From a virus: a DNA stretch of 40,441 nucleotides. The DNA lies in the IMG/VR virus record IMGVR_UViG_3300033148_003115, positions 1 through 40,441 of that record. One strand, written 5' to 3'. Shown here one piece after another: positions 1 through 40,441 of this stretch. The number at the start of each line of letters is the position of its first letter. Positions within the stretch are counted from its first letter, which is position 1. The translations under genes were made by a program, and so were the position numbers. The notes under the pieces are model-generated. The model ran no database searches, had not been told where the DNA came from, and was given only the letters and a program-made list of their open reading frames with translations.

Positions 1-44
1 TCAATATCTATCTCTTTCGTTTTAATTAAGTATGCTTTTCCCAT
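1..44 (-). CDS. Start of the next tail-region gene (partial)
   Basis: An ATG at 44 on the minus strand is preceded by a strong GGGAGG ribosome binding site (49-54). It opens a frame reading MGKAYLIKTKEIDI that runs off the left edge. Only 14 residues are visible, so no function can be given. Its place just after the tail tube gene suggests another tail gene, such as a tail assembly or chaperone protein, but this is inference from position only. Confidence 0.6.
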   Translation of the reverse strand, partial: MGKAYLIKTKEIDI

Positions 45-70
45 TTATCCTCCCTGATAATTATGTGGAA

Positions 71-93
71 TGAGGCCCGCTCCGCAGACCTCA
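71..93 (-). other. mRNA hairpin after the tail tube gene
   Basis: On the minus strand TGAGGTC pairs with GGCCTCA (7 bp, one G-U) around a 9-nt loop, between the tail tube stop and the next ribosome binding site. No T-run follows, so it is not a typical intrinsic terminator. It could be an mRNA processing or stabilising element, or chance. Confidence 0.35.
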
Positions 94-104
94 CCCACTG
101 TTGT

Positions 105-1091
105 TTATATTGACGATTCAGAGTTTATCGCTCTGATACGTACTTCATCTTGAAAACCATCACCTTCGTCAGGTGCTCTAAGAGCAACAAACGGCTGGTC
201 ATAGTAAATCAAATCTGGTCCACCAACTACAGGAGTCGTTCCAGTAAATACAATACGCGGACAGTCTATTTGCAATGTATGAGGCTGTGCGCCAGCCGCC
301 ATGTCATCAGAAGTAAACAGCAACTTTATGGCAGTTTCAGTGCCATCAGTATACTTATTGTACATATCCAGATTGTCAAACTCTAAGTTAAGAGTTCCAG
401 TAACATCTCTAAATCCAGCTCTAGGAATAGCGACTCTGTATCTGTCGCCCAACGCACCTTTATCATCCTTAAGACTATTATCTATAGTCAGTGAGAATCC
501 GGCTATTTCCTGCGTGTTTCCATCTACAGTTAATGCACCTTCATCAAACGTCAAAGGATTCAAGACCGATATTGAGGTAGCAGTTGTCGGTTCTTCCGAC
601 GTTGCAATCTCATCTTTTCCTAGAAAACTAAACGTTGCTGACAGTGGTTCGCCCACTGAACAGTTTAAAGCCATCTGGTTTATTTTGCAACCACGATACT
701 CAAAGTTGCCACCAGCTACACCAGTTCTACCTATCTCAAGACGTAATCCAGCAGGTAATGAACCACTTGGATATATGTCATGAGCGTAGTGTCCACTACC
801 GCTAGGACCAGCCGTTATAGCACGCCCAAGAGCATGTTTAAACAGCGTATACATTCCAACGGGTTGAACTTCTACGTTTAAATCTCCACCTACATTTTCA
901 GCACCTTCTCTCCAGACACTCCTTGCAGAGTTACCTCTTATAGCATCAGTCATAACAATGTTACGTTCTAACTGGATGCTCTCATTGAGAAAAGGTATGA
1001 ATTTATCTATCGTTGGAGTACCAGACGCCCATACAGTTTCTTCAGCGAAACCGAATTGAGCATTTGAACCAACAGCACCTATATTAGCCAC
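105..1091 (-). CDS. Phage tail tube protein
   Basis: A 328-aa protein of about the size of the larger tail tube proteins. It resembles that family in its N-terminal AVGSNAQFGFAEETVWASG segment, its beta-rich body, the repeated sense of LNVEVQP and LNLEFDNLDMYNKYTDG, and its acidic C-terminus. Tail tube proteins polymerise into the hollow tube through which DNA passes, which indicates a long-tailed (probably siphovirus) particle. The start is GTG at 1091, with AGGAGG six bases upstream. It lies 13 bp after the tail-completion gene, in the usual order connector, completion protein, tube. Family assignment is by overall pattern, without catalytic motifs. Confidence 0.75.
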   Translation of the reverse strand: MANIGAVGSNAQFGFAEETVWASGTPTIDKFIPFLNESIQLERNIVMTDAIRGNSARSVWREGAENVGGDLNVEVQPVGMYTLFKHALGRAITAGPSGSGHYAHDIYPSGSLPAGLRLEIGRTGVAGGNFEYRGCKINQMALNCSVGEPLSATFSFLGKDEIATSEEPTTATSISVLNPLTFDEGALTVDGNTQEIAGFSLTIDNSLKDDKGALGDRYRVAIPRAGFRDVTGTLNLEFDNLDMYNKYTDGTETAIKLLFTSDDMAAGAQPHTLQIDCPRIVFTGTTPVVGGPDLIYYDQPFVALRAPDEGDGFQDEVRIRAINSESSI

Positions 1092-1104
1092 AGTATACCT
1101 CCTA

Positions 1105-1569
1105 TTAGCTAGCGCGCGTGAAACCTACTACTACAACAAGCTCAACGTCAGCACCAATAACCGGTACGTTGTCAAACTCTCCTTGAGCGAATGCCTTTGT
1201 AGAAGTCTCACTCTGATAAGCAACACCACTAATTGTCATATCCGATTGGATAATGTTATCAATGATTTGCACTAAATCTTCAACAGATTTCATGCCATCT
1301 TCGTAACCAGTAGCTCCATGAGGAACTCTATCTAACACACTTAATCTTACAGTGCATGTAGCATCTTTCTGGCCACCAGTGGCACCTGCGAATGTTCTCC
1401 ATTCTTCATCTACACGTTCAAGATGAACAGTAATAGCAGGGAAATGATTAATCCTAGCAGGATTATTTCCCGTGAAAATACTGTCATCACGAACGGCTCT
1501 TAATCTTATATCTTCTTTGAGTCGTTTTACTATTTGTGTAACTAAACCGCTATAGCTTGGGGTACTCAT
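1105..1569 (-). CDS. Tail completion / tail terminator-like protein
   Basis: A 154-aa protein whose length, mixed alpha/beta pattern and position (after a DUF1320-like connector and before the tail tube) match Mu gp37-like or minor tail completion proteins. Those cap the tail or join head and tail. The N-terminus is a short helix (LVTQIVKRLKEDIRLRAV) followed by beta strands and a hydrophobic end (VELVVVVGF). Its ATG overlaps the previous stop by four bases, indicating translational coupling. The call rests mostly on synteny. Confidence 0.55.
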   Translation of the reverse strand: MSTPSYSGLVTQIVKRLKEDIRLRAVRDDSIFTGNNPARINHFPAITVHLERVDEEWRTFAGATGGQKDATCTVRLSVLDRVPHGATGYEDGMKSVEDLVQIIDNIIQSDMTISGVAYQSETSTKAFAQGEFDNVPVIGADVELVVVVGFTRAS

Positions 1570-2066
1570 ACTCTACCACCATCCCCAGAATATTTATCAC
1601 TTTCATCAGACACCTTATTAGTACTATGTCCCCAGTCTGCTTCGTTACCTTCATCAAACACGGGTCTGTACTCGGAAGTCGATGACAATATACCAGTTTC
1701 ACTCTTTGGTTCTATTCTGGTTCCACTAGAGTCTAGTATGTCAATCTTACCACTTTCTATCTCTTTAAGCATACGCATTGCATCACTGTAATACGTTCTT
1801 GGATAGTTTTCTTCATTCTCAGTGATTTCGACCTTTAGTCGTTTCAGCACAGAGTACGCGGCAAGATTAGCTGATATATCAGTTATGATAGGTGGAGTGG
1901 TAGTGAATGGGACATTATATCGTTTCGATATTCTCGTATCAATATAATTGTCAGCGCGTTCTATAAAGTAATCTACAACGTCATCATCCAGTATATCGTC
2001 TGTTACCAAGCTTAGTAACAACCGTACATCACTGTCAGAATCACTGTAATTATATGTTCTCGCCAT
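1566..2066 (-). CDS. Head-tail connector, DUF1320 (Mu gp36-like)
   Basis: A 166-aa protein. The N-terminal 100 residues fit the DUF1320/gp36 pattern: an acidic start, a helix containing DDDVVDYFIERADNYIDTRI, then KRYNVPFTTTPPIITDISAN and LAAYSVLKRL. This family forms part of the neck joining portal to tail in Mu-like and many siphoviral genomes. The C-terminal 60 residues are polar, acidic and probably disordered, longer than in typical members. AGGAAG precedes the ATG. The two sugar-activation genes separate it from the fibre gene, an unusual insertion. Confidence 0.65.
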   Translation of the reverse strand: MARTYNYSDSDSDVRLLLSLVTDDILDDDVVDYFIERADNYIDTRISKRYNVPFTTTPPIITDISANLAAYSVLKRLKVEITENEENYPRTYYSDAMRMLKEIESGKIDILDSSGTRIEPKSETGILSSTSEYRPVFDEGNEADWGHSTNKVSDESDKYSGDGGRV

Positions 2067-2075
2067 TTTATCTTC

Positions 2076-3098
2076 CTATCTTTTTACACTCCAAGTCTCA
2101 AGTCCTGTCTTTGTAATTGTACAATCAAGTATTGTGCATCCTTTCTGATGCATTATATTAGCTATGTCTTGTTTTGATTTCCAATCGCAGTATATAATCA
2201 ATACACCACCACCTCCAGCGCCAGTTATCTTGAGACCATGGACGCCAGAATGACCTATAGCTAAATCAGTTAGCTCATCTATACGAGCATTACTAATCTT
2301 GGAGGACAAATTCTTTTTGTGTCGCCAGTCAGAAGATAATAAATTCCCAAAGTTGGATAAATCTCCAACAAGTAAGTCCTCTTTCATAGCAACAGCTATC
2401 TGTTTCAAATGTTCTAAATGTACTATTCTTTTTTTTGTTAGTTCTGATTGAGCCTTTATAACATCATGTGATGTGTGTAAAAGCCCTGTATATAAAAGCA
2501 ATAAGTTGCTCTGTAACTCGTTAATAACATCTTTTGTTAATCTGAGAGTGTTTACATACACTTCACCTGTAGTGTGAAACTCCATAAAGTTTACCCCACC
2601 GAACGCGGCGGTGTACTGGTCTTGCTTACCACCAGCAAACCCCATATCTTTACGTTCTATTATCCACGCTAAGTGTGATATCTCATACAGGTTCATCTTC
2701 AAGTTGAACGCTTCAATAAAAGCACCTATAAGAGCAACGACTACAGTACTAGATGTTCCTAGCCCTGCTCCGGGAGGCGCGTCACTTCTTATATAAACAT
2801 TACAACCATCAATATTAATTTGAGGGAACCTGTCAGTCAATCTGTTGATAGTAGCTTTTATCAAGTCTAAGTTTTCATCATAGGGTAGTTTTTCGTGAGC
2901 ATCATAAATCTGAGTCTGCACAAAGTCCAACGAGTGTATAGCTATCTTACCAGAATTGTTTAACTCTAACGTAACGTAAACATACTTGTTGATAGTTGCA
3001 TTGAGAATGTACCCATTGTATCGTTCTGAATATGGTGGCACGTCAGTTCCTCCACCCCCAAAACCTAAGCGCAGTGGTGCTTTAGCTCTATATGTCAT
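2076..3098 (-). CDS. hddA: GHMP kinase, D-glycero-D-manno-heptose 7-phosphate kinase-like (HddA-like)
   Basis: A 340-aa GHMP-superfamily kinase of full family length. The N-terminal RAKAPLRLGFGGGGTDVPPY (residues 3-22) is the signature of HddA and related sugar kinases. The ATP-binding loop PPGAGLGTSST lies near residues 109-119, and the C-terminal glycine motif KITGAGGGGVL near 290-300. HddA phosphorylates D-glycero-alpha-D-manno-heptose 7-phosphate to the 1,7-bisphosphate on the way to GDP-heptose. Its ATG overlaps the TGA of the HddC-like gene (ATGA), so the two are translationally coupled. Related GHMP kinases act on fucose and other sugars, so the substrate is inferred from motif and pairing. 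GmhA- and GmhB-like steps are not in the window. Confidence 0.82.
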   Translation of the reverse strand: MTYRAKAPLRLGFGGGGTDVPPYSERYNGYILNATINKYVYVTLELNNSGKIAIHSLDFVQTQIYDAHEKLPYDENLDLIKATINRLTDRFPQINIDGCNVYIRSDAPPGAGLGTSSTVVVALIGAFIEAFNLKMNLYEISHLAWIIERKDMGFAGGKQDQYTAAFGGVNFMEFHTTGEVYVNTLRLTKDVINELQSNLLLLYTGLLHTSHDVIKAQSELTKKRIVHLEHLKQIAVAMKEDLLVGDLSNFGNLLSSDWRHKKNLSSKISNARIDELTDLAIGHSGVHGLKITGAGGGGVLIIYCDWKSKQDIANIMHQKGCTILDCTITKTGLETWSVKR

Positions 3099-3694
3099 AT
3101 GTCCCCCTTTAGATACTTACACTGCTTTGCGTACTTTAATCCTACATGTGAACCTATATCAAAGAAATACCCATCAGCAACAACTTCTTTGAACGGTATA
3201 CATTTGATAATATCGTCTGTATGTATACCTTTCCTAAAGAACTTGAAACATTTATCTTTGAATATATATATACCAGAACACTCTATCTTATCATTTAGCA
3301 TGTTCTTAGCCATAACTTTAATCGCAAAATTCTCGTTGTCTTTCGAGAACCCTTTCTTGATACTGTTTATATCTATGTTATGGTATGTATCACCATTAAC
3401 TACTGCGAATACTTTTGCGTTACCTATGAATGGTCTAGCATATAAGATAGCACCAGAGTGGCCCATTGGTTCATCTTCTTCTGCGTATTCTATCCAGATA
3501 TCATTCTCTTTGCACCAAGACTTGATAGATTCTTTCATGTGTCCAATACTCATGATGACATCATATTTCTTATACAGCTTTAACAGATAGTGAAGGAATG
3601 GTTTACCATGTATACTAGATAACACCTTTGGGTGATACTTAGTAAGAGGTAGTAATCTAGTTCCTTTGCCACCTGCAAGAATCAGTACTTTCAT
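3095..3694 (-). CDS. hddC: Sugar-1-phosphate nucleotidyltransferase, HddC-like
   Basis: A 199-aa nucleotidyltransferase with the N-terminal nucleotide-binding signature VLILAGGKGTRLLPLT (residues 3-18), the PK pair at 22-23, and the metal-site phrase NGDTY near residues 99-103. Members of this family join a sugar 1-phosphate to an NTP. Beside an HddA-like kinase the likely reaction is transfer of GMP to D-glycero-alpha-D-manno-heptose 1-phosphate, giving GDP-heptose. It is somewhat shorter than typical HddC. The final motif DIGSHVGLKYA resembles the usual C-terminal end, so it looks complete. The base specificity (GTP versus CTP) cannot be read from the sequence. Confidence 0.8.
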   Translation of the reverse strand: MKVLILAGGKGTRLLPLTKYHPKVLSSIHGKPFLHYLLKLYKKYDVIMSIGHMKESIKSWCKENDIWIEYAEEDEPMGHSGAILYARPFIGNAKVFAVVNGDTYHNIDINSIKKGFSKDNENFAIKVMAKNMLNDKIECSGIYIFKDKCFKFFRKGIHTDDIIKCIPFKEVVADGYFFDIGSHVGLKYAKQCKYLKGDI

Positions 3695-3702
3695 AAAGTA
3701 TC

Positions 3703-4059
3703 CTATACTGCTGTAGCGTACACAGCCTTTTCAACTGTTATAAAAATATCTACTGTCTTTACTATGCTAGATGAACTGAACTTGATAGTCAGCTCACCTT
3801 TCAAGCTCTTTGTTAAAGCAATAGTCTCTGCTTGAGTAAAAGCACATGCTATAAGACCAGATGTTGCAGTGGTAACCGAAATACCACTCGATAAACTTTT
3901 ACTTATAACAGAGCTTGTGTCTGCTTTCTTATACTTCATTTCAAGGGTAATGTCAGTGGCGCTTGTGAGATTTAATGCTGTACCATCTGCGTTGCGTATG
4001 GTAAAGTTTATATCTCCTGCAAACCCTTGTTTTAGAGTAAATTTATTTGTTGTTGCCAT
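3703..4059 (-). CDS. Baseplate/fibre accessory protein, BppU N-terminal-like
   Basis: A 118-aa all-beta protein. Its pattern (FTLKQGFAGDINFTIRNADG, then LTSATDITLEMKYKK, a central SGISVTTATSGLI turn, and LKGELTIKF) resembles the N-terminal domain of phage baseplate upper proteins (BppU/DUF2479-like). These are small immunoglobulin-like domains that accompany receptor-binding structures. It lies 11 bp downstream of the giant fibre gene with its own AGAGGG site. It probably packs on or near the fibre. The family match is by pattern and is moderate. Confidence 0.5.
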   Translation of the reverse strand: MATTNKFTLKQGFAGDINFTIRNADGTALNLTSATDITLEMKYKKADTSSVISKSLSSGISVTTATSGLIACAFTQAETIALTKSLKGELTIKFSSSSIVKTVDIFITVEKAVYATAV

Positions 4060-4070
4060 ATTACCCTCTA

Positions 4071-7000
4071 TTAGTTTGTAGTTTCGTATTCTCGGACTTC
4101 AACATTCACATCCGTTTCATACGCATCAACATTTACGTCTGTATCGTTCCCATAAACTTCGACGTTTGTATTAGTTAAATCAGTATTTACATCTGTATCG
4201 TTCAAATATGCTTCAACGTCTACATTGTCTAAATCTAAATTTACTTCTTGATATACTTCAACACTAGGGCTCGCGCTTACGCTTGGACTAGCTGATGTAC
4301 TCGTTGATGGGCTCCCCGATATACTTGCTGATGGAGAAGCTGAAGCACTAGGAGATGCAGATATACTCGCAGACGGGCTAGTACTCGGGCTAGCTGATGG
4401 AGATGCTGAAGCAGAAGCACTTGGCGACCCGCTTACAGATGGACTTGCTGAAGGACTCGCGGAGGCACTAGGCGACGCTGACGGAGAAGCGCTAATACTA
4501 GCACTCGGACTACTAGACACAGATGGACTCGCTGATGGTGACGCAGATATACTAGCTGATGGACTCCCACTTACACTTGGTGACGCGCTAGGTGACGTGC
4601 TAGGAGACGCAGATGGACTTGCAGAAGGGCTAGCGCTAGGTGATGCACTTGGACTTGCTGAAAGTGATACACTAGGACTTCCTGATACACTTGGCGAAGC
4701 TGATGGGCTTGCGCTAATCGAAGCACTAGGGCTAGATGACACACTAGGTGACGCTGATGGTGATGCACTGATAGAAGCACTTGGTGACGTACTTACACTA
4801 GGGCTAGCACTTGGAGATGCACTTATCGAGGCGCTAGGACTACCTGAAACTGATGGACTTGCCGAGGGACTAGCGCTTGGACTAGCTGATACTGAAACGC
4901 TCGGGCTAGCACTGACACTTGGACTAGCTGAAGGACTGGTGCTTGGGCTAGTAGAAATAGACGCGCTTGGGCTTGCACTAACACTAGGTGAAGCACTCGG
5001 GCTCGCAGATATGCTCGGAGACGCACTAGGAGATGTTGATACGCTCGCGCTAGGACTGCCACTAACAGATGGTGACGCACTTGGTGAAGCTGATATACTC
5101 GCACTTGGACTTCCACTTACAGACGGAGATGCACTCGGAGAAGCAGATGGGGAAGCACTTATTGATACACTTGGACTAGCGCTGACTGAAGGACTAGCAC
5201 TAGGACTTGCTGAAATGCTAGCGCTTGGAGAAGTGCTGACACTCGGACTAGCTGACGGTGAAGTACTAATTGATGCGCTAGGACTACTACTAATGCTAGG
5301 AGAAGCACTTGGTGAAACACTTGGCGAAGCTGATATGCTAGCTGAAGGACTTGAAGATACGCTTGGACTGGCTGAAGGACTTGCCGAGATACTCGCACTG
5401 GGTGAACCACTAACTGATGGACTGGCAGAAGGAGACGCGCTAACTGAAGTACTAGGGCTACCACTTACTGATGGCGAAGCACTTGGAGATACGCTTGGTG
5501 AAGCTGAAATACTTGCGCTTGGGCTACTGCTAACACTAGGGCTCGCTGAAGGGCTTGTAGAAATAGAAGCGCTAGGACTAGAACTTACTGACGGACTAGC
5601 GCTAGGTGATGCACTGGGGCTAGGACTAATGCTTCCACCACTAGGACTTGAACTTACACTAGGACTTGCAGAAGGACTTGGGCTTATAGAAGATGGACCC
5701 GTAACTGAGAAATCATCAAACTTAACTAAACAAAGAGTAGGAGAAGCATGAGACGTTACAAATATACCTACATCTTGCGTTTCTAACGCCGCAGTAGACG
5801 TCCATGTGCTTATTAACGTATAATCAGTCCCGTTCGTAGAGAAGTACCCACTTAAATTATAGTCACTACCGTTTTCTCTTTTAGTAACTTTTATCCAACA
5901 AGGATATGCTGTTGTACCATTACCACTATCATGACTATCTAAAAACCCATCGTTGGTATTATCCCACTGCATCGAGAAATCGTTACTAGGTGTAACACAA
6001 GCCTGCATATAACCAGTACTTGAACCCATAGCAGACATATCATTCTTAACCATGATACCTGCTTTTGCCCAAGCATTGGTATTTTCTTGATAAGTAATTT
6101 TAACTATGGCGTCAAACTCACCAACTAAATTAGCAAGATAAAGAACTCCACACTCATCAGATGTTGTCCATACATCAGCACCACCAGCATCAATCTGCAT
6201 GTCTCCATCAGCATGTTCAACATGTGACGTACCAGCGTCTCCATCAGCATCGTTCCAATCCCAGTAGCCATCAATAGACTCGTCGTTAAAGTTATCCCAA
6301 AATGGTATAGCCGCGGCAGATGGGGAAGCTGAGACACTAGGGCTACCAGAAACACTTGGACTGGCTGATGGACTAGCTGAAACGCTGGGAGATGCCGACA
6401 CGCTAGGTGATGCTGATACGCTTAAACTAGGAGATGCGCTGGGTGACGTTGAAGGGCTTGCCGAAGGGCTTGGTGAAACTATTTCAGAAAAATCCCACCC
6501 AGCATTATTACCACTATCAGTACAACCATTAGTAGTAGATGCTATCCAAGAAGAGTCATCCGCTGTGTCGTGATAATAAACTATTGCATAAGCTTGTGTT
6601 AGTGCCCCATTAGTCCCAGCTCCCGAGTAAGCTCCAATTTGAGCACTATCAATATCAGTACTTGTTATATAACCAGTATGAGCGGTTAGCGTTGTTTCAA
6701 CATAACTTCCACCAGACTCAAACGCACCAGAATAAGTAGTACTATCAACAGACATTCTTGTTGTTGATGTACCCCCACCACTTTTAGTATCAAAATAACC
6801 AACCAGTTTTTGTATAGGATTACCAGAAGCAGAAGAAGTATTGCCCATTCCGTGATACTGAGCCGCATACCAGTTATTCGGTCTAATATAAGTTGTATCA
6901 TCATCTGATACTACTTCATCAATACTTTCCCACCGGGTAGCTTCTCCACCCTCTATAATCCAGCTAGAGTGAATATCGCTATCGGGTCTTAGCGTTTCAG

Positions 7001-9020
7001 TATCAAGGTCGCCAGCATTAGAATAGCTGATATCACAATACTCTACAGAAACCACACCAGAAGTTATTGCCCAATAATGTTCAGCAGATGTTGTACTCGC
7101 AATAGTTATTTCGTTACCTGATGTACCGACTGCTGAGAGACTTCCAACCACAACGAGCATACCAGCAACAACTTTTATACTATTATCTTGTCCTATTGTA
7201 AATGCATTTGTAACCGTAATTCCCCGAGATATGGTAAGCTCTCCAGAACTAGCATCTACAGTCAGAGAATCAAATATATCCGCATCTTCAATGTTAAGCG
7301 TTCCAGTTCCTGTCCATACTACGTCTGGAAATGAATTGCGAGCACCTTCCCACTCACCAGCTCCAGTAGTGTTACAAGTGATAGTGGCTGTTCCGGGTAT
7401 TACAGTTAAATTAGTACCACTATTCAAATCCATTGGGGCGGCAGAATGACCATTTAATATCCACGCACCAGAACCAAGGTCTATTACTCTAGTTAAACTG
7501 TCTGCGCTAGTAAGAGAATAAGCTGTTACATCATAAGTGTCAGCATCAAAAGTTCCTGAGTTTACTCTCATTCTTCCACTATTGCCAAGGTCAAGATTAC
7601 CCACCAAAGTAAGAGAGCCACCGACACCATTTACATACAAATCAGAAGCATGTGACTTAGCGGCGGTAACAAAAGTTTCAGCAGACTGACTAGCAAATGT
7701 AAGTGTTCTCGTTCTGGAAAGACTCATACCAGATATTAATGTTAAGCTACCATAAATAATTGAATTTTGTGATGTTACCGTCATGGTGGGGGTATTAGTT
7801 GCCCCCGTCCAATCTATGTCTGTAGCGTATAATCTTATATTAAAGCTTACACTTTGGCCACCACCACTAAATGAATTAGAATCGAAGAAAACATTATCTT
7901 GAAGTAGAGGTCTTCTTGCTCCACTAGAACCACCACTAGAAGTTGCCCAAGTGTCATCAGTCCAGTTTCCACTATCTCCTACCCAATATAAATCGTCAGA
8001 AGCTGGAAATGTAATACCGGTATTACTTAAACCATCTCCCACATCATCTTGAGCAGAGAAATCCCACGATGCCGCACCAGCTCCAGTAATTTGAATTATA
8101 TCACAGTTAGTAACATTAGCAGTATCAGCCGTAATAGTATACCCAGCAGTTGCATTACCTATTAAGCGACCTCTACTGTTTTGGCTATTACCAGTAAAAG
8201 TAAAAGTATCCGTAACTACTTGGTCAGCCTCAAGAAATAATGACCCTGCCCAGCTAGCATTAGTACGCGTCAAGTTTGTAAATGTATTTTCACCACGAAG
8301 ATATGGGCTATAAGACATAGTTATATTAAGGGCATAGTACGTCTCACCCCCACCATGGATGAACGTGGCGTTTGAACTAGCAGTAGTCATTGCTATAGTA
8401 CAAGTCTCTTCGTTTAGTGTAAGATTGGTTATAGTACCAATATTGAAATTCGTACCGCCACCACCCGTAACGGTTAAGGTATTACCAGCACCCATGGTAA
8501 GTGTTCTAGTGTTAGAGTTGCTACTATTAAAAACCAGACCCCGTACATCAACATCGTTGAAATCTAGTGTACCTTGAGTAAGTGTTAAATTGTACTCACA
8601 GGTAAGATTATCTTGTAGAGTCCAATCACCTGTTCCCGCAAATGTAACAGACCCAACCGTCTTTCCACCTAACGTAACAGTTTCAGAACCAGCACTATTA
8701 AATTTAAGTTCAGCCGCAGAACCAGCAGAAATAGTAAATGTCATACCAGCTACTAACGTCATAGACCCAGATATAGTTAAGTCAGCACTACTGCCTTGTT
8801 GCATAGTGTCTGTATATCCAGTGCAATCTAGACCATTACAAACCGCGTTACTACCAAAATTTATTACACAGGGCCCAGAATTAGCATCAAAGTAAACATC
8901 ATCAGAAGATGTAGGAACACTTGCATCATCCTGCACACCTGATGCAGTTCCCCAATTAGTATCGCCTGTAGCGTCCCAATCAGTTGATGACCCACCATCC
9001 ACCCAATATCTGTCTGCCAT
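4071..9020 (-). CDS. Giant fibre-like virion protein with mucin-like Ser/Pro segments
   Basis: A 1649-aa protein and the largest gene here. Residues 1 to about 690 are beta-rich, with many short Thr/Ser/Asn/Gly strands opening [17 protein letters not shown], a type of start seen in phage surface proteins with beta-helical or G8-like folds. About 700-846 form another beta domain. Residues 847-903 are a first Ser/Pro/Ala segment. Residues 905-1110 look like a LamG/DUF1349-like jelly roll ([16 protein letters not shown] onward). Residues 1111-1587 are a long run of SPSASPS/SPSVSxS units. Residues 1588-1649 are an acidic tail with DTDVN repeated. No signal peptide or membrane segment is seen. Its place before tail genes suggests a tail fibre or surface decoration that binds cells or glycans. 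The start is ATG with AAAGGG. Confidence 0.7.
4262..5690 (-). repeat. Long degenerate SPSAS-coding repeat
   Basis: This is an in-frame array of short Ser-Pro-Ser-(Ala/Val/Ile/Thr/Gly)-Ser units, about 475 codons. Larger phrases such as [19 protein letters not shown] recur. Every second residue is Ser, and all six serine codons are mixed, so the DNA copies are much less alike than the peptide copies. The segment is expected to be extended and unstructured, like a mucin stalk. Confidence 0.9.
6310..6480 (-). repeat. Short SPSAS-coding repeat between two fibre domains
   Basis: About 57 codons of the same Ser/Pro/Ala repeat join the N-terminal beta region to the jelly-roll-like domain of the giant fibre protein. 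The same motif on both sides of one domain suggests linker duplication or domain insertion into a once continuous linker. Confidence 0.85.
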
Positions 9021-9022
9021 AT

Positions 9023-9379
9023 TTAACCCTTTGCGTCTATAGCATTACCTAACTCAGCGGCAATTTGTTCATGGCGTTGCTGTAGTTCTTCTAAATCTTT
9101 CTTAGTTCCTTCTTTTTTAAGAAGTTCTAAAGTGTGTTCTACATCTACTTGCTGTTGGTTTAATTGCTCTATCAACTCCTCGCGAGTAAGAGGAACAAGC
9201 TCTGCTGGTGGCACACTCTTCATGGCGATATATGAATTAACACGCTCCAGCTTATCAGCTTCTATGTCAGCTTCTTTCAACTTTGCATACTCGTCCTGTG
9301 TGTAATATAAAACATCATTACATTTACCCTTCACTGTCTGTTCACTAAACTTCACTTGAACCATAACTTTGTCTGCCAT
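9023..9379 (-). CDS. Small coiled-coil protein of unknown function
   Basis: A 118-aa charged protein. A short beta-like N-terminus ([14 protein letters not shown]) precedes two predicted helical stretches, the second ([14 protein letters not shown] through about residue 110) with heptad-like spacing. It has no membrane segment and no motif I recognise. It sits three bases from both the triple-fusion gene and the fibre gene, so it is probably made with the fibre and could be a fibre chaperone or trimerisation partner. That role is inference from position. Confidence 0.6.
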
Positions 9380-9382
9380 AAC

Positions 9383-11407
9383 TTATCCTTTCCTAATAAA
9401 ACAAATGTTTGGGAAAAACGATACGGATTGTATCTTGTGGTCTGTACCAATCTGCTCTACTTTAGTCTTTATAAAATCTACGATAGATATTTCCTTAAAC
9501 CGTTCCATGTAACTTACGTATATATCCTCAATAACGTATACCCCACCAGGCTTTAAGTACTTCCATAATGCATTATAGTTGTTTCTTTGCTCCTTGGGTA
9601 GATGTATTGCATCATCTACAATCAAGTCAAACATACCAAACTGCTTACCTATCTTATGTAACAACTCATTTTCTTTAATGTCCCCAGTAATAAGTGTTGT
9701 TCTTCCCTTGATGAACTTCATATCTAGCTTCCTATCATCTTTATCTATTCCATATATCTGTGCTCTAGGAAACGAATCGTGCCATAGAGCTAATGAAGAA
9801 CCCGTCTTAACTCCAAGCTCAAGTATCTTAATGTGCTTTGCTTGCTTATCACCCATATAGAAGTCATAATAGGGTGTATAAGAATGAACCCAATACTTGT
9901 CTGTTGTCTCCGCTCCATACTCTAAAAAGTGCTTAATTGCATTACCGTGTATAGTCTTCTCCGGGTCACCCCAAGATGCAGGAGGAATAAAGCTATGCGC
10001 AGTGTGGTCATCTCTCCATATTCTAACTGGTACCTTCTTCCAGCCCAACTGATGTATTATCTCTAGCCTCCTAGATCCACGAGTAATTACTAAGTACTCA
10101 CCATCAAGAAACATATCTAGCGGAGACTGTAATCCCTTCGTCTTTACACTTTCACAGAGCAACTCTAAATCTCTAATCTTGTTTACAACATGAAATCTAC
10201 CCTTAGTATTTGGTATACCCTTAGAACACACCATCGGGTTGAGTCTACTGACTAGGTATCTGTAATACTCTGATGCTTCTATCTCCATCTTAGAAAGCTT
10301 GCCACCTTTAAGTATTCTCTTAACCATAGACGGAAAGCATTGGTTAAGCCACTGAAGACCGTCAGTCTTATTCACTCTAGCATAAGATAACCTGTTCTTG
10401 TATAACTCCTCTACGTCAAAGACCCGGCCCTTGTTAATCCAAGAGGTAACCATCTTATTCTTATTGTACTTAAACTTTGCACGCTTGATGTCTGTCTTAA
10501 GATTCTTTACTTGTAATTTAGCATACTCCTGAGTGTATGGTTCCGGCATTTTCTTACTCTCTTCCCAAGTTGGTACTGGTGCAAACTTATTAACTAACCA
10601 CTTTAAATCTCTTTTCTGTAAGTGCCACTTACCACTTGTCCAGAACTTTATAGAATACTTACGAGCTTTTACTTGGTCAGAACCTTTAATCGCGTATGGA
10701 AAACCCACACCACCTCTAAAATAATGCGCAAACCAAGTCTTCTTGTTTACTTTTAACGAACCACCCGACAACCATGCTTTAAGCGCCATCTCAACGCCCT
10801 GCTGTCCCCAACTACCAGTCTTCTCATCACAACCACCTAGCTCCCAGTATCTATCTAGATGCATAAAGAAACAAGCACCTTGCCCTGTCATTACATCACA
10901 GATATCACCTTTAACGCGGTCAGAGCTTTTATGTATCTTGTGCTCTTTACGAAACTCACGCGCGGCAGGTCCGTCCCAATAGTTATGTCTAAAAGGTTTG
11001 TGCTTTGCATATGGAGCTCTTATCCACATAAAGTCAGTGACCTTACTGAGCTTAGGCTTCCACTTGTCTACGTCTAAGTTGTACATGCGTGGTATAACTG
11101 TCCAATCATACTCACAATCGGCGGCTAGCTTAACATCAAATCCCTCATCAAACATGCTGTGTCCATCAGTCTTCAAGATATACTTACCTTTGGCTATTCT
11201 AGCGCCTTCGTTAATACCTTGGCGTTGACCGATAGACCTAGCATGATGTACTAATATGATTCTAGGATCATCTTTAATAGGTGGGTCTGGCCAGTACCCA
11301 TCTAATATTGCTATGACTTCTATCTCTCCTCTAGAAGCAGATAGAATACTGTCAATAGTCTTTTGAAGATACTTCTCGTTACGAGCTGGGATAACTACAG
11401 ATACCAT
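9383..11407 (-). CDS. GT2 glycosyltransferase - ParB-like - methyltransferase triple fusion
   Basis: A 674-aa protein with three parts. Residues 1-265 are a GT2 (GT-A fold) glycosyltransferase: VSVVIPARNE, the metal-site equivalent KTDGHSM at 79-85, and an acceptor-side segment with WGQQGVEMALKAW near 200-212. Residues about 404-466 resemble ParB/Srx domains, with an ITRGSRRLEIIHQLGW motif then VPVRIW. Residues about 515-674 are a class I SAM methyltransferase: ILELGVKTGSSL at 528-539 (SAM loop), YGIDKDD at 552-558, VDDAIH at 597-602, and GGVYVIEDI at 621-629, most like MycE-type sugar O-methyltransferases. The GT part is paralogous to the next upstream gene. The ATG follows GGGAG. No frameshift was seen, so the fusion looks real. 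Confidence 0.8.
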   Translation of the reverse strand: MVSVVIPARNEKYLQKTIDSILSASRGEIEVIAILDGYWPDPPIKDDPRIILVHHARSIGQRQGINEGARIAKGKYILKTDGHSMFDEGFDVKLAADCEYDWTVIPRMYNLDVDKWKPKLSKVTDFMWIRAPYAKHKPFRHNYWDGPAAREFRKEHKIHKSSDRVKGDICDVMTGQGACFFMHLDRYWELGGCDEKTGSWGQQGVEMALKAWLSGGSLKVNKKTWFAHYFRGGVGFPYAIKGSDQVKARKYSIKFWTSGKWHLQKRDLKWLVNKFAPVPTWEESKKMPEPYTQEYAKLQVKNLKTDIKRAKFKYNKNKMVTSWINKGRVFDVEELYKNRLSYARVNKTDGLQWLNQCFPSMVKRILKGGKLSKMEIEASEYYRYLVSRLNPMVCSKGIPNTKGRFHVVNKIRDLELLCESVKTKGLQSPLDMFLDGEYLVITRGSRRLEIIHQLGWKKVPVRIWRDDHTAHSFIPPASWGDPEKTIHGNAIKHFLEYGAETTDKYWVHSYTPYYDFYMGDKQAKHIKILELGVKTGSSLALWHDSFPRAQIYGIDKDDRKLDMKFIKGRTTLITGDIKENELLHKIGKQFGMFDLIVDDAIHLPKEQRNNYNALWKYLKPGGVYVIEDIYVSYMERFKEISIVDFIKTKVEQIGTDHKIQSVSFFPNICFIRKG

Positions 11408-11408
11408 A

Positions 11409-12182
11409 TTATAGCTCCCATCTTGGCTTAATTACTTTCTTATAATAATCTCCCCATATGCCAAGAGAGTATTTGAATGATGCGTCAGAAGAGTCTCTTT
11501 TAATGTTATGAGTACGAGGAAACTTACGATGCTTGTGAGCATACCAAGTATACTTATTGAGCATCAACATACCACCAGCTTTCCATGTCTTAAAAGTCAT
11601 CTCTATTGAATCTTGATAGTGTGTTCCGTACCCTTCACTCTGTAACTCTTTAATAACTGTATCCCAATGCTTTCTAGACATTAACCAACAAGAACCTTGC
11701 ATAGCCATCTTCTCATCAAGCATAATATGAGCTCTATCTACATCACGACTACGCCACGGCACAGATGCGAACTTGTTTCTAGGCTGTACAATAATCAGCT
11801 TCTCATAATCAATATGTAAGTCGTTCATTACTTCCCACTTCACAGCCTCCAGCTTATATCTACGTGGTGTCACTATCCAATTATCATGGATGTATTGAAG
11901 CAACTTTACATCATAACCACTCCCAAACATACAATGTTCATCTACGCGCATTATGTACTTACCATGAGAAGCAGAAACACCAGCATTGATAGCACCTCTC
12001 ATGCCAACGTTCTTTTTAAGTATTACTGGCTTGATTCTCTTATCTTCTCTAAAAGGCTTCTTCAGCTCGTACCCATCAATAACAGGTATTATCTCTATGA
12101 CACCTTCTGAATTGTCAAGTAGTGAGTCTATTGTCTTATGAAGTAATGGGTCTTTATACGATGGAATAACGACTGAAATCAT
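11409..12182 (-). CDS. GT2 family glycosyltransferase
   Basis: A 257-aa single-domain GT-A enzyme: ISVVIPSYKDPLLHKTIDSLL at the N-terminus, KKNVGMRGAINAGV, then RVDEHCMF near residues 78-85 as the metal/nucleotide-sugar site. A C-terminal acceptor region has QDSIEMTFKTWKAGG and WYAHKHRKF. It aligns with the N-terminal third of the downstream triple fusion, so the two are paralogues. AAAGGAGGG precedes the ATG, and this gene begins a new unit after a 117-bp spacer carrying inverted repeats. Donor and acceptor are unknown. The DEHC-type motif and WYAHK end recall enzymes that glycosylate proteins, but that is only a hint. Confidence 0.8.
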   Translation of the reverse strand: MISVVIPSYKDPLLHKTIDSLLDNSEGVIEIIPVIDGYELKKPFREDKRIKPVILKKNVGMRGAINAGVSASHGKYIMRVDEHCMFGSGYDVKLLQYIHDNWIVTPRRYKLEAVKWEVMNDLHIDYEKLIIVQPRNKFASVPWRSRDVDRAHIMLDEKMAMQGSCWLMSRKHWDTVIKELQSEGYGTHYQDSIEMTFKTWKAGGMLMLNKYTWYAHKHRKFPRTHNIKRDSSDASFKYSLGIWGDYYKKVIKPRWEL

Positions 12183-12299
12183 GTGCCCTCCTTTATATTA
12201 TAACCAAAAAATAGCTACTTAACCTATACAATATATATAGATATATAGTAGCTCATATATATGAAAAGTGCGCCACTTCTTGAGATGTTAGCTACTATC
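12183..12299 (-). promoter_or_regulatory. Spacer with inverted repeats and a TATAAT box
   Basis: This 117-bp spacer is the longest within the glycan island. ATAGTAGCT (12245-12253) and AGCTACTAT (12290-12298) form a perfect 9-bp inverted repeat. Between them lies a small hairpin, AAGTG-CGC-CACTT (12266-12278), followed on the minus strand by TTTC. Nearer the downstream gene is a TATAAT (minus strand, 12197-12202) without a good -35 box, in very AT-rich DNA. It may combine a weak terminator with a promoter or operator. Neither is certain. Confidence 0.4.
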
Positions 12300-12827
12300 T
12301 TAAAACAGTCTAACAACTAACGGGTAAAGTATTGCCAGCACTATAGTTCCAATTATCCACGCTATAGTGTCTATGAACCCAAAAGCAACCCCAGCCATTA
12401 GACCTGTGAACAATCCTAGTGTAGCGCGTGTTAGTATGTCAGCATAGCGTTGAGCTTCGTAGTCATTATATACTGGCTTACCTCTACATACTGTTGTATA
12501 AATGAACGCACCAAGAGGCGAACCATCATCTTTTTTGAGACCATTACTATGCCAACCAGGTATGCCATACCCAGGCGTAAATGAAACAAACAGCAGTGGA
12601 ATAGCTAATAGTCCAAGTAGTGTCCACGAGCCTAAAGCAACAGCTATTCCAATCGTAGCTGAACAACCTAACCTCCTTATCGTTAGAGGTGTTTTATCAG
12701 CACCACCTAATGCCCACAAGTAACCTGACAAGAAGAACGCTGGTATAGCCCACCAACTCATAAAGAACGACCAAGCAACTACTTGTACTGCACCAACCAA
12801 CCCTTCTTCTGGATTAAGCTTCTTCAT
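12300..12827 (-). CDS. Multi-pass membrane protein
   Basis: A 175-aa hydrophobic protein with about four membrane segments: near residues 10-42, 50-82, 135-155 and 156-175. A polar loop (about 85-130) between the second and third contains PGYGIPGWHSNGLKKDDGSPLG. No transporter or flippase motif is recognisable. It is the only clearly membrane-embedded product within the glycan island and might anchor glycan enzymes, act in export, or be unrelated. GGGGATAAC precedes the ATG. Confidence 0.6.
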   Translation of the reverse strand: MKKLNPEEGLVGAVQVVAWSFFMSWWAIPAFFLSGYLWALGGADKTPLTIRRLGCSATIGIAVALGSWTLLGLLAIPLLFVSFTPGYGIPGWHSNGLKKDDGSPLGAFIYTTVCRGKPVYNDYEAQRYADILTRATLGLFTGLMAGVAFGFIDTIAWIIGTIVLAILYPLVVRLF

Positions 12828-12828
12828 G

Positions 12829-13353
12829 TTATCCCCCTAGCATATTGCTTGCCTGAGATTTCTTCTTATGAGCTATCAACGCTCCTATAGCATTTATCAT
12901 AAACCTCTCATCGCATCGCCGCTTAGTACCCATTATATGACTTTCGTAAGCAACTAGATTGTCTTTATCCCACAGAGCGTGTAAGAAGACGAATATTACA
13001 TCATCCTCATAGCTCATATAATACAAGTCATCTTCAAGTCGTCTATTCTTGATAAGATTGTCAGCCGACCCAATACTGTGTTGGTCTTCAAGACCAAACG
13101 ATAAATCAGATACCATATCTAGATGTAAGTCTTTACGCATGAAGTGGATATGGCTTTTATTTTCATTCTGAAACTTGTTAAATCCTTCCCGCTCTAAAAC
13201 CGTGCTAAATTCATTTATTAAATCGCTTCTGCAAGCTATGTCTACTTCATACTCACCATGCTTATAGTTTCTAGGCATTCTCAGAATACACCAATATGTT
13301 CTTGCGTCATTAAGCTGTCTACAAATATCTTTCAATTCTTCGTACGGTGTCAT
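12829..13353 (-). CDS. Protein of unknown function, possibly nucleotidyltransferase-like
   Basis: A 174-aa soluble protein. I chose the ATG at 13353 because AAGGAG lies eight bases upstream; a longer frame begins 36 bases earlier without a site. YWCILRMPRN, then GEYEVDIACRSD, LEREGF and KSHIHF spaced over residues 20-80 recall minimal nucleotidyltransferases of the uncharacterised type (an aspartate after a beta strand, then a helix ending GF). The canonical GS motif is absent, so catalysis is doubtful. It follows the ParB-like gene by 11 bp. Confidence 0.5.
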   Translation of the reverse strand: MTPYEELKDICRQLNDARTYWCILRMPRNYKHGEYEVDIACRSDLINEFSTVLEREGFNKFQNENKSHIHFMRKDLHLDMVSDLSFGLEDQHSIGSADNLIKNRRLEDDLYYMSYEDDVIFVFLHALWDKDNLVAYESHIMGTKRRCDERFMINAIGALIAHKKKSQASNMLGG

Positions 13354-13364
13354 AAAACATCTCC

Positions 13365-13898
13365 TTACGTTTTGTATAGTCCGAACCACTTATAAAAAAT
13401 CCACGGCACACCCGTTTGCCCACCAAATGGGGCAGTGTTATCAACGTAACATCTAATCTCACTATAACCAAGCTCTTGAAATGCTTTTAGTCTTGAATAC
13501 CCATCTAGCCTTTTGTATTTATGCTTGTCAGTTTTCTGTTCTTTAACAAGTATAGGTGTAATCTCATTACCTGTAGCTATGAGTTGCTTGACTATCTCTA
13601 TAGCTTCTCTATGCTTCTTGTCAGGCGTCTCGGCATGACCTTCATCACAATATTCTATGTCGCTAATCGGTATAGAAAGCACCTTATATTCCTTCATCTG
13701 TTCTATACGTATCTCTGTAAGTTTTTTCAGTGCTTCAGATAGTCCTTCTACAAGCTCAATAAAGTCACTATCGTTGAACCACAGTGATACATTCCTAAGC
13801 TGTATTCGTATAGTTTCTCTGTCTATAACTTCAACATAAAAATCTCTACTATACTTATTAGGTCTCTTTAATATCTTCTTCTCGAATAATCTTTTCAT
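13365..13898 (-). CDS. ParB/Srx-like domain protein with an N-terminal repeat domain
   Basis: A 177-aa protein. Residues about 28-63 (ETIRIQLRN... DFIELVEGLSEALKKL) match a 35-residue repeat found twice in the gene at 15158-15622. Residues 72-152 are ParB-like: a first strand VLSIPISDIEY, a middle ITPILVKEQ, and RLDGYSRLKAFQELGY (130-145), the position of the ParB nucleotide-binding arginine motif. ParB/Srx-fold proteins include DNA-segregation CTPases, sulfiredoxin and small-molecule kinases such as the archaeal serine kinase SerK. With no partition system here, the kinase-like role is worth considering. It overlaps the upstream fusion gene by 41 bp and has no strong ribosome site, so its exact start is uncertain. 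Confidence 0.65.
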   Translation of the reverse strand: MKRLFEKKILKRPNKYSRDFYVEVIDRETIRIQLRNVSLWFNDSDFIELVEGLSEALKKLTEIRIEQMKEYKVLSIPISDIEYCDEGHAETPDKKHREAIEIVKQLIATGNEITPILVKEQKTDKHKYKRLDGYSRLKAFQELGYSEIRCYVDNTAPFGGQTGVPWIFYKWFGLYKT

Positions 13899-15198
13899 AA
13901 TAGTGGCTTATAGCGGTTAATGTTCCTCGTTTAGTTCTACCATACACCTTATCCTTTACTTCCCCTAAGTACGCATGACAGTATGTAGATTCAACCTCTC
14001 TATGCGTATCATGTACATAGATATGACAGTCATCACTCCTCAGCTTACTTGCCATATATATGGACTGCATACGCCCAGGGTCAACATCTGCGTTACCCTT
14101 AGGTGAATCTATAATAATAATGTCCCACTTCGTATCAGATACAGATTCGTGTAAATCCATTTCAAGCTTTTCGTGGTTATTTAATAGCTCGCCCCACTGA
14201 GTCAGCTTTGTTTTATAATCAACTTTGTATATTTCTGCATTGCCAACAGACTCTCTTGTCTTGTCTATCCATTCATGTATGTTCTCAAGAAAAACTGTTC
14301 TTCCACCACGATTAGTAGTAGCCCAAAACTTACTATCGTGTCCCGTACCAAACACAAGCAGATTGCAAGGCTTAATCTTCTCAAGCTCATCGCAGATAAG
14401 AAGTAACTGTAATGGCGTTATCTTTATACCATCGTTACGCCACGCTCGTCTATAGAACTCTGGCGTACTTTTACGCACAGCTTTAAGATTGTTCTTCTTC
14501 CACTCTTCTATCGCGTAAGACTTACTACGTCCAGCATAATGTTTAGAAAAATGCGCTATAGCTGGTTCGTACTCGTTGCCTTTATACGGATAAACAATAG
14601 TGTTATCACGCAGTATAGCAAACTCTATAAGGTCTCCACAAAAATTATAAATACATGTATCAATGTGCGTAGCTTTAAGTTCATCATTTTCAACATGATT
14701 ACGTATAAACTTACCATCAGAATTAGAAAGCTCTCCTTCTTTCAAATACATATTCATCATTCTTCGAGCTGTGGTTCTATCCACGATAAAGATACCTGGG
14801 GATATATATGTCTTTCCAGATGGTGTTTTATCTATAAACATACCCTTATTAAACCCACCATGTCCAGCAATACCACCACCAAGTTTAAATAGGTTCTCTA
14901 GCGACTTGAAAACAACAACATCAATATCAACCCACATAACCTTTGTGTACTCAACTATACCCGCAAGATAGTGTTCAATCATCAAGGAAGAGTGCTTAAT
15001 ATGGGTAGTGTCTTCTTCGATGTATTCTATAAGATTAACACCGATAGCCATAAGCTCTTCTCTTATGTCATAGCTAACGCCACGAGATATAATACAATAC
15101 ATAGGTATTGATGGGTTACTCAACTTAAACGACACGAACATGTCTAAAGCATAACGCTCAAGCGCTCTGTCCGTTGCTGATATCATTACATTTAGCAT
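13858..15198 (-). CDS. Glycosyltransferase fused to a DUF579/GXMT-like polysaccharide methyltransferase
   Basis: A 446-aa, two-domain protein. Residues 1 to about 235 look like a GT-A enzyme of the GT8 type, with VMWVDIDVVVF at 87-97 carrying the DxD metal site. Residues about 265-430 closely match the pattern of plant DUF579 enzymes (GXM/IRX15 glucuronoxylan 4-O-methyltransferases): LLVFGTGHDSKFW (280-292), GGRTVFLE (298-305), WDIIIIDSPKG (358-368), PGRM (374-377) and YVHDTHREVE (394-403). Those enzymes methylate O-4 of glucuronic acid on xylan. Here the fusion suggests one polypeptide that adds a sugar and caps it with methyl, probably a uronic acid. GAGGAAGAAG precedes the ATG. It overlaps its upstream neighbour by 41 bp. 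Confidence 0.8.
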   Translation of the reverse strand: MLNVMISATDRALERYALDMFVSFKLSNPSIPMYCIISRGVSYDIREELMAIGVNLIEYIEEDTTHIKHSSLMIEHYLAGIVEYTKVMWVDIDVVVFKSLENLFKLGGGIAGHGGFNKGMFIDKTPSGKTYISPGIFIVDRTTARRMMNMYLKEGELSNSDGKFIRNHVENDELKATHIDTCIYNFCGDLIEFAILRDNTIVYPYKGNEYEPAIAHFSKHYAGRSKSYAIEEWKKNNLKAVRKSTPEFYRRAWRNDGIKITPLQLLLICDELEKIKPCNLLVFGTGHDSKFWATTNRGGRTVFLENIHEWIDKTRESVGNAEIYKVDYKTKLTQWGELLNNHEKLEMDLHESVSDTKWDIIIIDSPKGNADVDPGRMQSIYMASKLRSDDCHIYVHDTHREVESTYCHAYLGEVKDKVYGRTKRGTLTAISHYYEKIIREEDIKET

Positions 15199-15622
15199 CT
15201 TCTTCCTCTAGTACTTTTAGTGATTCTGCTATTGCTTTCGCAAATTGTTTGAACTCTGATTTACGTAGGTGCAACCTAAACTCTCTCATGTGTAGATGTA
15301 CGTCATCTTGCTTCTCAAGCTCTATCTTTAATCTGTTAGCATAATAATCACTGCTTTTATCTAAACGAACACCGTTATCATAACTAATTAGAAAGTCATG
15401 ATGCCCCGGCTCCCAACCATACTCAGCTATACCCTTAGCGACACCTTCTTTTAAAATAGTCAACGCGTTATACAGATTATCAAACTCGCGTTTCGAGAAA
15501 TCGTATCGAGTGTTTCTTATGTGTACATGTATTGTTTCACATAAATCACCCCACATAGAACTTGGAGTGATTGTTCTATTCTCAAGCTCTCCTTCGTATA
15601 ATACCTTTTTACAATTACCCAT
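15158..15622 (-). CDS. Protein with two copies of a 35-residue repeat domain
   Basis: A 154-aa protein of unknown function. Residues 29-61 (ETIHVHIRNTRYDFSKREF...) and 106-140 (DDVHLHMREFRLHLRKSEF...) are two copies of one unit: a strand with alternating residues ending in R, a second short strand, an EF pair, then a helix ending K-x-L-E. A third copy begins the ParB-like protein at 13365-13898. I chose ATG 15622, which overlaps the previous stop by eight bases and has GAGGAG 12 bases upstream. A GTG at 15679 would add 19 residues but lacks a site. Confidence 0.6.
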   Translation of the reverse strand: MGNCKKVLYEGELENRTITPSSMWGDLCETIHVHIRNTRYDFSKREFDNLYNALTILKEGVAKGIAEYGWEPGHHDFLISYDNGVRLDKSSDYYANRLKIELEKQDDVHLHMREFRLHLRKSEFKQFAKAIAESLKVLEEEDAKCNDISNGQSA

Positions 15623-15767
15623 TTGTAGCACTAACTCCTCTCTGCATGCCTTGTGTACCATCAGCAGTGACGCGCACACTCTTACATTCGCACACTATTT
15701 TTTTACATTTGTCACACCATTCAACATTAACTCGCCAAGAACCTCTACTTTTATTTCCTCTTGCCAT
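15615..15767 (-). CDS. 50-aa zinc-ribbon-like micro-protein
   Basis: A short frame beginning MARGNKSRGSWRVNVEWCDK, with CDKCKKIVCEC at residues 18-28, i.e. CxxC followed by CxC, a likely metal site. AGGGG lies seven bases before its ATG, inside the end of the ClpP-like gene, and its stop overlaps the next ATG. Such end-to-end coupling in a polycistron supports translation. Arg/Lys/Gly-rich flanks hint at nucleic-acid binding. No family is recognised. Confidence 0.55.
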   Translation of the reverse strand: MARGNKSRGSWRVNVEWCDKCKKIVCECKSVRVTADGTQGMQRGVSATNG

Positions 15768-16365
15768 TCTCAGCCCCTATTATTTCATCAGCTAAACCTA
15801 AATCAATAGCTTCTTTACCAGACAATATTGTGTCTATTGTACACATGTTACTAAGCGTCTCCTTTTTAAACTTTGGATGCTTAACGCGTATCCTCTCTAA
15901 GTATATGTCATACATCATCTCTCTTGTTTCAGCACAATACTTAGCCCACCTCTCAACGTGTTTAGGTGTACCAGATAAAGCTTCAAACCCATCGTGTATC
16001 ATATAACTACAATTTGGTGAAAGGATTCTTCTGTGACACGCTTGCATAATTATCGTACCCATACTACGAACCATACCAAATCCCACCATTGTAACATTAG
16101 ACCTTAAGCCTGTAATAACATCATATATTGCCATTCCTCTATCCCAGTCACCACCTGGGCTACTCCAGTACAACTTAATATCGTCATCATTCTTTTCGTC
16201 AAGGAACAATAAATTCTTTATAACCTTTCTTGAACTAGCGAAGTCCACACCTTCTTCTTCGTTATAGTCGTCAACATACTCACTCCCAAAATATATTATT
16301 CTAGCAGGTATTAAACAGTCGTAATCGTGAAACTTATCAAAATCATCTAATACGTATTTCTTCAT
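15751..16365 (-). CDS. ClpP-like serine protease (peptidase S14)
   Basis: A 204-aa ClpP-fold protease, close to normal ClpP length. WSSPGGDWDRGMAIYDVI (67-84) is the strand-helix with the oxyanion glycines, and the catalytic serine is S101 in VRSMG. H124 sits in YMIHDGF, and D178 in TIDTILSGKEAIDLGLADE. The triad is therefore intact. I chose ATG 16365 because AGGGGG lies five bases upstream; a 13-residue extension without a site is unlikely. Phage ClpP-like proteases usually mature capsids and sit by the portal. Here another capsid protease exists and this gene lies among methyltransferases, so its substrate is unclear. No Clp ATPase is present. Confidence 0.8.
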   Translation of the reverse strand: MKKYVLDDFDKFHDYDCLIPARIIYFGSEYVDDYNEEEGVDFASSRKVIKNLLFLDEKNDDDIKLYWSSPGGDWDRGMAIYDVITGLRSNVTMVGFGMVRSMGTIIMQACHRRILSPNCSYMIHDGFEALSGTPKHVERWAKYCAETREMMYDIYLERIRVKHPKFKKETLSNMCTIDTILSGKEAIDLGLADEIIGAENGKRK

Positions 16366-16373
16366 ATAACCCC

Positions 16374-16910
16374 CTATTTTATACCTACACCATTCATCTC
16401 CCATGATGAGTCAGGAGATAAAGCGTCGTTTAAATTATGTGGTGCTCTTAGTACAATATCTTTAAACCCAGCTGTCATCAAAACCCATATTAGCGTATCT
16501 GGGTCAAACCCGCTTACATGTGTGTTTTCTGGATAGTTTTGTCCACCATAGATATACATCCAAAAGTTTCGTCTGTCTATATTTCCTTTTAAATACTCAA
16601 GCATTAAAGCTCTCATGTTAGGTACTTTTATAACAACACGACCACCAAACTTTAAAACTCTTCTCCATTCAGCTAACACTAATATCGTGTTGGCGTGTGA
16701 TATCGTATCTTCTTGCGAACCAGTAAATCTACCATGATAAATATGTTCCAAGACGCTTTCAGCCAATATCTCATCTATTGAATTTGTAGCAAATGGCAAT
16801 CGTTTGCTTATGTCGCATACATGGTCAACATGTTTCATTGGCCTTAAATCTACGTTTTGGTACCCCTTATCACGGTAATCAATATTCCCACACCCAAACG
16901 CTAGTTTCAT
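16374..16910 (-). CDS. Class I SAM-dependent methyltransferase
   Basis: A 178-aa small methyltransferase beginning directly with the SAM-binding strand: MKLAFGCGNIDYRDKGYQNVD, then DHVCDISKRLPF (the motif II/III region) and AESVLEHI with EWRRVLKFGGRVVIKVPN, as in Methyltransf_11 enzymes with sugar or small-molecule substrates. It is a close paralogue of the protein at 18434-19003. GGGGG precedes the ATG. The acceptor is unknown; the context suggests a glycan hydroxyl. Confidence 0.8.
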   Translation of the reverse strand: MKLAFGCGNIDYRDKGYQNVDLRPMKHVDHVCDISKRLPFATNSIDEILAESVLEHIYHGRFTGSQEDTISHANTILVLAEWRRVLKFGGRVVIKVPNMRALMLEYLKGNIDRRNFWMYIYGGQNYPENTHVSGFDPDTLIWVLMTAGFKDIVLRAPHNLNDALSPDSSWEMNGVGIK

Positions 16911-16918
16911 TGTACCCC

Positions 16919-17434
16919 CTATTTACACTTTAACTTCCACCAGTCTGTTTCTCCTTCTGAAACGCCACCCAGTAATTCAGTTACGGCATTACGCACGTTT
17001 GCATCATTAAAGTCATGTCCGCATATAATACCACCAATACGTATTTTTGGTAACCAGCTTTCTACATCTAGCTTAACATCTTCATATTCGTGACTAGCAT
17101 CTATATATACTAAATCAATATCATCTGGTACATCACTCACAGCTTCATGTGAAAACTTTCTTATAAATGTAATGTCATTAAAACCATCTATGTTTTCTAG
17201 TAAACCATTCATGTTATGCTTATTCTCGGGATATTTAACATCAAAAGAGTCTATTAAATACATATGTTTAGGGTTAAGCTGAACGCGCATATCAAACGCA
17301 TGACGTCCTTTCCATACACCAACTTCAACTATAATGTTCGTCTTAGACTTAAAATGCTTTTTAGCAAATAGAATAGACGGTCTAGACACCCACACATTCT
17401 TTTCTGAAAACCGCTGTAAATGACCACTCGCCAT
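16919..17434 (-). CDS. Class I SAM-dependent methyltransferase (Methyltransf_24-like)
   Basis: A methyltransferase with NIIVEVGVWKGRHAFDM as the SAM loop, YLIDSFDVKYPE as the acidic second motif, DIDLVYIDASHEYEDVKLDVESW, and GGIICGHDF. This set is typical of Methyltransf_24/CmcI-like O-methyltransferases, where the aspartates bind a metal. I chose the internal ATG at 17434 (172 aa), which has AGAGG upstream. The frame opens up to 17515 but would then overlap the preceding gene by 134 bp. The exact start is uncertain. Its role is probably glycan O-methylation. Confidence 0.72.
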   Translation of the reverse strand: MASGHLQRFSEKNVWVSRPSILFAKKHFKSKTNIIVEVGVWKGRHAFDMRVQLNPKHMYLIDSFDVKYPENKHNMNGLLENIDGFNDITFIRKFSHEAVSDVPDDIDLVYIDASHEYEDVKLDVESWLPKIRIGGIICGHDFNDANVRNAVTELLGGVSEGETDWWKLKCK

Positions 17435-17924
17435 AACTTTCGTCACCTCTCCAATCAGACGCATTGATTGGCTTACTATCGCTATCCCATCTTCCGCGCA
17501 AATCGCAATGTACAAGACTTACCTCTAGCTGTTTAGTAATATTCAATATGTCTTTAATGTCATAGTCTTTTTTGTGACTACCATTACACTTTGGGTGCCC
17601 TACGTTGTAATAGAACTTTTTATCAGGCATGTATAGCGTTAGTAATCCACCACAGCGTAACTTCTTAATCCATCTTTTCAGTATATCTGGAACATCTTCT
17701 GACGGCGCATCTTCTAGTGCATGTGATGAAAATATATAGTCTAGTTCATTATCATTAAACGGTAGCTCACAGAAGATATCTGCGATAACGTCTACCGCAT
17801 TAGCATTATGCACATCAAGACCTACAGCATCTTTGTGTATTTTGTTGTCACCACAGCCTAAGTCAGCACCATGTCCATGACACCACTTAAGTAGTCTGTC
17901 TCTCGCTAAGTTTATATTGTTCAT
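17382..17924 (-). CDS. Class I SAM-dependent methyltransferase (Methyltransf_11-like)
   Basis: A 180-aa methyltransferase. GADLGCGDNKI (about residues 19-29) is the SAM loop, VGLDVHN the second motif, and DYIFSSHALEDAP with IKKLRCGGLLTLYMP the later motifs. ALEDAP replaces the more common LEH phrase. The C-terminus WSFTAVFRKE is the usual closing strand. It overlaps the TylF-like gene by 38 bp and shares the island's head-to-tail packing. The substrate is not predictable. Confidence 0.75.
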   Translation of the reverse strand: MNNINLARDRLLKWCHGHGADLGCGDNKIHKDAVGLDVHNANAVDVIADIFCELPFNDNELDYIFSSHALEDAPSEDVPDILKRWIKKLRCGGLLTLYMPDKKFYYNVGHPKCNGSHKKDYDIKDILNITKQLEVSLVHCDLRGRWDSDSKPINASDWRGDESYGEWSFTAVFRKECVGV

Positions 17925-18450
17925 ATTTCTGTATGTAGTAATCTTTCTGTTCTAGTTCAACATTAAGACCATAGCGCGCGGCAAATTCATCAACAGCCCT
18001 TGTAGCGCCATCGCAATGTTGCTCTCTATAATCATCTAGTCTAAAAACACCACCTACGTTAAGATTGTCATATAACGTTTCTAGAATAAGTTTGTAACCT
18101 TCATATAAATCGCAATCTATATTTATAAAGCAGAATCTTTTATCTTTTATAAGATGTATAGTATCGCTAAACATACCTTTGTAAATGACAATCTGTCCGT
18201 TACTTCCATTTGTACCAAGCCTGCGTAGCACTTGCGCTTCTGATGTATCTGAAAATCTATGTTCATAAAACACTACCGGGCTGTCGTGCTTAGATAGCTT
18301 AGGTAACCCAGTAAATGAGTCAAATAGATATAATTTCTTTTTATAGTACACTATAACGGCATACAATCTAGATGCTGATTCTCCTCCATACACACCGAAC
18401 TCAGCAACGTCACCATCACACGAACTAAATATCTTATGTATTAGATTCAT
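17887..18450 (-). CDS. TylF-like (macrocin O-methyltransferase family) methyltransferase
   Basis: A 187-aa protein with the TylF family's ordered motifs: DVAEFGVYGGESA (14-26, SAM loop), LFDSFTGLP (42-50, the family hallmark), INIDCDLYEGYKLILETL (109-126) and GGVFRLDDY (133-141), whose aspartates bind the divalent metal. TylF enzymes methylate sugar hydroxyls (for example a deoxyhexose of tylosin), and relatives occur in surface-polysaccharide loci. It is shorter than TylF at the N-terminus, so it may be a minimal version. Its ATG lies inside the upstream gene's end (17-bp overlap). Confidence 0.83.
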   Translation of the reverse strand: MNLIHKIFSSCDGDVAEFGVYGGESASRLYAVIVYYKKKLYLFDSFTGLPKLSKHDSPVVFYEHRFSDTSEAQVLRRLGTNGSNGQIVIYKGMFSDTIHLIKDKRFCFINIDCDLYEGYKLILETLYDNLNVGGVFRLDDYREQHCDGATRAVDEFAARYGLNVELEQKDYYIQKYEQYKLSERQTT

Positions 18451-19003
18451 CAGCTTTCTTTTTTTCGTGTTTTACTGCTATTACGAGCATCTCGTCATTA
18501 CCTTCTCTGCGAAATGGCTTATCGTGATACTGTCCATTCATGAACCCTATATCGTAAAACCCAGCTTTGTTTAGAACTTCAGTGATAAGCTCTTGGTCGA
18601 ACCCAATAAGATGTTGGTTCTCAACACACATTGTTCCGCCCCATGTCCATATTATGATGTCTTTGAGTTTCTGTCGACCTCCGGTGTAAGACTTAAATAT
18701 ACATTCACAATTAGGCACTTTTAATTTAAGCTTTCCACCAATTTTCAATACTCGTCTCCATTCTTCAAGTACCCATATTGTATTTAGTAAGACTATACCG
18801 TCAGCATCATATCTTGGTAACATGTGCGGGATATGCTCAAGTACGCTTTCAGCGTATATTTCATCTATACTGTTCTTCTTGAATGGCAATTCTTGACTAA
18901 TATCTATACAGTAATCAACGTGGTCAAATTTACGTATATCAACGTTCTTATATCCCTTATCCCTCAAATTAGAATTAGGGCCACACCCAAAAAATAACTT
19001 CAC
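18434..19003 (-). CDS. Class I SAM-dependent methyltransferase
   Basis: A 189-aa paralogue of the 16374-16910 protein. Shared landmarks are MKLxFGCG at the start, RDKGYKNVDIR, AESVLEHI near residues 51-58, EEWRRVLKIGG and KLKVPN. The pair flanks the three other methyltransferase genes, consistent with local duplication. The start is GTG at 19003, preceded by AGGGGG. The substrate is unknown; a glycan hydroxyl is likely from context. Confidence 0.8.
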   Translation of the reverse strand: MKLFFGCGPNSNLRDKGYKNVDIRKFDHVDYCIDISQELPFKKNSIDEIYAESVLEHIPHMLPRYDADGIVLLNTIWVLEEWRRVLKIGGKLKLKVPNCECIFKSYTGGRQKLKDIIIWTWGGTMCVENQHLIGFDQELITEVLNKAGFYDIGFMNGQYHDKPFRREGNDEMLVIAVKHEKKKADESNT

Positions 19004-19012
19004 TTTATCCCC

Positions 19013-19342
19013 CTAATCTCTGTTATAATATTCTACAATTTTATTTCCGTATAAAAGATTTGCCTTAAGTCTGTGTATGCCATCCTGCAACTTGCCATCC
19101 TTAAACGCAATAGGCTTAAGAGTCTCACCACTTTTTAGTATTTCATGAAATGCTGATATACGTATGCTCGACCATACTTGAATTAAGACTATAGAAAGTT
19201 TATCGTCCGTACATTCGCGTATAAGTCTTTCAAACAACCATCTCTCTTTCAACATATCTCGCATTGTTAAAGGTCTTTCGTCTTTATCAATGGCAATAAT
19301 TTCACCACGCTTACAGCGTATATCTGCAATTCTTATATACAT
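19013..19342 (-). CDS. ParB/Srx-like small protein
   Basis: A 109-aa protein. It opens with a strand YIRIADIRCKRGEII, as ParB-like domains do, and ends with LKPIAFKDGKLQDGIHRLKA and NLLYGNKIVEYY. LQDGIHRLKANLLYG matches the DGxHR-x-x-A motif seen in ParB/Srx-fold phosphotransferases and nucleotide-binding proteins. Between them lies a helical insert (MRDMLKERWLFERLIREC). Its ATG shares bases with the preceding TAA (TAATG), so it is translationally coupled to the GT2 gene. A DNA-partition role is unlikely in this setting. Confidence 0.6.
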   Translation of the reverse strand: MYIRIADIRCKRGEIIAIDKDERPLTMRDMLKERWLFERLIRECTDDKLSIVLIQVWSSIRISAFHEILKSGETLKPIAFKDGKLQDGIHRLKANLLYGNKIVEYYNRD

Positions 19343-20241
19343 TAAAGCTCCTCATATTCTCTATACGTGTATCCCATAGCCTCATATAACGCTCTAAACT
19401 TTCTTCTAGTAGCCCAACCATGCTGTGAAAAGATGCAATCATGTTTCTTAAAGAAGTACTCTCTTCCCTTCTTCTTCTCGGGAGATGCCGCGTACTCACC
19501 TTTTAATGAACATGTCTGAGATGCTCTGTGATAAACATACATAGTTGGTGCAAGATACGTCCTCCAGCCAGCATCGCGTATACGCCAGCATAAGTCCAAA
19601 TCTTCGTCCCAATTCAACCCAATTTTTTCATCGAACAAGTAACCATCTATATCCTTAATCATGCTTTTGCGTATTGCGCAACACCAAAGCGATGTCCATG
19701 CATCAAGGCTAACTTCATCTAAGTTTTTTGGAATTGACGCCATGTGAGTCTTAAGCCACTCTGGATTAGAATCTTGTATCTGCTTATATCTATCCTCTTG
19801 ATTATAGCTATCTTCTTTAATATCCTCATTCCGTAAGTCGTTGTTCTCGTAAGCTTTAATCATTCCACATTGTGGATAGTCTAAAAAAATCTTAAGAGCA
19901 TTAGTAACCCAGAAGTCAGTAGCTATAACATCGTTTTCTATGAGAAATATGAACGCACCAGATGCTAATTCAACTCCAGAATTAAACCCACCTGTCATGC
20001 CAAGATTCTTTTCATGTCGCACAACAATAGCACCTTGTTTAACAAACGATTTATTCAAATCTTCCCAGCCTTTTGCTGAAGATGCGCTATCTATAACTAT
20101 AAGCTCGTATGCTGGATAAATAGTATGTTCCTTAATACTCTTAAAAGTCCAGGCACTACACTCTAAAAGCCAAGGAGTTATGTTATGCATCAGCATAACT
20201 ATACTTACAATGGGTGGTGTCTTAATCGTCTTTTTTTCCAT
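19342..20241 (-). CDS. GT2 family glycosyltransferase
   Basis: A 299-aa GT-A enzyme. IVSIVMLMHNITPWLLEC is the nucleotide-binding start, YELIVIDSAS the first acidic motif, KNLGMTGGFNSGVE the following loop, and IENDVI the DxD equivalent. DEKIGLNWDEDLDLCWRIRDAGW contains the catalytic-base region. It is related to rhamnosyl/galactofuranosyl-type GT2 enzymes. I chose ATG 20241 because GAGGAG lies four bases upstream; a four-codon extension has no site. A C-terminal helical tail contains YFFKKHD. Confidence 0.83.
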   Translation of the reverse strand: MEKKTIKTPPIVSIVMLMHNITPWLLECSAWTFKSIKEHTIYPAYELIVIDSASSAKGWEDLNKSFVKQGAIVVRHEKNLGMTGGFNSGVELASGAFIFLIENDVIATDFWVTNALKIFLDYPQCGMIKAYENNDLRNEDIKEDSYNQEDRYKQIQDSNPEWLKTHMASIPKNLDEVSLDAWTSLWCCAIRKSMIKDIDGYLFDEKIGLNWDEDLDLCWRIRDAGWRTYLAPTMYVYHRASQTCSLKGEYAASPEKKKGREYFFKKHDCIFSQHGWATRRKFRALYEAMGYTYREYEEL

Positions 20242-21112
20242 AAATCTCCTCAAATTTTATAATGTCTTCCGGTTTAAGTTGATGTATGTTCTGTCTGAAC
20301 CAATGCTCGTCCTTATCTTTAATTCTGTACATAGCGTTATCGCCTGATTGGGTAGCACCATGTTTCTTCTTAACATAATTTCCATAATCAACCCACTTCT
20401 CTGCTAACCCTTCATGGAAATGAAACGACTGACCATAGTGATGGAATATCCTAGACCCACCTACGAGATACAGATTTAACCCTTCATCTAAGCATCTCCA
20501 CGAGTAATCTATGTCATCAAATCCACCTAACCCTAAAGCTTCGTCAATCTTACCAACTTTGTTTATAGCTAATCTGGTCATGATTGTAGCGCACAATGGT
20601 AACCAGTTGCCACTTACCATTTTTTTGTCTTGTGGTCTACCTGCAAACTTAGCTATTGTCCCTTCCATAAGTTTCATTATTTCATCAAGGTTTCCTTCTA
20701 AAGCCATGTATTCTTTACTTCCGCGATGTATCTGTACAGGCATCATTAAGGCACAGTCCGGATGTGAATTAAGACTGACCATCATAGGTGCTAGCCACCC
20801 CTTAGGTACCAACGTGTCGTTATTAAGCAATAAAACGTCATTGTTTCCAGCAAGGTCTATACCAACATTATTACCTCTAATAAAACCTAGATTCTCTGTC
20901 TGCGGATATACTTTAACTTTTGGATGCTTCAAATTCTGTAAGTATTTACTAGGACAGCAGTTAGGATTCTCAAGACATTTATTCTCAACTATAATAACGT
21001 CATATTCTGGATAGAGAGTGTTATTCAAAACAGATTCCAAGCACTCTATTGACATCTTTTCTATCTCATCAGTACGAGACCACCACAACAAAATTATACT
21101 AATCTTTCTCAT
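20222..21112 (-). CDS. GT2 family glycosyltransferase (rhamnosyltransferase-like)
   Basis: A 296-aa GT-A enzyme with ISIILLWWSRTDEIEKMSIE at the N-terminus, YDVIIVENKC, then ENLGFIRGNNVGIDLA and LLNNDTLVPKGW (the NND metal site). LGLGGFDDIDYSWRCLDEG carries the base, followed by HHYGQSFHF. The order matches WbbL/RfbF-like GT2 proteins that extend surface polysaccharides. It shares a four-base ATGA overlap with the upstream GT4 gene and overlaps the downstream GT2 gene by 20 bp. Confidence 0.85.
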   Translation of the reverse strand: MRKISIILLWWSRTDEIEKMSIECLESVLNNTLYPEYDVIIVENKCLENPNCCPSKYLQNLKHPKVKVYPQTENLGFIRGNNVGIDLAGNNDVLLLNNDTLVPKGWLAPMMVSLNSHPDCALMMPVQIHRGSKEYMALEGNLDEIMKLMEGTIAKFAGRPQDKKMVSGNWLPLCATIMTRLAINKVGKIDEALGLGGFDDIDYSWRCLDEGLNLYLVGGSRIFHHYGQSFHFHEGLAEKWVDYGNYVKKKHGATQSGDNAMYRIKDKDEHWFRQNIHQLKPEDIIKFEEIYGKKDD

Positions 21113-22146
21113 TTCGTCCCTCTCTTAGAGTTTATTAGTTCTTGTAAAAACGCTGAGTTTCTCTCAGCATCTTTCTTCCACGTCCAGTAGTCTCTCGCCC
21201 AAGTAGCGCCAGTAGCGCCTTTCTTGCGAGCTTCATCCTGGTTGTCAAATATATGTTTAAACAGATGTGTTAAATGTTCTTCATCTGGGATAGCTTGATT
21301 ACCTGGTAAGTAACCAGCTTTCTTTAGAGTACAATTAATTCTGTAGCCAGTGCTAGGCGTGCAATAATCTCTGGGTCCTCCAAAATCTGTGATAACAAGG
21401 GGTAGTCCGCATGCCATTGCTTCAATACCGGGCAATGCGAAAGAATCTCCTTCTGTTGGGAGTACGAAACAATCACTCGACCTAAGCATTTCTCCAATTT
21501 CGTATCTAGTGTGTTCTTGATAGACCTTCTCAATGTTCTTAACTTTAATGCCATAGTCTTTTAGATTCCCCCAACTGTTAGATTTTATTATAAGCTTTGC
21601 ACCTTTAACATCACCCAAAGCTTTTTCAAACGCATTTATGAGCGCATGAGTACCTTTCCTGCCTTGTGCTACAGCTATAGTTATAAACGTGAAGTCACTA
21701 CCCTTTTTTCTTTCTCTCGGAAAAAATACATTATCGTCAAACCCTTGTCCACCAACGTGTATAGGCGTTGTTACACCAGCGTCCTGAAATGCTTTCTTCG
21801 TAAACTGCGACAGTGCGAATATTCCATCTGCATGTTTATTATGTATTTCGGCAGTAGCTTCATCTACTAAATTGCTATCCCAACACGACAGACTTATCTT
21901 GACTATATTAGCTGGTACGTCTCTTAATTCTAGCATATCTCTAGCTAACCCTTGTCGTATGAAAACATCATAATGCTCATATCTAGACGACAAACACCCA
22001 TAAACTTTCATTGGGATACAGCCATACGTATTAGAAGCATGTATTGTAACGTTATGTCCACAGTCTAAAAAGCCTCCAACGTTACCTATGGTTGATATTC
22101 CCCATGACTGGTTATCACCTATCTCACCTTTAAATAATATGTTCAT
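21109..22146 (-). CDS. GT-B glycosyltransferase (GT4-like)
   Basis: A 345-aa GT-B fold protein. The N-terminal domain opens MNILFKGEIGDNQSWGIST. The C-terminal Rossmann domain begins near FTFITIAVAQGRKGTHALI. EGDSFALPGIEAMACGLP in the C-terminal half is the E-x7-E nucleotide-sugar motif of GT4 enzymes, followed by VITDFGGPRDYC. It is a retaining type by family. AGAGGC precedes the ATG. The sugar is unknown. Confidence 0.82.
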   Translation of the reverse strand: MNILFKGEIGDNQSWGISTIGNVGGFLDCGHNVTIHASNTYGCIPMKVYGCLSSRYEHYDVFIRQGLARDMLELRDVPANIVKISLSCWDSNLVDEATAEIHNKHADGIFALSQFTKKAFQDAGVTTPIHVGGQGFDDNVFFPRERKKGSDFTFITIAVAQGRKGTHALINAFEKALGDVKGAKLIIKSNSWGNLKDYGIKVKNIEKVYQEHTRYEIGEMLRSSDCFVLPTEGDSFALPGIEAMACGLPLVITDFGGPRDYCTPSTGYRINCTLKKAGYLPGNQAIPDEEHLTHLFKHIFDNQDEARKKGATGATWARDYWTWKKDAERNSAFLQELINSKRGTK

Positions 22147-22154
22147 ATTGCCTC

Positions 22155-22352
22155 TTATAGATTCTGTGCTCTTTCAGCTAGTTCTCTATTGTGTATTTCT
22201 TCACATTTAGGGTGATATGGTTTACTATCAGACTTATCAACCATCATAACCTCTGCAAATGAAAAACAATTACAATACTTACATCTACCAACAACTCTAC
22301 CTCTTCTTCCAGCCCACCCTAAAACCTCATATCTTGCATCCGGCTCGCCCAC
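22155..22352 (-). CDS. Small zinc-binding protein
   Basis: A 65-aa protein with CKYCNC near residues 24-29 and a downstream YHPKCEEIH, giving a plausible Cys/His zinc site. The N-terminal part (WAGRRGRVVGRC) is basic. The start is GTG at 22352 with AGAGAGG upstream, overlapping the end of the methyltransferase gene by 26 bp. It resembles small phage zinc ribbons of unknown role and could bind nucleic acid or a partner enzyme. Confidence 0.6.
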   Translation of the reverse strand: MGEPDARYEVLGWAGRRGRVVGRCKYCNCFSFAEVMMVDKSDSKPYHPKCEEIHNRELAERAQNL

Positions 22353-23244
22353 AACATCCTCTCTTTCTAGCTATGATTACCATACCATTATGCATAGCAA
22401 TGTTTCCAATGTGTAACTTACTTAACAAATGAGCTATTATAGTGTACATCAATACCAGATAGTCGGGTTTATTAAATCTAACCATATTAGCTACTGACTT
22501 ACGTATAATAGCAGGTATGAATCCCGTCTCATGTCCATAATAAATCTTTACTATATCAAAACCTATGTCGTTCAGAAGTGATGTTAAGTTCTTCTTTGAG
22601 AAATAGTATATATGACCTGGAAGTATATATCTAGACGAAGCACCCTCAACCCGTCTAACTATGCTATCCATGTTAGTTGTCTGTATAAGTAGTACACCCT
22701 TATCGTTAAGAGCATCAAAACAGTTCTTAATTACTTTTCTAGGGTTCTCTAAGTGCTCTATAACTTCTATCATTGTTATGGCGCTATACTTACCTACTAT
22801 CTTCTCTTGCGCGTCGCACAGCTCAACATTTGAACCCTTAGCTTTTCCTTCGTTTATAGCATACTCTGAGATGTCATACCCCTTAGCTTGTATATCAAAT
22901 GATACAGCCTTGTCTACAAGCGCCCCAAACGAACACCCAATATCAAGCAAGCTATGTCGCGTAACTGTTTTAGAAGGCATAAACTTAATGAGATTCTGTA
23001 TTCTTCTGGTAAGCTCTATCTCTCTCAAAAACTTATCTTCACGCTCATCTATGTAAGAATACTCATTACCACCTCTGTAATAACCCTCATTGTACAAATC
23101 TTCTATATCAACATTGGTATCGTGTTTCCATATAAGACCACAGTTCCTACAGTGTACTATTTCGAAGGGCCTTAAGAACCTAGTTATTCTGTATTTGCGT
23201 TCTACATTATACGACAAACATGAAATACATTTATTTCGAGTCAT
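22327..23244 (-). CDS. Zinc-ribbon plus class I SAM methyltransferase
   Basis: A 305-aa protein. An N-terminal zinc ribbon has CISC at residues 6-9 and CRNC at about 32-35. A Methyltransf_23-type domain follows: SLLDIGCSFGALV (SAM loop), GYDISEYAINEG, ITMIEVIEHLENP, and a long closing domain. Zinc-ribbon methyltransferases of this layout are common in surface-polysaccharide and nucleotide-sugar pathways, where they modify sugars as C-, N- or O-methyltransferases. A Cys-rich C-terminus (CCGRAGC) is unusual. It overlaps the upstream gene by 14 bp. Confidence 0.82.
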   Translation of the reverse strand: MTRNKCISCLSYNVERKYRITRFLRPFEIVHCRNCGLIWKHDTNVDIEDLYNEGYYRGGNEYSYIDEREDKFLREIELTRRIQNLIKFMPSKTVTRHSLLDIGCSFGALVDKAVSFDIQAKGYDISEYAINEGKAKGSNVELCDAQEKIVGKYSAITMIEVIEHLENPRKVIKNCFDALNDKGVLLIQTTNMDSIVRRVEGASSRYILPGHIYYFSKKNLTSLLNDIGFDIVKIYYGHETGFIPAIIRKSVANMVRFNKPDYLVLMYTIIAHLLSKLHIGNIAMHNGMVIIARKRGCCGRAGCKI

Positions 23245-24283
23245 AATTAATTACGTCCCATACTCTAGACTTAGTTGGATTAATACCATAAAACCCCGAA
23301 TTCTTAATAGCTAGCTCTCTCACTTTCGTATACTTGAATGGTGACAATAATATGTCTGTAGCTATCTCAACAGCATCTACCACGCGATAATCGTCAACTG
23401 AAGTATCTGGAAAACATAGCCTGTTAGGTAAGTTAGCTTTTGTACCAATCATCGGAACCCCAAGCGCCGCACAGTCTTGGGCTAATCTTCCAACCACTTT
23501 AAACGTGTACATATGTATAGCGATATACGCTTTACTTAAATACTTAATAGCTTCATTGTAGTTTAACTCATCAACCAGCTCTATATCTTTAGCCCCATAA
23601 GCATCAATAATAGCTTGCGTCTCTTCTCGTTTATTAGGTGTCATATAATAAATAAACGCGTGCAGTTCAGAAAATCTCTGCTTTAAACATTTCCACACAG
23701 CTAGATTTGGTAGTATGTCTCTATTAAATCCACCAGGGTTCGATATACCTAAACACACAAGATTCTTGTCTTTGTCTTTAGGCTTTATAATGTTAGGGTA
23801 ATGCGTAGCTTCTTGATACATGGGCCAACCTGTATAGCGACACTTTCTTGGGTCATCTAAGCACCCACTGAAAAACTCGACCTCATCAGCATTAGTACAC
23901 ATTATATAGTCATACATCCGTATGCTTTCTATAAAGAGCTTTACATCTGCTAACGACCACCAAGCCGTAACATGAGTCTGTATATCTGTTATACCAATCA
24001 GTTTAAGCTCTGGTAGCGCTTCTCTTATCTTCTTGAGTACATGGAAGTACTCTGGGTATACATTTATAAACATATGCGTGTACTTCTTTAAAAAATCAAA
24101 CTTATCCAAGTCTTTCAAATCTGGATACCAATAGAAGTCTGCCCCACCAAAGAGCGTCGGAAACCCAGTACACCCATTCACTATGTCCTTTCTGGGTTGT
24201 GCGAATGGACATTGGTATGGCGATAGGAACGCAAACTTTTTATCTTCACACCAATTATCAAACTTCTCAACTTTACTTAACAT
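23231..24283 (-). CDS. GT-B-like glycosyltransferase
   Basis: A 350-aa protein with a GT-B-like layout: an N-terminal domain with FAFLSPYQCPFAQPRKD and a C-terminal Rossmann half starting KNLVCLGISNPGGFNRDI. A region AYIAIHMYTFKVVGRLAQDC with CAALGVPMIGT then corresponds to the nucleotide-sugar site, where the E-x7-E motif is poorly conserved. I chose ATG 24283 because GGAGG lies four bases upstream; an 11-codon extension has no site. It overlaps the triple-GT gene's stop by seven bases. Confidence 0.68.
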   Translation of the reverse strand: MLSKVEKFDNWCEDKKFAFLSPYQCPFAQPRKDIVNGCTGFPTLFGGADFYWYPDLKDLDKFDFLKKYTHMFINVYPEYFHVLKKIREALPELKLIGITDIQTHVTAWWSLADVKLFIESIRMYDYIMCTNADEVEFFSGCLDDPRKCRYTGWPMYQEATHYPNIIKPKDKDKNLVCLGISNPGGFNRDILPNLAVWKCLKQRFSELHAFIYYMTPNKREETQAIIDAYGAKDIELVDELNYNEAIKYLSKAYIAIHMYTFKVVGRLAQDCAALGVPMIGTKANLPNRLCFPDTSVDDYRVVDAVEIATDILLSPFKYTKVRELAIKNSGFYGINPTKSRVWDVINYDSK

Positions 24284-27200
24284 GTTGCCTCCATGATTTC
24301 TGTTACATTGTTCCAAAAGTTTCTAGATACATATTTCCAAGAGAACTTCTTAATTGCGCGCTCCATTTCTTCTTGTGTTACGGGAGCATATTCTTCTTTC
24401 ATAACTCGTACTATATCCTTAAATGTCTCTTCTTCGGTTCCTTCTTTAACATATCTAGCTAAATCACCATACCAGTACCTATATAGTGGCGTGTCAAAAC
24501 AAATTGGTCGCGCCCCACACAGCAGACCTTCAACCACAGGTTTTTCGAAACCTTCAATACGTCTTAATCCAGATACCCACTTACTCTGGTTGTACGCATC
24601 TCTCATCTCAAGAATTGTTAGGTTGGTTACGTTGCTGTATGATTTGTTTCTAAAATTAAGATTATGTCCAACGTGTAACATTCTGCGCCCAAGCAAGTCG
24701 CAGGCGGCAATACACTCTCTAATACCCTCAGTTACAGCTATCTCGCCAGTACATAGTATCTGTACGACATCATTTGATATAGATGGTCTGTAAAACCAAA
24801 AGTCAGGTTGACTTCCCCACGGACCGCGCATAAACTTATTACTATCTATGTTTGGAAACATACTGGTTAAGTCTATATGAGAATACACCATAATTGCGTT
24901 ACGGAACAACTCTTCGTACTCACTCTTATCTTCTTCTGACCACTCACCAAAACAATGAAATAAAACTACATATTTATCGTGCCTAAGATATAATTTATCA
25001 GATATCCTGGTAATATCTAAAATTTGAAAATCTGCGTTCTTTGGGCTGTTGACAAATTCATATTCGCTCGGAGCATACATCTTAAAGCCAACTTCGTTAT
25101 CGCTATTCCATAAATTTTTAACCATGCGCTCAAAATATACTTTAGTCTTTGGCTTCTTGCGTATTCCTTCGTATATGTCTATGAGCGTGTTAGCTGTTTT
25201 ACCCCACGTGTAATCAGATACATAGTTCTCCCCAGTCTTACGCATATCAACACCATGTGCTTTTTTCAAAGCTCCAATAAGCTCGTTAAAATCTATGTTG
25301 AACCAATACTCATTAGATGTAAAGTTTGGTGATGCACTCGCCTCCCCCATGTCTCCAGTAATAAGTTGTATATTCTTACCGCGATTAACGAAATCTAGAT
25401 ATCCACCATAATTAGATGCTATGATGGGCATACCAAACATCAGTGCTTGAAATACTGGATGTCCCCAACCTTCACAGCGAGAAGGCATTAACAGACAGTC
25501 ACACGCGGCATAATACTTTGCCTCATCATCGTCTTCCTGATGCACAACGATAACTTCTGGTGGATTCTGATGACCAAGCTTTTCCATTTCAACTAACTGA
25601 GTAGGGTCGCTATTTGTATGTCCAGGCATTGACTTCAATACAAGACAAACATCGTCGTCATCAGTAAACGCGCACATATACGCCTTGATTGCAAGAATGG
25701 TGTTCTTACGCACATCGCCAAGATTACCCAGCATTAAAAACTTATAACCTTTTTTAGTATTTAACTCAGCTGGCTTGGCATTGACATCTATGTCGCTCGC
25801 TAATGGTACAATGGCAATATTACTTACTCCAGAGTTACGTGCTATATCAGCAGTAAATTTTGTTGGACACGCGAATACGTCTACTCTTCTGTTCAGCATT
25901 TCAACAACATCACTTTTCATAGTGTTCAACTCAAAAGGAAAATATGCTATCTTATGCTTTGATTTATCAGCATTAATAAATTTTAAAGCATGCTGTGGCA
26001 TATGATTGATTATAGACAAATATCTAGGTTCTTCACCAGCCATCATTTCAGTTATGTCGTTAGGACATTTGAATCTAGAAGATTTACCACCACCCTCTGT
26101 AATTTTAACGTTCCATCCATTCGACTTAAAGCCACGCGCAAAACCTCGTGTTGTTATAGCCCAACCAGTATGCTCTCTAACGGCTCCATAAATGTTTACA
26201 TCATTCATCTTAACATGAGGAACTGGTTTGTTCTCAATAAGTGTATAATAATTATCGTCAAGACAATCATCTATTATCTTTTCCCACTGCTTAATGTTTG
26301 TATCCCACCTAAATTGACTGATATACTCTCGCGCGTTTCTACCTAGTTTAGTCCTTAAAGAAGGAGACCGATATAGCATATCAAGCTTTTGAGCTATATC
26401 ATCTGTATCAACTAACGCTCTCTCAATATTATGCTGTCCTGTAATGTAAGTGTTTACCTTAGCTAGAAGACCGCGCGAAGAATCTCTCCCGAGTAATTCT
26501 GGCATTGTGGTGTAATCTGTTGCAATACAAGGTAGCTCGCAAGCCATAGCTTCTGCTGTTGTCAGTCCCCAACCTTCTCCTTGTGTTGACGATAGCTTTA
26601 CATCACAACAGTTATATAACATATTAAGACGGTCAACAGGAACACCCTTCTCAACGCATACATCATTGTTTACAACTACATGTTCTTTAATGCCATATCT
26701 ACCAATTATTCCATCTTCACCAACTAGAGTTTTCTTCTGCGATAATGTAAATGGGTCGTTTACATCCATGTGCAGATATAAGTCACAATTATCATGTTTA
26801 CCATCAGATATGAATTTACTAAAAGCTTCTACAGAGCGACCAACCTGCTTTCTGTCTTGAAATCTATCAAACACACCAACAACAAATCTACCCACGCATG
26901 ATGGCATAGTCTGTCTACGTATCATGTCTTTAGAAGCTTTTATCTTAAAAAACTTCCCGATATCAATACCTCTTGGGTTGACAGTAACATTACACGTTTT
27001 ATCTCTCTGCTGTATGACACGCTTACCATACTCACTCATGCTTATAAGAACATTTGCCTGACGCAACATACCTGTCCAGCTTTTTGGTATAGGCTCACCA
27101 TCAATAGGTATTTCGTGTATAAACTTGAACGAGTCATAGTTTGGCATATAATAAATGAAATCAACCATCCAATAATCGCCTAAAGCAATAACAACGTGTG

Positions 27201-27501
27201 GCTTAAACATTGAGTGAATAACTTGATATAGTGCTGTATCCTTAAAATCTTTTTCGCTAGAGTTAGGCCAGTTTGCTGGATGTCCATAAGGCTTATCAGT
27301 ACTTGATAATGTGTATTGCTTCCACTTATACGGCCACTTAATTCCACGCTGTACTGCTGAATTCCAAAACCAACCAAATGATGCTACTTCATACTTTCCG
27401 GTATTAAAAAGACGTTGCGCAATTTGTGCATGCGCAACGCCCATTCCACTATCTATAGCTGGTGAATCAGATACGATTAAGATTCTTGTTTTCCCTGACA
27501 C
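24277..27501 (-). CDS. Three-domain GT-B glycosyltransferase (GT4-GT4-GT-B)
   Basis: A 1074-aa protein. Domain 1 (about 1-420) is GT4-like: ILIVSDSPAIDSGMG at the start, FDRFQDRKQVGRSVEAF at 211-227, and EGWGLTTAEAMACELP (309-324) as the E-x7-E site. Domain 2 (about 430-800) has FLMLGNLGDVRKN (588-600) and SRCEGWGHPVFQALMFGMP (674-692). Domain 3 (about 800-1074) is divergent, with LRRIEGFEKPVVEGLLCG and RPICFD in the equivalent place. Fused GT-B enzymes often add successive sugars to one chain, so this may build a trisaccharide. The third domain may be inactive. The start is GTG with GGAGATATT. Confidence 0.83.
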   Translation of the reverse strand: MSGKTRILIVSDSPAIDSGMGVAHAQIAQRLFNTGKYEVASFGWFWNSAVQRGIKWPYKWKQYTLSSTDKPYGHPANWPNSSEKDFKDTALYQVIHSMFKPHVVIALGDYWMVDFIYYMPNYDSFKFIHEIPIDGEPIPKSWTGMLRQANVLISMSEYGKRVIQQRDKTCNVTVNPRGIDIGKFFKIKASKDMIRRQTMPSCVGRFVVGVFDRFQDRKQVGRSVEAFSKFISDGKHDNCDLYLHMDVNDPFTLSQKKTLVGEDGIIGRYGIKEHVVVNNDVCVEKGVPVDRLNMLYNCCDVKLSSTQGEGWGLTTAEAMACELPCIATDYTTMPELLGRDSSRGLLAKVNTYITGQHNIERALVDTDDIAQKLDMLYRSPSLRTKLGRNAREYISQFRWDTNIKQWEKIIDDCLDDNYYTLIENKPVPHVKMNDVNIYGAVREHTGWAITTRGFARGFKSNGWNVKITEGGGKSSRFKCPNDITEMMAGEEPRYLSIINHMPQHALKFINADKSKHKIAYFPFELNTMKSDVVEMLNRRVDVFACPTKFTADIARNSGVSNIAIVPLASDIDVNAKPAELNTKKGYKFLMLGNLGDVRKNTILAIKAYMCAFTDDDDVCLVLKSMPGHTNSDPTQLVEMEKLGHQNPPEVIVVHQEDDDEAKYYAACDCLLMPSRCEGWGHPVFQALMFGMPIIASNYGGYLDFVNRGKNIQLITGDMGEASASPNFTSNEYWFNIDFNELIGALKKAHGVDMRKTGENYVSDYTWGKTANTLIDIYEGIRKKPKTKVYFERMVKNLWNSDNEVGFKMYAPSEYEFVNSPKNADFQILDITRISDKLYLRHDKYVVLFHCFGEWSEEDKSEYEELFRNAIMVYSHIDLTSMFPNIDSNKFMRGPWGSQPDFWFYRPSISNDVVQILCTGEIAVTEGIRECIAACDLLGRRMLHVGHNLNFRNKSYSNVTNLTILEMRDAYNQSKWVSGLRRIEGFEKPVVEGLLCGARPICFDTPLYRYWYGDLARYVKEGTEEETFKDIVRVMKEEYAPVTQEEMERAIKKFSWKYVSRNFWNNVTEIMEATC

Positions 27502-27510
27502 AATATCTCC

Positions 27511-27771
27511 TTATTTTGCCCAAGCCTTCCATATTTGTAATACTAACCCAGAACCAACTAAAAGCAATATGACATATTTACAAAAACCAAGCACAGCAAT
27601 AGATTTATCTACAAACTTTCTATATGAAGTAGACTCTGTTATATGCGATTCAAGTATCCCGTTCTTATCTTTGCTATCCTTAACTAACCATTTAATGTCA
27701 CTTTTAACTTCTGAAACATCACCTTTCATACTAAGTATATCGTCTTTATATTGACAGTCATGTGGATCCAT
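27511..27771 (-). CDS. Coiled-coil protein with C-terminal membrane anchor (XhlA-like)
   Basis: An 86-aa protein. Residues 10-55 are charged with heptad-like spacing (MKGDVSEVKSDIKWLV). Residues about 60-80 (IAVLGFCKYVILLLVGSGLVL) form one membrane helix, followed by a short basic tail. This is the XhlA/hemolysin-like layout found near phage lysis genes, though no endolysin is in the window. AAAGGA precedes the ATG, and a strong RNA structure lies just upstream. A holin-accessory role is a guess. Confidence 0.5.
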   Translation of the reverse strand: MDPHDCQYKDDILSMKGDVSEVKSDIKWLVKDSKDKNGILESHITESTSYRKFVDKSIAVLGFCKYVILLLVGSGLVLQIWKAWAK

Positions 27772-27789
27772 ATATATCCTTTACTTAAA

Positions 27790-27853
27790 GTGGGCTGGCG
27801 GTGAGCGTCAGGGTCACCCACCGCTTTACCGCGGGGGCACTCCACAGGCCCAC
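27790..27853 (-). other. Strong nested RNA structure in the head/glycan spacer
   Basis: In an otherwise AT-rich genome, this GC-rich spacer forms a nested structure. An inner stem spans 27798-27824 (10 bp with two G-U pairs, 7-nt loop). It is enclosed by an outer stem of 27790-27797 with 27845-27853 (GTGGGC/GCCCAC plus two pairs and a bulge). Only TTTA follows, so it is not a classical terminator. It could be a processing site, attenuator or protein-binding RNA. Confidence 0.55.
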
Positions 27854-27862
27854 TAATATTTG

Positions 27863-28480
27863 TTAAGATGCTTCAATCCATGTCACTGCTATTGAGTTAT
27901 CCTTAGCTGAACCAGCTCTATTTTTAACACTAATTAGATGATTTGTTGCCGCCTTTAAAACGATGGGGGCATCTTTCCACATATCACCTTCAGTAGCTTC
28001 ACCACACCCTTCAGGTACAAGTCTATGAGCTATTCTTGTCCCGGAAGCTGTTACTGTAGGCGTGTGAAACGCTGTTGATTTAGGAACTACAGCCGAAGCT
28101 CTATCTTTATTAAATATTTCTATTTGTGTTCCGCTCGTAGTACAGGTAGTATCTTCATAAATTTCAAGTTCTGCATTACCACCGTTAGCTACATTAATAA
28201 CTAAGGCCGCTTGAGCAGAATCAAATCCGCCATCAGCCGCACCACTTGTTCCAGTATATAATAGTAACTGATGATATCCTTTATCTGCAACAGACTCAGA
28301 AAGTCGTCTAACAGAAAATACCAACCCATTAGCTAGATTTGTTTCTACGACATTTCTAACATCAACAAGAACTTCAGACTCAATTTCTGTGATTTTCGCG
28401 GCTACTCTTGCTCTTCCATCAGATTCTATTTTTAAACCAGTTTTCTTGTCACCGTGGTCTTCTATTGTAACACTACTCAT
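27863..28480 (-). CDS. Probable virion structural protein of unknown fold
   Basis: A 205-aa Ser/Thr/Ala/Gly-rich, beta-predicted protein without membrane segments or a signal peptide. It begins MSSVTIEDHGDKKTGLKIES and carries two Cys near residues 113 and 159. It follows the capsid gene and its neighbour in the same orientation, with a GAGGAG site. The composition resembles head decoration or head-fibre proteins. No family is recognised, so the structural role is inference from position and composition. Confidence 0.5.
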   Translation of the reverse strand: MSSVTIEDHGDKKTGLKIESDGRARVAAKITEIESEVLVDVRNVVETNLANGLVFSVRRLSESVADKGYHQLLLYTGTSGAADGGFDSAQAALVINVANGGNAELEIYEDTTCTTSGTQIEIFNKDRASAVVPKSTAFHTPTVTASGTRIAHRLVPEGCGEATEGDMWKDAPIVLKAATNHLISVKNRAGSAKDNSIAVTWIEAS

Positions 28481-28492
28481 GTTATCTCTCCT

Positions 28493-29038
28493 CTATAATT
28501 TCTTCTTGTCATGTGTTACGACAACTCTAGAAACAGATGGTGAGCTATCGCTGGCAAGCGTCCTACTTAATGTTATCTTGATTCTTAAATCATTATACTT
28601 AGCTTGCTTATATACTGGTTGTTCCTGTCCATGATTTAGCTGATAATTAGCATCTGCCTTTCTTATAAGCCTATACCCGTCTCCACTATCATTGCTAGCA
28701 AAATACTCTATAGTTCCATTATTAAGAACTTGCGTCCAATCAAGCTTAACCTTAGTACAGTCATAGTATCGCTCTGTATTCCTTGTCAAATTTATAATCT
28801 GTGCTGATACAGCACTCCCTGATATCTTGCCACTAGACAATACTAAGCTACCACCACTGTCCTCAACATCAACCATTGTCCAATTGCTCCACGCTGAAGC
28901 AGAAGGCAAATCTATAACATATCTCATCTCTGGAAGCCAAAACTTACGAGGGTTCACAATTTTGTAATCGCAATGAGGACACATCAAAGAAAAGTTGTTA
29001 CGTGCTTTAATCAACTTGCCATGCTTTGGACAACCCAT
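28493..29038 (-). CDS. Zinc-ribbon plus beta-domain protein, probably structural
   Basis: A 181-aa protein. The N-terminus has CPKHG at residues 3-7 and CPHC at 20-23, a likely zinc ribbon. Residues 40-180 are a beta-rich, jelly-roll-like domain (WSNWTMVDVEDSGGSLVL; DLRIKITLSRTL near the end). It is the first gene after the terminator that follows the major capsid gene. It may be a neck, decoration or head-fibre protein. I recognise no family. Confidence 0.5.
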   Translation of the reverse strand: MGCPKHGKLIKARNNFSLMCPHCDYKIVNPRKFWLPEMRYVIDLPSASAWSNWTMVDVEDSGGSLVLSSGKISGSAVSAQIINLTRNTERYYDCTKVKLDWTQVLNNGTIEYFASNDSGDGYRLIRKADANYQLNHGQEQPVYKQAKYNDLRIKITLSRTLASDSSPSVSRVVVTHDKKKL

Positions 29039-29053
29039 ATTTACCTCTTAAAG

Positions 29054-29090
29054 AAAAAGGGACGCCAGGCACTTAACTACCTAGCGCCCC
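29054..29090 (-). terminator. Intrinsic terminator after the major capsid gene
   Basis: On the minus strand GGGGCGCTAGG (29080-29090) pairs with CCTGGCGTCCC (29059-29069), an 11-bp stem with two G-U pairs and a 10-nt loop, followed by five Ts (29054-29058). It lies 27 bp past the capsid stop. A terminator here would yield abundant capsid mRNA with partial read-through to the genes below, a common phage arrangement. Confidence 0.85.
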
Positions 29091-29116
29091 TAATTTCGCT
29101 ATATATTCTAACTAGG

Positions 29117-30079
29117 CTATATGCCTGTTATCATACAAAGCTGTTTCGGTCTGAAGATTACAGTTGTAAATGTCTTGAACAACTGTACTCTGAGAGACCT
29201 GTACTCGTTCTCAAACCATCTCCTAGTAGTCAATGGCTCGGCAACATACGTTAAACCAGTAGAGGCACCTCTCTTGAAAACAATAGCATAATTGTCCTCA
29301 ACGAGTCTAGACTCAGCACGTGCAGTCGTAGCCACGTTCTGAACAGGTATCATATTGGTTGTAACAGCATCAGTTACATAAACATTGAGACCCAAGAATC
29401 TGGGAATCGCCTGGGAAAGCCCCTGCGTTTGTATAATCTGAGCGCCAAGACCAACGCTTCCATTATACTTTACAATGTCAGTTACATCAGAGTGCGTCAA
29501 CAGGTCAAGTTCGACCTGAGGAGTAATTAAGAGAGTATCAGGGGATGTATGCCACTCTTCCCTCATATTCTTAATTGCTGTTCTGATGTCCGTAACCGGG
29601 GTACCGGTTGACAAATCCCAACGTCCATTAGCCGCATTGGTGACAGCAGTCGTCTTACCAGTAGCGCCTACTAAAGCGTCGATAATTGTCTTCTCTTCCC
29701 TTAATCTTAGGGTATCTGCTAAGAACTCTACTTCATCACGTACAAGAGCCTGTCCTGCACTGCGATGAACTGCTGAGTCTTTCGCCATTAAAAATTTAAT
29801 AGCGCGCTCGGAAATCCTACCTCCGATTCGATACTCTTTCATAGTGAAAGATTCCTCATGATAATCAGTATTCAACAACTCGTCCGGGCCAGCTTCGCCA
29901 ACCTCTGGAGCTAATTGTCCAAATCCGATGTTATTCCAGGATTTATAATATCCCGACCACTCTGGAAACGACCTCTCAGGAAGAAACTGCGTAGCGAACA
30001 TGTCGCCTTGAGTCTTCTTGATAGCGATTCCAGTGAGCTTTTTCGGCTGTAAATCAGTCAAAATCTCAAATTTTATCAT
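29117..30079 (-). CDS. Major capsid protein (GpE-like, HK97 fold)
   Basis: A 320-aa protein of the lambda GpE-type major capsid family. Features are an N-terminal stretch leading to FLPERSFPEWSGYYKSWNN, the central EYRIGGRISERAIKFL, a helix with RDEVEFLADTLRLREEKTIIDAL (the spine), a domain with WHTSPDTLLITPQVELDLL, and the C-terminal TTRRWFENEYRSLRV typical of the family. It assembles into the icosahedral shell after proteolysis. It follows the decoration protein by 16 bp, with AGGAAGG at its start, and ends just before a terminator. No delta domain is visible, so scaffolding is probably supplied by the protease polyprotein. Confidence 0.85.
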   Translation of the reverse strand: MIKFEILTDLQPKKLTGIAIKKTQGDMFATQFLPERSFPEWSGYYKSWNNIGFGQLAPEVGEAGPDELLNTDYHEESFTMKEYRIGGRISERAIKFLMAKDSAVHRSAGQALVRDEVEFLADTLRLREEKTIIDALVGATGKTTAVTNAANGRWDLSTGTPVTDIRTAIKNMREEWHTSPDTLLITPQVELDLLTHSDVTDIVKYNGSVGLGAQIIQTQGLSQAIPRFLGLNVYVTDAVTTNMIPVQNVATTARAESRLVEDNYAIVFKRGASTGLTYVAEPLTTRRWFENEYRSLRVQLFKTFTTVIFRPKQLCMITGI

Positions 30080-30095
30080 CGTCTATCCTTCCTGT

Positions 30096-30506
30096 TTAAT
30101 CGTTGTAGCAGATGTTTACAAACACCTTGCCAAATTCAGACGCCACTATAGTCTCTAATGCTACACCAACTATCGCCGCTTCTGAACCAGAGGGAAACGT
30201 CTTTATCTTACCACTGCCAGCAGGTGCAACCCTGGTGCCAATAGTAATTCCAGACCCACTATCTTCTAATCTAGCAATACCGCCAGTATAGACAACTGCG
30301 TAATCGTTAGCTTCCCAATCAGCACCTACATAACCTAAGATAGTCTTTGAATTCGAACTACCTTGCTGAATGGTTACGACATCTGTTACGGTTGTGTTGA
30401 GCTCTACTATCCGCCCTTCATTCAACGTACCAGACGCCTTGAAACTATAACGGTCACCGCCATCAATAACTTGTATATTGCCAGCATAGGTTTCAGTTAA
30501 AGCCAT
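30096..30506 (-). CDS. Capsid decoration protein (DUF2190-like)
   Basis: A 136-aa beta-rich protein that fits the capsid-cement pattern: ASGTLNEGRIVELNTTVTDVV, then ILGYVGADWEANDYAVVYTGG, GTRVAPAGSGKI and EAAIVGVALETI. DUF2190 proteins trimerise on the outside of the shell and stabilise it. Its place directly upstream of the major capsid gene is the usual one. AGAGG precedes the ATG. It contains several SG/GS turns but no Ser/Pro tract. Confidence 0.75.
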   Translation of the reverse strand: MALTETYAGNIQVIDGGDRYSFKASGTLNEGRIVELNTTVTDVVTIQQGSSNSKTILGYVGADWEANDYAVVYTGGIARLEDSGSGITIGTRVAPAGSGKIKTFPSGSEAAIVGVALETIVASEFGKVFVNICYND

Positions 30507-30536
30507 GTGTTAACCTCTCTTATTGTTAAAATCGCC

Positions 30537-32216
30537 CTAGAGCAATTTTCCTTTCTTATCTATCTTGCCATCATAGCACCAATCCAGTGCCTCTTCAAAC
30601 GAAGTTTCATTATCCTTGGCAAGTTTTTCAGCAACTTCGTTTATCTCTTCAGCAGTCATACTATCTACATCTAGCTTACCTCTTTCGGTCTTATCTTTAT
30701 CTAAATCTGCATTACCAGACTCATCTAAATCAACGACTTTTTTGCCATTAGTTAGTACAGCTACAAAACTATCTATCTTGTCATCAGCAAGCGACAACAT
30801 AAAGCTTTTAGTAGACTCTTCCTGTGCGGGAGTAATCTTACCAGCTTCTTTAAGCTCTGCAATCTTCTTCTCAACCTTTGCAGTCTTAAGGCTGTCACTA
30901 AGCTTCTTAGTCTCTTCCTTAACATCAGCAAGAGTTTTACGAGCCTCGTCTCTTTCCGACTCTAGAGTTGATATCTGCTCAACTGCCTCTTTCAGCAACT
31001 CAGCTCCATCACCTTCTATTTTGGAAAAATCAATCTTTCTTACATCTTTCATATCTTTATCCTCTTCTAGCTTCTTCTTCGTGGCTTTCACCTCGATGCC
31101 AATTTTCTTGGCCATACGTTCAAGCTTCGTCTTTGCCTTAGCAATTATCTCAGACGAAAACTCCTTAGTCTTATCAACCTTAGCTAATGCATCACTTGTA
31201 TGAGAGAGTGATATTTTTCCATTAGCGTCTCTTACGGGTAATACTCTGTCTCTATTCTTGTCTCTGACAGGTTTTTTGACAAGTGTGAAGCTAGAGTCAG
31301 GGAGGGAATTCTTGTACTTGACAGATATCTTAGCAAAATCACCATTCTCTTCGATGTCTTTCTCATCAAGTATATCTTCTTTTAAATCTATATTATCTAT
31401 GAACTCATCATCTATGTTTAAAAACTCTTCTTGTAACAAGTCTCCGTTTTCATCTCTCCTATCTATAGGGAAAAACAACCAAAGATTGTCTTCACCTTTT
31501 TCTGCTTTATACTTTTCACCTTCTATTGTTACAAAGTAAACACCATTTACGTTTGTTATGTCAGCTTGAGTATCATTTTCATCTTCTTCTATGTCGCTAT
31601 GTACGTGAGCCGCCTTTACATAAGGAAACGCAACAACGCTGATTTCTCTAAGCTTATCATTTATCATATCGACACCTATAGAAAACTTTTTCATGAGCCC
31701 TTTCTTCCATCGAGCTATAGCATTATCGTCTTTCAATAAGAAGTCAGCAAACATAACTTTGCCTTTACGAGATAATCCCTTCAACCAACCTAATGTAGCA
31801 AACGTGCTAGGGTTGTGGTCTGCCTGTATTGGCGTATCATTTTCTTCACTAAACTGACCTATGAAATTTCTGTCTATGTAATCTATGCTGTATTCAGTAC
31901 CTCTATAAGTTCCTGCTTTAAACACAGGTACTCCACGTATCAATAGCCCATCGTCTGTCTGCTCAGTAGTTAAGTCTTTTATTTCTTTTGACTTTACTGA
32001 TGTAGCAAAGTTTAATATGGTCAAATTGTTTTCGTCTATCGCATCTTTACCTGTAGCTTTAGCATTTGCTATTCTTATAGCTTTTGCGTCACAATCACTT
32101 GTTCCAGAATCTTTACATGCTTTTAAAACAGAATTAGCAATAGAGGCCCAACGCTTCTCTTGCTGAGGTGTTAATCCCTTTTTATGTTTCTTTGCGTCTG
32201 CGCTGGTCCAGGGCAT
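30537..32216 (-). CDS. Capsid maturation protease with C-terminal scaffold
   Basis: A 559-aa polyprotein. Residues 1-60 resemble a small N-terminal module (PWTSADAKKHKKGLTPQQEKR). Residues about 85-215 are a prohead protease core: RGVPVFKAGTYRGTEY, ADHNPSTFATLGWLKGL with the likely catalytic His, MKKFSIGVDMI with the likely catalytic Ser, and EISVVAFPYV. After an acidic middle part, residues about 395-480 form a charged coiled coil (LKEAVEQISTLESERDEARK) like a scaffold. It sits between portal and decoration protein, the usual place. A typical protease cleaves scaffold and capsid ends during head maturation. Confidence 0.78.
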   Translation of the reverse strand: MPWTSADAKKHKKGLTPQQEKRWASIANSVLKACKDSGTSDCDAKAIRIANAKATGKDAIDENNLTILNFATSVKSKEIKDLTTEQTDDGLLIRGVPVFKAGTYRGTEYSIDYIDRNFIGQFSEENDTPIQADHNPSTFATLGWLKGLSRKGKVMFADFLLKDDNAIARWKKGLMKKFSIGVDMINDKLREISVVAFPYVKAAHVHSDIEEDENDTQADITNVNGVYFVTIEGEKYKAEKGEDNLWLFFPIDRRDENGDLLQEEFLNIDDEFIDNIDLKEDILDEKDIEENGDFAKISVKYKNSLPDSSFTLVKKPVRDKNRDRVLPVRDANGKISLSHTSDALAKVDKTKEFSSEIIAKAKTKLERMAKKIGIEVKATKKKLEEDKDMKDVRKIDFSKIEGDGAELLKEAVEQISTLESERDEARKTLADVKEETKKLSDSLKTAKVEKKIAELKEAGKITPAQEESTKSFMLSLADDKIDSFVAVLTNGKKVVDLDESGNADLDKDKTERGKLDVDSMTAEEINEVAEKLAKDNETSFEEALDWCYDGKIDKKGKLL

Positions 32217-32235
32217 ATCAATCTCCTATTTTTAT

Positions 32236-33612
32236 TTAATCGCCACTACCCATACCTGTATTTCTAGAAGGTTTAGGTGTTTTAACCTGCTGAGTAGGTC
32301 CTGTAGGTTTCTTAACAACAGGTGACTTACCCTTATCAGTTTTTATTACTTTCGTTTCAGCTGGTGGTGAAGGAACTGCTTCCTCACCCTTACCAACTTT
32401 ACGCGTATCTCTTGATACGGATGTTTCTGAGCGCTTTGGAACTCTCATCATATCTCTCATCCAAGTCTCGTCAGCACCAACAACTCCATTTCTTACTAAC
32501 AATGCGAATACTTTAGCTAGTTCTAAGAACTCAGCTTTGGTCAGTGGTTCAAACACAAACTGTGGATAAGAATCCATCTCACCATAGTTTAACACTATCA
32601 ATGGTTTAATCAGATATTCTTCTATTATACCACACAAATCAATTTCAAGAGATTTTAGCATCAGTTGAAACAAATCAAATCCAACTTTAGATTTCGCAAA
32701 GCTCCCGCCAGGTGTATCGCCAAGTAGTGAGCCGGGAACTATTAATCCTTTAAGTATTTGATTATTGTGATATTCTATACAGTTAGAATAGTCACCACCA
32801 CTAGAACGACCTATACCAGTCTCTAGTGCTTGTACTTCCCATCCTTCTACGGTTGCAAGTGACGTTTTAGCTTGTGCGTTCTCTAAAACGTTTTTCATCT
32901 CTTCTAAATCTTTTGAGCTAGGAACCTTACCAATAAGCATTGGCATTCCAAATCTCTCTAATGCTATGTTCCAAAACTTTATAACTGCGTTCTTAACAAA
33001 CCAGTTCTTATAAATCGAGCGTAGTCTTGATGTACCATAGTAATTGCCAAACTCTTTTTCATTTGTATATATAATCAATCTTTCAATAGGGAGCTTAATG
33101 CTTTGTTCGCTATATACATCTGTATTCTGTAAAACCTTTTTTAAGTTGCCATACTTATCAGTTTTAAATGTTATTGTATCAGGGTCTAAGCCTTTCATTT
33201 TCTTAAGCCCTATCTTACCCTTAAACTTCCCATCACGCACAATCTTAAATACAAGCTCAGTCACAGAGAATCCATAAGGAAGAGCTGTTACTATGTTAGC
33301 TATACCACCATCTAGTCTCCCATCCATGTGGTCGAACACATGTCGTATAAAACTGACAATCTCTTCACTTTTCTTCTCTTTCTCTGAAAAGACTACCTTC
33401 CAGTTGCGTGACATAGTTGCGAACTTAATAAGATTGAAACCAGCTCTTACCTGAGCATCTTTCATCATCTCTTTATATGTAGCTATACCTATCTCATCAG
33501 GATTATACGCCAACGCTGACAACTGGTCCCAGTTAGTTGTCTGCAAACCTCTTTCACGCAACATTACTTTACCCATGTTATATAAAACTTTAGGCTTCTT
33601 TAATAGTGGCAT
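32236..33612 (-). CDS. Portal protein (DUF935, Mu gp29-like)
   Basis: A 458-aa portal. Family features are an early helix YKEMMKDAQVRAGFNLIKFATMS then WKVVF, the TALPYGFSVTELVF region, YYGTSRLRSIYKNWF and FWNIALERFGMPMLIGKVP, the DUF935 hallmark. A C-terminal tail (from about residue 410) is Lys/Pro/Thr-rich and disordered, ending in MGSGD. The portal forms the dodecameric ring through which DNA is packaged by terminase, the adjacent upstream gene. It is a normal length for the family. Confidence 0.85.
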   Translation of the reverse strand: MPLLKKPKVLYNMGKVMLRERGLQTTNWDQLSALAYNPDEIGIATYKEMMKDAQVRAGFNLIKFATMSRNWKVVFSEKEKKSEEIVSFIRHVFDHMDGRLDGGIANIVTALPYGFSVTELVFKIVRDGKFKGKIGLKKMKGLDPDTITFKTDKYGNLKKVLQNTDVYSEQSIKLPIERLIIYTNEKEFGNYYGTSRLRSIYKNWFVKNAVIKFWNIALERFGMPMLIGKVPSSKDLEEMKNVLENAQAKTSLATVEGWEVQALETGIGRSSGGDYSNCIEYHNNQILKGLIVPGSLLGDTPGGSFAKSKVGFDLFQLMLKSLEIDLCGIIEEYLIKPLIVLNYGEMDSYPQFVFEPLTKAEFLELAKVFALLVRNGVVGADETWMRDMMRVPKRSETSVSRDTRKVGKGEEAVPSPPAETKVIKTDKGKSPVVKKPTGPTQQVKTPKPSRNTGMGSGD

Positions 33613-33615
33613 AGT

Positions 33616-34998
33616 TTATCCTGTCGATATTATGTGTCTTGGAGATATTGGTTCCAACGTCTCAATGTGTCTATTTACATGCACAGTCTGTATGTCACCG
33701 CCTACAGCATATCCCTTCGTAATCTCTGGGGACAGCATATCTTTAACTGCAAGGGCGGCACTCCATACTCTGTCATCCTTTTTTCCCTTAATGTGTTTGT
33801 ATCGTATAGCACCAGAAGGAGTTAAGTCTCTTTCTAGAGCTAGTAGTTGTGTAATGAACTCTATATCGTTCACAAGCTCAATGCCATGCTTTTCGCATAG
33901 TATCTTGAGATTGGTAATCATTATCTCTTTATTCTTTGATGAGAATATTACAGATTCAACCTTAGCACCAAACAACTTACGCATATCCTCTTCAAGTCGT
34001 ACACCAACACCAGTAGCATCTATGTTTATCTCATCTACGTCAAATGAAGCGTTTATGTGCGCTATTCGCTTCAACTGGCTTGAACGCTCTCCCACAGCAA
34101 AGTCATAAGGCATGTTACGTAACTCTTCTTGGAATCGTATTCTAACCTTATCAGGACATCTTTCAGCTATAGTAATAGCAGTAGACGAAACGCGCTTCCC
34201 AAAGTCTATTCCCATAACAACTTTATTCTTTGTTTGTAGAAGACTGAAGTAGTGTAGCTTGGGATTTACAACCCCTTGCAATAGCTCTCTGGTAAAGAAC
34301 GCCATATCGCTTATAGATGGGTCACAGCAGTACTCTTGACGAAAATCTAAGTCAAGCATAGTTTTCTGCATCTGACGTATCATTTTACGATACTCTTTAT
34401 CAGGACAATCAGTCCATGGTATCCTATGTCTGGAATATCCAGACGCAGGATCGTCCCACAAATCCCAAAATCTATTCGCTCTACCTCTAGGTGTCGACAA
34501 GATAGTCATAGAACCGCCACGTGATATTGAAGGCTGGATAGCGGCTAAGATATCACCATCGTTTAAGAGTGCGGCAAATTCGTCGCAGTATACCTTATGA
34601 GCTCTATAACCACGCACCGTTCTATCATTATTTGGTAGACTCACAATACGTGATTGATTTGGGAAGCGACATTCTGTCATTGAACGACTTAACAGTTTTG
34701 GTGGTACAGCCATTCCATGAATAAATGAATAGACGTACTGTAAAACACGTTTAGCCGCTTCTTCTCCAGATGAAACAAACAATATTGTTTGGTATGGTTT
34801 CGATAGCGCTGTAAATAGTCCTTCTAAAGCTATTACCCACGACAATCCTAACTGTCGTGCCTTCATTATAATGCGAAATGGTGCTTCGTCTAGTAAAAAT
34901 TTCTTCTGATAATCATATAGTAGTATCGGGCTTCCTTCAAACGTGAAGAGTAGCTCAAGGAATCTCGGTATCTTGTTCCTGTTGAATCTTGCTCTCAT
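33616..34998 (-). CDS. terL: Terminase large subunit
   Basis: A 460-aa packaging motor. ATPase: FRIIMKARQLGLSW (41-54), a Walker A variant of the RQxGxS kind used by T4-like large terminases; Walker B VYCDE (136-140); and the coupling motif LSTP (167-170). Nuclease: VMGIDFGK (261-268) with D265, and INIDATG (325-331) with D327, an RNase H-like acidic pair, with a third acid near ALAVKDM. It is complete. It starts at ATG 34998, overlapping the small terminase by 44 bp, with AGAGG upstream. It translocates DNA into the capsid through the portal and cuts concatemers. Confidence 0.93.
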   Translation of the reverse strand: MRARFNRNKIPRFLELLFTFEGSPILLYDYQKKFLLDEAPFRIIMKARQLGLSWVIALEGLFTALSKPYQTILFVSSGEEAAKRVLQYVYSFIHGMAVPPKLLSRSMTECRFPNQSRIVSLPNNDRTVRGYRAHKVYCDEFAALLNDGDILAAIQPSISRGGSMTILSTPRGRANRFWDLWDDPASGYSRHRIPWTDCPDKEYRKMIRQMQKTMLDLDFRQEYCCDPSISDMAFFTRELLQGVVNPKLHYFSLLQTKNKVVMGIDFGKRVSSTAITIAERCPDKVRIRFQEELRNMPYDFAVGERSSQLKRIAHINASFDVDEINIDATGVGVRLEEDMRKLFGAKVESVIFSSKNKEIMITNLKILCEKHGIELVNDIEFITQLLALERDLTPSGAIRYKHIKGKKDDRVWSAALAVKDMLSPEITKGYAVGGDIQTVHVNRHIETLEPISPRHIISTG

Positions 34999-35524
34999 CG
35001 TCAGCCTCTTTTATAACCTGTAGTTTTTCTTTATCAGACATTTCTTTTCTTACAGCAGAATCTATATCAACATCACCTTCAGATTCTATTTTAGAAAATA
35101 TATCTGATAAAACTTTTGACATGTCCTGCGTATTACCTGTATCACTTATACGAATTAACTTCTCAATAGCACACTGCATCTGCTGGTCTAAATACTGCCA
35201 TTCCTTTACTGATATATGGGCACTCTTTTTCATCTTACGGCACTGCATAATTGTTTCCCATAAGATGTCTTCTACCGGCAATTTCTTTTTCTTCTTACGC
35301 GCAGTCTGCTTGTCTGAATCTAAACTAGCTCTTTGTTCTTTATTAAAATTGTAGCGCTTGTAGTGCTTACATAACGTAGGTACGCTGATAACAACGTCTG
35401 GGTGTTCTGCTTTTAACCATTCGTTTATAGCAGTGCTTGATTCGCCTTTATCCCATCGTTGCTGTATCTCAGCTCTGAGAGGGTGTTCAGCAAACATTAG
35501 TTGTGGTTCATTCGTCTCGCTCAT
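34955..35524 (-). CDS. terS: Terminase small subunit (probable)
   Basis: A 189-aa protein overlapping terL. The N-terminal 55 residues (HPLRAEIQQRWDKGESSTAI then VPTLCKHYKRYN) form a helix-turn-helix, as in DNA-recognition domains of small terminases. A basic stretch RKKKKKLP follows. The middle helical part (MQCRKMKKSAHISVKEW onward) would form the oligomerisation region, and the end is acidic. It recognises the packaging site and stimulates the large subunit. The call rests on position and layout. The start, ATG 35524, has only a weak ribosome site but overlaps the upstream gene by 17 bp. Confidence 0.7.
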   Translation of the reverse strand: MSETNEPQLMFAEHPLRAEIQQRWDKGESSTAINEWLKAEHPDVVISVPTLCKHYKRYNFNKEQRASLDSDKQTARKKKKKLPVEDILWETIMQCRKMKKSAHISVKEWQYLDQQMQCAIEKLIRISDTGNTQDMSKVLSDIFSKIESEGDVDIDSAVRKEMSDKEKLQVIKEADDESKIQQEQDTEIP

Positions 35525-35822
35525 CGAAAATCATCGCCCTAAATAAAATAAATGTTAATGATAGTGACCCAACACATCCAAAGCAGTCGTATATTGTTAA
35601 GTTAAAAAGTGATGTTAAGTTCAGCAATAAGTATGCTATTATGGTAAAGAAACATATAAGCGCAACACCCCATGCAATCCTACTTACGAAAAACAATGTG
35701 GGTGCTATTCTGTTCATGATTAAAAGCTTACGCATAGTAAGACCGTCTAAGCATACTTTATGCATCATCGGAGTTTCTATCGGTTCGCCCTCGTTCTTGT
35801 TCCCGAACACTCTGTTTTGCAT
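35508..35822 (-). CDS. Two-pass membrane protein
   Basis: A 104-aa protein with a polar N-terminus (about 30 residues) and two hydrophobic helices, about residues 40-64 and 70-95. These include FFVSRIAWGVALICFFTI and a second with CFGCVGSLSLTFILFRAM, followed by an acidic end. Its size and topology are compatible with a holin or another small phage membrane protein. GGAGGAAAA precedes its ATG. It sits just before terminase, and no endolysin is nearby, so the function is not assigned. Confidence 0.5.
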   Translation of the reverse strand: MQNRVFGNKNEGEPIETPMMHKVCLDGLTMRKLLIMNRIAPTLFFVSRIAWGVALICFFTIIAYLLLNLTSLFNLTIYDCFGCVGSLSLTFILFRAMIFDERDE

Positions 35823-35970
35823 TTTTCCTCCCTACGTATTGTAGTACATATCCCTTCCTTCTGAGAAAATCACAAAAGCAAATTACTGCCCATATGAAAA
35901 CCTGTTTATCAACTCCACGACGTTCTGCTTGTAACTCTGCGAATTTAGTGAGTTCATTTAGTATATTCAT
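35758..35970 (-). CDS. Small hypothetical protein
   Basis: A 70-aa helical protein: a first amphipathic helix (ILNELTKFAELQAERRGVDK), a hydrophobic segment VFIWAVICFCDFL, then a basic and polar C-terminus. It overlaps the next gene by 65 bp and has no clear ribosome binding site, so it may be minor or initiated unusually. No family is recognised. Confidence 0.45.
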   Translation of the reverse strand: MNILNELTKFAELQAERRGVDKQVFIWAVICFCDFLRRKGYVLQYVGRKNAKQSVREQERGRTDRNSDDA

Positions 35971-36212
35971 GATATAAGGGGTAGGGTGAGAGTATTTGCA
36001 TTACTCACAAGCACATGTAATATGCAATTTCGATTATATTTTTGTATATTCGAAAGGGGTAACACATGCTACTATGCCTACCAGCGTTATTTTTTGGCTG
36101 ATATTGTTTTATCGTCCTCATCATATACTACAGCGTAAGCCCTCATACATGACTGTCCCGACCGGCATATACTTTAGCCCTGATTGCGACTTGTTCAGTC
36201 ACCTACCTTTTC
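35971..36212 (-). other. Spacer with tiny ORFs and a possible weak promoter
   Basis: No convincing gene is present. On the minus strand there is a TATAAT (36033-36038) with only a poor TTACCC-like -35 box. TTCGA and TCGAA arms around it make a short imperfect inverted repeat (about 36029-36054). Three overlapping ORFs of 19, 19 and about 39 codons lack good ribosome sites. It may be a promoter/operator for the packaging genes. Confidence 0.3.
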
Positions 36213-36314
36213 CTATTGTTGCATTGTGTTTATAAACTTTATTATCAACCGCGTATCATCATCTAATTCCAACTTACTATAAAAATCAACCTTAAACTTA
36301 CTATATTTATACAT
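36213..36314 (-). CDS. Possible 33-aa small protein
   Basis: This short frame reads MYKYSKFKVDFYSKLELDDD and ends in TMQQ before TAG. AAGGGCGG lies four bases upstream of its ATG. The mixture of basic, aromatic and acidic residues is plausible, but the frame is too short to judge. It follows the sigma-like gene by 18 bp. Confidence 0.3.
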   Translation of the reverse strand: MYKYSKFKVDFYSKLELDDDTRLIIKFINTMQQ

Positions 36315-36332
36315 ATAGCCGCCCTTTCATAA

Positions 36333-36665
36333 TTATGAAGAATTCGCCGTATCTATCGCAAACCGTTTTCTTAACTTTTTGTAACCTGTTTTCAGGAAAC
36401 CTCTTACAGAAGATTCAGCACAACCCATGGCGGCGCCTATTTCTCTGTTACTCATTGACCCTATTACACTTAGGATTAAGCTGGCTTTTATCTTTGATGG
36501 AAGCCCCAAAAGCATCTTTGGTTTTAGTGGAGTTATGATTTCTGGGTATATAACACTATAAGATAAGTCATCAGATTGGGTGTCTATAAGCCGTTTAAGC
36601 TTCTCATTCCTTCTTAAACTGCCATAGCCTCTTCCTTTAATATTCTTAGATGACTCTTGTATCAT
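36333..36665 (-). CDS. Sigma-70 region 4-like transcription regulator
   Basis: A 110-aa protein. Its C-terminal 50 residues (LILSVIGSMSNREIGAAMGC, then AESSVRGFLKTGYKKLRKRF) have the helix-turn-helix layout of sigma factor region 4, including the SxREIG first helix and a recognition helix followed by KKLRK. The N-terminal half contains basic KGRGYGSLRRNEKLKRLI and is not a full region 2, so this is not a complete sigma factor. It could redirect host polymerase to late promoters, as short sigma-like phage regulators do. It overlaps the upstream gene by ATGA. Confidence 0.6.
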   Translation of the reverse strand: MIQESSKNIKGRGYGSLRRNEKLKRLIDTQSDDLSYSVIYPEIITPLKPKMLLGLPSKIKASLILSVIGSMSNREIGAAMGCAESSVRGFLKTGYKKLRKRFAIDTANSS

Positions 36666-36883
36666 TTTTCATTCCTTACGCATGTACATGGTCGCAGATA
36701 AGATTGACTATCGGGTGAACGCCTCCAGTATATTATACCTCTTCCCCAACACAGTGTACAGTTCTTATTAACGCGAAACTCCGACTTTATGTACTTGCAT
36801 AAAAATGTAAACCTATCTTCTTCGCTTGTAACAGTCTGTATTTCGCTTGACGTAGTTACTATATCAACCTTCTCTTCTTTCAT
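36662..36883 (-). CDS. Small zinc-binding protein (half DnaJ-type zinc finger)
   Basis: A 73-aa protein ending in CTLCWGRGIIYWRR and RPCTC, i.e. CxxCxGxG followed by CxC, like one half of a DnaJ central zinc finger. The N-terminal part is acidic. It is coupled to the sigma-like gene downstream (ATGA), so the two may work together, for instance the zinc protein binding polymerase or DNA. GGAGAC precedes the ATG. Confidence 0.5.
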   Translation of the reverse strand: MKEEKVDIVTTSSEIQTVTSEEDRFTFLCKYIKSEFRVNKNCTLCWGRGIIYWRRSPDSQSYLRPCTCVRNEK

Positions 36884-36910
36884 AACGTCTCCTTAATTTA
36901 TTCTCTCACC

Positions 36911-37090
36911 TTACCAATTTATACCTAGAAACCAACCTAACCCTATTCCGATAAGAAACATCATTAAGTAACCAAGTATTGATGAAGCATTACCTTTTCC
37001 CGCTCTTCCCAATAGAAACCCAAGAACACCCCCAAATAACGCTCCTACAGCACCTCCCGCTAACGCATATATCATAACTACAAACCCCAT
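36911..37090 (-). CDS. Glycine-zipper membrane protein
   Basis: A 59-aa protein composed of two membrane helices rich in Gly (ALAGGAVGALFGGVLGFLLG, then LMMFLIGIGLGWFLGINW), with a short GRAGKGNAS turn. I chose ATG 37090 because GGAGG lies four bases upstream; the frame extends 14 codons further without a site and into the terminator. Glycine-zipper proteins pack tightly in membranes. Role unknown. Confidence 0.55.
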   Translation of the reverse strand: MGFVVMIYALAGGAVGALFGGVLGFLLGRAGKGNASSILGYLMMFLIGIGLGWFLGINW

Positions 37091-37103
37091 ATCTACCTCC
37101 AAT

Positions 37104-37140
37104 AAAAAGAGCGTTAACCTGCATTTCTGCAAATCAACGC
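37104..37140 (-). terminator. Intrinsic terminator in the small-gene region
   Basis: On the minus strand a 13-bp stem (arms 37128-37140 and 37111-37123, three G-U pairs) with a GAAA tetraloop is followed by TCTTTTT (T-run 37104-37108). The ribosome site of the next gene begins four bases later, so a promoter would have to lie upstream of or within the hairpin. It may act as a conditional terminator, with read-through when antitermination occurs. Confidence 0.85.
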
Positions 37141-37167
37141 CCTAAGTTACAGACTCCTTGTCGGGTA

Positions 37168-37515
37168 TTATTTCATCTGTTCTTCAGTCGGATCCTTTAT
37201 ATGTGAAGGTGGCTGTCTGTCAGCATCAGTACGCTGTGGTAACCTTACATCAACGCGCCGTCTTACTATATCCACCTCATCTATGACTATGAAAAATCGT
37301 TTCGTATCTGAGTATAAAGCCCTGTAATCATCATACTTGATTCTTGTATCAGATTGCTTAATGAACTCAGTTGTCTCATCTTCAACAAACTCGCGTCTAC
37401 CATCAGATAACCGCTCGACTACACGTATACGATACTTACCAACAAGCTCACCTTGTAGTTCTTTTATTTTTTCAGAAATATCCCTATTATGGTCCAATGC
37501 CTGTGTAGCGTTCAT
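37168..37515 (-). CDS. Small hypothetical protein
   Basis: A 115-aa soluble protein: an N-terminal helix (LDHNRDISEKIKELQGELV), then a beta-rich middle (YRIRVVERLSDGRREFVEDE, FFIVIDEVDIVRRRVDVRL), and a polar end PPSHIKDPTEEQMK. No known family. It shares a TAATG stop-start with the preceding membrane protein gene and has a GGGGAG site. It is the last gene before the terminator at 37104-37140. Confidence 0.5.
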   Translation of the reverse strand: MNATQALDHNRDISEKIKELQGELVGKYRIRVVERLSDGRREFVEDETTEFIKQSDTRIKYDDYRALYSDTKRFFIVIDEVDIVRRRVDVRLPQRTDADRQPPSHIKDPTEEQMK

Positions 37516-37727
37516 TATTTACTCCCCTTATGTGAAAGATTACCAGATAATGACATTAAAAGTAAAGATAGTACGTAAACCGCCCAAAATTCTCCACGCC
37601 AACTTAACTCAAATAAGTGTAATGCAACAAAGATGATTCCCTTACTTAAGAGAAACAGATATAAATGTACAAGCCCAATAACCATAATAATAGCGCAAAC
37701 TAAACCAGTAGTACTATCGTCGTGCAT
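37515..37727 (-). CDS. Small two-pass membrane protein
   Basis: A 70-aa protein with two membrane helices: residues about 8-35 (GLVCAIIMVIGLVHLYLFLL region) and about 46-60 (WAVYVLSLLLMSL). A short polar loop joins them, with a basic end. GAGGAG lies upstream of the ATG, inside the preceding basic gene. Function unknown. Confidence 0.5.
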   Translation of the reverse strand: MHDDSTTGLVCAIIMVIGLVHLYLFLLSKGIIFVALHLFELSWRGEFWAVYVLSLLLMSLSGNLSHKGSK

Positions 37728-37944
37728 TACGTTTCTCCTCTCTACGTCTTACCTTACGCTGACGTATCATCTCCATTAACTCTTTCTTTCTAATCTGCCA
37801 ATCTGCGTTTTCGTCCCATTCCTTCTTACGTTTACGCGTTTTCGCCGCTTTAACAGCCTTCTTACGCACCAACCTGTCGAAATGACGTTTATGCTTCTCC
37901 TTCTTCTTCATTCCTTTACTAGCCCTGTCTATCGTCTTCCCCAT
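37714..37944 (-). CDS. Very basic small protein
   Basis: A 76-aa Arg/Lys-rich protein (KKKEKHKRHFDRLVRKKAVK; RKVRRREEKRNARR at the end) that is largely helical. It is probably nucleic-acid binding. It overlaps the preceding gene by 26 bp and has AGGAG six bases before the ATG. No family. Such charge is typical of early phage proteins that bind DNA or polymerase. Confidence 0.5.
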   Translation of the reverse strand: MGKTIDRASKGMKKKEKHKRHFDRLVRKKAVKAAKTRKRKKEWDENADWQIRKKELMEMIRQRKVRRREEKRNARR

Positions 37945-38134
37945 AGTCTACTCCTAGTAGTTTCGCTCGCCAACGCTTCCATGCCTTTTCAGTCTTAGCA
38001 TCATCTTTTTTATTAACCTCGAACGCCTCACGCCACTTACCACGTAAGAATAACGTTAAACTCTTGAAAGGGACAGTTATCTTGAACGATACACCTTTCT
38101 TCTTCTCACGATTCATGTATTCTTTGAATCCCAT
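37919..38134 (-). CDS. Small basic hypothetical protein
   Basis: A 71-aa protein with a basic N-terminus (YMNREKKKGVSFKITVPFKS), a helical middle, and an acidic end GEDDRQG. It lacks its own ribosome site, but its ATG lies two bases after the upstream TAG, which fits translational coupling by re-initiation. No family recognised. Confidence 0.45.
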   Translation of the reverse strand: MGFKEYMNREKKKGVSFKITVPFKSLTLFLRGKWREAFEVNKKDDAKTEKAWKRWRAKLLGVDYGEDDRQG

Positions 38135-38136
38135 AA

Positions 38137-38361
38137 CTATTCTGCGTACATTGTTATTTCATCAACCAACACCGTGTGTATCACCATGTCATCACCACGT
38201 ATGTTGTATACTACAGAACCCTCAAGTATGAGCAACCCAGAAGGTGCTTCAAATGCGTCAGATACAACTAGATGCCTTTTCTCAGTCAACTTGTGAATTA
38301 CTATGTCACCTACCGTAAACTCCTCCTCCGTAGACTCAGAAAACTGCCTGCCCTCTTCCAT
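38137..38361 (-). CDS. Small acidic hypothetical protein
   Basis: A 74-aa acidic, beta-predicted protein starting MEEGRQFSESTEEEF, with GDIVIHKL and LLILEGSVVYNIRGDDMVI. I chose ATG 38361 because GGGAGGG lies four bases upstream. A longer frame to 38421 overlaps a better-supported upstream gene. The pattern is SH3- or Tudor-like but not assignable. Confidence 0.5.
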   Translation of the reverse strand: MEEGRQFSESTEEEFTVGDIVIHKLTEKRHLVVSDAFEAPSGLLILEGSVVYNIRGDDMVIHTVLVDEITMYAE

Positions 38362-38375
38362 AATACCCTCCCCGA

Positions 38376-38552
38376 TTACCTGTATAAAATGTTCTTCTCC
38401 AACAACCCGTGTGCCTTCCATACCTCAATTAACTCGTCCTCACCGAACTCTCTAACGAATAACCTAGTTACCATCTCCAACATTACCCCTGCATGACGCT
38501 CCGTGTCACCCAATACCTTGCTAGCTAATACGTTAACCTTTGCCTCTTCCAT
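38376..38552 (-). CDS. 58-aa hypothetical protein
   Basis: A short frame (MEEAKVNVLASKVLGDTERH onward, ending LLEKNILYR) with AAGGAG ten bases upstream of its ATG. It lies head-to-tail with its neighbours, overlapping the preceding gene by 20 bp and ending 15 bp before the next ATG. Composition is helical and amphipathic. It fills what would otherwise be a gap, and its good site makes it credible. Confidence 0.5.
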   Translation of the reverse strand: MEEAKVNVLASKVLGDTERHAGVMLEMVTRLFVREFGEDELIEVWKAHGLLEKNILYR

Positions 38553-38892
38553 CCTCGTTCCGCTCCTTTGCTATATTATCAATATAGTCTTCCAACTTGT
38601 AAAGCACAGCTTCACTGTAGTTCTTTATATAAAACGTGCTTATTAGCAACCCCTTATGCTCTGTATATGAAAAACTGTAATCTGCAAAATGTAACTCACA
38701 TAAAAGCTTCCTGAACCCGTTCCGATGAAGCGACCCAACCTCAAAATATAGAACACCATTCTTCTTAATAGCATCCTTGTACGTTTCCTCAAGATAGAAG
38801 TCCAAGTCCAGCATGCATCCAGAAGGGTATATGACACTCTTGTGATTGTCAACGTTAGTAGTGTCCTTAGGTAAGCTATTGTCAATACTCAT
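38533..38892 (-). CDS. Hypothetical protein
   Basis: A 119-aa alpha/beta protein of unknown function. Its middle (GVLYFEVGSLHRNGFRKLLC then FSYTEHKGLLISTFYI) has a strand-helix-strand layout, and its C-terminal helix is LYKLEDYIDNIAKERNE. It has no visible ribosome site and begins 12 bp after the stop of the membrane protein gene in AT-rich DNA, so coupling or an unusual start is possible. Confidence 0.5.
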   Translation of the reverse strand: MSIDNSLPKDTTNVDNHKSVIYPSGCMLDLDFYLEETYKDAIKKNGVLYFEVGSLHRNGFRKLLCELHFADYSFSYTEHKGLLISTFYIKNYSEAVLYKLEDYIDNIAKERNEDGRGKG

Positions 38893-38904
38893 ATATTATG
38901 CATT

Positions 38905-39111
38905 TTAATATTTATCACCAGACATCCTAACCTCCTTCTCATACCACATCTTCTTACAAGCACCACACAACCTTTTACGCTTCTCAACGTCCTTAAATGC
39001 CTTCCAACACGCGCCAGAGAACAATCCTACGCTCACACCAAGTATAAACCCTATTCCTAATGCTAAAACAATCACTATAAGCGTTAACCCGGTCGAAATA
39101 ATATCTATCAT
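38905..39111 (-). CDS. Membrane protein with a CxxC motif, possibly leaderless
   Basis: A 68-aa protein: a hydrophobic segment (residues about 7-35, LTLIVIVLALGIGFILGVSV) followed by a cytoplasmic-type tail with RLCGACKKMWY, a CxxC zinc or redox motif. It resembles small phage single-pass proteins. No ribosome site is present. The promoter just upstream (39118-39146) predicts transcription beginning at or next to the A of its ATG, so it may be translated from a leaderless mRNA. Confidence 0.55.
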   Translation of the reverse strand: MIDIISTGLTLIVIVLALGIGFILGVSVGLFSGACWKAFKDVEKRKRLCGACKKMWYEKEVRMSGDKY

Positions 39112-39117
39112 ATATAT

Positions 39118-39146
39118 AGTATATCACATGTTCCTGCATTTGTCAA
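39118..39146 (-). promoter_or_regulatory. Strong sigma70-type promoter (P2)
   Basis: TTGACA (39141-39146), a 17-bp spacer and TATACT (39118-39123), with the extended -10 TGN just before. AAAAAA sits upstream of the -35, as in UP elements. Predicted +1 is 39111, the A of the next ATG. Spacer and -10 resemble the promoter at 39963-39990 (shared ACATGTGATATA). Confidence 0.85.
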
Positions 39147-39300
39147 GTCCTTTTTTAGGTATTAATGCTTCCTCCGTCGCTGGAATTTTCCTGTCCATAG
39201 AAAACTTATTAACACTTTTCAAAATCCAGTAGGCATGGTTGGTGGCCTTACTTCACTATTCACATATAGAGACAGAAACTTACAACTTTAAATTGCAGAC
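39147..39300 (-). other. Short gene-free stretch before promoter P2
   Basis: I see no convincing gene here. A 24-codon frame beginning MDRKIPATEEALIPKKG runs into the promoter without a ribosome site. There is another possible weak promoter-like pair (TTGAAA, then TATGGA after 17 bp). It separates the terminator at 39301-39332 from promoter P2. Confidence 0.4.
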
Positions 39301-39332
39301 AAAAAAAAGAGCAGAGTTTTAAGCTCTGCTCT
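39301..39332 (-). terminator. Strong intrinsic terminator
   Basis: AGAGCAGAG (39308-39316) and CTCTGCTCT (39324-39332) make a perfect 9-bp stem with a 7-nt loop. On the minus strand it is followed by an unbroken T-run (39301-39308), and on the plus strand by CTTTTAC, so it may also work in reverse. It ends the Lys-rich gene's transcript. Confidence 0.92.
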
Positions 39333-39351
39333 CTTTTACTTGCTTTGATAT

Positions 39352-39783
39352 TTACTTCTTTACAGCTTTAGCTTTCGCGCTTGTTTTATTCTTTGCGCTT
39401 GCTTTAGCTTTAGCATACTGTTTTAAGCTTGTTAAGCTTAATTGCAATATGAGAGCATGCAACTTCTTTCTGCTGTCATACTGCGTGTTAATACACAGCA
39501 TCTGTTTTTTAGCTTGCGCATCACATTCAAGTTTGCGCAATAGCTTTATATCTTTATTGCAATAAGCATAGAATGATGATAAATCATTCAAACGTTTAAG
39601 CAATTCAATTACATCTGCTTTTGCTATGATGCAAACGTTGCTTTTAAACTCTGCTTTAATACTTGTCTTTTTAGTATCAAAGCTATATAAAACTCTTTCT
39701 CTTTCTTTATTGATTACTTCTTTCACAACTTGCTTTACTGCTACGCTCTTATTTGCTTTATTACTGCGCTTTGTCTTTTTCAT
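39352..39783 (-). CDS. Lys-rich basic protein
   Basis: A 143-aa, very basic protein. The N-terminal 30 residues (MKKTKRSNKANKSVAVKQVV) and the C-terminal AKAKASAKNKTSAKAKAVKK are low-complexity Lys/Ala tails, like histone tails. The middle is helical (FKSNVCIIAKADVIELLKRL, YCNKDIKLLRKLEC). It is probably nucleic-acid binding. Its ATG shares bases with the stop of the upstream 57-aa frame (TAATG). It is bounded by promoter P1 and the terminator at 39301-39332, so it appears to be a stand-alone early unit. Confidence 0.6.
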   Translation of the reverse strand: MKKTKRSNKANKSVAVKQVVKEVINKERERVLYSFDTKKTSIKAEFKSNVCIIAKADVIELLKRLNDLSSFYAYCNKDIKLLRKLECDAQAKKQMLCINTQYDSRKKLHALILQLSLTSLKQYAKAKASAKNKTSAKAKAVKK

Positions 39784-39956
39784 TATACACGCTCTCTTTC
39801 ATTTTGTGTACTGTTAGATTTTTTCGTTGCTTTGCGCTTCGTTGCAGTACTCAACTGCATTGCGCTTTTAACATGTATCATGACAAGTTTTACTCTGCTT
39901 TCGCTTGTCGCTTTCGTGTCGCTCAATATATTTTGTATTTCGTTGTATCTATTCAT
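39783..39956 (-). CDS. 57-aa basic ORF, possibly leaderless
   Basis: The frame MNRYNEIQNILSDTKATSES continues to TQNERERV and TAA, which overlaps the next ATG (TAATG). It is helical, then Lys/Thr/Ser-rich. There is no ribosome site. The strong promoter P1 (39963-39990) places the predicted +1 exactly on the A of its ATG. Coupling to the Lys-rich gene and the promoter geometry support translation, though the frame is short. Confidence 0.5.
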   Translation of the reverse strand: MNRYNEIQNILSDTKATSESRVKLVMIHVKSAMQLSTATKRKATKKSNSTQNERERV

Positions 39957-39962
39957 GCTATA

Positions 39963-39990
39963 ATTATATCACATGTACAGCATTTTTCAA
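39963..39990 (-). promoter_or_regulatory. Strong sigma70-type promoter (P1)
   Basis: TTGAAA (39985-39990), a 16-bp spacer (AATGCTGTACATGTGA) and TATAAT (39963-39968), with the extended -10 TGA. An A8 tract lies just upstream (about 40004-40013), as in UP elements. Predicted +1 is 39956. The promoter at 39118-39146 has the same distal spacer end and -10 geometry. Confidence 0.88.
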
Positions 39991-40441
39991 GAGTAAATAA
40001 CTAGCTTTTTTTTAGCTAACAAGCTTTGAGTCTTTACGCTCTTACAGGCAAAATCTTTTTCGTGTTTTATTAAAACACAGTAAATCGAGCGTCTTTTTGA
40101 GGCTACATAAAAACACAGTAATTCAAATCGGCGGGCCTCAAACAGGCTAGACAGAGGGACCTTAAAAAGGTGACCGAAAACCTCAATACCTGAATTCCTC
40201 AATAGTTAGTTATTGGAACCTCTAAAAGGAGCACAAAATATGCCCCTCCCCCACCCTATAGCGTAGCGTGATTACTAACAGGTACCTATATATGAAAAAC
40301 AGCTGGTTTTTAGCCCTTTTTCCGGTTTGAGAGCCTACCCTCGCAGGCGACCTTGTTTTCCGACCCTCTTTCAGGAGCCTCTAGACACCACTTTGTACAG
40401 GGAAACCGCTTTCAGGACTAGAAAGAGAGTAGGTGACCTAT
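39991..40441. other. Gene-free region with repeated short inverted motifs
   Basis: About 450 bp without a credible gene. CCT-N5-AGG occurs at 40136-40146, 40160-40170, 40219-40229 and 40365-40375, with a one-mismatch copy at 40406-40416. A GCCT/AGGC pair (40333-40348) is similar. AGG(T/C)GACC occurs at 40168, 40345 and 40431. GTGTTTTA/TAAAACAC is an 8-bp inverted repeat near 40060. These could be operators, RNA structures or part of an origin. No function is shown. Confidence 0.5.

Follow-up and report, generated by a model that had tools for sequence, protein, structure and literature searches.

An open reading frame (ORF) of a tailed phage probably encodes a bifunctional enzyme, which would first attach a sugar to a phage glycan, probably one of the virion, and then O-methylate it. 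The ORF was found in a 40,441-base IMG/VR virus record, which is referred to here as the window. It extends from 13858 to 15198 on the minus strand, begins with ATG, and encodes 446 amino acids, with a glycosyltransferase (GT)-like N-terminal half and a C-terminal half belonging to the GXM/IRX15 family of methyltransferases. These coordinates are exactly those of an earlier sequence-only reading, which left the strand unstated. PHROG matches in the window include the terminase large subunit, portal, head maturation protease, major head protein, and minor tail protein of a tailed phage. The fusion protein itself matches no PHROG, and single-protein scans detected nothing closely related to it or to either of its halves. 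The ORF overlaps both of its minus-strand neighbors by 41 nucleotides, which suggests translational coupling. The 5' neighbor is located at 15158 to 15679, and the 3' neighbor, at 13365 to 13898, encodes a ParB-like domain (phrog_3951, E = 4e-8; PF02195 below the cutoff). A short repeated element (like IHVHIRNTRYDFSKREFDNLYNAL) appears by eye to be common to the two flanking proteins.

The family assignment of the C-terminal half is based on profile matches. A DUF579 domain had been proposed for it under the accession number PF04669, which the Pfam search of the fusion protein did not return. The plant IRX15/GXM family, formerly DUF579, is PF21729 (IRX15/IRX15L/GXM) in the Pfam version used, and this profile matched the C-terminal half significantly over two stretches (E = 4e-36, 124.8 bits, cutoff of 27.8). 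In NCBIfam, TIGR01627 (A_thal_3515) matched with an E value of 2e-35 and 122.5 bits, under its curated cutoff of 149.85. A profile constructed from relatives without the window gave the real protein 197.9 bits, and none of 5000 shuffled sequences exceeded 10.4 bits. Judged by these scores, the GXM/IRX15-family match is far above chance. The window protein thus resembles the PF21729/DUF579/TIGR01627 family in its profile match, motif order, and predicted S-adenosylmethionine (SAM) methyltransferase fold but differs in being phage encoded, in carrying a GT-like half, and in scoring below the TIGR01627 cutoff.

The PF21729 domain covers residues ~254 to 420 (13939 to 14439, minus strand) and contains all of the motifs listed in the sequence-only reading, in the order given there. 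They are motif I, FGTGHDS, which is the SAM-binding glycine loop (residues 283 to 289; 14332 to 14352), GGRTVFLE with the acidic end of strand 2 at E305 (residues 298 to 305; 14284 to 14307), WDIIIIDSPKG (residues 358 to 368; 14095 to 14127), PGRM (residues 374 to 377; 14068 to 14079), and VHDTHREVE (residues 395 to 403; 13990 to 14016), all on the minus strand. In an alignment of 39 distinct domains, with no plant sequences among them, 13 residues are invariant, namely, G284, G286, N296, G299, E305, W358, D359, D364, P366, R376, D397, R400, and E403, and D288 is conserved in 38. AlphaFold2 (25 sequences) predicted the GXM half with a pLDDT of ~95, and in a Foldseek comparison the model resembled class I SAM methyltransferases, such as MnmM, a caffeoyl-CoA O-methyltransferase-like protein, and TrmR. 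The PDB matches shown by Foldseek included no GXM structure. From its domain membership and predicted fold, the C-terminal half is predicted to be a SAM-dependent O-methyltransferase belonging to the PF21729 family, which would act on a glycan, as do the plant members.

The domain had been regarded as a plant one, but it is not restricted to plants. An IMG/VR profile scan with nine aligned domains as the profile identified 50 viral loci encoding a GXM domain, mostly as stand-alone ORFs of ~180 to 200 amino acids. Many of these genes adjoin UvsX-like and other T4-like phage genes, and their neighbors include Nucleotid_trans (11 of 70), GT8, GT29, and GT25 glycosyltransferases, methyltransferases, sugar nucleotidyltransferases, cytidylyltransferases, and pyruvyl transferases. 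Among bacteria, a scan of 395 genomes from one phylum, Bacteroidota, identified members in 6, and another member is encoded on a Priestia plasmid. These bacterial TIGR01627 proteins share ~37 to 44% identity with the window GXM half and differ from the fusion in standing alone, without a GT domain. In the phylogenetic tree, the window GXM domain forms a long branch that is nearest by path to the bacterial domains. The dN/dS ratios ranged from 0.025 to 0.33 in 11 of the 12 computable pairs of relatives, a comparison that leaves out the window fusion itself, for which no close homolog was found; the twelfth ratio was 0.50 and is based on 6 substitutions. The viral GXM relatives are under purifying selection. 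Among 50,697 records of cultured phages, searches with the window protein, with its GT half alone, and with two viral GXM sequences gave no match, and the Priestia query gave only two matches, both of which were rejected as being at chance level. A literature search that took in a minority of subscription journals returned no report linking DUF579 to phages. By their sequences, the "plant" GXM methyltransferases also constitute a phage enzyme family.

Fusion or close linkage of GT and GXM domains recurs in other phages. In L074 and L075, both of which are contigs carrying phage minor tail protein genes, a GT8 domain stands directly N-terminal to the GXM domain (E = 6.5e-25 and 7e-23, respectively). 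The domain order is RXYLT1_C/GT47, GT8, GXM, and GT34 in the L074 protein (907 amino acids) and GT25, GT8, GXM, and GT34 in the L075 protein (988 amino acids). These proteins, which like the window fusion come from tailed phages, have their GT8 domain where the window protein has its GT8-like half but differ from it in their extra GT domains. Their GXM domains branch elsewhere in the tree, so the window and L074/L075 fusions are perhaps independent in origin, although a single origin of the GT8-type fusions received a p-AU value of 0.06 and is not firmly rejected. In L006, L041, L046, L064, and L068, a DxD GT gene (Nucleotid_trans) abuts the GXM gene, with a spacing of -1 to +2 bp. The gene order there (core ~7100 to 10600) is DxD GT, GXM, GT29 sialyltransferase-like, PseF-like cytidylyltransferase, and HpcH/HpaI aldolase-like genes. 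Other architectures were also observed. A protein of 1286 amino acids in L073 (6675 to 10532, plus strand) contains two tandem GXM domains flanked by a Stealth domain on one side and a capsule-synthesis domain on the other, both flanking matches being under the cutoffs, and the proteins of L034 and its relatives have an extra N-terminal part of 346 amino acids besides GXM. A 619-amino-acid fusion in L076 was considered doubtful, since its N-terminal part looks like an artifactual reading frame of GC-rich DNA.

In the window, the fusion gene is part of a glycan cassette (9383 to 27501, minus strand) that lies between the head and tail genes and contains GT2 and GT4 genes, with a double GT4 at 24277 to 27501, and TylF-like and several other methyltransferase genes. 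The cassette includes a second GT-methyltransferase fusion (9383 to 11407, minus strand), with an N-terminal GT2 domain, a ParB-like stretch (residues 411 to 467), and a Methyltransf_24 domain (residues 529 to 629), and its presence in the same phage favors a bifunctional reading of the GXM fusion. As noted above, the gene that follows the GXM fusion also encodes a ParB-like domain. A ClpP-like protease (15751 to 16404, minus strand) is encoded inside the cassette, and the head maturation protease is a separate gene at 30537 to 32216. Near the tail genes, at 2076 to 3694 on the minus strand, are genes for an HddA-like heptose-7-phosphate kinase and an HddC-like nucleotidyltransferase (guanylyltransferase), whose best NCBIfam matches were NF049969 (291.6 bits) and NF049965 (72.1 bits), yet both are under the equivalog cutoffs. 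Two related phages, G401 (55 kb) and G402 (37 kb), retain the order of head genes, double GT4, GT4, methyltransferases, nucleotidyltransferase, sugar kinase, and tail gene, with protein identities to the window phage of mostly ~40 to 64%. The HddA/HddC-like genes are conserved in both. The PF21729 domain is absent from G401 and G402 although the cassette is kept, which indicates that the fusion gene is variable cargo in a conserved glycan cassette.

Virion proteins are the most likely carriers of the glycan, given the location of the cassette between head and tail genes, which is kept in the relatives. A virion target is also favored by a precedent in cluster O mycobacteriophages, in which an O-methyltransferase beside three GTs is said to modify the capsid and tail tube (PMC11600133, citing Freeman et al. 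2023). The likeness is one of gene neighborhood, a phage O-methyltransferase adjoining GT genes, and the passage describing it mentions no fusion. The enzyme might instead decorate a host surface polysaccharide, serving receptor masking or superinfection exclusion, which we regard as rather unlikely. Phage GTs that alter the host O-antigen are well known, and the size of the cassette would suit such a role. However, the cassette runs on the same strand as the head and tail genes between which it keeps its place in G401 and G402, and no membrane-anchored Gtr-type genes were noticed incidentally in the window.

In the proposed mechanism, the GT half would add a sugar to the growing glycan, and the GXM half would methylate a hydroxyl of the sugar just transferred. 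The joining of transferase and methyltransferase in a single polypeptide fits this sequence of steps because plant GXMs act on glucuronic acid (GlcA) only in its polymer-bound form; PtrGXMs methylate GlcA-Xyl4 and not free GlcA or UDP-GlcA (PMC3921138). Plant GXM (glucuronoxylan 4-O-methyltransferase), which acts on xylan GlcA, is a type II Golgi membrane protein anchored by one N-terminal helix (PMC3921138), whereas in the window protein, by inspection, the GT-like half (residues 1 to 246) replaces the membrane anchor. The sequence-only reading had taken xylan GlcA methylation as the model and suggested that the sugar, perhaps a uronic acid, might cap a chain. In this more specific form, the phage protein would mimic the GUX-GXM pair of plants, the GT half transferring a GlcA-type uronic acid and the GXM half making 4-O-methyl-uronic acid. 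Plant GUX enzymes belong to GT8, the family confidently found fused to GXM in L074 and L075. The characterized members, GXM and the arabinogalactan methyltransferase AGM, methylate O-4 of GlcA residues that are part of a polymer (PMC3921138, PMC6508755), AGMs being required for the same GlcA methylation on arabinogalactan (PMC6508755). In addition, of 18 GXM phage records, 7 encode a PF03721 protein (UDP-glucose/GDP-mannose dehydrogenase), and the four nucleotide-sugar dehydrogenase ORFs that were read have a GxGGxCFPKD-type motif and match nucleotide-sugar dehydrogenase models. Short nucleotide-sugar dehydrogenases of ~280 to 300 amino acids, with the catalytic-Cys motif present, occur in the GXM-carrying phages L119 to L121 and L123. 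However, among 24 T4-like control contigs without GXM, PF03721 was found in 3 over the cutoff (Fisher p = 0.07) or in 5 at E <= 0.001 (p = 0.30), so the enrichment is not significant, and most of the positive GXM records represent two lineages. The window differs from the plant system in having no uronic acid pathway gene; no PF03721 match was obtained in it, although the host could supply the uronic acid. Its own nucleotide-sugar genes appear to be of the heptose type, and the PDB structure nearest to the L074 GT8 domain is LgtC. A xylan- or GlcA-specific reading is therefore not supported, and a uronic acid-transferring mimic of the plant pair seems unlikely.

The N-terminal half (residues 1 to 246; 14461 to 15198, minus strand) is most likely a DxD glycosyltransferase of the GT-A type. 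This probable assignment draws on its DxD motif, a sub-threshold GT8 match, its rank against shuffled sequences, and the analogy to the fusions of other phages. The motif, D91-I-D93 within VMWVDIDVVV (14920 to 14928, minus strand), aligns with those of phage GTs and is invariant between the window and the GTs of L006, L041, L046, L064, L068, L074, and L075. PF01501 (GT8) matched with an E value of 0.0018 and 18.3 bits, below the cutoff of 24.3. The order of GT8-like motifs is kept, and of the C-terminal HxxGxxKPW-type motif, which reads HFIGKHKPW in L074, only H216 is retained (HFSKHYAGR). Among 20,001 sequences, comprising the real one and its shuffles, the window half ranked 29 against the phage GT profile (A7) and 772 against the GT8-pair profile (A6). 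The full-length AlphaFold2 model has low confidence over most of this half, and prediction of the half alone gave a mean pLDDT of 46. GT-only rows were excluded from the first structure job because MAFFT misaligned the GTs when GT-only and full-length rows were combined. A scan of the 395 Bacteroidota genomes with the GT half returned 3 weak matches, of which 2, in Rieske-type oxygenase-like ORFs, were dismissed as chance. The earlier description of a GXM domain fused to a phage DxD glycosyltransferase thus stands for the GXM half, the DxD motif, the single ORF, and the glycan cassette but is weakened by a GT half that falls under the GT8 cutoff and lacks a confidently predicted fold. The same weakness qualifies the proposal that one protein adds and methylates a sugar, which is otherwise favored by the cassette and by the recurrence of GT8-GXM fusion or GT/GXM adjacency. 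The sub-threshold score and low-confidence model would suit an N-terminal half that is not an active glycosyltransferase and leaves the methyltransferase to work alone, but the DxD motif, the GT8-like motif order, and the GT fusions or adjacent GT genes of other phages make this improbable. Modification of phage DNA bases by the cassette, for which there is a parallel in the pentose reported on cytosine in Shewanella phage Thanatos (PMC12838424), is highly improbable, since the heptose-type genes indicate a protein or cell surface glycan and no base-hypermodification gene was noticed among the ORFs scanned.

The GXM observation is real, and the domain is commoner in viruses than could be known from the window alone. 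A domain characterized in plant cell wall synthesis is a recurrent phage gene, both stand-alone and fused to GTs, and O-methylated sugars are predicted on phage glycans. In a broader and improbable scenario, tailed phages, perhaps repeatedly, fused GT8-type transferases to GXM-family methyltransferases as single-chain counterparts of GUX plus GXM that place a uronic acid on virion glycans and 4-O-methylate it. In that scenario, the enzymes of the plant wall would represent a single branch within a larger family of glycan methyltransferases from bacteria and phages. The phage genes offer soluble single-chain or two-gene systems for GXM chemistry, and the prokaryotic relatives of the plant GXM family become directly testable.
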